Below are positions 1-64,000 of a stretch of DNA of 64,000 nucleotides, in pieces; the first letter of the stretch is position 1; every line of letters begins with the position of its first letter. The position numbers and the translations under genes were made by a program. The notes beneath the pieces are model-generated. The model had not been told where the DNA came from and did no database searches. It saw nothing but the letters and a program-made list of their open reading frames with translations. The stretch comes from Arcuatula senhousia (Eukaryota > Mollusca > Bivalvia > Mytilida > Mytilidae): the NCBI GenBank assembly GCA_963971305.1, contig OZ020304.1, positions 78,678,355 through 78,742,354 of the forward strand, read 5' to 3'.

Positions 1-540
1 TGTCCTTTTGCATTGGTCACGAGGAGGAATGCAGATGATATAGAGCATCGCATTTCCTGGAGCAACGTCCCTTGGTGACCCTTGCAGCAGGACGAATCCA
101 TATACAGACACTTTATATCTCTTATATATATCCTTAAATATTTAAATCTATGTGGAGTTACACTGTTGGTGACTCTGCACTGGACACGAGGAGGAATGCA
201 GATGACACTGATCATCGCATTTCCTTAAGCACCGTCCCTTGGTGTCCTTTGCAGAGGAACAAACATTTACTAATACTTAACGCCTGTACTTAAAACAGTC
301 TTACACCTTGGCTGTGCTGCTGGGTATCTCTGTTAAAATACTGATAAATGTTATTGTTAATCCTTCATCTGATACAAAATATATACATAATACATGTATT
401 GTTAAAATGGTTAACTTTATATATCATTATATTTGTACTGTCATTTGTTTGAACATTGTATTATAATTATTAATGTCATGTATGTCATTGCCCCCTGTGG
501 GTCCATGATTGGTCCAATAAAATATTCTATTCTATTCTGT
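1..540. repeat. Decayed dispersed repeat with internal duplication and ATTCT tail
   Basis: A stretch of about 90 bp (CACGAGGAGGAATGCAGATG and what follows, to about 100) recurs at about 184-255, so the segment is a tandem duplication. The block ends near 500-540 with GGTCCAATAAAATATTCTATTC and a short (ATTCT)n tail, which looks like the 3' end of a non-LTR element. No coding potential was recognised. It is probably XDH intron or upstream sequence. Confidence 0.5.
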
Positions 541-1020
541 ATTCAACTGACAGTGCTTCCTACAAGAGTGAGGTAAGTTTAGGGTTTTATATGTACAACT
601 GACAGTGCTTCCTACAAGAGTGAGGTTAGTTTAGGGTTTTATATGTATTCAACTGACACTGCTTCCTACAAGAGTGAGGTTAGTTAAGGGTTTTATATGT
701 ATTCAACTGACAGTGCTTCCTACAAGAGTGAGGTTAGTTTAGGGTTTTATATGTATTCAACTGACACTGCTTCCTACAAGAGTGAGGTTAGTTAAGGGTT
801 TTATATGTATTCAACTGACAGTGCTTCCTACAAGAGTGAGGTTAGTTTAGGGTTTTATATGTATTCAACTGACAGTGCTTCCTACAAGAGTGAGGTTAGT
901 TTAGGGTTTTATATGTATTCAACTGACAGTGCTTCCTACAAGAGTGAGGTTAGTTTATAGTTTTATATGTATTTAAGTGACAGTGCTTCCTACAAGAGTG
1001 AGGTTAGTTGATGGTTTTAT
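541..1020 (+). repeat. 54-bp tandem array, 9 copies, with donor-like GAG|GT in each unit
   Basis: The core GCTTCCTACAAGAGTGAG occurs nine times about 54 bp apart. The first copy is followed by GTAAGT and the others mostly by GTTAGT, so each unit looks like an exon 3' end followed by a splice donor. The next XDH exon starts in phase 0 and GAG would join it in frame. This may therefore be a multiplied copy of the preceding XDH exon end, whose intact version lies upstream. That origin is inference, based on the same pattern at six other junctions in the window. Confidence 0.75.
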
Positions 1021-2237
1021 GTATTTAAACTACAAATTTTGAAATATGCATGATAGGTGTAATGTACTTTTGGTTGTTATCAAGTGTTAACTTCATTTTA
1101 TACTTTCAATATTTAATTATAATTGTTGAGGCAAAAAAGTTATTTTATTACAGAAATATTAATAAAAAGGTTATCAATACAAGAAATAAGTCAAATCTTT
1201 ATACATAAATATTGATATATGGCATTGAAAAATTTAAATTGTACAAGTTGAATTTTGATTGTATAAATTATATCACCACCTGATTTTGATGGTAATGATA
1301 TTTTATTAAGCAAACAAATAAAAATAAATCCTATTGGGATGGGGAACTGGCTTTATAATTAAAATTGAAGGATATGAGTTGAACATTAGGGTTAAATCTT
1401 AAAAAAATTGGGGGCATTTTGTCAAAGTATTGATTATTTGATAGTAACTTCAAAATGTAAATTGACACTTTGATTTATGTGTCATTTTTAAGCATGACAG
1501 TGATCAAGTATGACAGTTTTGGGTGATGATATAACTCTAAATCTTTAATTGTTTGGAGTGTTTTGTGGGATTTAGAATTGACTTGCTTGATTTTTGTCCT
1601 GCTTATTTTACTTTTATGTTAGACATAGGTTTTAATTCACTGGCAACAACAGCATTAACTATCAATGTTATGTGCACCTCCATATATCTCAATAACTACA
1701 AGTCCTAGGTTGATGAATGTAGAAGTGTAGAATAGTTGCATACTTATCTTTTTAACTTTATCTTGATTTTCTGCTTGAGTGACTGATAATTTTCAATACA
1801 GACATTGGGAATATGAGATTTGATTTCTGTCTAAATTATATAAAAACATAAAAATTAGCTAGTTATACAAGGGCTTTCCATAAAGTTCAAATATTTGAAC
1901 CAATACAACATTCTAGGGAAAAGGTTCTGTAAAAATAGTTTTGAATATTGCCCTTTTATATTTCTGGTTTATTGTTTTGTGAATGTTTGACGAAGATACT
2001 GCTGCATATTTTATTATTTGACTTGAGTATAGTGGGTGGTAATTGTAAGATTTTTTTCAGGAATATTCAGAATGCTTAAAATAAGATCTTGCTATGCTTA
2101 TAAAATATTTAACGATGCAATAAAACTTGTACTAAATGTTGTCTAAAAGACTATTTAAACATGTTAAAAAGGGATAGATTTTTTATTTCTAAACGATAAG
2201 AATGCTGGTTCACCTTTGTATTTGATTTTATTTTCAG
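1021..2237. other. Intronic sequence, nothing recognised
   Basis: AT-rich sequence without coding potential, ending in a polypyrimidine tract and AG directly before the XDH exon at 2238. Confidence 0.6.
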
Positions 2238-5200
2238 GCTACAAGTATACAAGAGTATTTACCTTTAGATCCATCTCAAGATCCGATCTTTCCTCCAGAA
2301 CTAAGGGTAAGGATAAATACAAGGTTATACAAAGTGGAAAATTATTAGGACCCTGCATTGAGGATGTGGAAGCTCTCTAGTTATATCCCCGCTTGGGGGG
2401 GGTATATAGTGATAAGGGTGTCTGTCAGTCAGTGTGTCAGGTTACCCATCTCTTATTTGCAACTCCTCCCAAACCCCTCAATGGATTATCATGAAATTTT
2501 CAAACTATCTTTGTGACACAAATGTAGATGTACACCTTCTATTTTAAAATTTGATCTGATTGATTTTTGAGGTATCCCAAAGCAAAACAGGGACTTAGCC
2601 ATTAGGCAACAAGGGGGTACCCATCTGTTATCCACAACTCCTCCTAAACCCCCCAATGGATTTTCATGAAATTTTCAAACTATCTTTGTGACACAAATAA
2701 ATGTAGATGTACACTTTCTATTTTAAAATTTGATCTGATTGATTTTTGAGGTTTCCCATAGCAAAACACGGATTTATCCATCTCACAACACGGGGATACC
2801 CATCTGTTATCCGCAACTCCTCCTAAAGCCCTCAATGGATTTTCATGAAACTTTTACACAATCTTTGATGCACCTTTTATTTTAGAATTTGATCAGATTA
2901 GTTTTCATGGGGACAGGGGTATTTGTTTGTGAGCAGCTTATTTCTAGTTTTCACTTGTCCACAGTTAAGTATGCACATTTAAACTCCAAAACTATAAGGG
3001 GTACTGATCTGAAATTTTACACAGTCGTTAAAAACCATTTGAGAATTTGCAAATCAAAATTCATGTCAATATTTTTTAAGACTGAGCCTTTCCTGACTTT
3101 GTCAGTATTCTGGTTTTGTTTTGCCATGATAGTTTTTTCAGGGTTTTTGTTCTAAGCTGGTTCTTAAATATTACCTTGATAAGAATATTGTGTAATAAGT
3201 TCCTATTCAGAAAATAAAACAATTCCAATAAATGTTTTTATAAAGCATACACACATGTTATCAAATTAAAGTAGAATAAATGAACAATCTAATTAGAAAA
3301 GACAAAAGGGGAAAACACACTGGAGAAATTAAAGCTTGCAATGGTACTGACTTGGACATTTTAATTGAACCAAGTTATGGGAACTCAGTTTCTATGTACA
3401 TGTATTTACTATATTATGCATTAATATATATGTTATTTATTTAAGTTACATGTATGTGTATTACAGAGTGACAAGTTTGACAAAGAATCCTTATATTTCC
3501 AAGGAGAGACGGTGGAATGGTTTCGTCCATCTACTCTGACTCAGCTGCTTAAGTTAAAAGCCAAATACCCTGACGCCAAACTGGTCATTGGAAACACAGA
3601 AATTGGTAAAGGATTTTATTTTTTACATTAGTTTCGTTTTATTTTTCATCATACTTGTACTAAAGCAACATAAAAGACCATTTAGAATGTAAAGTATGAA
3701 GGTTCTTCAGAGGGCACTAAACATAAACTAAAGATGCCATTGTAAATAGATAATAAGAGAGGTAAAGAGATGTTTGAAATACTTGTGTATTATAGAAGGT
3801 AATGAAATGTGGATAAGTGTATGTGACATACCTTACATATATTCTATAGATGGTCAATTAAGAATCCATAATGGAACACAGCCAGTTGGCAGTAGCCATT
3901 GATGTGACCAGTGGTTGATGCTCTTGGTTTTATGATTGGCCCAAGATAAAAATATTATCTATATGATTCAGAACCAATCCTTAACATTTGGAAAAAGACA
4001 GAGAACATCTAACATAAAGACAAGTAAAAACATCAGTTTGTTTTTATCCAATGTACATTGATATCCAAATAAAGGAGCATCCATTTATCTATATGATTTA
4101 ATCAGTATGTTAGATTTTATTCATAAGTGACCACTTGTTTATATGACAGGGTTGGAAGTCAAACTTAAGAACCAGCACTACCCTGTGATAATAGCATGTA
4201 CACACATAGCCGAACTGAACAAAATCAGTAAAGAGGACTCTGGAATCAAGTTCGGGGCATCAGTGACCCTCACAGAAATAGATACTACATTGAAACAATA
4301 TATTGCTGAATTACCAGGTATGTCATAAATATTGATTCACTATAAAACTTGTGACAAGAATGATTAACTAATCCTTTTATTGCCCATGCTTTTGAAAATC
4401 AATGTTTATAACTTTATAAATGAAAATAAGAGAAATGAATATTGAAAAATAATTGTCAATACACGTTCAGTATCTATTAGCTTAATTTGCAATCCACATA
4501 CTCTAACATAATTTGTTTTACAGAACATCAAACACGAGTGTTCAAGGCAGTGGTTGAGATGTTACGATGGTTTGCTGGGCATCAAATCAGAAATGTTGCT
4601 GTAAGTGTTTATTGATAATTGTAAAAACGGGAGTGCTATGGAATTTATATGCATGACACAAAACACCTTATGAATTATTAAATGAATCAAAGCAAAAAAA
4701 CAGCACATATGTAAATGTTCTTCATCCTTCAGTCACAGGGAGTCCTCAAACATGTAACAAATGCTAGTACCCATTTAAGCATATGTTTGGTAATGTTATG
4801 CTTGTTATCAAAGCTCACAAGTGCTGTATAATTAACAAATTACACACAAATCTGACAAATACTGTGAATTCCTTTTTATTTGTGGGGTACCAATTTTCGT
4901 GGTTTTCGTGGATAGGCTGATCCACGAATTTAAGAATCCAACCAAATAATAACTTGTTGGAATTGCTATTTTGTGGTAAAAACCTTGGATGTGATCTACA
5001 TTGTACTTGGTAGACCGATACTATATGGCCATTAAAGATTATTTTAATTGTTTTTCAAGCTATTGGGGGACAGACATACCTTGAATATTAGCTTTTTAAT
5101 CATAAAATATATCTTGGAAAATATTTGTAATGTTTATTTGGCAAAACTCAAACGATTTTATTGGTTTTTGTCTCGCCTGCGAAGCAGAGCGGGACATAGG

Positions 5201-8200
5201 TGTTACTTTACCGGCGGCAGCGGCGGCGTTAACTTTTTGGAAAAGTTTTATGAGCACCTCCATATCTCAAGAACTATAAGTCCTTGGTTGATGAAACTTG
5301 GTATGCATATGCCCCAGTAGTAGCTTAGCACAGTTGCATCCCCATCTTTTGACCTTGACCTTGATTTTCCGGTTGAATGACTTTGACAATTTTCAATACA
5401 TATCATAGCAATGGAAAAGTTTTGCGAGCACCTCCATATCTCAAGAACTATAGGTCCTAGGTTGATGAAACTTGATATGCATATGCCCAAGTAGTAGCTT
5501 AGCACAGTTGCATCCCCATCTTTTGACCTTGACCTTGATTTTCCGGTTGAGTGACTTTGACAATTTTCAATACATATAATAGCAATGGAAAAGTTTTGCG
5601 AGCACCTCCATATCTCAAGAACTATAGGTCCTTGGTTGATGAAACTTGGTATGCATATCCCCCAGTAGTAGCTTAGCACAGTTGCATCCCCATCTTTTGA
5701 CCTTGACCTTGATTTCTCAGTTGAGTGACTTTGACAATTTTCAATACATATAATATTAATGGAAAAGTTTTGTGAGCACCTCCATATCTAAAGAACTGTA
5801 AGTCCTAGGTTGATGAAACTTGGTATGCATATGCCTCAGTAGTAGATGAGCACAGTTACATCCTCATCTTTTGACCTTGACCTTGATTTTCCGGTTGAGT
5901 GACTTTGATTATTTTTATATATTTGCAATGTTTAAGTTCTATAAACATTTTTTGATCTCAGAAACTGAAAATCCATGTAAATTCAAAATATAGTGGAAGT
6001 AAGAAAGAATAATTGTTTCTGATGGTGCCGGCAGGCGAGACATACTTTAGTGTTAACTCTTGTTTTAAGAATAGATACACTTCCGTTTTATTGAAATGTT
6101 TTGTTGTAAAGTGTTCATTTTCAATATATATGTGTTCTGAATATGTACATTGGAAAAAAAATAATGAGTACATAAAATATCAATTGAAATATTTTTTAGA
6201 TTGTCAAAATCATGAACATGTCCTGTCACCTGAAGCCATAAACAGTTCCAAATCGTTATACAAACACCTTAAGGATGATTTAAACAATGTTAATCCCTTT
6301 GACCATCATAAAGCAATTAAGTCTTGCCAGGTGTTTTTCACACCTTTACAGCTTAATTAATAAGATAATCAAGCTCTTTAACACATTAATCATTGGAAAT
6401 TACATAATGAGGAAGAAAATTAACAGGCATATTTTTATTTTAGAAGAAAAAGTTAAATTTAATATACAAATAAAATGATCACTTTCATGTGCTGAAATAG
6501 TAAACAGATAAAAAAAATACCACCATTTTTTTTCTCTTTAAAATAAAAAATCCACAAATTTATGAATCCACGAACTTGCAAAATTAGGTCAAAACACGAA
6601 AATTGGTACCCACGAATTTAAGTACTTTCACAGTACCATCATATGTTGTCATTTACATGCTTGACTGCTGCGTTGAAACAATTGATAACTACTGTGGTTT
6701 CATTATTATTCATGGGGAATCAATTTTCGTGGTTTTTTGGGGTTGCCATGAACCATGAAAATTGATACACCACAAAAAGGAAACTTACTATGTCTTTTTT
6801 TTGCATAAATTGACATAATAACACATTATCATCTACCAACAAATTAAAATGAATGACAATATAAACTTGTATAGGTCTGACAGTTCCTTTATCAGTTGAT
6901 ATAATAAAGACAACATGAACAACATTTTATCATATTTTATGGTATTATCATTGTAGGCAGTAGGAGGAAACATCATAACAGCTAGTCCTATATCAGATCT
7001 CAACCCTCTGTTCTTAGCCTCGGGTGCCGTGCTGGAAGTAGGAACAGCAAGTAGGTATCAAACGTTATAACAGCAAGCCTTATATCAGACCTCAACCCTT
7101 TGTTCTTAGCCTCAGGTGCCGTTCTGGAAGTAGGAACAGTAAGTAGGTATCAAACCTTATAACAGCCAGCCCTATATCAGACCTCAACCCTTTGTTCTTA
7201 GCCTCGGGTGCCGTATTGGAAGTCGGAACAGCAAGTAGGTATCAAACATTATAACAGCTAGTCCTATATCAGACCTCAACCCTTTGTTCTTAGCCTTGGG
7301 TGCCGTGCTGGAAGTAGGAACAGCAAGTAGCAGGCTGTCAAGTCTCCTATTTTTGGCTGGATTTCACAGAGTGAAAAATCCGGGTTATAAAATATTGAAT
7401 GTCGGGCGGGCGGGTGGGCGGGGAAGAAATTTTCATTACAGTTTTCTCAGCAACTATAAATCACAGCCACTTGATATTTGGTATACAGCATCAGGGTGGG
7501 GTCCCATAACATGGGATGCGATTTCATGTCTGTCGCTCACCTACTTCCTGTTTACTGACTTAGTTAATTTTTGACAATAATGTCCAGTAGTAGAAAATTT
7601 TCGTAACAGTTTTCTCAGCAACTATAAATCACAGCCACTTGATATTTGGTAAACAGTATCAGGGTGAGGTCCCATAACGTGGGATGTGATTTCAGGTCTG
7701 TCGCTCACCTTTTTCTTGTTAAACGAAATCCGGCCATTTCTGTCTTTGACCCATTTTTTCTTCAATTAGTCCCCCCCCAATTTTTTTTACCCCCCCCCCC
7801 CTTCCAAACAAAGTTTGGGGATATATAGGAAAGACCCTGTTTGTCTGTTAACATATCTTTTTAGGGAACTGTTAGATAGCGAGATAGATTTTGATGAATT
7901 TTTACATGAAGAAAATACATCAAATGGAAATGATCTCAAATATAATTTAAGGAAAATATTGTCTTATATTGTTTTTTGTAGATGGATCAAAAAGGAAAAT
8001 CACAATGGATGATAAATTTTTCCTTGGATACAGGAAAACAGCATTAAATCCTGATGAAGTTCTTGTTAACATCACTATCCCCTTCACAAAAGAGGTAACT
8101 ACAACTGATTAAACAAAGTTTATTACTGATATTTAACAATTTTAATATGAAATAACATTAAGTTACAGGGTACCTAAAAAAGAACATGAATCTAAAAAGC

Positions 8201-11200
8201 TTCAGTTAAATCATCATCTTAAATTGATATTTTGATAAAAAATCATCCTTTTGACAAATTAACAAAAATATTTTCTTTTAAATAATTTTTATACCCTTGA
8301 CCAAATCTAAAACCTGATAACCAATATTTTGATTTCTCTTCAGAATGAATATTTTGGAGGATACAAGCAAGCTAACAGGAGAGAAGATGACATAGCTATT
8401 GTCAATGCTGGATTTAGAGTTGTCTTTGACGACAAGAGTAACGTCATCAAGGAAATGAACATGGCCTTTGGTGGGATGGCTCCAACCACAGTGATGGCGG
8501 TCAAGACTATGGCAGGGGTGGTAGGAAGGTATAAAAGATAAAGTGTGCATACCTGTAAAAACAAACTACCTGGCAACAAAAATTATTGAAATATGCATGT
8601 CTATGATACATATTAAGACAATTATTGAAGGAAGAGTGTAAGGATTTTTTTTTTAGCAATTCCTATTCTACATATTTATTGGAGGGATTGAGAACTGTAA
8701 TATATTTCATCAAAGTTATTGTTGTTTTAGCAATATATGTTTAAAATAAGACTTGATCTACACTTTAAAGTTCGTGTAGTATTTAGATAAGCCTCTTCAA
8801 TGCTATACCACTTATATCCTGTTATGAATTGTTTGCCTAAAAGGCTTTTTGCCAAAACATGTCTTTTGTAGGAAATGGGATGACAGCTTATTAGATGAAG
8901 TAACTAAACTGATGGCAGAGGACCTACCACTACCCCCAGGTGCTCCAGGTGGGACAGTTGAGTACAGACGTACTCTGACAACCAGCTTCTTCTTCAAATT
9001 TTATCTGTCAGTACAACTTCAGCTTCAAGAATTGGTAGGTTGATTTTATCTGTCAGTACAACTTCAGCTTCAAGAATTGGTAGGTTGATTTTATCTGTCA
9101 GTACAACTTCAGCTTCAAGAATTGGTAGGTTGATTTTATCTGTCAGTACAACTTCAGCTTCAAGAATTGGTAGGTTGATTTTATCTGTCAGTACAACTTC
9201 AGCTTCAAGAATTGGTAGGTTGATTTTATCTGTCAGTACAACTTCAGCTTCAAGAATTGGTAGGTTGATTTTATCTGTCAGTACACCTTCAGCTTCAAGA
9301 ATTGGTAGGTTGATTTTATCTATCAGTACAACTTCAGCTTCAAGAATTGGTAGGTTGATTTTATCTGTCAATACAACTTCAGCTTCAAGAATTGGTAGGT
9401 TGATTTTATCTGTCAGTACAACTTCAGCTTCAAGAATTGGTAGGTTGATTTTATCTGTCAGTACAACTTCAGCTTCAAGAATTGGTAGGTTGATTTTATC
9501 TATCAGTACAACTTCAGCTTCAAGAATTGGTAGGTTGATTTTTATCTGTCAGTACAACTTCAGCTTCAAGAATTGGTAGGTTGATTTTATCTGTCAGTAC
9601 AACTTCAGCTTCAAGAATTGGTAGGTTGATTTTATCTGTCAGTACAACTTCAGCTTCAAGAATTGGTAGGTTGATTTTATCTGTCAGTACAACTTCAGCT
9701 TCAAGAATTGGTAGGTTGATTTTATCTGTCAGTACAACTTCAGCTTCAAGAATTGGTAGGTTGATTTTATCTGTCAGTACAACTTCAGCTTCAAGAATTG
9801 GTAGGTTGATTTTATCTGTCAGTACAACTTCAGCTTCAAGAATTGGTAGGTTGATTTTATCTATCAGTACAACTTCAGCTTCAAGAATTGGTAGGTTGAT
9901 TTTATCTGTCAATACAACTTCAGCTTCAAGAATTGGTAGGTTGATTTTATCTGTCAGTACAACTTCAGCTTCAAGAATTGGTAGGTTGATTTTATCTGTC
10001 AGTACAACTTCAGCTTGTTGATAATTGAAAATTTTCTTAACATTTTTCTTAGCAACTACATATCACAGTGACTTGAATTTTGTAAATGGCTTCAGTATGA
10101 GGTCCATTATTTTGAGTATTGAAATTAAGTCTGTCAGATATCTACTTCCTGTTTACCGACTTAGTCAATTTTCAACATGACTAGTCAATGGTTGAAAATT
10201 TTCTTAACATTTTTCTTAGCAATTACATATCACAGTGACTTGAAATTTTGTAAATGGCTTCAGTATGAGGTCCATTATTTTGAGTATGGAAATTAAGTCT
10301 GTCTAATATCTACTTCCTGTTTACCAATATAGTTCATTTTGGAGGTAGCAGGGGTATACTGATCCTTATTTATTCTTTTTTATCTGTGTATAATAACTAA
10401 GTTTTATTTTTTGCTTGTTTCAATTTTGACAGCAGCAATAACTATATCATCTAGACAGTACTTACTGTGGTTTCATCATTATTCATGGGGTATCAATTTT
10501 CATGGTTTTTGTGGGTAGGCTTGACCCATGAAATTTAATACCCAACAATAAGGAACTTAAACATTGATCCATAACCTGAGATTTACTAAAACCAAGAATT
10601 TATGAATCCATGAACTGATAGTTTTTGTCTCGCCTGCGAAGCAGAGTGGGACATAGGTGTTACTTTACAGGCGGCGGCGGTGGTGACGGCGGCGGCGGTG
10701 ACGGCGGCGGTAACAGCGGCGTTAACTTTTTGGAAAAGTTTTATGAGCACCTCCATATCTCAAGAACTATAGGTCTTGGGTTGATGAAACTTGGTATGCA
10801 TATGCCCCAGTAGTAGCTTAGCACAGTTGCATCCCCATCTTTTGACCTTGACCTTGATTTTCCGGTTGAGTGACTTTGACAATTTTCAATACATATATTG
10901 CAATGGAAAAGTTTTGCGACCACCTCCATATCTCAAGAAATATAGGTCCTAGGTTGTTGAAACTTGGTATGCATACGCCCCAGTAGTAGCTTAGCACCGT
11001 TGCATCCCCATCTTTTGACCTTGACCATGATTTTTTGGTTGAGTGACTTTGACAATTTTTAATAGATATAATAGCAATGGAAAAGTTTTTCGAGCATCTC
11101 CATATCTCAAGAACTATAGGTCCTAGGTTGATGAAACTTGGTATGCATATGCCCCAGTAGTAGCTTAGCACAGTTACATCCTCATCTTTTGACCTTGACC

Positions 11201-14200
11201 TTGATTTTCCGGTTGAGTGACTTTGATTATTTTTATTGCATATATTTGCAATGTTTAAGTTCTATAAACATCTTTTGATCTCAGAAACTGAAAATCCATG
11301 TAAATTCAAAATATAGTGGAAGAAAGAAAGAATAATTGTTTCTGATAGTGCCGGCAGGCGAGACATACTTTAGTGTTAACTCTTGTTCATCAAAGCACAA
11401 AATTGGTACCTATGAAAATAAATGAATCCACAGTATGTGAGTGTATGATTTCTGAACCATTACAACATTTATGTAAGTTTTACATGGAATTATTTATTTT
11501 TATGTGTTCCTTTTTTTCCATTTGGATATTGATCTACTACTTTTTGTTACTTTTATTAGCTCACCTGACCTGAAAGGTCTACGAAATTTCCATTGAGTCA
11601 ATGTTGTGGGACAACTCCTCTGAAACTGCTGAAGGGATTGCTTTCTTGATCCATGTTCTCTATTAAGTTTGTGAAAATTTTGCATGTTGACTAACCAACA
11701 TGGCCGCCGTTACTAAAAATAAAACAGTTGCTTTAGACCATATTTTTTTGCTTATAGCTCAAAAAGTACAAGAGATAGAGAAAATCTGAAGCAACCATCC
11801 CTCTTCAGCATCAACAGCTCTACAAAATTTTACATTGAGTCGAAGTTGTGGGATGAATCTATATTGGAGTTACTTCCCCTTAATCGTCAAAATTGACCAT
11901 TTTAACAGTTTTTGAACTTTATCTTAAAAACTGTAAGAGCTAGAGAGAAAAAAGAAAAAGAGTTAGCATTGTAAACTGTTCAGTTCATCGAGATCTACAA
12001 AAATGATTTCAGGGTCAAAATTGTCAGATCAACCTTTTAAGAGTTATCCCCTTTTACGGTTTCAATCAATTTTAGCTTATTTTTTTTTTCAAATGGAAAG
12101 CTTTGTAACTTTGTATTCTTGATCTAAAGAGTGTTTTCTATCCTAACTAGTTTCTTTTATGTTACTTACCAAGGTACCAAGTACATGTAGACCATGTTTC
12201 CCACTAGGTAAGAGGCTTTAGCATAAGAGATCAGGTGAACGATTCAGGCTCCTGGGAGCCTCTTGTTTAACTTGATATTGTAAATGTCAAGAAAATTAAC
12301 ATATAATTAATGAAAATCTATTTTTAGAAACTTGGTGGAACAAAGACTGTACCATCGTCATTCAAGAGTGCCACACCAAATTTCAGCAGAGAACCAAGTA
12401 AAGGAACGCGACTGTTTAAAAAGGTGGCAGCAGTACAGCCTTCTTATGATGCTGTAGGTCGATCAGTAACACATGTGTCGGCATTGAAACAAGCCACAGG
12501 AGAGGCTATCTATATAGATGATATGCCATCATATAAAGGTAAGAATATCTGACATTTAAAACTGTCACACATGGCTGTACAAACCACACTCTGGGTACAA
12601 AGTGTTTGATAGGACAAATCCTGATTCATCAGCATTGAAACAATATTTTATCTAACGTCTGTGCAGATGATTTGTAGATGAGTTACCAAAGCTTATGTAA
12701 TTAGCTTTTAGCATATAGCCCTACTATAGATTTATTCAATAAATTCTTGTATGCTTTTCATTATTTTGACTAGTTCAGTAAAGAAAGTAGATGTTTCATG
12801 CTGACTTTCGTTATTTTCTGTTTTTCAGATGAACTATACCTAGCCTTGGTAACCAGTACTAGAGCTCATGCCAAGTTGAAGTCGGTAGATGCCTCTGATG
12901 CCCTGGAGATGACGGGTGTGGTTGATTTTATCTCATATAAAGACGTACCTGGACATAACACCTGGGGGATCATACCTGAGGAGTCATTTGCTTCTGAAGA
13001 GGTAATGAGTAATGTATAAATAATATATGTTTATATAATGAAATTGTGTACATTGTTAAACATTTATTAATTGATTTAAGAAACATGTCTTCAATGAAAT
13101 TAATAATATTCTTTTCCAGCTTTAACAACTTATTGTGTGGTATTTAGGCTTTATGATCCAGAATTGTGTAACATAGATACCTTATATATGAGAGAGAATG
13201 AAGTCTAGATTTTTTTCTGTTCAGTTTTTAATAATTTTTTTCATCCTCAATGAATTATCATGATTTTTCTTTAAAGAATTTATAAGTCAAAGATGGTTCT
13301 GATTTTAAATAATGTTAATAGTTTTATATATGTTTTGTAGGTTCTCTGCATGGGACAGATTATTGGAGCTATTATTGCTGACAACCAGGCTCACGCTCAA
13401 GCTGCAGCTAAAATGGTGAAGATAGATTACGAGGATTTACCTAGTATTATAACAATTAAAGTAAGTATAAATATATCAAACTTTGAAACCAAGATTTATT
13501 CATAATTATTCATCCAGTCTTTGTTTACATAACTAAGTCTTTTCCACAGACCAGTTTACTTTTACACTTTTGCCATATTTGGTTCTCTTTAAGTGTTTAA
13601 AGGATCAAGATCAAAACAGAATGGTGTTTGACAGAAATGTAAAAAAAAATTTAATGAAAAAATGGACAAATACCATATTTTCCTTATGTTGTTGCGACCT
13701 TTTGTTGAATTAGATTTACTCTAATATTTTATGAAAGGCTATGAAGTAAATTAATATGAGACCAAAACATATATGTTAACTCCATTTTCTATTACTTTCT
13801 ATAACCCGCCACACGAAGTGACAGGGTATTATGTTATACCCTCAGTTTTTTTCGGTGTCTGTACGTCCGTCCGTACGTCTGTCCGTCCCCCGAAGGTTTC
13901 CGACCAATAACTTGAAAACGCATCAAAGGATTTGAATGATATTTTGCACAGCTATTAAGTACATTAAAATACAGGTCAAGTTCAATTTCCAGCATGATCC
14001 CAAAAATTGTTTTCGAGATAGGCCACTTTGAAAAATCTAATTTTATGAAATTTTGAATTTCCGACTTGAAAACTTGAAAACAAGTCAAAAGATTTGAATG
14101 ATATTTTGCACAGCTGTTTAGTACCATAAAATACAGGTCAAGTTTGATTTCTAGCATTATCCAAAAAATAGTTTTTGAGATAGGCCACTTTGAAAAATCA

Positions 14201-17200
14201 AATTTCATGAAATTTTGAGTTTCCGACCAATAACTTGAAATAGCATCATGGGATTCAATTGACATTTTGTACAGCTTTTGAGTACAATAAAATACAGGTC
14301 AAGTTCAATTTCCAGCATGATCCGATAAACGGTTTTCGAGATAGGCCACTTTGAAATGAAATTTTATGAACTTTTGATATTATAACGTGGCGGGGTATCA
14401 TTTAATGTCCCATTAGATGCCCTATTTTTGGCCGGATTTCACTGAGTGAAAAGTCTGGGTTATAAAATGGTGAATGTCGGGCAGGCGGGGGAAAAATTTT
14501 CGTAACAGTTTTCTCAGCAACTACTAATCACAGCCACTTGATATTTGGTATGCAGCATCAGGGTGGGGTCCCATAACCTGGGAACCAATTTCAGGTCTGT
14601 CGCTCACCTACTTCCTGTTTAACGAAATCCGGCCATATTTGACTTTGACAGATTTTTATGAGCTGTATTGCTAAGACAGATTTATTCTCCTTTCTGTTGA
14701 TTTGACTAAAAAAGTTAGAAAAGTGCAAGCACTCAATGTTGATTTTACTGAAAATACGAAAAATAATGACAATTTTACTGACATGCATAAAATGAAGTAA
14801 ATGGGTCGGATTTCATATTCCTATACCTCCCTTTTGAAAAGTGGAGAAGGGTTTATTTTGTGCACTGTTGTGGCAGGAAATGTTGATGTGATATAAATTG
14901 ATTCTTACAGGATGCTATTGCTGCCGAATCATATTGGCAGGAGCCGAGATCTATTTCCTGTGGTGACATCGAGGAAGGGTTTGAAAAATCTGATCATATT
15001 ATTGAAGGTGAAGTTCACATCGCAGGTCAGGACCACTTTTATCTAGAGACACATGCAGCCCTGGCTGTTCCTAAAAATGAAGATGATGAAATGGAACTGT
15101 TTGTGTCCACACAAAACCCATCTGAAACCCAGGTAAAAACTTTGATTGATAGAGATACTAGAAAATATGGAGAATTTTTACCCCTTCCTGCAATGTGGAG
15201 CAGGGATAAAGAAATGCTGGATGTCTGTCCATGCAAATGTGGGTGTGTGCGTTGGTCACTTTTTTCGTAATAGTTTCCTTGGTTACTATTAGTCGTAGGC
15301 ATTCAGGTAGGATCTCATATGATGGAATGTGTTTTCAGGTCTATCCCTTATCTACTTCCTGTTTTAATGAACCAACTACTGTGGATTCATTTATTTTCAT
15401 GGGTATCAATATTCGTGGTTTGATGAAAAGAATCAGTTTGTGGAATCTTAAATTTGTGGTTCTGAAGTCTGCAGCACACAGACAAATGTTAAATTTCCTT
15501 TTCATGGTATCAAATTTTGATAGTCAAGGCCAACCCCTAAAATCGAAACCCCACGAATGAAACCACAGTAAATTTGTTTGCCACTCAGAGGGTGACCCCT
15601 GATTTTTGTAATATTGAAATCTCTCTGTATGGATTCCTAAGGGCAGTTGAATAAAAATTTCAAATAACCATGATTACAAAGCTCAATTGTAATGAAAAGT
15701 AAAATATTTGATTTAAAAAAAGGGGGGGTGATTAGCAAGGCATAAAATGCTATGAGTTTGGTTGTGATTTATATAGGTTTTTATTAGTCACTTTGACACT
15801 ACTATTCGCCGTCTTGTGTTGTCCAGAGTCCTGAGTACTGTGGTGTCACAAAAATTTCCATCACTGTTTTCCAGGCAACTACATGACACAACCTCTTGAT
15901 ATTTGGCCTGTAGATTCCTCCTATAGTACTATATGGTGTTAGCCAGTCTTATAGCTGTTATTCATCTTCTTCCTGTTTACCGAATATATTAAGACGTAGG
16001 GGACATACGTCTTCCATGGAAGACTGCCATTCTTGTGTTATTATGCAGATTGTAATAGCCTTTAATAATAGGTCGTGATGAGGGAGTTGGTTCTGTGAAT
16101 TAGATTTGTGTGTCTAAATTAAAGTTCTGTGAAGTATATTTGTGTTGTTTATCTAAAATAGAGTTCTGTTTTTATTGTAGCTTGTGACAGCAGAGACATT
16201 AGGTGTTAAAGCAAATAAGATTCTTGTTAGAGTGAAGCGGCTTGGAGGTGGCTTTGGTGGCAAAGAAACTAGATCTATCATGTTGTCCACACCAGTGGCA
16301 CTGGCTGCCCACAAGTAAGTGTATTATATAACCTGTGTCTTCTATAACTTCAATAAGAGTTGTGCCCAGTATCAGTATTTTACTGAAAATTCTCCTGCTT
16401 AAAGAAACACACAAAGAACAACAACAAAAAACCACCCCAACAACAAACAAATATACAAAAAAGAAAACAAATCAAGATCTGACACACTTAAGATCAGAAA
16501 TATAAATTGCTCTGAACTGAAGAATGATCTTTATTCAACATTTTGATATAAGAATTATCTCTACAACTTTATTATACTTTAATTTAAGGTTAAAGAAGCC
16601 AGTACGGTGTATGTTGGAGAGAGATGAGGACATGTTAATAACAGGAGGCAGACATCCCTTCCTTGGTAGATATAAGGTAGGGACAATTCAAATTGTTAAA
16701 ATTAAAACTATAAAAATCAGAAAGTTTAACAGTTTACAATGTTTCTGTATTACGTTGAAAGTATTATTATTCATGGGACACCAATTTTTGTGGTTTTCGT
16801 GGGTAAGGAAAACCACGAAATTAAGTTCCCAACAAACAGAGAATTTTGCATTGCTTTCAATAGAGATTTTTTTAAAACCACAAATTCAAGAATCCACGAA
16901 TATGCAGTTGACTCCCAATCCACGAAAATTGATACCCACGAATTTAAGTACCTTCACAGTAATATGTAACCAGTAAAACTGAGAGATTCTTAACCAGACC
17001 TGTTTTTTTTTCAATTGGACATTATCTGATCCCGCCACTGTCACCAATGAAAACTTGTTATGATGAATATTCAGCTTACAGTACATGCTGTTATATGTAT
17101 CAATCTTTTTTACAGATAGGATTTACTGCTGAAGGAAAGATTATAGCAGCTGATGTTCAGTTGTACAGTAATGCTGGATGTACACTTGATTTATCTGGAG

Positions 17201-20200
17201 CCGTGAGTATTTAAATTTACCTGTTTGTTAATTTTAAAAAAATAATAAAACCATATTTTTTTAAGGGAGAAAAATTTCTGAAGTCTGATACAAATGCATA
17301 AAAATGTCTATTTTGAGTCCTTATTATTCAGATATTTTGAAATATTAACATTAGATGACATGCACTTGATTGTTGACCTTAATGTATATGCATACATGTA
17401 TTTACAATTTAAGATTGGTGACATTGCATTACTACGTTTTGGTAATGGTTATAAGATAGAAAATGTCCATGTTAAATGTTGGGTTTGTAAGACCAATATA
17501 CCATCCAATTCATCATTTCGTGGTTTTGGAGGACCACAAACTATGTTTATCACCGAAACATTTGTTGACGGGGTTTCAACGTATCTAAACATGCCTCCTG
17601 AACAGGTAACCTTGACCTTTTATCCCCTCGCTCTTCATGTACACAGAACATTATTTAAATGGTGTATGATGATTATTCTTTCATTCCTCAGTGCTAGTAT
17701 TCTATAGTCGATATGCGTTCCTTTATTGCTTTAAAAGCTGGTGTAAATGTATAAATACAAAGCAAACTGTCTGTGGACTATGATCAGCATGTCAGTTTTT
17801 AGCAAGTCCATGAATCCACCAATTTGTGTAAAATAACCTGTAAAATCTTTTCTTAGCAGTAAAGTTTGAGATCAAACTTTTTGCAATTTTTTTTAGATTT
17901 TTGAAAAGAATATGGCCTGAGAACTGTTTATCCAAAGAATCTCCAATACATTGGCTGACAGTCATCTAAGTATTTATTCATTTACTTATAGCAGCACCTA
18001 AGATAAGGTGTATTCCACTTACAGATATATTGCTTATTTATTACCCCTCACTTATTCTTTCTGCACAAAGGTACTAGACAGAGCTTTATTCCACATAGAC
18101 AATGCCTATAACATCCCTAACGTGAAAGTGACGGGCTGGGCCTGTAAGACAAACATCTCCTCCAACACAGCCTTCCGAGGGTTTGGAGGACCTCAGGGAA
18201 TGTTTGTCTGCGAGACCTTTGTTGATGAGGTAGCTTCCTTCCTAGCAGTCTGTCCGACCCAGGTAAGTAATGCTATTGTGCTAGGCTAAGTGTGTTTTAG
18301 TATAGTGAAGTAGCTAAGGCTAGAAAATTCTGAAATGAGAAATTAAACTTCTTGAGACACTTGTTCGATCTAATTTAGTAGAAAATAAAGAAAACAATTT
18401 CATTATACAAAGGTTCAGTTTGAACTCTGCAGACAAAACACAATTTGATATATATACATGTATATATCATTTCATAATTTATAAGCATTTTGTTATGAAC
18501 AAATTTCAAAATGTTGCAATTAAATAAAATTTGACATTTAATGTTTTATGTGGAGCTGATCAATAACTGATAATATGAAAGGTAAATTTTGCATTTTGAT
18601 ACAGTTTTGTACATGTATGAATAACCTATAGAAACAGGTGTGTTACATACTATTATAGGTACAGGTTAGTATTGAAATACATGTTATGCAGATAGCTAAA
18701 CCAGCAGGTTATCCTTCTCAAAACAGTTCTACATTTGTCATGTTATTGCAGAATGCAAAATCAATTTCATTACATTTTACTCCTTTCTATTTGTTTATTT
18801 TAAATTACTTCCTAAACCAATAAAATATGTTAATATAAGATCATCTGTGTCATTGAAACACACCAAGAACTTTAAAATAGGATCAAGCTAGTACCTGAAG
18901 TTTTCATGCCAACTTTATTAATGAGTAAAATGAATTCAATTGGAGACTTGTTAAACTATAACAATATTTTGATATTTTATCTTAGGTTCGTAAACTGAAC
19001 TTGTACAACATTGGTGACTTCACTCATTTTAATCAAGAATTACAACATTGTAACATCAGAAGATGCTGGGATGAATGTTACAGAAAATGTAACTTTGTTG
19101 ACAGAAAGAGACAAGTAGAAATCTTTAACAGGTAAAGGAATAAAACAGAATACAACAAGGTTATATTTGCCACTACAGAAGAGAATTAGTTTAAATCTTT
19201 GATAACTGGAATACTGATAAAGTTGGCAAGGGCTATGTTGCCTAAAAAAGAATATTTCAATTATATTTTGGGTTCCTGCAGGGTCAAAAATGATCTGGGA
19301 CCTAAAAGCTTTTTTTTGTGGGATTTTCAACCTCCACATGGTTAAATAACCTTCCTATAGAATAAACTAAAAAAAACTTTGATCTCATTAAAATGCACTT
19401 TGAAATAAACCTCAAAATGGTTTTAAAGTGACCTGGTGTCTTGTCAGAAGGGGGCATTCCAGATTTGACAGATTTTCATAAAATTATGATATGCAAATTC
19501 TCAAATAGTATTCGGTCCCTATTTAATATTTCAGATCTGCTTTTATAGTTCTAGAGTTTAAGGATCCACAAAAGATTGTTTACAGATAAAAAAAATATTG
19601 GGCTTTTCCATACTTGATGCTGGTCCTTGAATATATTACATACATGTAGATAGAGAAAAGCAAGTCAAAATCTTGACAAATTATGTTATTGGAAAACACC
19701 AAAATCTGACTTAAACTTAATAAAAAAAAACAAGAAATTGCTAGTTTCTTTTGGATGTTGAGCAGTTAAAGATAAATATCACATTTTATTTCAGTCAAAA
19801 CAGATGGAAGAAGCGAGGTATTTGCATGATTCCCACAAAGTTTGGTATTGCTTATACAGCTACATTCCTTAATCAGGTATGTTAATCCTATAATTGACAG
19901 AAAAAAAAATCTTGTTTGCTTATAATTTTAAAGGAATGTTCAGCAGATTTAATTGTTAATATTGGGAATGCTTAAGGAAAAGTTTGTATGTATCTAAATG
20001 ATTAAAAACATCATTAAAGCGTAATTTGTCATTGTGTTATTTGTTGGAAGATACATGTAATGAAAATGTATCTATTAATGTCTTTTTACAGATTGTCTCT
20101 TAAACCATTGAAACTGTGTCTACTTTATCTTAAGAGTGTGTTTTATGATACAATCCAATTAAGAAGCTCTGGGAATGGGTGATCAAGCTCATCACTAACT

Positions 20201-23200
20201 TTTGTTTCAGCAACTGCAAAGCAACATTTTTTTCCTAAATTTACTTAAATAAGTCACAAGTCACACGCTCAAACAAGATTTTCATTGATGTTGATGGAAT
20301 TTTATTTGCCATTTTGATATGTATACTATCTTTTACAGGCAGGGGCATTAGTAATGGTCTACAAAGATGGGTCTGTTCTTATCACTCATGGTGGAGTAGA
20401 AATGGGCCAAGGTCTTCATACAAAGATGATACAGGTATGAGAAAGGGGATATTGGATTGGGCTAGTAACAGTGATTTTTCTAGCGCTGGTCACTTTCTTC
20501 ATTGGCGAAAAGATATTCTGCTTGACGAAAAATTTTTAAACCATTTTCGCCACTTCAATTTTCAAAAGTGTAGAACATTTTGTCATTTCTTTATGACAAT
20601 CAGTTAAAATTTTCGTCATTTAATTCCCTCTTTTCAGTTTACATAGGTTATCTCCAATAAGCAGGAGTTATCTAACTTTGCAGGAGGTGTAATTTCTTAA
20701 CCCCTCTGTTCTTTTCATGGAAAATGAAAGAAAAATCTAGAGAGATCTGAAAGAAATTTGGGATTTCCCTAAATTTCACAAGAACTTTACTGTATAAAAT
20801 CTTTAAAGTTTACAATTTTATTGCAGATTATTTAATAAGTATTTTTGTAAAAGGAATTGTTTTAAAAAGTTACATAACTATCTCTAAATGTGGGGAAATC
20901 CCTTTTCTTTCTGAACCCCTCAAATTTATCAAAGGATTTCAACAATAAATCCAGAGAAAAAAAATTTCATACCCGCTGTAAAGTTAGATAACTCATGCAT
21001 ATGGGAGATAACCTATGTTTACTGAAAAGAGGGAATTGACAACATAGATCAATCTGAAGCCCTATTGATTTATAACCCCAAGCTGAGCTTACACCAATTA
21101 TGTTTTGACAGTAATTAATGGTTAATTGTTTATATGGTCATGATGGACAGGTGCTTGACCATCGCTGATTGATTTTGAAATCAATCATGTATGAAATATT
21201 ACTGACCAATCAAAAATGAGTTTATTTTAGTGTGAGCTGATTTAAATATTGATTTGTTTGTCAACCCACGTGCTCTGCCAGACCATGTAAGCCAAAATGA
21301 CAAATACTATGTAAATATCAGAACAACTGAAAGTAAATATAAATAAAAGGATTTACCTTCATGAAATTATTTTATTAAAAACATTCCTGTAATCCAAACA
21401 CACCCCTTTTCATGAATTAAAATGAGATCAATAAAAGAACTTTTCACGTTTACATCTCCATCGGGCCCCTTGAAACATTAACTAAAAATTCTAAATAGAA
21501 AGCAATGACTGGAGCTTGTTGGTCTAAGACTTAAATCAATTTTAATTGTCATTTTTTTAAATTAAAATTTTTTATATCAGTAAGAATTGTAGACACAAAA
21601 CTTATAAGTAAAGCCCCTTATGACATGTAAGATGTTCTGTTCTGTTGTCTGTAAATTTCTCCTTTTAGGGACCACCAGACTTTTATAATTAGTAAAACAT
21701 AAACAGAACTGCTTCTTCAAATGAAGATTTTTAGCTTCCATCATGTCCATGAGAATGTAAAACTTGATGAGTAATACTTATTTTACCTTACTTAGTTTGT
21801 AAAAAGGGGGGTTGTTCTCATTTGTTTTTTGCCTAAAATAATATTAAAGTCAAAGAATTTGCAGTACATTAATGAAAAAAAAAACATTCTGAGAGTGATC
21901 TATTTTTCTATAAGATATGATTAAGAGTGGAAAAATAAATTCAACAAATGTTTGAATATATTTTATTGAACATGATAACTGTCAATAACTGTGGTAATCT
22001 GTGTCCTGTTCATGGTACTGAAAATATAATATGCATAGCTATAGCCAGCATATATTGGAATTGGTGTATCAGTATTTTTGCTTCAACCAGACTGCCAAAA
22101 GCAAACATGGTTATGGATTAAGAGGTCGAACATTTTGGTCGACCGCTAAAGTGACTAAAGTCCTCAAAATCCTGGAAAAAACCCTGTAGTAAAGGAGGGG
22201 CTTTATTGGTGGTGTATCACTACTCATGTTGAAGTTGAAATAGGACAAGGTCCTCACATAAAGATGATACAGGTATGGGGCATTGATTGTTAAGTTTTGG
22301 GAGGGGAAGGGGTGGGCATTTGATGAAAATGGAATAGGAAGGGCATTGATGTGGTCTTAAAAGATAAATGATGGTGGAGTATAAATTTGTGAAGTTCTTA
22401 ATTCCAAGATAATAAAGGTCCTGTATTAGATTGGAACAGTGGGTGATGTAAGAGAATATAGACAAAACATTTAGACAAATTAATTCATTTTACAAGTATG
22501 TAAATTTAGTGAAGAAGTATATAGATTCTTTTTAAAACTTAAAATACCCTTACCAACTTATACCCTTACCAAGTTATAATACCTTTACCAACTTATACCA
22601 ATAGTTTTGAAAGAATTGCTTTTACATGTCTGTTATATGTTGAATAGGTTGCTAGTCGTGCTCTACAGATTCCCACATCAAAAATCCATGTCAGTGAAAC
22701 CAGTACAAATACTGTACCCAATACCTCAGCTACTGCAGCCAGTGCCAGCTCAGATCTGAATGGAATGGCCGTTCAGGTTAGTGTTGAATTTAGATAACCT
22801 TCCCTTATTACATAGATAGCAGTGAAATATCGAGATTTCCGAGTGAACAGAAATCGTTTATCTCACTGAGTGAAATAACTAAAACGCGGGAACATTTAAT
22901 TAACTGTTATTCGGCGTTACCTATAACGTCGTCTGTGACGTCGAAAACCATTGAGCCTGCATGAAAATAGTCCAACCGAAAATGTTCGTAATTCAAGCAT
23001 TAATAAAGCCTTAATTGAACATTTATATATGTAATAAATAGTATAACAAACTCAAGATTCCGAATATGGGAAATATTCAACTTGTGACCGAACAACCTGG
23101 CGCACTCGTGAATTATTGGGTTGTTCGGTCACTCGTTGAATATTTCCTCATATTCGGAATCATTCGTTAGTTATACTATAATTATTTACCCAATACCTCA

Positions 23201-26200
23201 GCTACTGCAGCCAGTGCCAGCTCAGATCTGAATGGAATGGCCGTTCAGGTTAGTGTGTTATTTGATTGTCTGTTCAGTTGAAGAAGTTTTACAATAGTCT
23301 CTACGGTTTTTAGTTGCTATAGGACGCCATCTACCTTGGTCTCTTGTGTATTAAAATTGAGAATCTCTAGAAAGACAAAAGATTGTAAGAAATGCATTTA
23401 TTATGCATTTTGCTTTGATAAAATTATGATTTCTAAGTTTATGTTGGAAAAAATATCATGTTAAACAATAAACCAATTTAATATTTTTGTGATCAATCAG
23501 CAGAATTAGTAACATAATTTATAGATTTATGATGTCGATCATCAAGACAACACTATCATATGTTCCTACATCTATACACAAAACATGTCAAGGCATTAAT
23601 AAGAAATAAATAGGTAATGTAACTAATGAGCATTTAGCTCACAGATGTGCTTATTTGATTCAAATATATTATGTTCAATTATTTCTGTCTTTGTAGATGG
23701 CCTGTTTGGAAATCGTTGAAAGATTAGAGCCTTACAAGTCCGGAAATCCCAATGGTGAATGGGAGGACTGGGTATGTTATATGGGGATACATTTACTATT
23801 GTGGGGATCAATTTTTTAGGTTTCTCCAAAAGAAGGCATTTTGTTTGATTTTTAATTTCAAGCCTTTCATATGTTTCCACAAGGAATCAATACAAAATTA
23901 GCTCTTAGTTGATACCTTGATTTTGTAGTTGACTTGCAACCACAAAAACACAAATAATAGTGAGCCGGTGAGTGAGTTAATGATTTGGTGTTTAATGCCA
24001 TAAAAACACTTTATAGGTAATGTAAGGGGGAAATGAAACCTAGCATGAATTATAATGTTATAACAGAGTTCAAGACATTACCCAGTATTATTTACAGTAA
24101 TCCTTGATTAAGGGTCTGTTCTATTTTAAGGTATTGGTACAAAGAGGAGAAACAACTTCTCTTGTGAATAAAACCAATTGTATTCAACATTATTGGTTGT
24201 TTATCTTTCATTTATCTTTTAGGTTGATTCAGCATATTATGATAGAGTGAATCTCTCTTGCTCAGGATTTTACAAGTAAGTCCACCATTACCAAAGAAAA
24301 AGATCAGACAATTAAATTCACACCCAATGAAACAGTCAGACATTTGTGGGAAAATTATGATTAAGTATATGCCTTAAACATCAAATCTAATATGAAGCTT
24401 CTCAGATTTTATTGTCTCGCCTGCCAAGCAGAGCGGGACATAGGTGTTACTTTACTGACAGCATCACCATCTTTTGACCTTGACCTTGATTTTCCGGTTG
24501 AGTGACTGTGACAATTTTCAAAACATATATTAGCAATGGAAAAGTTTTGTGAGCACCTCCATATCTCAAGAACTATAAGTCCTAGGGTGATGAAACTTGG
24601 TATGCATATGCCCCAGTAGTAGCGTAGCACAGTTACATCCCCATCTTTTGACCTTGACCTTGATTGACTGACAATTTTCAATACATATACATGTAATAGC
24701 AATGTTAAGGTTTTGCAAACACCTCCATATCTCAAGTATTATTGGTCCTAGGTTGATGAAATTTGGTATGCATATGCCCTAGAAATAGATTAGCACAGTT
24801 GCATCCCCATCTTTGACCTTGACCTTGATTTTCTGGTGGGGTGAATTTGATATTTCTATTGCATATATAAGCAATGTTTAAGTTCTTTAAACATCTTTTT
24901 ATAGCAGAAACTGAAAATCCATGTAACTTCCAAATATAGTGGAAGTAAGAAAGAATAATTGTTTCTGATGGTGCCAGCAGGCGAGGCATACTTTAGTGTT
25001 AACTCTTGAACATTGCTTCATTTATTTCTCAATTAATACCACAGTTGTAAGTCTATAATGGGGTAGAGTTTTTTCAAATTTTAATTATTCATGATCATGG
25101 TTTTTCACTGTTGTGACATAAAAAAAACAACAAGAGTGTATGTGTGTTTTGCTTTTGAGTTTAAGTACATTGTTCATGAGAAAGACATTAGCTTAGTGTT
25201 TGTACAAAGTGTATTTCAATTAAGTTTTTTTATTGTATTAATCATTTAACCGGGGTGGCTTTTTCATTACAAAAAAACAGACGTCGAGCCCTTTAACTTT
25301 GATCTTTCCTTTACAGAACGCCAGATATAGAGCCATTTAACTTTGACCTTTTCATTACAGAACACCAGACGTAGAGCCATTTATCTTTCACCTTTCATTT
25401 CAGAACACCAGACGTAGAGCCATTTAACTTTGACCTTTTCATTACAGAACACCTGACATAGAGCCATTTAACTTTGAAACACAGACAGGAAGACCTTTTA
25501 ATTACTTTACTTACGGAGCAAGTTGTTCTGAAGTGGAGATAGATTGTCTGACAGGAGATCATACGGTAACTTTAGGAAGATTTAAGCTTACACATTATCT
25601 GGTATATATGGTTGATACTTAGGCCATCCTTAAAAAAATATTTGTTTGCTGTTTACCTATTCACATTTTTCAATGTAGGTAGGTAGGTTTTTCTGAAAAA
25701 AACAAAAAAGTGCCTTATTTTTAAAGAAAGTATGCTAAAAATAGAATGAAAAAAAATTATTCCCAGAAAGGGTGATAAAATTTTTTGAGTCGGTAGGTTT
25801 CACAGCGAGTCAGTCGAAAACAGCAAACCAACAATTTTTTAAGGACGGCCTTAAGAGTAATGAATGATTCTGAAATTATGAGGCTCATACTTTTGTCAAT
25901 ATATTGATATGATTGTAGGGACACTTTGCCTTCAATGTTAAATTGAAAATTTTTGACTTATTCTACTGTACTGACAGCTCACCCTATTTTCTAAGTGACA
26001 AGACCACTTGGTCATTCAAATCTATCAATTGGTTTTAAAAAACTGGCTACTAGTCTAACCTGATTTCTTTTTCACCTTGATGGTTAATCCATTGGATATT
26101 AATACAGGTTAAACCTATTGTGGTATTTAAATACAGTTAGTTGTACTTTTTACACTTTATCTATTTCAGCTTGGTAGACAGGTCTACCAATGTATACTTC

Positions 26201-29200
26201 TGTATTACTACTAATAAGATAAATAAAAATAATAAATAAATAAATAGTTTATTAGAGTGTCACATATTTGATCAAACATATTTATACAATTACAATAACA
26301 TCATAATTAAAAAGATCAAATATCTAGCCTTGAGAAGACTTATGAGACACTTATGTACATACTTCACTAAAAACTTTTAAAATACAATGTATATACATAA
26401 CTTCACTGTAAAAATAACTATTACTTAAAAATTATAATTGTCTATTAAAACCTATAGTGTTCGCAATATTTAAAATAAAAATTTAAATATGCAATTCATG
26501 TACAAAATTTTTAATTTCAAAACTACGACAGCCCCTAAAACAAATCGGAATATTAAAAGTAATAATAAAACTTTAATATGAAAAGTTGAATTAAACACTT
26601 AAAAAACATATAACTTAAAGATATTTAAAAAATAAATAAATAAATATAAAAAAAAAATAAAATACACCGTAAAATAAAAACTTCTAAAAAGCGTTTTGAC
26701 CAACACGTCATACAATTAATAACTTCAAATATTATTTTTATATTTTAACGGCATGAAATGTAACTTTGTCTTAATTTACTTAAATAAACAATTTTCGCCT
26801 CTGAAATGAGTTAAAAATAACATATGAAAGTGAAGCTTGAATTTCATCACATGACATTATATGAGAAAATTTACTATCCATATCAAGCGTATCAAAGTCA
26901 ATGATTGAGTGTCTTGCTTTTGTGAACAGTTCGTATCTAAAATCATCGTATAAGGGGCACATCATCAAAAAATGTTTTTCGGTTTCTACATTATTGGTGT
27001 CACAGAACCGACAGAGTCTCTGTTCAACTGGTGTACGCGGCCGGGCATATCGTCCTGTTTCAATCGCCAACGGCAGAGATCCGCTACGGAACAGGGCAAC
27101 AGTTCGACGCACATTCCTTGGAATTTGAAGTTTGAGGTACTGTTCAGTTTTTATCCCCGTTTTATATGTTCGATAAGTTCGTAGTTTATTACCATTTGGA
27201 TTGTTGTTGTCATCGTGCATTTCTCTAATAAAATCATTGTTATCAATAACGTCTAAACGTTCTTTAATTTGTCGCATCACAGTCTTGGTTGAAACAGATG
27301 TATCGTTCACTATATCGTAGGCATTAATTGTCTGCACAAAACTAGTAACTGTTGCGTACCAGCCCTTCCGACCGTTTTTAGTCCACTCAGTTACCTTCCG
27401 GGTTAAGCGTTCATCGTCCGATCGGATGCAAGAAAGGCGTTGTTTTGTGAAGCATGAAGTCCAACCCATATCTCCCCGAACTGCAGTATTTGAAGTATAT
27501 CTACCGACTGACATGAAAAGTTTAGCTGCTTTGTTCTGGACTGAATTTACTATGGAATGTACTTTCGTTCCCCATATTCCGGAACCGTAAAACAACACTG
27601 GTTCCACCATAGATGAGTACAGTTTAGTGTAAACGGCATGCGTCATTCCTCCAGCACTAAGGAATTTTCCGTACAACGCACCGAGTGCCCTGCTAGCGGA
27701 TTTCGATAACTCGCGTATTGCTTTGGTGTACGTTAGGTTCTCATCAAGCCACAGTCCTAAATATTTGTATGATGGAGCATAATTGATAGGTTGTCTAGAA
27801 CAAACAAAATGAAAGTTACTACAGGCAACGGATGGGTTACGGAAGTGTACCACGTTACTTTTCGAAGGATTCACGTTCAGCTTCCACTGACTACACCATT
27901 CAGATACGACATCTAGCATACGTTGAAGGCTCGGTTCATCGGGTGCAACCAACGCAATATCATCGGCGTATAGAAGTATGCTCAATAAACTGTCGCCAAT
28001 TCGGACACCGCATTGTAGATCATTAATTCGTTCTGCTAACTCATTAATGTAAATTGCAAATAATGCGGGGGATAATAGGCATCCTTGTTTTACGCCACAG
28101 TCCACGTCAAACCAAGGTGTGTAAGCATCATTTACACGTACGGTACATCTAACGTTCTCATAAAGTGATTGAATCGCCGAGAGAAATTTTCCGGTAATTC
28201 CGGCACGTTTAAGTTTATACCAGAGCAAATTACGTGGAACAGAGTCAAACGCTTTTCGCATGTCTATGAAACTTACAAACGTCGACTGTTTGGAAATTTT
28301 TCGGTTAGAAATCACTGATGTTAAACTGTAGATGTGCTCTTCACAGCTACGTTTAGGCCGGAAGCCATTCTGCTCCTCACACAAAATGTCATTGTCTTCT
28401 AGTTGTTGGCATAGTCGGAAGTTTAAGACACTACAGTAGATTTTACTGGGAACCGATGTCAACGTTATTCCTCTATAATTAGTTGGTAAACGTTTATCGT
28501 CTGATCCTGGTTTAAGAATCGGGTTCACAATACCGGAAGTCCATTGATCAGGCACTTTTCCGAGCTCGAAACATCCCTTACAAATAGCATACACAGGTCT
28601 ATTGCGTTTTCGTTCTTCAGCACTTCTGCTGGGATTTCATCGTGTCCCGAGGCTTTTCGTAATTTCGCATGCTCAACAGCTCTTACGATTTCTTCTTGAC
28701 TGATGTTAGCATTGAGTTCGTTCAGCTCGTCGTTGCCTTCGTTGTTATCCGGATAGTTGGCTTTATCGATGTCCGTATGTCTCGTAAAAAGAGTTTCGAA
28801 GTCTGATTTCCACGTGTTCAGAACTGAGACTCTATCCGTACTAATACTACCGTATTTGTTCCTTTCGGTCATTTGCTATTCCAAGCTTTCCAATACTTCG
28901 CCAAAAATCCCGTTTACAATTGGAGTCTAGTTGATCTTGTAGTTGTTTTTGTCTCTGGTCGTTATATTTTCTTTTGAATTTACGATTTAGTCTATCAAAC
29001 GTTTTCCTTTCTGAGCAATAGATTTCCTTTAACCGTCGTTTGCGAATCGGAGGGCCCTTAAAATTAAGCCATTGTTTCTCATATTCACATGTTACGTTCC
29101 ATTGGTTTTGAAGGGTTTCGTTCCAGTACGGTTTATAAAAGGACTTCGCTTTTTTTGTTCGTTGTCTTACAATAGGCAATTTATTGCGCATTTCAAGATG

Positions 29201-32200
29201 AATAAGCTCTTGAAATTCATTATACACACTCTGGACGTCACGGTCTACCTCGAGTAAGCGTTCTATCCTTGTGATCGTATCTCGTACCATCTGATCTATA
29301 TTGTCATCGGCAAGAAAGTTTCCCGGAATGTGTCTCGTATTGCGTTTGATCTTATCTCCGATCTCGACTCCAGCCTGATCTTGAATTATGGGAGTAATTG
29401 AAATCGCCACAGATAATTGTTTTACCTTTGAGCTGGTGACAATAAACTTGATTCAGAAGAGTTTCAAAAAAAATTTCCTGATCATTTTGACGGGTCGATA
29501 TACTTGGCGGTAAATAGCATATTGCAATACAGAAATTAAAGTCGTTAAGTTTACTTTTAAAATGTATCCATAATATTCCTTCAATACTTTTGTCAATAAG
29601 CTTATAATGAAGTTTAATTTAAAGTGATTGTCAAGTTGATTAAATATATATAAATTGATAGTTTTTAAAAATGGTATATTAAGGAAAGATAAGATAAGAT
29701 AATTTTAATAACCTAATCACAGTGCCTAAGAATTGCGCAGAATAATCAAACAGTTATAACACAAAACATATATGATTTGATTGATTGGAGTACATATAAA
29801 AAGACAAACAATATATCTAATAACATCAACAAATAGTTCTCTAATTATTAAACAAGACAACTCAAATTAATAACACATATATTAAGCACGGAGGGAAACA
29901 GCCCCCTCCCTAGAAAGGATGACCTCTCTTTCTTTAAATAATTTATTTATAAGTTTGGAAACTGATGATATAATAAAATTATCTTCAGAAACCAAGAGCC
30001 AAGTTAGTTTTTGTTCATTATTCAATATGTTTAAGTTCTTATATTTATCTATTATTTGTTTAAAATTATCATTTCTTATTGTATTTAATTTTGAACACTT
30101 GAGTAAAAAGTGTTCCTCATCTTCAACTTCCTGTTTGCACATTCTGCAGATTCTGTCCTCTGCTTTAATATTTATATAACGGCCTCGCTCAATGTCTAAG
30201 TTATGGGAACTTATTCTGAATTTAGTTAGTATTTGTCTGTCCTGTTTATTGACATGTAGTAAGTATGGTTCAAATTTAAATATATTTTTTTTATTTTCTA
30301 TATGTGCGCAGCTTATTGCCTTGCTCAGATTTCCTTTTATCATTAAATAAATTATTTTTCCAAATTTGTTGAAACTTTTCCTTTAGATTCTTTTTCACTT
30401 TATTTATTATAACAGTTTCTTTTAAATTATTAGCATTCTTATATAAATGTGACAATTTTAGATAGTTGAATAATTCTTTTATGCATCCCAGCCATGATTC
30501 TTGACTCTGGTTCTCAGTATTTTTATAATATGTATATGCATCTTGTAGTAAAGATATTTGATTGTTGGAATTGATAATATATAACCAGTACTTAATCATG
30601 TTAAGTAAAACATCATAAAGAATAGGATAACTTCCTAGTTCTCCTCTACATGCCTCATCTGAGGACTTAGATCTAACACCTCAAGAAAATTTACAAAATT
30701 TAGTGTGTATTTTTTTCAACTGAGATTTTATTTATTTGTTTACTTATAAAGTCATCATAATTTTTTTTTAATTTATTTTGAGAAAATATTCCCCAAATCT
30801 CTGATCCATAAAGTAGGATTGGCTTCACAGTATGATTAAATACATGTAATAATGTTTTTTATGCTAGGGGAATCAGCTGTAAATGTTTTTCTTAATTTAA
30901 ACAGTGCCTTCTTTCCTTTATTACTTATTTCTTGTCTGGCAATTCCAAAGTTGCCAGATGCTGTAAACACAATACAAAGATATGTGTATTGTTTTACATT
31001 TTCTATTAAAGTGTCATTATATTTAATTTTAATGTTTTTTAGTCTGAAAGTGATGAAATGTGTACATGGCACAATCTCCATTTATCAGCAGTAAATTTAT
31101 CTGGTATAAAAAACAGCAACTGTTTTTAATACATCTTTCATATATTATTACTCTTTCTGTTTACAATCTCAATATCTTTAAGTTATATTTAGTAATAATA
31201 TGTTGGTTTATTATACCCCCCACAAACAGTTTGGGGGGTATATAGGAAACACCCTGTCTGTCTGTCCGTCATTCTGTCTGTCCGTCCGTCTGTCCACATA
31301 ACTTGTAAGTGCTTCTCCTCCTAAACCCCTTGAAGGATTTTGCTGAATCTTAAAACAAAGGAAGAACATCATATGTTGATGTGCATGAAGAATTTTCATC
31401 TCACTCTGACATCATTCAGCGGACATAATTGGACTTAGACTTTTATAATACATCATTAAATGGGAGACCCCGTAAGTGCAACTCCTCCTAAACTGCTTGA
31501 TGGATTTTGATGAAACTTTGAATAAGGAAGAACATCGTATGTAGATGTGCATGAAGAATTTTCATCGCACTCTGATATCATTCAGGGGAGATAATTGGAC
31601 TTAGACTTTTTAGTCCCCTACCGGCAAAAGCCGAAGGGGACTATAGGTTTGCGCTTTGTCCGTCTGTCTGTCCGTCTGTCTGTCTGTCTGTCCGTCTGTC
31701 TGTCTGTCCGTCTGTCACGCCTCAGTTTTCCACACTTTTTTTCTAAACGCTTATAGATAATGAACTGATTTTTGGTATGTGAGTTTACCTTGATTAGTTA
31801 CAGATCAAGTTTGAGTTTCGTGCCGGTCCGCAAATTTTTATGGGAGTTATGGCCCTTTGAACTTTGAAAATTCACTAAAATTTCAGTTTTCCGCACTTTT
31901 TTTCTAAACGCTTATAGATAATGAACTGATTTTTGGTATGTAAGTTTACCTTGATGAGTTACAGATCAAGTTTGAGTTTCATGCCGGTCCACAAATTTTT
32001 ATGGGAGTTATGGCCCTTTGAACTTTGAAAATTTGCTAAAATTTCAGTTTTCCGCACTTTTTTTCTAAACGCTTATAGATAATGAACTAATTTTTGGTAT
32101 GTGAGATTACCTTGATGAGTTACAGATCAAGTTTGAGTTTCATGCCGGTCCACAAATTTTTATGGGAGTTATGGTCCTTTGAACTTTGAAAAAATTCAAT

Positions 32201-35200
32201 AAAATATCAGTTTTCCGCACTTTTTTTCTAAACGCTTATAGATAATGAACTGATTTTTGGAATGAGAGATTACCTTGATGAGTTACAGATCAAGTTTGAG
32301 TTTAATGCCGGTCCACAATTTTTTATGGGAGTTATGGCCCTTTGAACTTTGAAAATTCAATAAAATATCAGTTTTCAGCACTTTTTTCTAACACTTATAG
32401 ATAATGAACTGATTTTTGGTATGTGAGTTTTCCATGATGAGTTACAGATTAAATTAGAGTTTCCTGCCGGTCCACAAATTTTTATGGGAGTAATTGCACT
32501 TTGAAGTTAGAAAATCCATTGCAATTTTATTTTCTACACTTTTTTATTGTTCCTTGTAGATAATAAACTGATCAAGTTTAGGTATTCATTTGTTTGACAA
32601 ATTGTTACCAGTGACTGAAATATGAGGCCGGTAGGGGACTATGTATTGTTTTGCAATACTCTCAGAATGCTTGTTAAATACATTATTCAATGGGAGACCC
32701 CGTAAGCCCAACTCCTCCTAAACTGCTGGATGGATTTTGTTGAAACTTTACATGAAGGAAGTACATCATCTGGAGATGTGCATGAAGAATTTGTATTGCT
32801 CTTTGTTATCATTCAGGGGAGATAACTGGACTTGAGATTTGAGTCCAATATGGAGTGGGGGTATCCTTTTATGAGCTCGCTCACAGTATTACTTGTTTTG
32901 ATTTGAAAATTTATACAAAATTTGCTGTTTACTTAAAGTAAAACTTTCTCTTGCGGAAAAATACTCTATGTTTCATTTTTATTCCCAATAACCACATAAT
33001 AATCATTGTGGATACTTTCGATCTGAAGAATTGTTTTTCACATTTCCATAAGTAATTCAAATTTGTATTCCAAACGAACATACTAAAGTTTTGGGGTTTA
33101 ATCATCAAGGTACATTTTTACTTGTACAGGTGAATATCATTTCATTCACTTGCTAGCCAGTCAAGCTGAAAAAATCCAGGTGAGCTAGTGGTTATCAAGG
33201 TAAAAAAAATCAGTTGAGAGTCAGTTTATTTTATCAATTGATAGATTTAAATAACCAATTGGTCTTGTCACATTGAAAATAAGGTGAACTCTTGTTACAG
33301 TAGAACGACCACGGTCATATCAAACAGACAATAACATTTTTAGGAATATAACCAAAAGGCATTATATTTTATTTCCCTTTCTGTGGTAAGTCATGAATAG
33401 ATAAGAAATTTATCAATGAATGATCTGTTTTTCAAATATCTATAACTTTGTGTATTGACAGGTTTTAAGAACAGATATTGTGATGGATGTCGGAGTCAGT
33501 TTAAACCCTTCCATAGATATAGGACAAATAGAAGGCGGTTTTATGCAGGTAATATATCCAAGATATATATGTAGAAGGTCACAGTAAACAGTGTCGATAG
33601 ATATAAGTTGTTTCAAAGTTAATTCAAGTTTCTAGATAAAAATCATGGTGTTTCCATTGTTTTGTGAGCTGAAAAGTTGATACTAAACATATAATAGAAA
33701 TAGATCTATAAGGTTGAATCATTAAGTTTGATTGAAGGGGTAATGACAAAAATTCATGAATATGTGATCTTTATAAAAATAATTTGACATCGGTTTCAGA
33801 GTTTGATGAAGTTTAGCAATTTGATATAGTAAATTAATCAACATCAAGGTTAATTTTTGATAACTGTCACCTGTTTTGTTTGTAAGTAGCATATATTCTT
33901 GGATAGTATATCCTATATGTTTAGAATTGCCTTTACATATATGTTGTAGGGGTATGGTTTGATGATGTTAGAACAACCTAAGATGTCTCCTGATGGATTC
34001 CTGTACACCAGAGGGCCGTCTAATTACAAGATTCCAGGCTTTGGTGATATTCCTGTAGAATTTAACATTTCTTTACTGCAAGGAAGCATTAATCAAAGAG
34101 CTATTTACTCCTCTAAGGTAAACATTCTTAAATGTTCATTTAGAATTTAGCGTCTGTCTACTGCAAGGGAGCATTAATCAAAGAGCTATTTACTTCTTTA
34201 AGGTAAACATACTTAAATGATCATGTAGAATTTTATGTCTCTATTCTATCTACGAAGTAAGCATTAATTTCCTCCAAGATAAGCTTACAAAGATAATGTC
34301 TATACAGAAGCAAAGATGGCATACATGACTATACATGTGTATTACCTGCAATTTTATAAATTTGAAAACCCATACTTCACAGTGCACAAATTTTTGTGGA
34401 TGCCAAATTCAGCAACTTTTGTACAAAGGGTGTGTGTGTGTGTTTTATTTTATGCTCCTATGTCATCTACTTCCTGCTTACAGAATACTTAATTTTTTAC
34501 ACATAGTGAACATACATGCAAATTTTCAGTCACAGTTTTCTCAGCAACTACATAACGCAGAGGTCTAATATTTTGCATATAGCATTATCCTTAAGTACCA
34601 TATGGTGTATGACCATATACTCCCGGATCATCTCATTCCTGATTACAGAATACTTAGGTCTTTATGTAAGGCATAATTTTGGGAGCTGGGATATCACTAC
34701 TGATTTACTTGTTTTTGATGTCAAAAACTCCCAACTCCAGTATGCTTTTCTTTGTGGCTCAATGGACCTCATGACAATAAAACTTAACAGAAGTTTATAT
34801 CATGTTCTGTATATTTAAAAAAAAAAATGGGTTTACACTTCAATAAAGCCTCAATTGCTTTTTATGTAAAAAATCTCTAAACGTTTTATCTCCAACTTTC
34901 AGGCTATAGGTGAACCACCCCTGTTTTTATCAGCTGCTGTATTCTTTGCTGTTAAAGACGCTATAAGATCTGCCCGAGTCGATGCCAAACATGACGTTAA
35001 CTTTACCTTGAACAGTCCAGCAACACCAGACAAGATCAGAATGGCTTGTAAAGATCAGTTCACTGAACAGGTAAATTGCTCTATCAAGTAAAGGTCATGA
35101 ATGTCCAATCAACAAGAAGACATAACAGAAATTAAGATCACAATGGTCCTGACTTGGTACAGGCATTTCAAATGTAATATTGGGTTTAACCATCTTAACT

Positions 35201-35453
35201 GTGCTAAACCTTCCTTTTACCATGGCAATTAATGTTTTAAAACAGAATAGTTATACTGCTTACCTGTCCTATATGTCTGTTCCCAGTATTTTCCAAATTG
35301 TTACTTCATTGTCAAATTTATTAACAATAGAAGAGTATGAAGAATAATACATCCTTTGTGCATCCCTCCAGATTTCTCTTAAATGTTTTTTTGTTATTTC
35401 AGTTTCCCGAGGCCGAGGAAGGCACCTATAAACCATGGTTTGTAAAGCTGTAA
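2238..35453 (+). CDS. XDH: Xanthine dehydrogenase/oxidase, 5'-partial, 27 exon positions
   Basis: A molybdo-flavoenzyme that oxidises hypoxanthine to xanthine and xanthine to uric acid, passing electrons from the Mo cofactor through 2Fe-2S centres to FAD and NAD+ or O2; it is cytosolic or peroxisomal. The window encodes about 1,135 residues, matching human XDH from about residue 200 to the C terminus (1,333 aa), so only the N-terminal 2Fe-2S domains are missing. Visible hallmarks: VIGNTEIG and SPISDLNP in the FAD domain; STQN (Gln767, bovine numbering), GGGFGGKE (Glu802), FRGFGGPQ (Arg912/Phe914) and GEPPLFL (Glu1261) in the Mo domain. Junction phases match throughout, and the stop is at 35451-35453. 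Bovine Phe1009 appears to be Tyr here ([11 protein letters not shown]). Aldehyde oxidases are close relatives, but Glu802 and, in one alternative exon, Arg880 favour XDH. Exons are listed in the next two entries. Confidence 0.92.
2392..2957 (+). mobile_element. Hairpin-capped short element, CCCC-GGGG family
   Basis: Starts with a hairpin (TATATCCCC, short loop, GGGGGGTATATAG), then a GTCTGTCAGTC stretch and about three degenerate copies of a roughly 170-bp unit (CAACTCCTCC, AAACCCCTCAATGGATT, TTTTCATGAAA). It ends with a GGGGTAT cap copy and CACTTGT. Same family as 31212-32897. Non-coding; lies in an XDH intron. Confidence 0.65.
4862..6640. mobile_element. Foldback MITE split by later insertions
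   Basis: The left half at 4862-4935 (GTGGGGTACCAATTTTCGTGG) and the right half at about 6550-6640 (CACGAAAATTGGTACCCACG, then a CACAGTAC end) are inverted copies. Between them lie the hairpin-capped element at 5170-6064 and about 500 bp of unrecognised sequence. Other members of this MITE family occur at 6692, 10463, 15377, 16755, 49624 and 60187. Confidence 0.6.
5170..6064 (+). mobile_element. Hairpin-capped element, GTCTCGCCTGC family
   Basis: Starts TTTTTGTCTCGCCTGC with an imperfect cap hairpin, then a short GGC-rich run and four copies of a roughly 180-bp unit (GAGCACCTCCATATCTCAAG, TTGACCTTGACCTTGATTTT). The right side has the inverted cap GCAGGCGAGACATA and ends GTTAACTCTTGTT. No transposase. 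Further copies are at 10627, 24414 and, in reverse, 42425. Confidence 0.75.
6692..6780. mobile_element. Foldback MITE fragment (CTGTGGTTTCAT family)
   Basis: ACTGTGGTTTCATTATTATT followed by CAATTTTCGTGG and the inverse CATGAAAATTGATAC. A short copy of the common foldback family, just upstream of an XDH exon. Confidence 0.5.
6975..7330 (+). repeat. 92-bp x 4 tandem duplication of an XDH exon end and donor
   Basis: Copies begin at 6975, 7067, 7159 and 7251. Each carries about 76 bp of exon (TCCTATATCAGA to GGAACAGCAA) plus the donor GTAGGTATC. Only the first copy is joined to the true acceptor (6956) and exon start GTAGGAGGAAAC. Copies 2-4 have no obvious upstream AG and sit in the intron. 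92 is not a multiple of 3, so including another copy would shift the frame. Confidence 0.9.
7351..7760 (+). mobile_element. Hairpin-capped element, GGATTTCAC family
   Basis: GGCTGGATTTCAC and GTGAAAAATCCGG form a cap hairpin, followed by a GGGC-rich run and two copies of a unit with TTTTCTCAGCAACTATAAAT and CACAGCCACTTGATATTTGG. The cap copy AAATCCGGCC recurs at about 7727. The right end is not clear. Relatives lie at 14428 and 53249; decayed relatives of the internal unit lie at 10021-10340 and 15180-15370. Confidence 0.6.
8999..10018 (+). repeat. 45-bp x ~22 minisatellite made from an XDH exon end and donor
   Basis: The unit is TTTTATCTGTCAGTACAACT plus TCAGCTTCAAGAATTG and then GTAGGTTGA. 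The first copy is the real 3' end of exon 8872-9034 and its donor. About 22 near-identical copies follow, with one extra T near 9541 and a few single-base variants. In the XDH frame each further unit ends in TGA, so only the first donor keeps the protein open. Long open frames on both strands here are repeat artefacts. Confidence 0.95.
10463..10626. mobile_element. Foldback MITE, interrupted at 10627
   Basis: TTACTGTGGTTTCATCATTA and TATCAATTTTCATGG, then GGCTTGACCCATGAAATTTA. Its right end (AAATTGGTACC, AATGAATCCACAGTA) resumes at 11388-11434 after the inserted GTCTCGCC element. Confidence 0.65.
10627..11387 (+). mobile_element. Hairpin-capped element, GTCTCGCCTGC family, nested in a MITE
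   Basis: Starts GTCTCGCCTGCGAAGCAGAG after a T-run, with a GGC/GGT run and three to four copies of the roughly 180-bp GAGCACCTCCATATC unit. The right cap is GGCAGGCGAGACATA and the end is GTTAACTCTTGTT. It interrupts the foldback MITE at 10463-11434, giving an in-window empty-site comparison with the MITE at 49624. Confidence 0.8.
11558..12267 (+). mobile_element. Hairpin-capped element, AGCTCACCTG family
   Basis: AGCTCACCTGACCTGAAAGG forms a decayed left cap, followed by a core with repeated TCTACAAAATTTTACATTGA and GAAGTTGTGGGATGA phrases. The right end has AGGTGAACGATTCAGG, the 3' hairpin AGGCTCCTGGGAGCCT and then CTTGTT. A second, better copy is at 37613-38608. Non-coding, in an XDH intron. 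Confidence 0.7.
13801..14425 (+). mobile_element. Hairpin-capped element, ACCCGCCAC family
   Basis: ACCCGCCAC, ACGAA and GTGACAGGGT make the left cap hairpin, followed by a CTGTACGTCCGTCCGTACG run. There are three copies of a roughly 170-bp unit (TTCCGACCAATAACTTGAAA, AGATAGGCCACTTTGAAAAA). The right cap copy is GTGGCGGGGTAT at about 14388. The exact right end is uncertain. Confidence 0.65.
14428..14850 (+). mobile_element. Hairpin-capped element, GGATTTCAC family
   Basis: TTTTTGGCCGGATTTCACTG followed by AGTGAAAAGTCTGGG (cap hairpin), then GGGCAGGCGGGG, one CTCAGCAACTACTAATCACA unit and AAATCCGGCC at about 14625. It abuts the element that ends near 14425. The right end is uncertain. Confidence 0.55.
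15377..15570. mobile_element. Foldback MITE (CTGTGGATTCAT family)
   Basis: Starts TACTGTGGATTCATTTATTT and ends CACGAATGAAACCACAGTA, so the termini are inverted copies. Internal GTATCAATATTCGTGG is the family signature. Intronic in XDH. Confidence 0.7.
16755..16961. mobile_element. Foldback MITE (CTGTGGATTCAT family)
   Basis: Left TTATTATTCATGGGACACCA with GTGGTTTTCGTGGG, right CCACGAAAATTGATACCCAC and ACCTTCACAGTA. Inverted arms with a diverged centre. Intronic in XDH. Confidence 0.65.
17414..17605 (+). other. XDH: XDH alternative exon A (Arg880 position is Ile)
   Basis: 192 nt, phase 0 at both ends, acceptor TTTAAG and donor CAG|GTAACC. It encodes 64 residues from IGDIALLRF through [18 protein letters not shown] to NMPPEQ. 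It matches exon B at 36 of 64 residues (hand count) with no gaps. FRGFGGPQ (bovine Arg912, Phe914) is kept, but the position of bovine Arg880, a substrate-binding residue of XDH, is Ile. In aldehyde oxidases this Arg is also lost. The reading frame is intact, so this looks like a functional exon under selection rather than a decayed copy. Confidence 0.85.
18071..18262 (+). other. XDH: XDH alternative exon B (Arg880 kept)
   Basis: 192 nt, phase 0 at both ends, acceptor CACAAAG and donor CAG|GTAAGT. It encodes 64 residues starting [11 protein letters not shown], which matches the conserved ERALFHMDN segment with Arg880, then [18 protein letters not shown]. It is separated from exon A by a 465-bp intron. 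Either exon joins exon 17116-17202 to exon 18986-19131 in frame. Using both would insert 64 extra residues in the Mo domain, so mutually exclusive use is the likely arrangement (inference). Confidence 0.9.
22195..22441 (+). pseudogene. Two decayed copies of XDH exon 20339-20434
   Basis: Copy 1 at about 22195-22274 starts GAGGGGCTTTATTGGTGGTG, has lost about 15 nt in the middle (which breaks the frame), then reads [19 protein letters not shown] against [18 protein letters not shown] of the real exon and keeps the donor CAG|GTATGG. Copy 2 at about 22372-22441 (GATGGTGGAGTATAAAT, then a match into the intron, GATTGGAACAGTG against GATTGGGCTAGTAACAGTG) is more decayed. A former tandem exon triplication that has died. 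Confidence 0.7.
23030..23186. mobile_element. Palindromic MITE between two copies of an XDH exon end
   Basis: Left arm ATAGTATAACAAACTCAAG, GATTCCGAATATGGGAAATA, TTCAACTTGTGACCGAACAA; right arm is the inverse (GGGTTGTTCGGTCACTCGTT, GAATATTTCCTCATATTCGG, AATC, then GTTATACTAT). The arms span about 70 bp with a short loop at about 23098-23115. No coding capacity. Confidence 0.75.
23187..23257 (+). repeat. Perfect 71-bp copy of an XDH exon end and donor
   Basis: Identical to 22715-22785 at an offset of 472 bp. It contains the last 62 nt of exon 22648-22776 (CCCAATACCTCAGCTACTGC onward) and the donor CAG|GTTAGTGT. The copy starts directly at the right arm of the palindromic MITE, with no acceptor-like AG closely upstream in phase. 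Confidence 0.9.
24414..25008 (+). mobile_element. Hairpin-capped element, GTCTCGCCTGC family
   Basis: GTCTCGCCTGCCAAGCAGAG, then the GAGCACCTCCATATCTCAAG units (two to three copies), right cap GCAGGCGAGGCATA and the end GTTAACTCTTG. It lies in an XDH intron. Confidence 0.75.
25272..25460 (+). repeat. 44-bp x 5 tandem duplication of an XDH acceptor and exon start
   Basis: AG sites at 25316, 25360, 25403 and 25447 (plus a decayed one at about 25280) are each followed by AACACCAGACGTAGAGCCAT or a variant. The unit is the pyrimidine-rich intron end plus about 28 nt of exon start. Only the last copy, CAG|AACACCTGACATAG, runs into the full exon 25448-25565. Units of 43-44 bp shift the frame if an upstream acceptor is used. 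Confidence 0.9.
26215..29625 (-). mobile_element. Dead, 5'-truncated LINE with endonuclease, RT and Cys/His tail
   Basis: On the minus strand: the end of an AP-type endonuclease domain at about 29625-29400 (GDFN motif), a basic linker (about 29410-28850), the reverse transcriptase (about 28870-27500, with [10 protein letters not shown] and the catalytic YADD), and a C-terminal region with [15 protein letters not shown]. The main open frame is 26780-28594 (604 codons). The frame changes at about 28600, 28860 and 29400, and a stop near 29625 marks the decayed 5' end, so it is inactive. The 3' end carries a TTTA-rich tail near 26220-26250. Host position: the large XDH intron, antisense to the gene. 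The clade was not assigned. Confidence 0.9.
29683..31095 (-). mobile_element. Second decayed LINE fragment (RT end and Cys/His tail)
   Basis: Minus-strand pieces at 31081-30836 (end of RT region, NVKQYTYL), 30599-30291 and 30343-29882 ([18 protein letters not shown], the same type of Cys/His tail as the neighbouring LINE). The frame is broken between pieces. The 3' tail is a (TTATC)n run, seen on the plus strand as GATAAGATAAGATAA at about 29688-29702. Both LINEs share the motif GNKLRTYR, so they are related but not the same family. Upstream RT and endonuclease parts are missing. Confidence 0.8.
31212..32897 (+). mobile_element. Hairpin-capped element, TATACCCCCC family, with a nested element
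   Basis: Left cap TATACCCCCC, loop, TTGGGGGGTATATAGG; then GTCTGTCTGTCCGTC; core units with CAACTCCTCCTAAACTGCTT and GGGAGATAATTGGACTTAG. The right end has GGGGGTATCC, the hairpin TGAGCTCGCTCA and ACTTGTTTT. The core is interrupted at 31611-32675 by another element. Intronic in XDH. Confidence 0.8.
31611..32675 (+). mobile_element. Hairpin-capped element, TAGTCCCCTACCGGC family (nested)
   Basis: Left cap TAGTCCCCTACCGGC, AAAA, GCCGAAGGGGACTA; then a long (GTCTGTCC)n run at 31660-31715; five copies of a roughly 170-bp unit (CGCACTTTTTTTCTAAACGC, TGGGAGTTATGGCCCTTTGA). The right end has GGCCGGTAGGGGACTA, the hairpin TATTGTTTTGCAATA and then GCTTGTT. Flanks show insertion into TTTT|ATAATACAT of the host element with no duplicated target. 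Confidence 0.85.
34118..34270 (+). repeat. 85-bp tandem copies of an XDH exon end and donor
   Basis: After exon 33950-34117, a copy at 34141-34202 repeats TAGAATTTA to CTATTTACTTCTTTAAG with its own donor GTAAAC, offset 85 bp. A third, more decayed copy starts at about 34226 (GTAGAATTTTATGTCTCTAT). Confidence 0.85.
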
Positions 35454-36680
35454 AGAGCCGACATCAAATAGACATGCTTTTACATTCTGTGAAAACCATC
35501 TAACCTCGATGAATGACCTATCATCAGAATCTCAAAGATCAAAGTTGCTAGGTGTTATAGGGTAAATTTGTGAAGCTTTATTCATTTACAATCTCTGCAT
35601 AATGATAAACTTGTGCCAGTTTAAAGTATTTGTCTCATATTGTTAAGGTGTTAATTATATCTCAACAAAATAGAAGGGAACAGTAGTTATGATATTGACC
35701 ACCACTATCCAATCAGCATCTTAAGACAGTTACAATCCAGTGTATGTTTTATTATGTACTTTGTTATTGTATTAAAGGTAGCAGTAGTACTTGTATGTAG
35801 GGAGGAATGTTCATGTCTTTTAATTGTCCTTTAAATTTGTTTTTTTTTAACAAAAGGAATTCTGTGATTCCAGTATTGTATAATTTCGAGATTTTTGTTG
35901 ATTCTTTTTCTACGTTTCTTGAATGTTAGAGATATATATATTTGAAGATGTATTTAAGACGTGTTAGCCACTTCTGGGAACTTTATTAAGAAATTTCCAT
36001 TACCTTTTAGTGAGTAACTTATAGATTATCAATCATGTAGATGTATAAGTAAGAATGTTGATATTATGCATAAGTATCAAAAAAGGAGGAGTATGTTATG
36101 GCCTCCATGTACCTACATGTAGTCTTGTGGCTTTATTACATTGTTCTTTTTTCTTGACTATTGTATTATATTTAGTGCTAGCTTTTGTATAAACTAAATG
36201 TCTATTTTAATCTTTTATATATTTTTTCTGGTCACATGTTTTTTCATCTTTTATTTTATGTCGCAGCTATTTTGTTTTTGTTTTCAGTTTGTTTATTACA
36301 TGTAAATTTGAAAGATTTATTTACATGTACTTGACTATGTTTAATTGTTTTCCGTTTGTTTATTATATTTTAAAGATTTATTTACATGTACTTGACTATG
36401 TTTTAACCAATGTAGAGAATGGTGATAAGTTAGTAACAACACAATGTGCTGTTTTATACTAAATAGTGCTGTACTTTTTAGTTTGGATTCTACACTTAAT
36501 GATCATGATTATCAAATTAGTGTTATATCTATTTGGAGTATAGGTTTTTGTACAAATTTATGAATTTAGTGCTAAATCTATTTGAATTGGTCATATCATA
36601 TATGTGTTTGATGTGTAGATTACCAGTTTGCAAAACAAATTGAAATATTCAGAGGAATAAAAAATAATATTAGGTTGGGT
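35454..36680 (+). other. XDH 3' UTR with AATAAA at 36656
   Basis: No coding potential after the stop. AATAAA at 36656-36661 is the best polyadenylation signal before the sequence turns repeat-like, which gives a UTR of about 1.2 kb. Earlier weaker signals cannot be excluded. Confidence 0.5.
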
Positions 36681-37421
36681 TTATTTTCTGTCCCCCCCCC
36701 CTAATCAGTGAAAGCAGGAGTATAGAATTTTGATTGTTCATCTATGAGTCCATCCAGATTGTTTTCAGGACAGTTACTTTTGATAGAATTTCATGAAACT
36801 TTCACACAACAACCTTATGAAGTAAAGAAGAAATCTATTGGTTAATTGATTGTTCCCTTATGTCATTGCATGGTAGTAGAGAATAATTGGTAGATCTGAT
36901 TGTAATGGGTTTATTCAGGCACGGGACCTTGAGCCAAGTTTATGTTTATTTGATATTTCTTAACTTCAAGTCTTATTGAACAGTTCATTCCCATATAGAT
37001 TTTGGAGGTGACAACAAAATTACTGAGAGGATATATAAATATTTATATTAGCAGATGAATAGAGATAATTACGTAACTGTAAAATGAAAAAAAAAATGCA
37101 GTTGTGAAGTACTTGGTTCCCTTCAAAGTAAATGCAACAACCTTTGAAACAAGATTGAAATGAAGTATGAATGCTGTCTACAGAAGAAAATAAAATGGAT
37201 AAATATGGGTTTACCAAACATTTTTGGGGGGTCCCAGCCGCAACATGATGGATGGACCTAGTAATGGTCTTCGTCTGTGCATCTGTCACTTGTTTGTGGA
37301 CATAAGCCACAATCCTCTGAAGAATTTTGCTACAATTTTGTAGGATTGTTTGTCATGATATGTACTGATTGCTATATTTGGGGATTTTAAGGTGGCCGGG
37401 GGGAGGATCATAGCCATGTGT
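36681..37421. other. Intergenic, weak repeat remnants only
   Basis: A C-run at about 36690, then degenerate relatives of the CATGAAACTTTCACACA type core units of hairpin-capped elements. No gene seen. Confidence 0.5.
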
Positions 37422-38839
37422 AACAAGGGGTTGCACTTAGTCGTGCTAAGAATACCCCCACTCGACCACTCAGTAAACAGGAAGTAGATGCGCAACTGAC
37501 CCATAAAGGGGAGGCACGACACCAACTGATCATGCTTAAGCTGTATACCAAATTTGAGATTAATCCCTTCATTAAAAGCCTAGAAATCTGTGACGAAAAA
37601 TTGTCTATTTTTAGCTCACCTGGACCAAAGGTCCAGGTGAGCTATTGCCATCACTTGGCGTCCGTCGTCGTCGTTAACTTTTCTTTGAAAATCTTCTCCT
37701 CCGAAACGACTGAGGGGATTGCTTTGAAACTTTTCACACTTCATCTATGGGATGTCCTCTACCAAGATTGCACAAATGGTGACCGCCCTCCAAACAAAAT
37801 GGCAGCTGTTATTAAAAATAGACTAGGGGGGTCAGACTACTGTTTTTGGCTTGTAACTCAAAAAGTATAAGAGATAGATGAAATCTGATGGCACGCTACT
37901 GCTTCAGCATCGAAAGCTCTACAAAAGTCTCCATTGAGTCGAAGTTGTCAGATGACCCCTTATAGGAGTTACGGCCCCTTAAAGGTGAAAAATAGCATTT
38001 TTTCATGTTTTTGGCCTATAGAATGAAAACTATTACAGATAGAGAAAAGTTGTTGCTTGCTTAAATGTTCAGCTCGTTTAGCTCTACAAAAGTCTCCATA
38101 GGGTGGAAGTTGTCAGATGAACCCTTTTAGGGGTTACAGCCCCTAAAATAACATTTTTTCATATTTTTGGCCTATGGAATGAAAACTATAGCAGATAGAG
38201 AGAAGCTGTTGCTTGCTTAAATGTTCAGCTCATTAAGCTCTACAAAAGTCTCCATAGGATTGAAGTTGTCAGATAACCCCTAATAGGGGTAACGCCCTGT
38301 AAAATGACGTTTTTGTCATGTTTTTGGCCTATAGAATGAAAACTATAGCAGATAGAGAAAAGCTGTTGCTTGCTTAAATGTTCAGTTCATTTAGCTTTAC
38401 AAAAGTTTTCATTGGTTCAAAGTTGTCAGATGCCCCCTTACAGGGTTTACGGCCCCTAAAATAACGTTTTTTTCATGTTTTTGGTCTAAAGAATCTATAA
38501 TATATAGAGAAAAGCTGTTTCAGCTCATTTAGCTCTAGAAAAGTGTTTACATGTTTAGGGTTGACTCAAGAACAGGTGAGCGATTCAGGCTCCTGGGAGC
38601 CTCTTGTTTACCCTTAAAAAAGACTTAGTTGGCTCAGAAAACAGGAAGTAGATGCGCAACTGACCTGGAAAGGGGGGGCACGATACAACTCATCATGCTA
38701 AAGCTGTATACCAAATTTGAAATCAAACCCTTCAGTAGAAGCCGAGAAATCTGTTACGAAAGTTTGTTACGGACAGACAGACGGACGGACGGACAAGGTG
38801 ATTGCAATATAGCCCCCTCTCTTACGAGTGGGGGTATAA
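37422..38839 (-). mobile_element. Hairpin-capped element, CCCCACTCGT family (reverse), with a nested element
   Basis: Read on the minus strand it starts TATACCCCCACTCGTAAGAG with a CCCC/GGGG cap and a (GTCC)n/(GTCT)n run, and ends GGGGGTATTCTTAG, CACGA, CTAAG hairpin, then TGCAACCCCTTGTTA. It is interrupted at 37613-38608. The uninterrupted relative at 46131-46516 shows the empty site. Confidence 0.8.
37613..38608 (+). mobile_element. Hairpin-capped element, AGCTCACCTGG family (nested)
   Basis: Perfect left cap AGCTCACCTGGACC, AAA, GGTCCAGGTGAGCT; GTCGTCGTCG run; about four copies of a roughly 150-bp unit (GCTCTACAAAAGTCTCCATA, TTTTTGGCCTATAGAATGAA). The right end has AGGTGAGCGATTCAGG, the hairpin AGGCTCCTGGGAGCCT and then CTTGTT. 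It is inserted in the element at 37422-38839 next to a T-run. Confidence 0.85.
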
Positions 38840-40036
38840 CATATCCTTCTTGGATAAATTATTGAGTTGCTTATAAAATAACTAGCTAGGCTTTATGTTA
38901 CTTTATTTAACAAAAAATCAACCTTAAAAATAATGTCATAAATAAGTAATAAAATTCATTTTGGTACTCAAATTTAAAAAGTTTAGATGACATGTTCCTT
39001 TATAGTACAAAAAGCTATATGTATTAATAACTCCTTACCAAGAATAAACAGCCAATTTTCCATTCAAAAGAATCTTTACATAGTACCTGTTTGTCAGAAT
39101 AGCTTAAAAGGAAGGTTTTAAGATTGTTTGAAGATGGTATTTAAAATTCAAAATCCCTGAAAATTTGTACCGACTAATTTAGGTTCCTGTTCTTAACCAT
39201 AAAATTTTATCCCATGATAATATAATGATGATACAGCTTGTAATGTAGTGAAGGTCCAAATATGAAATTCACTGACCATGTATGTTCTTTTCATGATTGT
39301 GTTACCAATATATCCTTATGACTATTGAAAATGAAAATCTGATGATATTAAATTTGAAATCAATATAATAAATGGTGCAATTTACAAGGCAGCTACTGGC
39401 CCCATACAAATTTTACATGGTCATGAATCAATGAAGCTGTTACTAATAGGACATAAAATATTATCTTCTTAGAAGACATGTAAGCAACAGCATCTAATAA
39501 GTAAGTTTTTGTTTAAATGAGTAATGTAATGTTTCTCAAAATAAGTATTCAGACCATAAAGTTCCATTATACAGATGCCCCACATGAATACATACAATAA
39601 ATAGTATATTTCCCCTTATAAACACAAGCAATAACTATATGCCCCCGCATGTACAAAGTAAATGGTTACCAAAGTAAGTATATCCTATTTTGAAGAAGTA
39701 AGTTATACATATATCACAGAATAACAAAATTGATTGAACACTTACATATATCACATTACCCAGGCTTGTCCCACACACACATACAAGAATAAAAACAAAT
39801 AATAGCTCCCCTATAAATACAATGTATTATAAGTATAATCCCCAACATAAACAGTATATTTGTACAGGGAAACCTGTTTAAACCAAACACTGAAATAAAA
39901 ACCTGTCTATTCCAAACCAAACTGAATTTCAAGTCCCTTCTTATACTTTCTATACATTTTGTCCCTGTACAAACAGAATATTTGTCTATTCCTACTAAAT
40001 TCTTCAGTCCTATAGGTTTAGACGGATGGACTGTAT
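38840..40036. other. Intergenic, no gene seen
   Basis: AT-rich. A module with AAAATTGATTGAAC and GGCTTGTCCCACACAC at about 39700-39780 recurs at about 42230-42310 and 44040-44130, so this is part of a local triplicated segment. The flank GTTTAGACGGATGGACTGTAT next to the TIR element also belongs to it. Confidence 0.5.
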
Positions 40037-42203
40037 GGGTCATTCTCAAAAAATGTCTGTATTACGCGGCAGTCAAAATATTTCCATGTACAATTGAGTT
40101 TAAACAATATCTTTTGTCTTGAGTAAAATATGCATCAAGATGCACTTCTGACATAAACAAATAAACTCTATCTTAAAAAATGACATTACAGCGCTATTTT
40201 AAAACTCCAAAATTGACAAAAATCGTCTGTCCTATGAGTAAATTTTTATGTTAAAAGTTCATAAAAAATATGATAATGTGGAAGTAGACTATGGAAATCA
40301 TGATATTTTTTTCTTTGGCCATCTATCTGTCTTATCTATAAAATAAAATGGGATAGACATCGTTGAATATTTTTTCTAGCGAATCAAAAAATGTCCCCTC
40401 TGAAAATGTCTCTGCTGTTACTGGTAGATAAAATTGAAAATAAATTGTACGTACATCCTTATCAGGCAACAAATAAGGACATAGAAACATCCAAACACAT
40501 CCATTTATGTAAGTTACAGTTATTTCTTGAGAAAAATTTACATATCGTCATTAAAAGGTAAAGAATGTACGCTTACCGTATATACGCGCGTATAAGTCGG
40601 ATTTTTGAGGAGTAAAATTCAAGTTGAAGAACGGGTACCGACTTATAGGCGAGATACCGGAAGATCGAGATATTTTCCAGACCAGAAATAATATTTGAAC
40701 AAATGGAACAAGACATGCAGCTGAACTGAAGAATCAAGACTTCCCTTACCTTTCAGAAGGATTTATAGAATGAATTAATCGTTTGAAATAAAAATAAGAA
40801 TCTTATTTAGTTTATTTTTGCCGAAAATAAAGTTTTAATTAGCATCAAAAAGCATTGTTTTGTTTACAAATGGGTATTCTCCCTTTCATTTAATATAGCT
40901 AAAAACCCAATTATCATTCTATGCAAACATAGGATAAAAGGTACCCCAAGTGCATGTCAAAATTAGAAAAATCAATACACAATATATCCCCAGGTATAAA
41001 ATAACTGTTGTAAATCTGACAGGTGTCAACAACAATTCAAACAATTAAATTGTTGTAAAAACATGATTAATCTGGAGAGCAGTTAATTGCTATAGGACAT
41101 TTGAACAATACCTTTGAACTGTACTCAAGAAATCAATTAAGAAATAATTATTTCTTTGAAGTTATTGATTTTAAAGGCCTAAATAACTAGTAAATCGTGT
41201 AACTTTGATTAATTGGTCACTTGGTTTAAATACAATATTTCAACTTGAGATTCGGTAACAGGAGGGACATTTTGTCAGTAACAGCTGAGACATTTTTGGT
41301 AACATACAGGACATGTTTGTAAAGGTACAACAATCTGGTTTTGCATTCAGTTACATGTAGTTAGAAAATGGCACAAATACTTTAATACAACAGCTAAAGA
41401 TATCAAAACACAATTATGTCATTTCTTTGGGAAAAAATTCTTTCTATTTGTTGCTAAAATAGTGGTAACATCAGGGACAAATAGCTGGTAACATAGTGGA
41501 CATTCAATGAAGTTTAACCAGTCATAAAATGCGATGTTTTAATGATAAATATAGTCCATCTATATAATTTATTAAATATTGCTCCAAAACATGTTATTTA
41601 TTGCATTAGAATAAACATTTATTGTCAAGAAGTCTTTATTCATTGCTATTAGTTGTCCGTGATGTTACGCATTGTCCCTGATGTTACCAGTCTAATTTGC
41701 TCAATTGTTGCTTGATACATGACCAATCTGAACAATGATATTTTGCAACTGAAACTAGTTAACCTTATTGTTCATCATGAGTGAAATGTCATATATTGAA
41801 TTTGATATGTTAGTTAGTTTTGAACTGTTTGCTGAAATGTTTAAACTCACTGTCTTCTGATGCTCTTAAAAATTAATGTTTGAGCAAAACTTTTATTTCT
41901 GACGCTTGCAAAATAGTTGTTCTGTCCCTTGTGGCAAGTTATGCATGAATTTAAAAATAAACGATTAAAGCTCTCTTTCATTGCAACGTTTTTTATGTGG
42001 TAACATCAAGGACAGCTAAATCAACCCTGAAGGACAATGACTCCAAAAATTTCAAAATTTATTAGATTTGTTTTTTACTTTTTGCTTGTTTTGCTTACTG
42101 AAATGATAGAGGATACCAAAAAATAAATTTCAAACTTTCTGTGAGCAATTCTAGTATTCAAGTTTGCCTACCTCAAAATATGGACATTTTTTGAGAATGA
42201 CCC
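40037..42203. mobile_element. 2,167-bp non-autonomous TIR element
   Basis: Perfect 21-bp terminal inverted repeats starting GGGTCATTCTCAAAAAATG at 40037 and ending at 42203. Flanked by GTAT on both sides (40033-40036, 42204-42207). A paralogous segment at about 44005-44040 reads GACTGTATTACAAATCAC without the element, so GTAT is a 4-bp target-site duplication. There is no long open frame, so it lacks its own transposase. The inside holds at least eight copies of a GGTAACATnAGGGACA-like motif (41254-42014). Superfamily not assigned. Confidence 0.88.
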
Positions 42204-42424
42204 GTATAACAAATCACTATGGATCACAATAAGTTAAACAAATATCAGGAAGTGACAAAATTGAATGAACCCATACATTCATATATTAAATTGCTTGTCC
42301 CACACATACAGGTTGAAAATTCACAAAAAGTATGCCTCTTCCACCCTCGAACTGGAACATTGGTATAATCTTATTTTAACATTCATGCCCTATTATTTTA
42401 CAAACAAAATATAAACTTATAAAA
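42204..42424. other. Intergenic spacer, copy of a triplicated module
   Basis: ATATCAGGAAGTGACAAAAT and AAATTGCTTGTCCCACACAT match the modules at about 39700 and 44040. No gene. Confidence 0.5.
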
Positions 42425-43596
42425 AACAAGTGTGGCCACTAAAAGTATGTCTCGCCTGCCGGCACCATCGCTAAAATCAACTACCTAAGCTTTCATTTCT
42501 TGATATAAACATAAAAAGTGTCAGTATACCTAATAACAGATGCCTAGTTATTATACTATTCAAGAAATCCATTGTCCACACAAGTATTACAAAAAGTTTT
42601 CTGTCTGAAAAAAGACCTAAGTTCACAGAGTCACTGGAGCCTAAAAATTGGGTCATGGTCACATGGCATGGTGACAGTTGCATTGTCCATAACCGCAACT
42701 GTCTGTTTACCCAATATCAGATGCCTAGCTATTATAACTTTCCAGCAATTCATTGTCCATAAAAGTCTTACAAAAAAGTTTTTCGGCCTGAAAAAGACCT
42801 AAGTTCACAGATTCACTGGAGCGTGAAAATGGGGTCAGGGTCACACGGCATGGTGACAGTTGCATAGACCATAACCTGAAATGTCTGTATACTAAATATC
42901 AGATGCCTAGCTATTATACTTTTCAAGCAATTCATCGTCCACAAAAGTCTTACAAAAAAGTTTACAGCCTGAAAAAAGACCTAAGTTCACAGAGTCACTG
43001 GAGCGTGAAAATGAGGTCAGGGTCACACGGCATGGTGACAGTTGCGTAAACCATAACCTGAACTGTCTGTATACTAAATATCAGATGCCTAGCTATTATA
43101 CTTTTCAAGCAATTCATCGTCCACAAAAGTCTTACAAAAAAGTTTACAGCCTGAAAAAAGACCTAAGTTCACAGAGTCACTGGAGTGTGAAAATGAGGTC
43201 AGGGTCACATGGCATGGTGACAGTTGCGTAGACCATAACCTGAACTGTCTGTATACCAAATATCAGATGCCTAGCTATTATACTTTTCAAGCAATTGATC
43301 GTCCACAAAAGTCTTACAAAAAAGTTTACGGCCTGAAAAAAGACCTAAGTTCACAGAGTCACTGGAGCGTGAAAATGGGGTCAGGGTCAAACGGCATGGT
43401 GGCAATTGCGTAGACCATAACCTGAACTATTTGTATACCAAATATCAGATGCCTAGCTATTATACTTTTCAAGCAATTCATCGTCCACAAAAGTCTTACA
43501 AAAAAGTTTACGCCGCCGCCGTCGCCGTCGCCGCCGCCGTCGCCGGAAAGTAATACCTATGTCTCGCCTTCCGCGACTATTCGTCGCAGGCGAGAC
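42425..43596 (-). mobile_element. Hairpin-capped element, GTCTCGCCT family (reverse)
   Basis: Read on the minus strand it starts TTTTTGTCTCGCCTGCGACG and folds with GGAAGGCGAGAC, then a GGCGACGGC run and about six copies of a roughly 180-bp unit (seen on the plus strand as CTAGCTATTATACTTTTCAA and CATGGTGACAGTTGCG). The end is GGCAGGCGAGACATAC, the GTGGCCAC palindrome and CTTGTTTTT. The core differs from the other three members, so it is a separate subfamily. Confidence 0.8.
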
Positions 43597-43631
43597 AAAA
43601 ATTAACTAAGAACTATCCCCACTTTAATTTA

Positions 43632-43740
43632 AGAAATAATCCATGGCCGCCCATGGTTTATTGGAGATTTTAACATGGGTTGCCATTGTTTTCGTTATGT
43701 AAAATCGACAATAATTCACAGGTCGCCATGGATTATTTCT
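43632..43740. mobile_element. Short palindromic MITE (AGAAATAATCCATGGC)
   Basis: Left end AGAAATAATCCATGGCCGCC, right end GGTCGCCATGGATTATTTCT: inverted repeats of about 16-18 bp in a 109-bp element. No clear target-site duplication was seen. Confidence 0.6.
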
Positions 43741-44719
43741 ATTCTAATATGCAACTTTTGTGTTTTCCGTTGACCTTTAGTGCAAGACAAAATGTTTGCC
43801 ATTTTTTTTGTTTTTGTGCACAAAATATATTATGACGTCATTGATTTTAGCATTAAAGTAACTGTGACGTCGACCCGGTGTTTATTGGAAATTTACACAT
43901 GACTTGTCGTCACGGTTTCCTTTGTTCATGGGCGTGGTCCATATTAGAATATCTTTTAAACTAAACACCTCTGAACCGAAAAAATTATGAGTCTCAAAGT
44001 AGTTTGGTTTAGACAGGATTGACTGTATTACAAATCACAATAGAAAAAAGTCAGTTATACAAATATCACAAAGCGACAACATTTATTGAACCCATACATA
44101 TATTAAATTGCTTGTCCAGCACATACTGGTTAAACATTCATACACTAAACAAGTAAAGTATATCATTTATACAATATCAAATGGATAAATAATTTATATA
44201 AAACCATTACAAAAGGGAGACTACCCCAAGAACATGAACACTGGAAGTAACTTATTATTACAATCATGCCCTATTATATTACTAACACAATATAAACATA
44301 CAAGTATTTTAACCAAAATTGTCTGTTAATGTGGTTATTTGAGCATCATTTTCCATCAATAAAGATTTTAATTGCTTTGATGATAGATAAATAGAGGCGT
44401 TTGTTAAAAAGTTTAATAAGAAAAAAACTACATGTATATAAAATTACATAAACAATTAAGTAATAAGTGATAAACAACAAACAACAATGTTACTTGGGTT
44501 GTCACTCTACATATCAAAATTAAATCACAATATAGCTAAGATTGGATTTCTAAAAAATAGCAAATCTAAAATAGTAAAACCACAAACATTTGTTTAATAC
44601 CAAGACTGCTTTAAAGGTCAATAATATTGTCTATATATATTTCTCAAATTTTGTTGAGATAGCAAAAGGAACCCTGTCTGAAAAATGTATAAATTGTCAT
44701 ATTAACATATATGTCATAT
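43741..44719. other. Intergenic, no gene seen
   Basis: Contains the third copy of the triplicated module (about 44040-44130) and the empty site of the TIR element (about 44020). The rest is AT-rich without coding potential. Confidence 0.5.
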
Positions 44720-44991
44720 ATGAGATATTTATTGTATTAGCAATGTTAGGGGATTTCAAAGTCTACACAATACATCTACTCATTTTTGGTACTTTATGAA
44801 ATATAAAGGACTTATTAAACTTCCCTTTTGTAAAAATTAATCAAAAGACAAATGTGTTAAAAACTAAAACATCATCAATGAGGACTTTGATAGTTATGAT
44901 AATGTTTAAAAGTGATACAAAATTGTTAAATGCATTTGTTTATATAATATCATATAAACTTAAGATAAATTATCACATAAATAAGCCTTTA
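44720..44991 (-). other. Likely ENTPD5 3' UTR
   Basis: On the minus strand the sequence after the stop is non-coding and AATAAA lies at 44733-44728. This gives a short UTR of about 260 nt. A longer UTR is possible. Confidence 0.45.
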
Positions 44992-47900
44992 TCAACTGAT
45001 CATCCCAGCAGAGGATAAAAGTTGGAATGCAGCACCGAGTCCCCAGCTTACTTCTACATCTTTTATTCTCTTAATGACCTAGAAAATAAAATTATATAGC
45101 TCTAAACTACTGAATTAAATGACAATAGCTCATCATACATTTACTGGATGTTTTTATAAAAGGAGACGAAATTCAAGTACGGTAAATAACTATGTGTACA
45201 AGTTTTGAAACATAAGAAATGCTTGAAAAACTTTTGGAACAAAAATTTTAAAGGTATTTTTTCCACTGTGTTGAAATACTATTTTACACTTTTATTTAAA
45301 ACATTTTTCTAATTCATACAATGAATATTCATTTAGCTATACTCACATTTAATTTAGTTTTTGATCTAAGTTTATACCCGTCATGTAATAATGAGTACAT
45401 GTATAACAGATCTAAACCTAGAAATGGTGTCTTCTTACTGGGCTGATCAAAAGCTGAAGTGAAAAAGATGAGATTTTTAGTCAAATGTACATTGTACTGT
45501 TTTCAGAAGAGAAGATTTTAATAGAGAAGTCACGCGAAATCACGACAATAAGACAACAATGGACCATTACAATGACCTGACTACGGCGGGTGGCAGGTGA
45601 TAGCAATAGCTCACATGTTGTGTTAAATTGGATTTAATTCCCCAAAATCAACGAAATAGGAGTACTAAATATTAGCATGTGATTTCTAGGCAACATAAGA
45701 TAGGACTTATAAGATTTCTCTGCCCCGCACTTGTCAACTTTAAAACTCAGTGGTAGCATCTTCATCGTTAAGCAGAGTTTTAAATAGATATTTTCCAATT
45801 AAATGTTGATAGGGGCCATCCTCAACTTTAAATGAGGTGCAAGCAATTGCTCCACATTGAATGCCTTGCTGTGACTTTAGGATGAAGAACAGAAACAAAA
45901 GCTCTGTTCCTTGGCTTTCTTATAAAACGGAATTATGTGCCATTTCTATATACTACATGTCCCTTCTTTTTTATAAATTATTTATAGCTTAAATGCTTAA
46001 AACTGCAGTAAATAATCGATGAAACCTAGATGTACATAACTTACCTATTTTAGCCTTTCTTATAAAATCAGACACTGTCACTTCTCCTCCTAGCTCTGAT
46101 TCTAAAACAAGAACAATTAATATAATTTTCATATCCCCACTCGTAAAAGAGGGGGCTATATTGAAATCACCTTGTCTGTCTGTCCAGTTCAATTTCTCTG
46201 CTTCTACTGGATGGATTGGTTTCAAATTTGGTACACAGCTTCAGCATGATTAGTTATACTGTGCCTCCCCTTTCCAGATCAGTCCATCATCTACTTCCTG
46301 TTTTCCGAGCCTACTTAGACCTTTTTTAGGGTTAAAAGTTTCAAATGTGAAATTTTCGTAACAGATTTCTCGGCTTTTACAGAAGGGATTGATTTCAAGT
46401 TTGGTATTCAGCTTTAGCATGATAAGTTGTACCGTGTCTCCCCTTTCAAGGTACTTCCTGTTTTCTGAATGGTTGAGTGGGGGTATGCTTAGCACGACTA
46501 AGTGCAACCCCTTGTTATGTTATAGAATACCTCAATTTGTTCAGAACTTTCTTATAAGTTTTGCAGGGAAGAGTTGTCATTATGTCAACTTAAAATTAGC
46601 CTAATTGAATTCGGTCAAAAATGGTTAAATGTCATTGCTAAAACAATAATTTGTTTTTATGCATAATGTTAAGGGAATTTAAAGTCAAGGTTTCAGTGCA
46701 CAGTTTAAATTTGTTTACAAGATTAAATGGAACACATGCAGAAATCATAATATATTTATTCAATGAATGCTGACATCCTAGAATTTTGAAAAAATAGTTG
46801 TTGTTTTTTAAATGTTTTTCTTACCTATCATTCCAGAAGAAAGAGCAGCGTCATAAAAATAAGAAAAGATATAAATATCATGTTTCTGTAACTCGTAGGA
46901 CGGTTGTATCTTCTCTTTGATAAAGTCCCTGACTAGACTGTAACAACTGTTAAATGAACTTTGAGATTCTCCCCTGAAATAAAACAGAAATAACAAATGT
47001 TAAATGAGCTGTGAGATTCTCCCCTAAAATATAACAGAAATAACAACTGTTAAATGAGCTTTGAGATTCTCCCCTAAAATAAAACAGAAATAACAACTGT
47101 TAAATGAGCTTTGAGATTCTCTCCTTAAATATAACAGAAATAACAACTGTTAAATGAGCTGGGAGATTCTCCCCTAAAATAAAACAGAAATAACAACTGT
47201 TAAATGAGCTGTGAGATTCTACCCTAACATAAAATAGAAAACATACTACATCAGAAATTAACAATTTGCATTGTTTTAAAATAGAAAAAAAATACATCAA
47301 ATTTGTAAAACTTTATTATACATGTACAAAAACAGCATTTTTGATTTTCTGTAATATGAACATAATGTGTTAAGTTTATCTCCTCACACACCTAAATGTT
47401 TTTTATTCTCTAACAGAGGAAATGTGAAACAGAAATTTAAACACATCAAATATTTTTTTAAGAAAATAGCAAAGCAAATATAGTTCAGGTCTGCATGCTT
47501 TAACATAGACCTGTATATTAAAGTCTATGGCTTTAATAATGTATAAGATTTCACAAATAAAGCTTTATGAACAATTGAAATGTCAAAAATTTAAATACTT
47601 ACGTAACATTATAGGTTACACCTCCAAACGACCACACAGTTTCTGTATCACTAGGAAAACATACACTTCTAAGTGTAGTGGAATGTCTATCTGTTAAAAT
47701 TCAAATTAGTACAAAGATAAGAAATGTATCAAAACCAAGTAAAAAAACATTTCTATGCTGAGTTGTCTCCCCCTTTATTATTACAATACAAACAACTCAA
47801 ATATGAGTAAATGCTTAACTGGGTGTTATTAGTCATTCTAAACTTGGTATGAGGTGTGATCATTTGTTCCACATTGAAAGCTTTCCTGTTACTTTGATAG

Positions 47901-50900
47901 GTAAAACAGCAGTACAAGAGCTTTACTGCATTTTTACCAATATGAATGACATGATTTTGTGTCATTAATCTTCTTCCTATTCCATAATTCTGCATTAAAA
48001 TATGGACAGTTGCTTTTTCATCTATCATAGTGGATTACAAAAGTTACCTTGATTGGCTTTTAATTTGTCACCTCCCAGTAATGTAAACCTGGATGACATC
48101 AAACCATATCCTAAATAACTGAAATAAATAAATAAAACCATACCTTAAAAACTGAAGAAAAAAAATCACTTTACACATTTTAAAATAGCTACAATTAAAA
48201 AATCTATTTTGGTCATAATCTCTTATTAGATACATGTAACGGAAAGCAAATCTGTTTTGCTTATAAAGAGAAAAAAAGTTCATGTCTGAAATTAAAAATC
48301 AAATGAGTAAGCACTATTTTACTGTAAAACTATGACTTTCAAAAACTAAATAATATATATCACAATAAATATATTGTGATGCCATCTCCTTTTCTATTTA
48401 AACTATTCTGTCCATGTTATTCCATGCACACCAACAATGGCAAAACAGGTTAATTTCATAAAAATTAGATGTAAAACTTTTAAGTTTTCAGGACAATAAA
48501 TAAATCCAACACGGATCATACTTACCTATGAGTATACAATTTTATTTTCTTATTGAATAATTCTATGGAGTCAACAAAATCTGTTGGTAAATCTTTAAAT
48601 ATTCCCTGAAAATAAAAATAAAAACAACTTAGATTAAAGTAATACTCTTAATACAAAGCATTTAACACATGGTAGTATTATAAAAGTAAATAACTGTTCT
48701 GAATCCAATTGCTTAATCAAGACACTAAGCATTTAAATTGCTACTACCATCACAAAAATATGACATCCTACATTAAACATTTGATCATTAGATAAATACA
48801 TAAAACAGGTACTTGATTAGAACTTATAAGTAAAATCAAATAGTCAGAGCTTCTTTTTGTGTGAAAATAGATAGAAGGCGTTATACTCAATTTCAGAACA
48901 GTGGTATCTTTTTCAATTGAATTTAAATGACACCTACAGATTTGTCATTTAGGTGTCTTAAGAGAAGAAAGAGGTTTGATATTGGCAAACCTGTTGGTTT
49001 ATTTGAACTCAATGGTACCACTATTCTGAAATCAAGTATAATGTGTAGAATAGAAACACTTGTATCATTTATGCATACACATTCTTAAAACCAAATTAAA
49101 CGTTACCTCTGGAGATGTAGTTACCTGATCTGTGGGAATGAAAGTAATCTGTGTTGATCCACCACCTAAATCTAATGTAGCAGTGCTGGACTGGCCACCA
49201 AACAGATCACCTGAAATCACAAATATCAAATGTGAAAATTGCCAAAACTGGTGAATATGATATTGCTACAGGAATGTCTATTAAGCTTTAAAATTGACTT
49301 GTTATGTGAGCTGTGAGGCATACACTTATTCCATATCTCACTATTTTCTATTGTAAACATATTTAATAGGTTGCGAGTTTGACAAAATATCCTACACACA
49401 ATTCAAACACTGAACAAACTCAATGATATTTACTTACCCATCATAAAACACACTGTTAACCAGCTGTAAATTCCTACAATATAAATAGACTAATTTAGGG
49501 GACAGTGTTTATTTATAAAGTGAATAGTTTTGACAGAATATGAATGGTCTGATGCCTACACAAATAGATTTCTGATGTATTTTTGAGTAACTTTGGTATA
49601 CAATTCCTTTTCTGATTTTAGCTTACTGTGGTTTTATTATTATTTGAGGAGTATCAATTTTCATGATTTTCATGGCTTTGACCCACGAAATTTGATACAC
49701 CTCAAAGTGGAACTTTAACATTAATCTGAATGCTGAAGACTTTAGAACCATGAATTCAAAAATCCACGAACTGATCTTTTTTCAATAAACCCGAAAAATT
49801 GCTACCCACGAAATTAAATGAATCCACAGGGACTTGCTCCCCTCTATCAATATTTTTTTAGAGTCAATGTGCGGTACGAAAAAAACACAAGGGAGATACT
49901 ACTTTCACCACCCCCTTTTCTTAAATTCAATTTTCTTTTAATAAATCATAGATCTCCTACCTTTTCTTATATAATTCGTTTCACAGATGATTTTCCTTTC
50001 CAAAACTCCCAAATATATTTTCATTCATTGCATTTCGGCCTCAAAATCGGGCTTTGTTCGGGCAATTTTCAAAAATTTGGCAATCGCTTGGACATGAAAA
50101 TGAAAGTACATTCTCGGGACTTAACCAAAAAATGTAGCATAAAACGAAAGTAAAAACGTCATTAAAATTCATTCGGATTTCTTTTGAGTTTCGAGATTTT
50201 TCCTTGACGTAATGCTTTTCATGTCCAAGCGATTGCCAAATTTTACAAAATTGTCCGAACAAAGCCCGATTTTGCGGCTGAAATGCAATGAATGAAGATA
50301 TATTTTGGTGTTTTGCAAAGGAAAATCATCTGTGAAACGAATTATATAAGAAAAGGTAGGAGATCTATGATTTATTAAAAGAAAATTGAATTTAAGAAAA
50401 GGGGGTGGTGAAAGTAGTATCTCCCTTGTGTTTTTTTCGTACCGCACATTGACTCTAAAAAAATATTGATAGAGGGGAGCAAGTCCCTGTGATGAATCCA
50501 TCGTATTATGACCAGGCATGGGGCAAATTACATTGCAATGTAATGCATTTAATTACCATTACTTTGAGAAAACTTGCATTGAATTACCATTACCATTACA
50601 AGAATTTTGAAAAGAAATGCATTGAATTACCATTACATTTTTAAGTTCCGTTAACTTTTCCCAAAATCCATCTTAACAAGGTTAACATTGTTTTAAAAGA
50701 TTTCTAATAAAAACTTAAAGTCAGAACTTCATAAACTTTTGAACGCTGGTACATTGTGTGTCTTGGCACAAAAACAAAACAGAAAAGTAAAAAAGTTGCT
50801 AAGCAAGAACTTTGTTTGTTTCAAACTAAATTAATCTAAAACGTCTTTGTTAATGTATATTTTTTATATATCGTGCCATGACCAAAACAAATGTATAGAA

Positions 50901-53900
50901 AAACAGGAGTTTAAAAAATATATATATATTATATACATTGTATGTTTATAATTCATATATTAATAAATATTGTTCACGGTATTGAAAATATTATTCATAA
51001 AAAAATATGATCATAACTCATATATTGAAGAAAATTAGACAATAAATAGGCATGGTTTGTTGGATTAGCTTGTGATCTGTACAAAAATAAGATTGTTAAT
51101 CAAAGCAGTTGTAAAGTTGAATTTAAAACAATTTTTTAATAATTTAAAAGATTTTATCATTTTTGTCAAGAAAGTTTACATAAAATTACTGAATTAGGAA
51201 TACATGTATGTCATTTTAGCAATTTATTTGCTAATTCAACTCTCTTGGTTCATGTTCAATTTTATTCTGTTAAAGATATATACTATAAACATGATAAATA
51301 AAAATAAATAATTAAATTTATATTTCTAACTTGAAGCCATTTAATTTTGACAGAAGAGTTGTTTTGACACTCTGATTAAGTTGTTTTTACAACAGTGTCA
51401 AAAGAAAATATTAAATCATTTTGTGTTTGTATGGCTTCTGAGTGACTTCACAAATTGTTTTATTTTACTTACCCTTCTTCATTTTCACATATAATAATAG
51501 TAATGCAATGTAATTCATTTGTAATTCATGAATTACATGCATTTTTGAGAATGAAATGCATTGAATTACCATTACATGTAATGCAAAAAATGGTGCATTA
51601 CACATTACATTGAATTACTTGAAAAAATGTAATGCATTGCAATGCATTACCATTACACATTTGCATTACCCCATGCCTGATTATGACTAAATTTTCTTTT
51701 GTATTTTTAAACAAATCACTATTTAAGCTAAAGAGATTTCTGAGAGAGAAGAATGATCATAGTTTTACTGACTTTCATATAATCTAAAATTTCTATTCAT
51801 TTGATTTTTAAAAATAAGCAGGTTTTCTTGGTTTTACAAAGGGACTAAAAACCAAAAGCAGTGTTGGTGATAGTAAAAGAGGAGAATGGGGGATAATAAA
51901 ATGTACCAACCTTCATCTGTTCCATCCATAATATCTACCCCTTTATCATTTAAAATGAATGGATATTCTTTTATAATAAGACGAACCTATAAAAAAAAGA
52001 TTTTGATACTAAACATTAAATAATTTATTAATTTTCAATAATAGACATCAGAGATCATTCCCAATGCCATGGATGCCTTAAGGAAAGCTAATGTCAAATC
52101 ATGGTTGAAGTTGGAGATAGTTATAATTTACATTGTATAAGAGTAAATATCGTTTATTAACATCTTATTCCTCAATATTGTCATATTGATACTTACTTTG
52201 TGTTTTCAAACTTTTGGCAAGGGTATTGTTGATGAGTTGCTTTCAGATAAAACAATTAATCCAGATTAAAATGAATGCCTAATTTTTTTCTGCTCAAAAC
52301 AGATAAAAAAATCACAAACAGATATTTATAGACAAGTATGTAGAAATGATGAATAACCTACATTTTTAAGATATAATAACAGACCTCATTGAGTATATTA
52401 TCAGCAACACCTTCCTTCAACAACCTCAGTCCAGCTGTGGCCATAAGAGATATGGGCGTGTTCCTCTGTACATCACTGGGTACCTCAGCTAGGGCTATAT
52501 TTAGTAACTGTCTCAAACTCTCTGCAGCCTGCAAAGTAAACAGAATCAGAGTCCTGAGCTAACTGATTATTCTACATGTACATGAAATTCAAAACCACAT
52601 AAAAACTTTATTTATCTTAGAATTAATAAGATGTAATATGAATTTTATTTTGTCTCAGATGTCTCACAGAAATTATTTTGTTTAATTTTATAATGATGAA
52701 TAAATAACAGAAATCCATATATTGGAAGGAAATCTAGAAATGCATTAGCAAGCTCAAAGATGATATCCTACACTCTATTTTGGACTCTAAATTATTTTAG
52801 GTTAGTTTTAAACATTGTAAAAGCTAATTTACAATTTTCTTTCTCTAACAACGTTGTGACCAAATCACAATGAACTATAAATTGTAATTGCCAACTTAAC
52901 ATTTTCTTACCTTTTTAGGGTCATCTGCATAGCTTGATAAGCCTGGTTTAATTTGTTCAAAAACTTCTTTGACAAGCTTGATAGGACCTGAAAAAAGTGG
53001 TTAAAATTAAAATATATGCATTCAGATAATCATTCATATTAATGTTTGATAGTTTTAAAGTTTTTTGTAAGTCTGTTTTACAGAGATGATCAGCTTAATT
53101 TCCCAATGATGTTTCATAACCATTTTATGTATTTTGTTGCTATCAGACCTATAGACCAGCAATGGAAGACAACTGTATAGTGCCTAGGTCAATAGATCAT
53201 TTCTTTTAAAATACCTGTACCAAGTCAGGACAATTGCCTCCTCAATTTTTTTGCCATATTTCACATAGTGAAAATTCTGGTTATAAAATGGTGATGTCAG
53301 GCGACAGGCGGTTGGGCACGGAAGAAATTTTCGTAACAGTTTTCTCAGCAACTACTAATCACAGCCACTTGATATTTGGTATACATCATCAGGGTAGGGT
53401 CATATTTCAGGTGTATTGCTCACCTACTTCCTGTTTAAACAAAATCCGGCCTTTTTCTGACTTTGACAAATTTTCTTTGTGATAACTTTTTGTTCCTTTT
53501 TCTAGGACATTTGAGATTGTGTGATCATCCACTGTACAGTTATTTACTATTGGCTTTATTTTATTCATTAATGAAAGTGTTATATAAATACATGTTATAA
53601 CTACTTTAAAATATTTGGAAATGTTCCTCTGATGAAGAAAAATCAGAAACATTCTTTCAATGCTTCAATTGTTTAAATTTTACAATAAATAGACAAGTAT
53701 AACATTATTAGTAAACATTCTGCCATAATATTTCTTTTAAATTTCTAGCATTTAAGAAACATACCATTTCCAGACTGAAACTTAAAAACATGAACTCTAG
53801 AACCAGTGCTGCCTGCATCAAATACTACAGCATAGATTTCAGAGTTATTTCCCTTTCTCTGTACCAAAGGTGAAGAGGTCATTCGAGTAACACTCTGTAA

Positions 53901-54086
53901 TGGTTGTTCTACAGTGATATGCTCCTGTGGATGATTACTGAACACACCAGTTACATAAATCACCATGACAACTAATCCTACAATTCCTACAGCTCCAACC
54001 ATTCGACCTCGGACCTCATACATAGTGAAAGCTTTTGTTCTATTTCCTGACAAGGGGAGATATGAGCTAGATGGTGAATTCTTCAT
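44992..54086 (-). CDS. ENTPD5: Ectonucleoside triphosphate diphosphohydrolase 5/6-like, 13 exons
   Basis: Hydrolyses UDP/GDP (and other nucleoside diphosphates) to monophosphates in the ER/Golgi lumen, which supports glycoprotein glycosylation and folding. Exons in coding order: 54086-53765, 52987-52911, 52528-52385, 51986-51911, 49473-49438, 49210-49107, 48605-48526, 48118-48048, 47690-47603, 46973-46825, 46101-46045, 45453-45347, 45078-44992 (465 aa; human ENTPD5 428, ENTPD6 484). One N-terminal membrane segment (residues about 30-49), no C-terminal one. Apyrase regions: DAGSTGSRVHV (ACR1, residue 90), MATAGLRLL (ACR3), MDGTDEG (catalytic Glu region), TLDLGGGSTQITF (ACR4). All phases join. 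The first of the two usual disulfides looks kept; both Cys of the second are replaced. Divergent neighbour of BBOF1. ENTPD5 is preferred to ENTPD6 mainly from that neighbourhood. Confidence 0.92.
46131..46516 (+). mobile_element. Hairpin-capped element, CCCCACTCGT family
   Basis: CCCCACTCGTAAAAGAGGGGG cap, CTTGTCTGTCTGTCC run, two core units (CAAATTTGGTACACAGCTTC), right cap GAGTGGGGGTATG, CTTAG/CTAAG hairpin, TGCAACCCCTTGTT end. Intronic in ENTPD5. It serves as the empty-site reference for the nested insertion at 37613. Confidence 0.8.
46950..47245 (-). repeat. 50-bp x 6 tandem duplication of an ENTPD5 acceptor and exon start
   Basis: Copies start at 46950, 47000, 47050, 47100, 47150 and 47200. 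On the minus strand each contains the intron end (TTTTATTTCAG or variants) and the first about 25 nt of exon 46973-46825 (GGGAGAATCTCAAAGTTCAT). Only the copy at 46950 continues into the full exon. Most other copies have TTTAG or TTAAG in place of TTCAG, so several AG acceptors remain. 50 is not a multiple of 3. Confidence 0.9.
49624..49824. mobile_element. Foldback MITE (CTGTGGTTTTAT family)
   Basis: TACTGTGGTTTTATTATTAT, GTATCAATTTTCATG and the inverse AAATTGCTACCCACGAAATT. The right terminus (AATGAATCCACAGTA in the family) runs into the large foldback at 49825. It lies in the ENTPD5 intron just upstream, in gene direction, of the 36-nt exon. Confidence 0.6.
49825..50491. mobile_element. 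667-bp foldback element with about 270-bp arms
   Basis: Left arm from CACAGGGACTTGCTCCCC and right arm ending GGGGAGCAAGTCCCTGTG are near-perfect inverted copies (about 49825-50099 and 50220-50491) around a loop of about 120 bp. ATGAATC flanks both ends (49818-49824, 50492-50498), a possible 7-bp target-site duplication. Two long open frames on opposite strands read the same protein-like string because the DNA is a palindrome; no known domain was recognised in them. Confidence 0.88.
50513..51679. mobile_element. 1,167-bp hAT-type non-autonomous element
   Basis: Termini CAGGCATGGGG and CCCCATGCCTG, flanked by a perfect 8-bp duplication ATTATGAC (50505-50512, 51680-51687). TIRs starting CAG with an 8-bp duplication fit the hAT superfamily. 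Subterminal regions at both ends are full of TGCATTGAATTACCATTAC-like repeats. No transposase frame inside. Intronic in ENTPD5. Confidence 0.9.
53249..53500 (+). mobile_element. Hairpin-capped element remnant, GGATTTCAC family
   Basis: TTTTTTTGCCATATTTCACA and GTGAAAATTCTGGTTATAAA, then one TTTTCTCAGCAACTACTAAT unit and AAAATCCGGCC at about 53440. It lies in the first intron of ENTPD5. Confidence 0.55.
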
Positions 54087-55479
54087 GGTATCTGAACAAG
54101 TATGTTTCTCTTGGTCTCTGTTTCTTTTTCATCTGTTATCTACACAAAATTAAATGTATTAAAGTCATTTTTGTCTTAAAAAGGCCCAGCAAAAAGGTGC
54201 CGTCATTGTGATCCGGTTTTACTTTTCCGAGTAAACCTACATTTACTTAGGTTTACACAGCCATGTAAATGTAGCCAGTGCCTATAAAATATTTGAAAAT
54301 TGTAATTTTGAACCCTTTTTTTTTACTGTAGATATCTTTATAGTGTTAAGATAAAGTATATATTTTTTTAACTTTAGATGTTAAAATTCAAATTAATACG
54401 TTCCCGAAGGGAGCGATAATGGTAGAAATGTCAACAATTCAGTTGTTCTATGAGCTGAATATTCCTTCAACGTCCGGTTTTTCAAGCCTGTTTCCCAAAC
54501 TTTCAGCGCCTTTTTAAAACTTATTCTATTTGAAAATTTCAGACCTCATTAAGCGCATGCGGGACCTGGAACTGGTTGAAGAAAAGCTAGTATTTTTGTT
54601 TTAATTTTCGAATGTAAATTGTTGCAATTCATAAACATTTTAAAATTTAAACGCTCCCTTCTTAATGGTAGAAATGTCAATATTCTAGTTGTACTATGGG
54701 CTCAATTTTCCTTCAACGTCCGGTAAACCACGCGCGGTTTCCCGGACTTTCTGCCTCTTTTAAACGCTTTTTTCTTTGAAAATTTCTGACGTCATTAAGC
54801 GCACACAGGACCCACAAGAAAAGCTACTTTGTTTTATTTTCAAATAAGAATTTGTTTCAATTAATTGCCCAATAAACATTTGAAAACTTATTTAAGCTTG
54901 TAAAATATTTAAGGATACGTTCAAACTGCGGGAGCGTCACAGGTTTAACCTGCATCATATTATAGCATGAAAAATATTTACAGATACGTTGTAACTTCGG
55001 GAGCGTAACAGGTTAAACCTGCCTCATATTATACTGTTGATAGCACGTTTATCAACTTACCTGTTAAACAGTACATGTAAACACAAGCACTAAAGGCAAC
55101 AGGATATGACACGTGTAATGTTTATGTTAAAGTTACTTACATTATTGATTCCTGTGACTAATTTTCAGTGGTCTAAATGGTTTAGTGACTTGACAGGATT
55201 CTAGGGAAAGTTCTTTTTACACAAATAAACTCAAAATAAAGAATTTTTGTGGAGGGATTGAAAGTATTTTCTGGTCACTGATGAAGTGAAAGTGAAAGTA
55301 AACCAGTTGACGAAAAAAAACGTGTTCTCGTCGACCGAGATTTCGTTGTAACCATAACATTGTCAACAATATGGCGGCGATCTTTCTACCACCTTAAACT
55401 AATTTAGCTGAATTTTCTTGTATTTAATTTTATATAACTCTATTCATAACGAAAAAAGAGTAACAGGTTTTCAATAATC
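54087..55479. promoter_or_regulatory. ENTPD5-BBOF1 divergent intergenic/promoter region
   Basis: 1,393 bp between the two start codons, probably with both promoters and 5' UTRs. It includes a two-copy direct repeat at about 54409-54900 (AATGGTAGAAATGTCAA, TCCTTCAACGTCCGG, CATTAAGCGCA), another two-copy repeat at about 54905-55035 (GGATACGTTCAAACTGCGGG / AGATACGTTGTAACTTCGGG, then CAGGTTAAACCTGC), an IRF-like GAAAGTGAAAGTAAAC at 55288-55303 and a YY1-like AATATGGCGGC at 55368-55378. TSS positions are not visible. Confidence 0.6.
54409..55035. repeat. Two pairs of direct repeats in the intergenic region
   Basis: Pair 1, about 245 bp each (54409-54655 and 54656-54900), share GGTAGAAATGTCAA, TTCCTTCAACGTCCGGT and GAAAATTTC with CATTAAGCGCA. 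Pair 2, about 70 bp each (about 54900-54968 and 54970-55035), share AAAATATTTA, GATACGTT, GGGAGCGT and CCTGC(A/C)TCATATTATA. Confidence 0.7.
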
Positions 55480-58400
55480 ATGCCCAAGAAGGGGAAAAAA
55501 GGAAAAGGAAAGAAGGGCAAAGGGTATGTGACCTTATTACTGCTTTTAATATTTACTGTTCGTTTTATTTTGTTTTTTACAGAGACATGGACATTATGCA
55601 TGTTATAGCTTACATTTGTACTTAAACATATCACTTTTGCCATTATTATGCAAGCATAGCTCTCTAATGTAGATATTCTGCCAAATTGCACGAGACTAAA
55701 AGTACTATGGATGAAAATTCTTTCTATTATTGGGGGAAACATTTGGAATTCTCTGAAGGTTCAAATGTCTGTGCGTGCAGGAAAAAGTAACACATCACCC
55801 CAATTTATATCGTCCAATTGATCCAAATAATCAATTGAATGTATTTATTGATAAACGCGAACTTTAAAGGCAATGTCTTTCTTATCTAAGAAACCCATTG
55901 CCATACACGTAGAAAAATTGTCAGTTCTCATAATATGATTATGACTATGAGATGGCTGATGATGATTGCCCTTAAAGTAAAACCTTGTGAAGAGAACAAA
56001 TTATGTTCCTTTCCAAGGGTCGATAGGATGAAATAATTGGGAAAATACTGTATTTCCCACCATTTTCCTGTGCATCTTCAGACTATTTCAAAAACTTCCA
56101 AACATCCGAACCTGGTATGATTTTTATTACGGTGTTTCTTTTCATCACTAAATGGAGATAAATTTTAGATACATATTATATGAAATGGCATTGCTGTAAA
56201 AGCTCGCAAAGATACAAATGGGTTGATGGGGTGAGATTATTTAGGACGATGTGATTGTATTTCCTGTCTTTTTAAGCGCATGTGCAGACATTTCAGAAAT
56301 CTCCGGAAAATCTGAACGAAGAAGATTTTTTTTTAAGGATGGTATTTTGGCAGACTCTGTACATTAGTAAGCTTGCTTTGCTGGCATCATACAAAAAAAA
56401 CACAGCCTTGAAAGCGCACATAGATGATATTCAACAATCAACTATGGATAGATGGGACGAGATATTTAGCGATGATATTTCCCTCTGTTTATTACACATG
56501 CCCAGACATGCCAGAGTCTCAAAAACTTCTGAGAAATCTGAATTCTCCATCATATTTTGAATCAATTGACATTTCCTAGGCTCCATAGTAGCTAAAAATA
56601 TTCAACATTAAAAAATATATTTATGAATTATTCAATTTTGGACTACTTTGAAATTAATATACTTCATTTATAACAAAGTTCAGGATAAATATATCAGTAG
56701 TGAATATAATTGACAAAATTTGATACAAATAAATAGAAAAACAGCATTTGTAAGTTTATTTCACTTCTTGGAGTTACTGAAAGTGTTATGAAGTTCAACT
56801 TGCTCCATTATGAGGAATGGGACTGCTTTGTTGCTATGCAATATCAAAGACAATAAAGGAGCTACATTATTGCAACTGGTTTGATTCTAAATTGCAGGTG
56901 AAAGTATCATGGATCAATTTTCGTACTCCTTTTTTTTAGTTTTTTTTGGTGAGGTTGGTCTAAATGGAGACTTAAGGAAAGGGATTGGTGTTTTAGAGGG
57001 TCGAAAATAAGTTTTCTGGTGTATGAGGAGAGAAAAATCCCATGCACATTACATGTAATTACCCCTTTGTAAAGATCTATAATACTGTACAGTATGTTAG
57101 GGTACTCTTAGTGAGAATGGCCGCTTTAAAGGTCACACTCACAAACTGGAGAAGGACTTGCATAAGCAGCATAACCCTATACTATAGCTTGTTTCCCAAT
57201 CCAGAATAAACAAATAAGTTTAAAATACTTTTACCTTGGCACATATTGCCACTATTGGCTAGCTATAGCCAATATTGAAGTTAGACTCTGCGGATATCGC
57301 TTTATATTTATTCATTTAATATGCCTGTGTTGGAGAATTGTTTATTTCTATTGATGTTTCAAATTTTGTATAATGAATAATAAATACTTATGAATTTCTT
57401 TAAAAAATAATTTTTGAGTTTGTTTTTGCAGAAAAAAGGGAAAGAAGGGAGCGAAAAAGCAGGAATCAGTAGCCAAATTAGCCGTAGCAAACTCCAAAGT
57501 ATGGGAGACAAAATTAGATGTTGCAGAGTCTGCAAAGGCAGAATACAGGTTGGTACAAAATAAACTTGACCATTGGTGATTGAGAAACAAGTTTAGAATA
57601 TACATGGATTATTACTTACTTAGGCAAAACATTGCATGGTTATAATCTTCTTTTGATATGTCTACATCTCTCTTCTTCCTGTAAGAAACATCACAAAACT
57701 GAGTATTGATAGTAGGCATACTCTGTATGTCTGACCCTTTTTATAATGAAATGTAAGAATTACTAGAGCAAAAATATTAAGTGCAAAACTAATGTGACAC
57801 TGGCAAGAAAAAAGTTAAAATTAGTACTAGATATGTATGTACAAGAAACTGGCACATGCATCAGGGGAAAAAAATGGTATCTTTAAAATATTTTTCATCA
57901 CTATAATTGTAATGACAGTTAATGAAAAACATAATATCTAAAAGATATTGAATATCAATCATCAGCCAATAGTTACAAGAAATGTATACTGAGACAAAGT
58001 AATGGCAATGATTTTAAGTTTGTTTTCTCTATAATTTCAGGGAACATGCCAAGAAGCTTATGTTGGAGAATGATCAGTTACAAAGTTCTATGGTCCAGAA
58101 TGAACAGGAATCTATTGAGATATTTACACTGCTGCAGCAGAATGAGGAGAAGAAAAACAACCAGGTTATTCTTTCTCTCCATTAAGCTTTGGCCTAAATT
58201 AGGTCGCTTTTTGACAAAATATATTTGAGGATTTTTATCTTTAAACTTGATTAGATATAATGTAACCATAAAAGTTATGCACAATAAAATACAGAATTCT
58301 GCAGTGAATAGGATTTCAGTGCATATTCAAATTTGCAGTTAAATTGGTTTGAAATGAAATAATTTTACTGTGATGAAACAAGATTCTCTAACACTTTTTA

Positions 58401-61400
58401 CTAGTAAATGTCAAGTATAGTAATTTGATTTTGAAAATATGATCCTCTTAAAAGTTTATACATTAGCATTTTTCATCTTATCTGAAATAAACTTTTTACT
58501 TCACAGATGGAGAAGATGCAGCACTCCATTAGAGATCTGAAGAAAGAACACAGGAGAGAGAAGGAGAATATCGTGGAGGGGTTCAGTAAACAGATCAACG
58601 AGCTAGAGGAGAAGCTGGAGGAGAGGACGCAAGAAGTCCATGTCATGAGGAGCGAGCTCAAAATGGTGACGGACTTCCAGAAACAGAAAACATCAATGAT
58701 GAGAGAACTAGAAAATGTAAGTTAACAGGCATAAAAATGATTATGATAAGGAAATCACAAAACGTAAAATGTATATATATGTAGAAGATTCTAAATATGA
58801 CATCCAATAGTCACAAAGCTTACTCTAGCATGAACAACTGTTATAGTAATAATTTAGAATTAGAAAGATTAAGTCTTTTAATATGTGATTGTTTCAGCAA
58901 AATTAAACATTAAAATAAAAAAATTAAAAACGAATTGTCCATATGCTTGATATATAAATTTATGCTCTGTGTGTTTTCCTAACTTATCCATACTTCTGTA
59001 GATTTTTAATGATTTTTTTTATTTGTTTTAGATAAAGAATGACATGCACAATGCAAACAGAGACCACAAATCTACACTTGTCAGAATGGAGCAAAAGTTC
59101 TTTGAAGAGAAGGTAAGTTACATACAAATCCACACTTGTCGGAATGGAGCAAAAGTTCTTTGAAGAGAAGGTAAGTTACATACAAATCCACACTTGTCAT
59201 CTGCCACCTTTTATACTGTTCTTTTTGAGAGTTTAAAAAAAAGAAAAAGATACTTTCAAGTATAGGAAAAACAGTTAGATGTGAAACATACATATTACTA
59301 TCAGTACATATATATTATAAATACTGAAAAAATGTTTCGAAGTACAAAACAGTAGTAGTTTAAGAATCAATGTTTTTTTTATTTAGTTGTAACTCAAAGC
59401 AGTTTGAGACCATTTTGAAGAAATTTGTACTAGCAGTTGTAAATTTCAAGGTTAATTTACAAAGTTAAACTATAGCTACATCATTGCAATTAAAAACAAT
59501 TTAAGAATTTTTTTAACTGCTTTGTAGATGAGATTGCAACAGGAAGCTAATCAGAAAATAGGAGATTTGGCCGAAAGAGCTCATACAGAGGCTATTGCGT
59601 AAGTAACTATAAATAATTGCGACAATATTTAATATGTAAAATAAGATATGTATAGTAGTTTGAACATATTTTTACTGGATATGGAATAGATAAAAAAGGT
59701 TCTTAAAATACATTGAAGAAACATTTTTGAAAATATTTATTCTTATAGACTTTTATCATTTGTTTCAGAATTGTGTTTTAAGTGTGTTATGAACATGTTT
59801 TATTTTATTTTTACACTTTCAATTCAGATCTTACAAGCAAATAAAAATGAAAGCCAAATAAAGTGAATTGACTTTGTGTTATGGATGAATTGTATATACC
59901 ACTTTACCTGCATTGCCTTAAAATGAGTTTGTGAATCAAATGATAGGATTTCTGTTGTAGCAATCTGGATGAGACAACAAAGTCAGTTTACAAGGAGAAT
60001 GTCCGATTGTCTGAGGCTCTGAACTACCACATGAAGGAGGGGGATATTCTGAAGAAGAAGGTGGCTAGGCTGGAGGAGGAGAATGAGGGTCTGAAGGGGG
60101 ACAAAGAACTGAATGACATGCTGGTGCAGGAGAAAGTCACACAGGTCAAACATCAGAAAGAACAGATAAGGGAGGTAAGTCATTCATACTGTGGATTAAT
60201 TTATTTTCGTGGTTTGGTGAAAATTTATAAGTTCGTGGATTCTTAAATTTGTGGTTCTGAAGTATGCAGCATACAGATCAATGTTAAATTTTCTTTTCGT
60301 GGGGTATCGAATTTCGTGGATCAAGGCCACCCATGAAAACCATGAAAATTGATACCCCAAGAAATCACAATCATAGAGTTGTTGAAAAGTGTCAGTTTGA
60401 TTGCCAACAAAAATGGACTCAAAAAAGTTATTTTTACAGTGTATTTCATAATTCAGACTGTCAAATGTCAGGAAATTAGAAAACAACTCACATTTAAAAA
60501 AAAGTTATCAATTAATATGGAATAAATGTACATGATCAAAATTCATTTGTAAAAATGTTTTAACAGTTTGTATTGCCAATTTCTGTGTTGGTTTACACTT
60601 TGTAAACTTCACTTTTGAAAGAATACATTTTGTCACAGGGATATCTTTTTTCTACGGATAAGCATTTTCAATTTGTTCCTGGAATTAAAAGAAAATCAAT
60701 AATTCCTAAATAAAAAAAGAAATTAAATCTTTCTAGCTCCAGGAAAAAGTAGAGTTATTAGAGAAGTCTCTGAGTCACATGTCTAGAGAGTTTGATACTA
60801 CAAGGAAGGAGCTCATCTCAAAGGCCAGGATAGAAAACGAAGCGTCTAAAATAGAGATTGCTAAGTTACAGAGAATCATTGAACTGAAAACTAAGGAAAT
60901 GAACAAAGTCAAACGGTTAGCTAAAAATATCTTGGACCAGAGAACAGAGTTGGAGAGGTTTTTCCTGGAATCATTGGAACAGGTCCGAGTAGAAATAGCT
61001 GCTAATCAGTAAGTAGTTTGAACTAAATCAAGACAAGGATCACACAAACATAATAAAAACTAGAAAAATGTCCTTTTTCCCTGACCTATAGATTTTGATA
61101 CAAAATATTTTAAACCAAAAATATTTCAAATAGAAATAATGTTCCATCGTGCAACATTTAGGAAGGTGGCAGGGAACAGGCTAGGACTATAAATACCCCC
61201 ACTTTCGTAGATGAAGCATAAAAAACATTTAAAAGTTTGTATTTTCATGTAACAACAGTTATTAGAAAAATAATAAAATCTGAAATAGAAAAAGGGGGAA
61301 ATAACTCATGTATAATACAAAAGGCTTTGTATTAGTCATACAAAATAAAACAACAACAACAGAGAGATAAATCTATACCTATTCAGGTATGTTATGTCTG

Positions 61401-64000
61401 CCAAGAGTTATCTAGCTCATGGCCCACCATAGCAACATTTATACATGCATAACTCTTCAAAATATTATCTTGCCAATGTAAATTAATTCAAAACTTTATC
61501 TTCATTAATAATTTGCATCCCATAACTTTTAGAATGTCTGAAAAAAGTGGGTGTTTTTTTTTCAATAAACTCTATTAATATCAATTTTCTTTAGTATGAA
61601 GGTTTTACTTTGTTTTGTAAGTTCAATGTTGTAAATTTCTGATACAATTTGCATGAACTCACAGATATCACCTTTTTACATGTTCACAAATCTTATTTCT
61701 GGTATTGAATATATGCATATAAGTACATACAAAAGACATTTAATGATGTCAATGTAATGATATGATTTAGTCACTTGTCACATCTTAAGTATCTTAGCAA
61801 ATTTATGAATTGTTCTGCATCTTTAACATTGTATATGATGATTTTCTCATCTTTTCTTTCATTCATACTTCATTGTCAATGCATAAATTGAGGTCCATGA
61901 AATCCTACATTGTACTCTCCTTTCATCTTTTGAGAACTTTTCATTGGTAGAAATATATTATGTCCATTTTCATGTATGCTCTTACCTTAAAATACAAACG
62001 CAACATTTTTCTGTAACAATCATTTATGTCATCAGTCTTATCTAATATTATATCCCTCTTGATTTTTCAGAGCCCAGTACAGACAAGATGCACAGAAGGC
62101 TTATCAACAGAAGATGTTAAATGCCTACAGTGGAAAGGGAGACTACCCTAAAATCCGAACATTTAACAAATCAGACCAGAGCACTAACAGTGTCTACTCT
62201 GATCTACAAGCTGCTGAAAAAATGTAAGACTCACAAAATGAATGAAAGCATGATTCTTAAAGCTGCTTTACCATCACCAATAACAAATTTCAGCCATTTA
62301 TATTAATAAACACAATAACAGTTCCGAGTACTCAACTATACCCATCAAAGTTAAATTCCTGGAGTTCACCTTCATAAAAGCTGCTTATTTTTAACAATGA
62401 TGAAGCATATTCATGGTGGCAATCTGTCTGATTAAACCCTAAAATTCTCAGTACATGTATTTCAATTGTCACCATTCAATACACAATTGTTTAACATGCA
62501 CTTATGTATTCAAAGTTAAAAATTAACATCAACTGCAAATATGTAGGGGGTTCTGAGTATTGGAATGCCTCTTACCTCAGAAAATCTAATTTCATGCAAG
62601 TTCACATCCCTTTTTTGTTCATGGGTTTACACTTCCTTTCTTAAAAAATTTTGAAAAGACCCATGAGATTTACAGATTGCATGACCATTTTGCCTGTAAC
62701 TTTTTAACGTATTTTTTTACCCTTCCATAGAAATACAACGTATGTATGATATATTGCATGTTGTTTGTATATTGTATAAGGATTGACTAACTTTTATATT
62801 ACTAATCACTTTTTTGCATGGAATTCTAACTCTATACACAGCATGCAATGAGATTTAAGTATAAAGCGTTCATTGTAATGGAGACACTTTTTCTATGGTT
62901 GATTGTATTGTTCTTGTTTTGTATTTGTACTGAACATTAAGAACACACAGTTATATTGGTGTGTAACTGACTGGGAATGATTAATTTGTATGCTAACCTA
63001 TGGGAATGAAGCATGTAGCATGCACCTATGTAGAAGTTCTTATCAAGCACAATCTGTTTTAATGTCTTTTCTTGACCTTGCACGTCTGTTATCTTTCTTA
63101 GGAAGAAAATCAAGTAAGTTTCTATCCCCCTTCCCTCATCAGATGTTGTAAATTTTATGTTGTGTTTGTATACGATATATACCATAAATGTTTTAATGTT
63201 CATTTAAACCAAATTTGAACTTGTACTTCAAAAATATTTTATTGTTATGTAAAACATTTTATTTAAGCCTTCATATTTCTTGACATTATACCAACAATTT
63301 AAAGCCACATGGAGCAATTACAGCTCATTGAACCATTATGAAAACAAATCGTTAAAGTTTGCAAAAGTGAAAAAAGAACTGTAAATTTCAGCATCTTTTT
63401 ACACTAAGAGCTAGTTTTCCACTCGTTGATTCCCATGTAACGTTTTATATCAGATTGATATTCTTTATTGATGTATTATCTCTCTTTCTTTTATTGAACA
63501 GATTTTGACAGATGGCTAGTAGACATTTCATTATTTATCCTATTTTACAATTCTCATTAACAGGTATGACTTAGGTGGTAAGGTAGACATAAGTGATCTG
63601 ACGTGGGAACAGAAGGAGAGAATCCTCAGATATCTGTTTGCTAGGATGAATGGCAGTGCCAAACCCCCCTCCTTGCCGAAACCACCAGCTTTACCTGCTA
63701 TAGATAGAAGTCAACAACTCAGTATAACCACTGGCCATGTGTAAGTTAACTGTTATCTAAATCTGTATCCGAATCCACCATCTGTCTTAATGAAAACATT
63801 TGTTCTAACCGGTCTACATATTTAATATATAACTTGTGGACATCAGCCTCCAATATAAAATACATAAACCAGTTATTTGTACTTTTCTTACACTATGTAC
63901 TCATATCTATTCTATATTTGTTTTTAGGCCTGAGGACCATAAAGATGAGACCTTCCTGACACAAGCCAGAATGGAAGAAGCCGAGCCTGTTGGTTCATAA
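55480..64000 (+). CDS. BBOF1: Basal body-orientation factor 1 (CCDC176), 12 exons
   Basis: A coiled-coil protein of motile-cilia basal bodies; in vertebrate multiciliated cells it helps keep basal bodies aligned. Exons: 55480-55523, 57432-57548, 58041-58164, 58507-58716, 59032-59112, 59528-59598, 59961-60174, 60737-61008, 62071-62223, 63102-63113 (12-nt microexon), 63564-63740, 63928-64000; 515 aa with the microexon, 511 without (human about 529). N terminus is Lys/Gly-rich (MPKKGKKGKGKKGK), followed by long heptad-rich coiled coil, the family segment NEALNYH-like SEALNYHMKEGD, KVKRLAKNILDQRTELERFF, YPKIRTF, and near the C terminus VDISDLTWEQKERILRYLFA, which is close to the human protein. 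All phases join and TAA is the last codon of the window. 5' UTR and promoter lie in the shared region with ENTPD5. Confidence 0.92.
59055..59199 (+). repeat. 58-bp tandem copy of a BBOF1 exon end and donor
   Basis: AAATCTACACTTGTC to GAAGAGAAG|GTAAGTTACATAC (exon end 59112) is repeated at an offset of 58 bp (copy donor after 59170), followed by a third start AAATCCACACTTGTC at about 59184. The copies differ by few bases, so the duplication is recent. Confidence 0.9.
60187..60372. mobile_element. Foldback MITE (CTGTGGATTAAT family)
   Basis: TACTGTGGATTAATTTATTT and GTGGTTTGGTGAAAATTT at the left; CATGAAAATTGATACCCCA and GAAATCACAATCATAG at the right, inverted. It starts 12 bp after the donor of BBOF1 exon 59961-60174. 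Confidence 0.65.
63102..63113 (+). other. BBOF1: BBOF1 12-nt microexon
   Basis: TTATCTTTCTTAG|GAAGAAAATCAA|GTAAGT: a good acceptor and a consensus donor 12 nt apart. In phase with the neighbours it adds four residues (KMKKIKYD instead of KMYD). The flanking exons also join in frame without it, so it may be optional. Confidence 0.65.

What the first reader, a model, noticed from the sequence alone, without database searches (positions are those of the whole stretch)
17414..18262. Mutually exclusive XDH exons that swap the substrate-binding Arg880
Two adjacent 192-nt exons, both phase 0-0, each with its own splice sites and an intact frame, encode the same 64-residue block of the Mo domain (36/64 identical by hand count, no gaps). 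Exon B has the conserved D-R-A-L-F with the Arg equivalent to bovine Arg880; exon A has D-I-A-L-L. Both keep FRGFGGPQ. Bovine Arg880 orients purine substrates and is lost in aldehyde oxidases. Alternative splicing could therefore give one gene two substrate ranges, xanthine-oxidase-like and aldehyde-oxidase-like. I know of no described XDH with such a switch.
Basis: partly seen in the sequence, partly recalled or inferred. Interest (0 to 1): 0.88.

Follow-up and report, generated by a model that had tools for sequence, protein, structure and literature searches.

The report
Mussel XDH gene with swappable active-site exon
A mussel-like bivalve's xanthine dehydrogenase gene carries two interchangeable copies of one active-site exon, one with and one without the arginine that holds purine substrates, and Mytilus proteins show the same two versions, so one gene may make two enzymes with different substrates.

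Summary
The window lies in a complete XDH gene: 33 constant exons plus exons A (17414-17605) and B (18071-18262); either one gives an intact 1337-residue protein. The blocks share 36 of 64 residues. B keeps the equivalents of bovine Arg880 and His884; A has Ile and Arg.

The strongest new evidence is comparative. Mytilus galloprovincialis 'XDH isoform X2' and M. californianus 'isoform X1' are identical at 1216 of 1263 positions outside this block and 37 of 64 inside it, with edges at the window's exon borders. The galloprovincialis protein and an M. edulis model carry Gln for Arg880; the californianus protein keeps Arg. The A-type blocks group together, support 84/88. Synonymous sites between A and B are saturated while dN is 0.33, and neutral drift does not reproduce A: 0 of 20,000 runs at 0.5 changes per site.

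Not shown: RNA usage in this species, strict exclusivity, substrates. Block A as a whole stays nearer XDH than AOX, and Glu802 is kept. 'Splicing removes the purine-binding arginine' is well supported; 'becomes an aldehyde oxidase' is plausible but untested.

The parts
17116..17202 (+). Constant XDH exon just before the alternative pair (ends DLSGA), phase 0
   Evidence: Gene model, GT-AG sites and phase
17414..17605 (+). Alternative exon A, 64 residues, lacks the Arg880 equivalent (Ile at codon 17423-17425) and the His884 equivalent (Arg at 17435-17437), keeps FRGFGGPQ
   Evidence: A-type blocks in Mytilus proteins P0043 and P0157; neutral simulation
17606..18070 (+). Intron of 465 nt between A and B, too long by itself to prevent A-B joining (inference)
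   Evidence: Gene model
18071..18262 (+). Alternative exon B, 64 residues, Arg880 equivalent at codon 18080-18082 and His884 equivalent at 18092-18094, keeps FRGFGGPQ
   Evidence: B-type blocks in P0042 and P0041
18986..19131 (+). Constant XDH exon just after the pair (begins VRKLN)
   Evidence: Gene model
2238..35453 (+). Window part of the XDH gene: 26 constant exons plus A and B, ending at the stop codon; 7 further constant exons lie upstream of the window (ATG 10,091 bases before base 1)
   Evidence: tblastn with a recalled human XDH, splice sites and phase by hand, full model

Best explanation
Exons A and B are an old tandem duplicate of one XDH exon, kept under selection as alternative, in all likelihood mutually exclusive, cassettes of a single XDH gene. 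Choosing B gives a conventional purine-hydroxylating xanthine dehydrogenase. Choosing A gives an otherwise identical molybdo-flavoenzyme whose Mo pocket lacks the arginine that binds the purine carbonyl (Arg880; here Ile, Gln in Mytilus) and the neighbouring histidine (His884; here Arg, Met in Mytilus), while the equivalents of Glu1261, Glu802 and Phe914 stay. The A form should use xanthine poorly and favour other substrates: aldehydes, N-heterocycles, or a purine in another pose. Shown here: anatomy, intact frames, the same two versions in Mytilus, signature of past selection. Inferred: RNA usage in this species, exclusivity, and the substrate change.
For: Complete gene, intact with either exon. 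M. galloprovincialis isoform X2 against M. californianus isoform X1: 1216/1263 identical outside, 37/64 inside the block. A-type blocks group, 84/88. Saturated synonymous sites (pS 0.84) against dN 0.33; 0 of 20,000 neutral runs at 0.5, 0.75 or 1.0 changes per site keep an open frame with 36 identities. Both alternative exons have AAG acceptors against 1 of 32 constant exons. Lys/Arg at 884 in 0 of 162 distinct blocks with Arg880 and 9 of 39 without; A follows the Arg-less pattern. Arg880 role: passages of PMC3624778, PMC8615798, PMC3864932.
Against: No RNA data. Both-in and both-out are also in frame. A evolves faster than the rest: window A to Mytilus A 37/64, B to B 44-50/64, rest of protein 994/1263. 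Residues 880, 884 and 916 differ between window A and Mytilus A. At 0.2 and 0.3 changes per site neutral runs still pass (3642 and 670 of 20,000). No splicing regulator site was recognised.
Confidence: 0.7

Rival explanations
1. Full switch: splicing turns one gene between xanthine dehydrogenase and a true aldehyde-oxidase-like enzyme.
For: Arg880 lost; Leu883 and Arg884 as in AOX blocks such as P0166; best solved structure for exon A alone is mouse AOX3, 59.3 bits against 49.8 for the best XDH entry. The title of a cited paper says human XO changes to aldehyde-oxidase type on such mutations (reference list of PMC3624778; the paper itself is not held).
Against: Other AOX entries score only about 1 bit above XDH. 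Profile score of window A is -20.6 bits (AOX minus XDH), AOX controls from +20.5. Glu802 and Thr1010 equivalents stay.
Confidence: 0.3
2. Exon A is real and selected, but its product is a poorly active or regulatory form (for example a partner in mixed dimers, or a form left with NADH oxidase activity), not a form with new substrates.
For: Arg880 and Glu802 mutants of the human enzyme lose activity (passage of PMC3624778); A diverges faster than B.
Against: Residues 880, 883 and 884 change together in the pattern of Arg-less relatives; catalytic Glu1261 kept.
Confidence: 0.2
3. Two independent exon duplications, one in the window's lineage and one in Mytilus, ended with a similar Arg-less exon.
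For: Holding window A with window B is not rejected (p-AU 0.145); the two share FVD at 926-928; exon pieces of this gene duplicate readily.
Against: A-type blocks group at 84/88 and share Phe885, Glu892 and the PEQ end; the exon borders are identical.
Confidence: 0.15
4. Exon A is a duplicate on its way out, seldom or never spliced in.
For: Faster evolution of A; no RNA data.
Against: Open frame, both splice sites and FRGFGGPQ intact; neutral simulation; an A block stands in database models of two Mytilus species.
Confidence: 0.06
5. In Mytilus the A block belongs to a separate, recently duplicated XDH gene, so those proteins say nothing about splicing.
For: Only proteins, not Mytilus gene structures, could be seen.
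Against: The entry is named isoform X2, and outside the block it is 96.3% identical to the congener's isoform X1 with the difference confined to the block.
Confidence: 0.06

Closest known systems
COQ-2a/COQ-2e mutually exclusive exons (helminths, annelids, molluscs; PMC7434440, passages seen)
   Same: Two exons of equal length in one gene, chosen alternatively, remodel the core of an active site and the substrate; occurs in molluscs too.
   Different: Other enzyme family; COQ-2 has RNA and genetic proof, the XDH pair has neither here.
CYP4F3A/CYP4F3B (named in PMC7434440; original papers not seen)
   Same: Splicing changes an enzyme's substrate.
   Different: Vertebrate P450; XDH is a molybdo-flavoenzyme and the pair here toggles one defined substrate-binding arginine.
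Animal xanthine dehydrogenase (ordinary single-exon form)
   Same: Whole protein, cofactor and pocket residues of the B form.
   Different: A second, Arg-less version of one exon.
Aldehyde oxidases
   Same: Loss of Arg880; Leu at 883 and basic residue at 884 as in some AOX.
   Different: AOX are separate genes and in the rows compared also lose the Glu802 equivalent; block A is an exon of XDH and the A form keeps Glu802.

Membership tests
Xanthine dehydrogenase (B form) | Homology over the full length to annotated XDH | tested here: met
   77-78% identity over the full length to Mytilus proteins named xanthine dehydrogenase/oxidase-like
Xanthine dehydrogenase (B form) | Pocket residues Glu802, Arg880, Phe914, Glu1261 | tested here: met
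   All four present in window B
Xanthine dehydrogenase (B form) | Oxidation of hypoxanthine and xanthine | not testable with these tools
   Needs enzyme assays
Aldehyde oxidase (A form) | Arg880 replaced | tested here: met
   Ile in window A, Gln in Mytilus A
Aldehyde oxidase (A form) | Glu802 replaced | tested here: not met
   Glu in the constant exon; Leu in the two bird AOX rows compared
Aldehyde oxidase (A form) | Block groups with AOX | tested here: not met
   Tree of 31 blocks and profile score -20.6
Mutually exclusive exon pair | Homologous neighbouring exons of equal length and phase with own splice sites | tested here: met
Mutually exclusive exon pair | Products contain one or the other, never both | tested here: inconclusive
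   P0041, P0042, P0043 and P0157 each show one block, but no RNA reads were available and the database keeps one protein per 90% cluster
Substrate switch by alternative exons | Measured difference in substrate between the two forms | not testable with these tools
   Needs expressed enzymes

The most novel reading that the evidence does not exclude
Mytilid bivalves run a one-gene XDH/aldehyde-oxidase switch: regulated choice between two ancient exons toggles the purine-binding arginine, so tissue or oxygen state decides whether the enzyme makes urate or oxidises aldehydes and N-heterocycles.
Probability: 0.3. Interest if true: 0.92.

Novelty: new variant of a known kind. Interest (0 to 1): 0.8.

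Why it matters
Arg880 is a central specificity residue of molybdo-flavoenzymes, and AOX enzymes are generally understood to have arisen from XDH by gene duplication (recalled). Two exons that toggle this residue inside one gene would be another route to the same change and a rare case of splicing that rewrites an active site; the authors of the COQ-2 paper call such cases rare (PMC7434440). It is directly testable in mussels. If true, xanthine oxidase assays on mussel tissue would measure a mixture of two enzymes.

Tried and rejected
Considered and rejected: (1) chance open frame: excluded by the match to B and the simulation. (2) Exon captured from an AOX gene: the block does not group with AOX and its profile is nearer XDH. 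(3) Poison exon: no stop, frame kept. (4) Exclusivity enforced by frame: both and neither are in frame. (5) Splicing signals between A and B: no TGCATG, one GCATG, one PTB-like site, a few short inverted repeats; nothing convincing without relatives' introns. (6) A-type forms outside mytilids: none recognised among the 39 and 85 proteins listed by the two region searches, but the database keeps one protein per 90% cluster and one search also missed the known A-type P0043, so absence elsewhere is not shown. (7) Counting XDH/AOX genes in the own genome: not completed. (8) Structure prediction was not run: the Mytilus proteins exceed the 1200-residue limit, and spliced window proteins are not letter-for-letter in the DNA.

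Limits of controls: the 201 distinct blocks come from 221 of 223 fetched proteins, two lacking the motif; they are what three searches returned, not a random sample, and the 39 without Arg880 include the two Mytilus A blocks but not the window's A. The AOX set was 25 ids, 24 distinct blocks; the XDH set 35 distinct blocks. The simulation starts from B, ignores indels and does not model changes in B. Of 7,982 matches only the best 120 were listed.

Full report
Observation. The sequence at 17414-17605 and 18071-18262 is as described. I rebuilt the whole gene: tblastn of a recalled human XDH found exons across the window, borders were set by splice sites and phase, and seven further exons were found in 20 kb of upstream DNA of the same contig. 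The model has 33 constant exons plus A and B, with AG acceptors and GT donors at each internal border, ATG 10,091 bases before window base 1 and stop ending at 35453. With A or with B the protein has 1337 residues and no internal stop; with both 1401, with neither 1273, also in frame. The block is residues 884-947 and corresponds to bovine 877-940 (recalled numbering). A and B are identical at 36 of 64 residues and 116 of 192 bases.

Copies in the genome. Exon A searched in the window's own assembly (1.036 Gb, 1803 contigs) gave itself, exon B, and one exon on C9 at 35%. The C9 place lies in a diverged XDH/AOX-family gene: its block reads VLTCCMPYNSPYQIP...FRGFGTPQ and its Glu802 position is Gly in GGKGPDS. 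I could not count the family in this genome, because that request did not complete.

Relatives. A full-length search with the B form matched 7,982 proteins, 120 listed. The nearest full-length rows are an unnamed protein from a 4,376-base contig (P0041, 77%), M. californianus 'xanthine dehydrogenase/oxidase-like isoform X1' (P0042, 78%) and M. galloprovincialis 'isoform X2' (P0043, 77%), so the window is probably from a mytilid or a close relative (inference). P0042 and P0041 carry B blocks with Arg880; P0043 carries VLEQALLMFENCYKIENL...FRGFGTPQS...SPEQ, an A block. P0042 and P0043 are identical at 1216 of 1263 positions outside the block and 37 of 64 inside; cut into 64-column bins from column 62 on, the other 20 bins have 0 to 6 differences and the block has 27. 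The change starts and stops where the window's exons do. A second region search, from P0043, added M. edulis P0157 with VLEQALLMFENCYKIENV...FRGFGVPQS; that model is badly built elsewhere and breaks off after the block. The region search from the window's A form (39 proteins of 82 candidates) did not list P0043, so these word-based searches miss relatives. The named non-mytilid bivalve proteins read (Crassostrea, Pinctada, Mercenaria, Mactra, Ylistrum, Sinanodonta, Solemya, Mya) have Arg at this place, but the database keeps one protein per 90% cluster and would hide an A isoform.

Age and selection. In a tree of 31 blocks the three A blocks form a group (84/88) apart from the three mytilid B blocks (91/89); neither is starred, and holding window A with window B is not rejected (p-AU 0.145). 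One duplication before the split from Mytilus is the simplest reading; two independent ones are not excluded. Between A and B, pS is 0.84 (saturated; 18 of 24 fourfold sites differ) and dN 0.33. Neutral drift from B leaves no stop and at least 36 identities in 3642, 670, 0, 0 and 0 of 20,000 runs at 0.2, 0.3, 0.5, 0.75 and 1.0 changes per site. With synonymous sites saturated, A has been selected for most of its life (inference). It is nonetheless faster than B: window A to M. galloprovincialis A 37/64, B to B 44, 46 and 50 of 64, rest of the protein 994/1263.

What changes in the pocket. I tabulated 19 pocket or near-pocket positions, 5 of them inside the block. In the window exon choice changes two, 880 (Arg to Ile) and 884 (His to Arg). 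The equivalents of Glu802, Phe914 and Glu1261 are the same in both forms; 771, 876, 1009 and 1011 differ from human XDH in both. Mytilus A has Gln880 and Met884, and at 916 Thr (M. galloprovincialis) or Val (M. edulis). Arg880 contacts the purine carbonyl, and mutating Arg881 and Glu803 of the human enzyme lowered activity (passages of PMC3624778; PMC8615798; PMC4334109). In mouse AOX3 the positions are Tyr885 and Lys889. A seven-residue change towards XOR that included Tyr885 to Arg left little activity, and adding Lys889 to His restored it and gave hypoxanthine turnover (passages of PMC3864932), so 880 and 884 work together. In 201 distinct blocks, Lys or Arg at 884 occurs in 0 of 162 with Arg880 and 9 of 39 without; Leu at 883 in 22 of 162 and 32 of 39. 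Window exon A (Ile880, Leu883, Arg884) follows the Arg-less pattern. Against a simple AOX label, AOX-minus-XDH profile scores are -20.6 (window A), -29.6 and -26.4 (Mytilus A), -66.4, -40.9 and -48.2 (B blocks); left-out XDH controls reach -25.7 and AOX controls start at +20.5. For exon A alone the best solved structure is mouse AOX3 at 59.3 bits, but other AOX entries score 50.7 and the best XDH 49.8, so I give this little weight.

Splicing. Both alternative exons use AAG acceptors, 1 of 32 constant exons does. B's acceptor is the weakest of 33 scored and its donor the strongest; A's acceptor is sixth weakest and its donor 21st from the weakest. Weak acceptors fit regulated exons (inference). 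No regulator site or pairing stood out.

Literature. The searches listed no paper, by title and start of abstract, on such a switch: XDH with mutually exclusive exons (5 papers), mollusc XDH isoforms, XDH and Mytilus, AOX with exclusive exons, Mytilus with AOX and XO, alternatively spliced XDH. Only open-licence papers are held. The closest kind in print is COQ-2 in helminths, annelids and molluscs; its authors call such active-site switches rare and name CYP4F3 as another (passages of PMC7434440).

Verdict. The exon pair is real, old and selected, and both versions stand in Mytilus proteins. Loss of the purine-binding arginine in the A form is read directly from sequence. Exclusive splicing is likely, and a changed substrate range is likely in direction but unknown in kind.

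Noticed in passing
window 538-1020, 6968-7330, 8998-10016, 25261-25477, 34054-34233; L004 5001-5432: Tandem arrays (periods 54, 92, 45, 44, 85 and about 100) whose units contain an exon-intron junction of this XDH gene, up to 22.6 copies. Predicted XDH of Pinctada imbricata (P0050) repeats the same exon piece as the 92-base array, and M. edulis P0157 repeats another exon piece many times. Junction-seeded minisatellites may be a habit of this gene in bivalves.
   Followed up: partly
window 22216-22275: Diverged partial copy of the XDH exon at 20339-20434, in the following intron.
   Followed up: no
window 26780-28636 (-): Reverse transcriptase of a retroelement (PF00078, E 7e-37) inside the large XDH intron 25566-33461.
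   Followed up: partly
window 53745-54128 (-): Start of a GDA1/CD39 nucleoside phosphatase-like gene (PF01150, E 1.4e-7) downstream of XDH on the other strand; a nucleotide-breakdown gene as neighbour.
   Followed up: partly
L006 748-8317 (G000 contig C9): Diverged XDH/AOX-family gene with Gly at the Glu802 position and FGTPQ, probably an AOX-like paralogue.
   Followed up: partly
P0042 and P0043 against the window, bovine position 1009: The pocket Phe1009 equivalent is Tyr in the window gene, M. galloprovincialis, P0041 and Crassostrea virginica but Phe in M. californianus.
   Followed up: no
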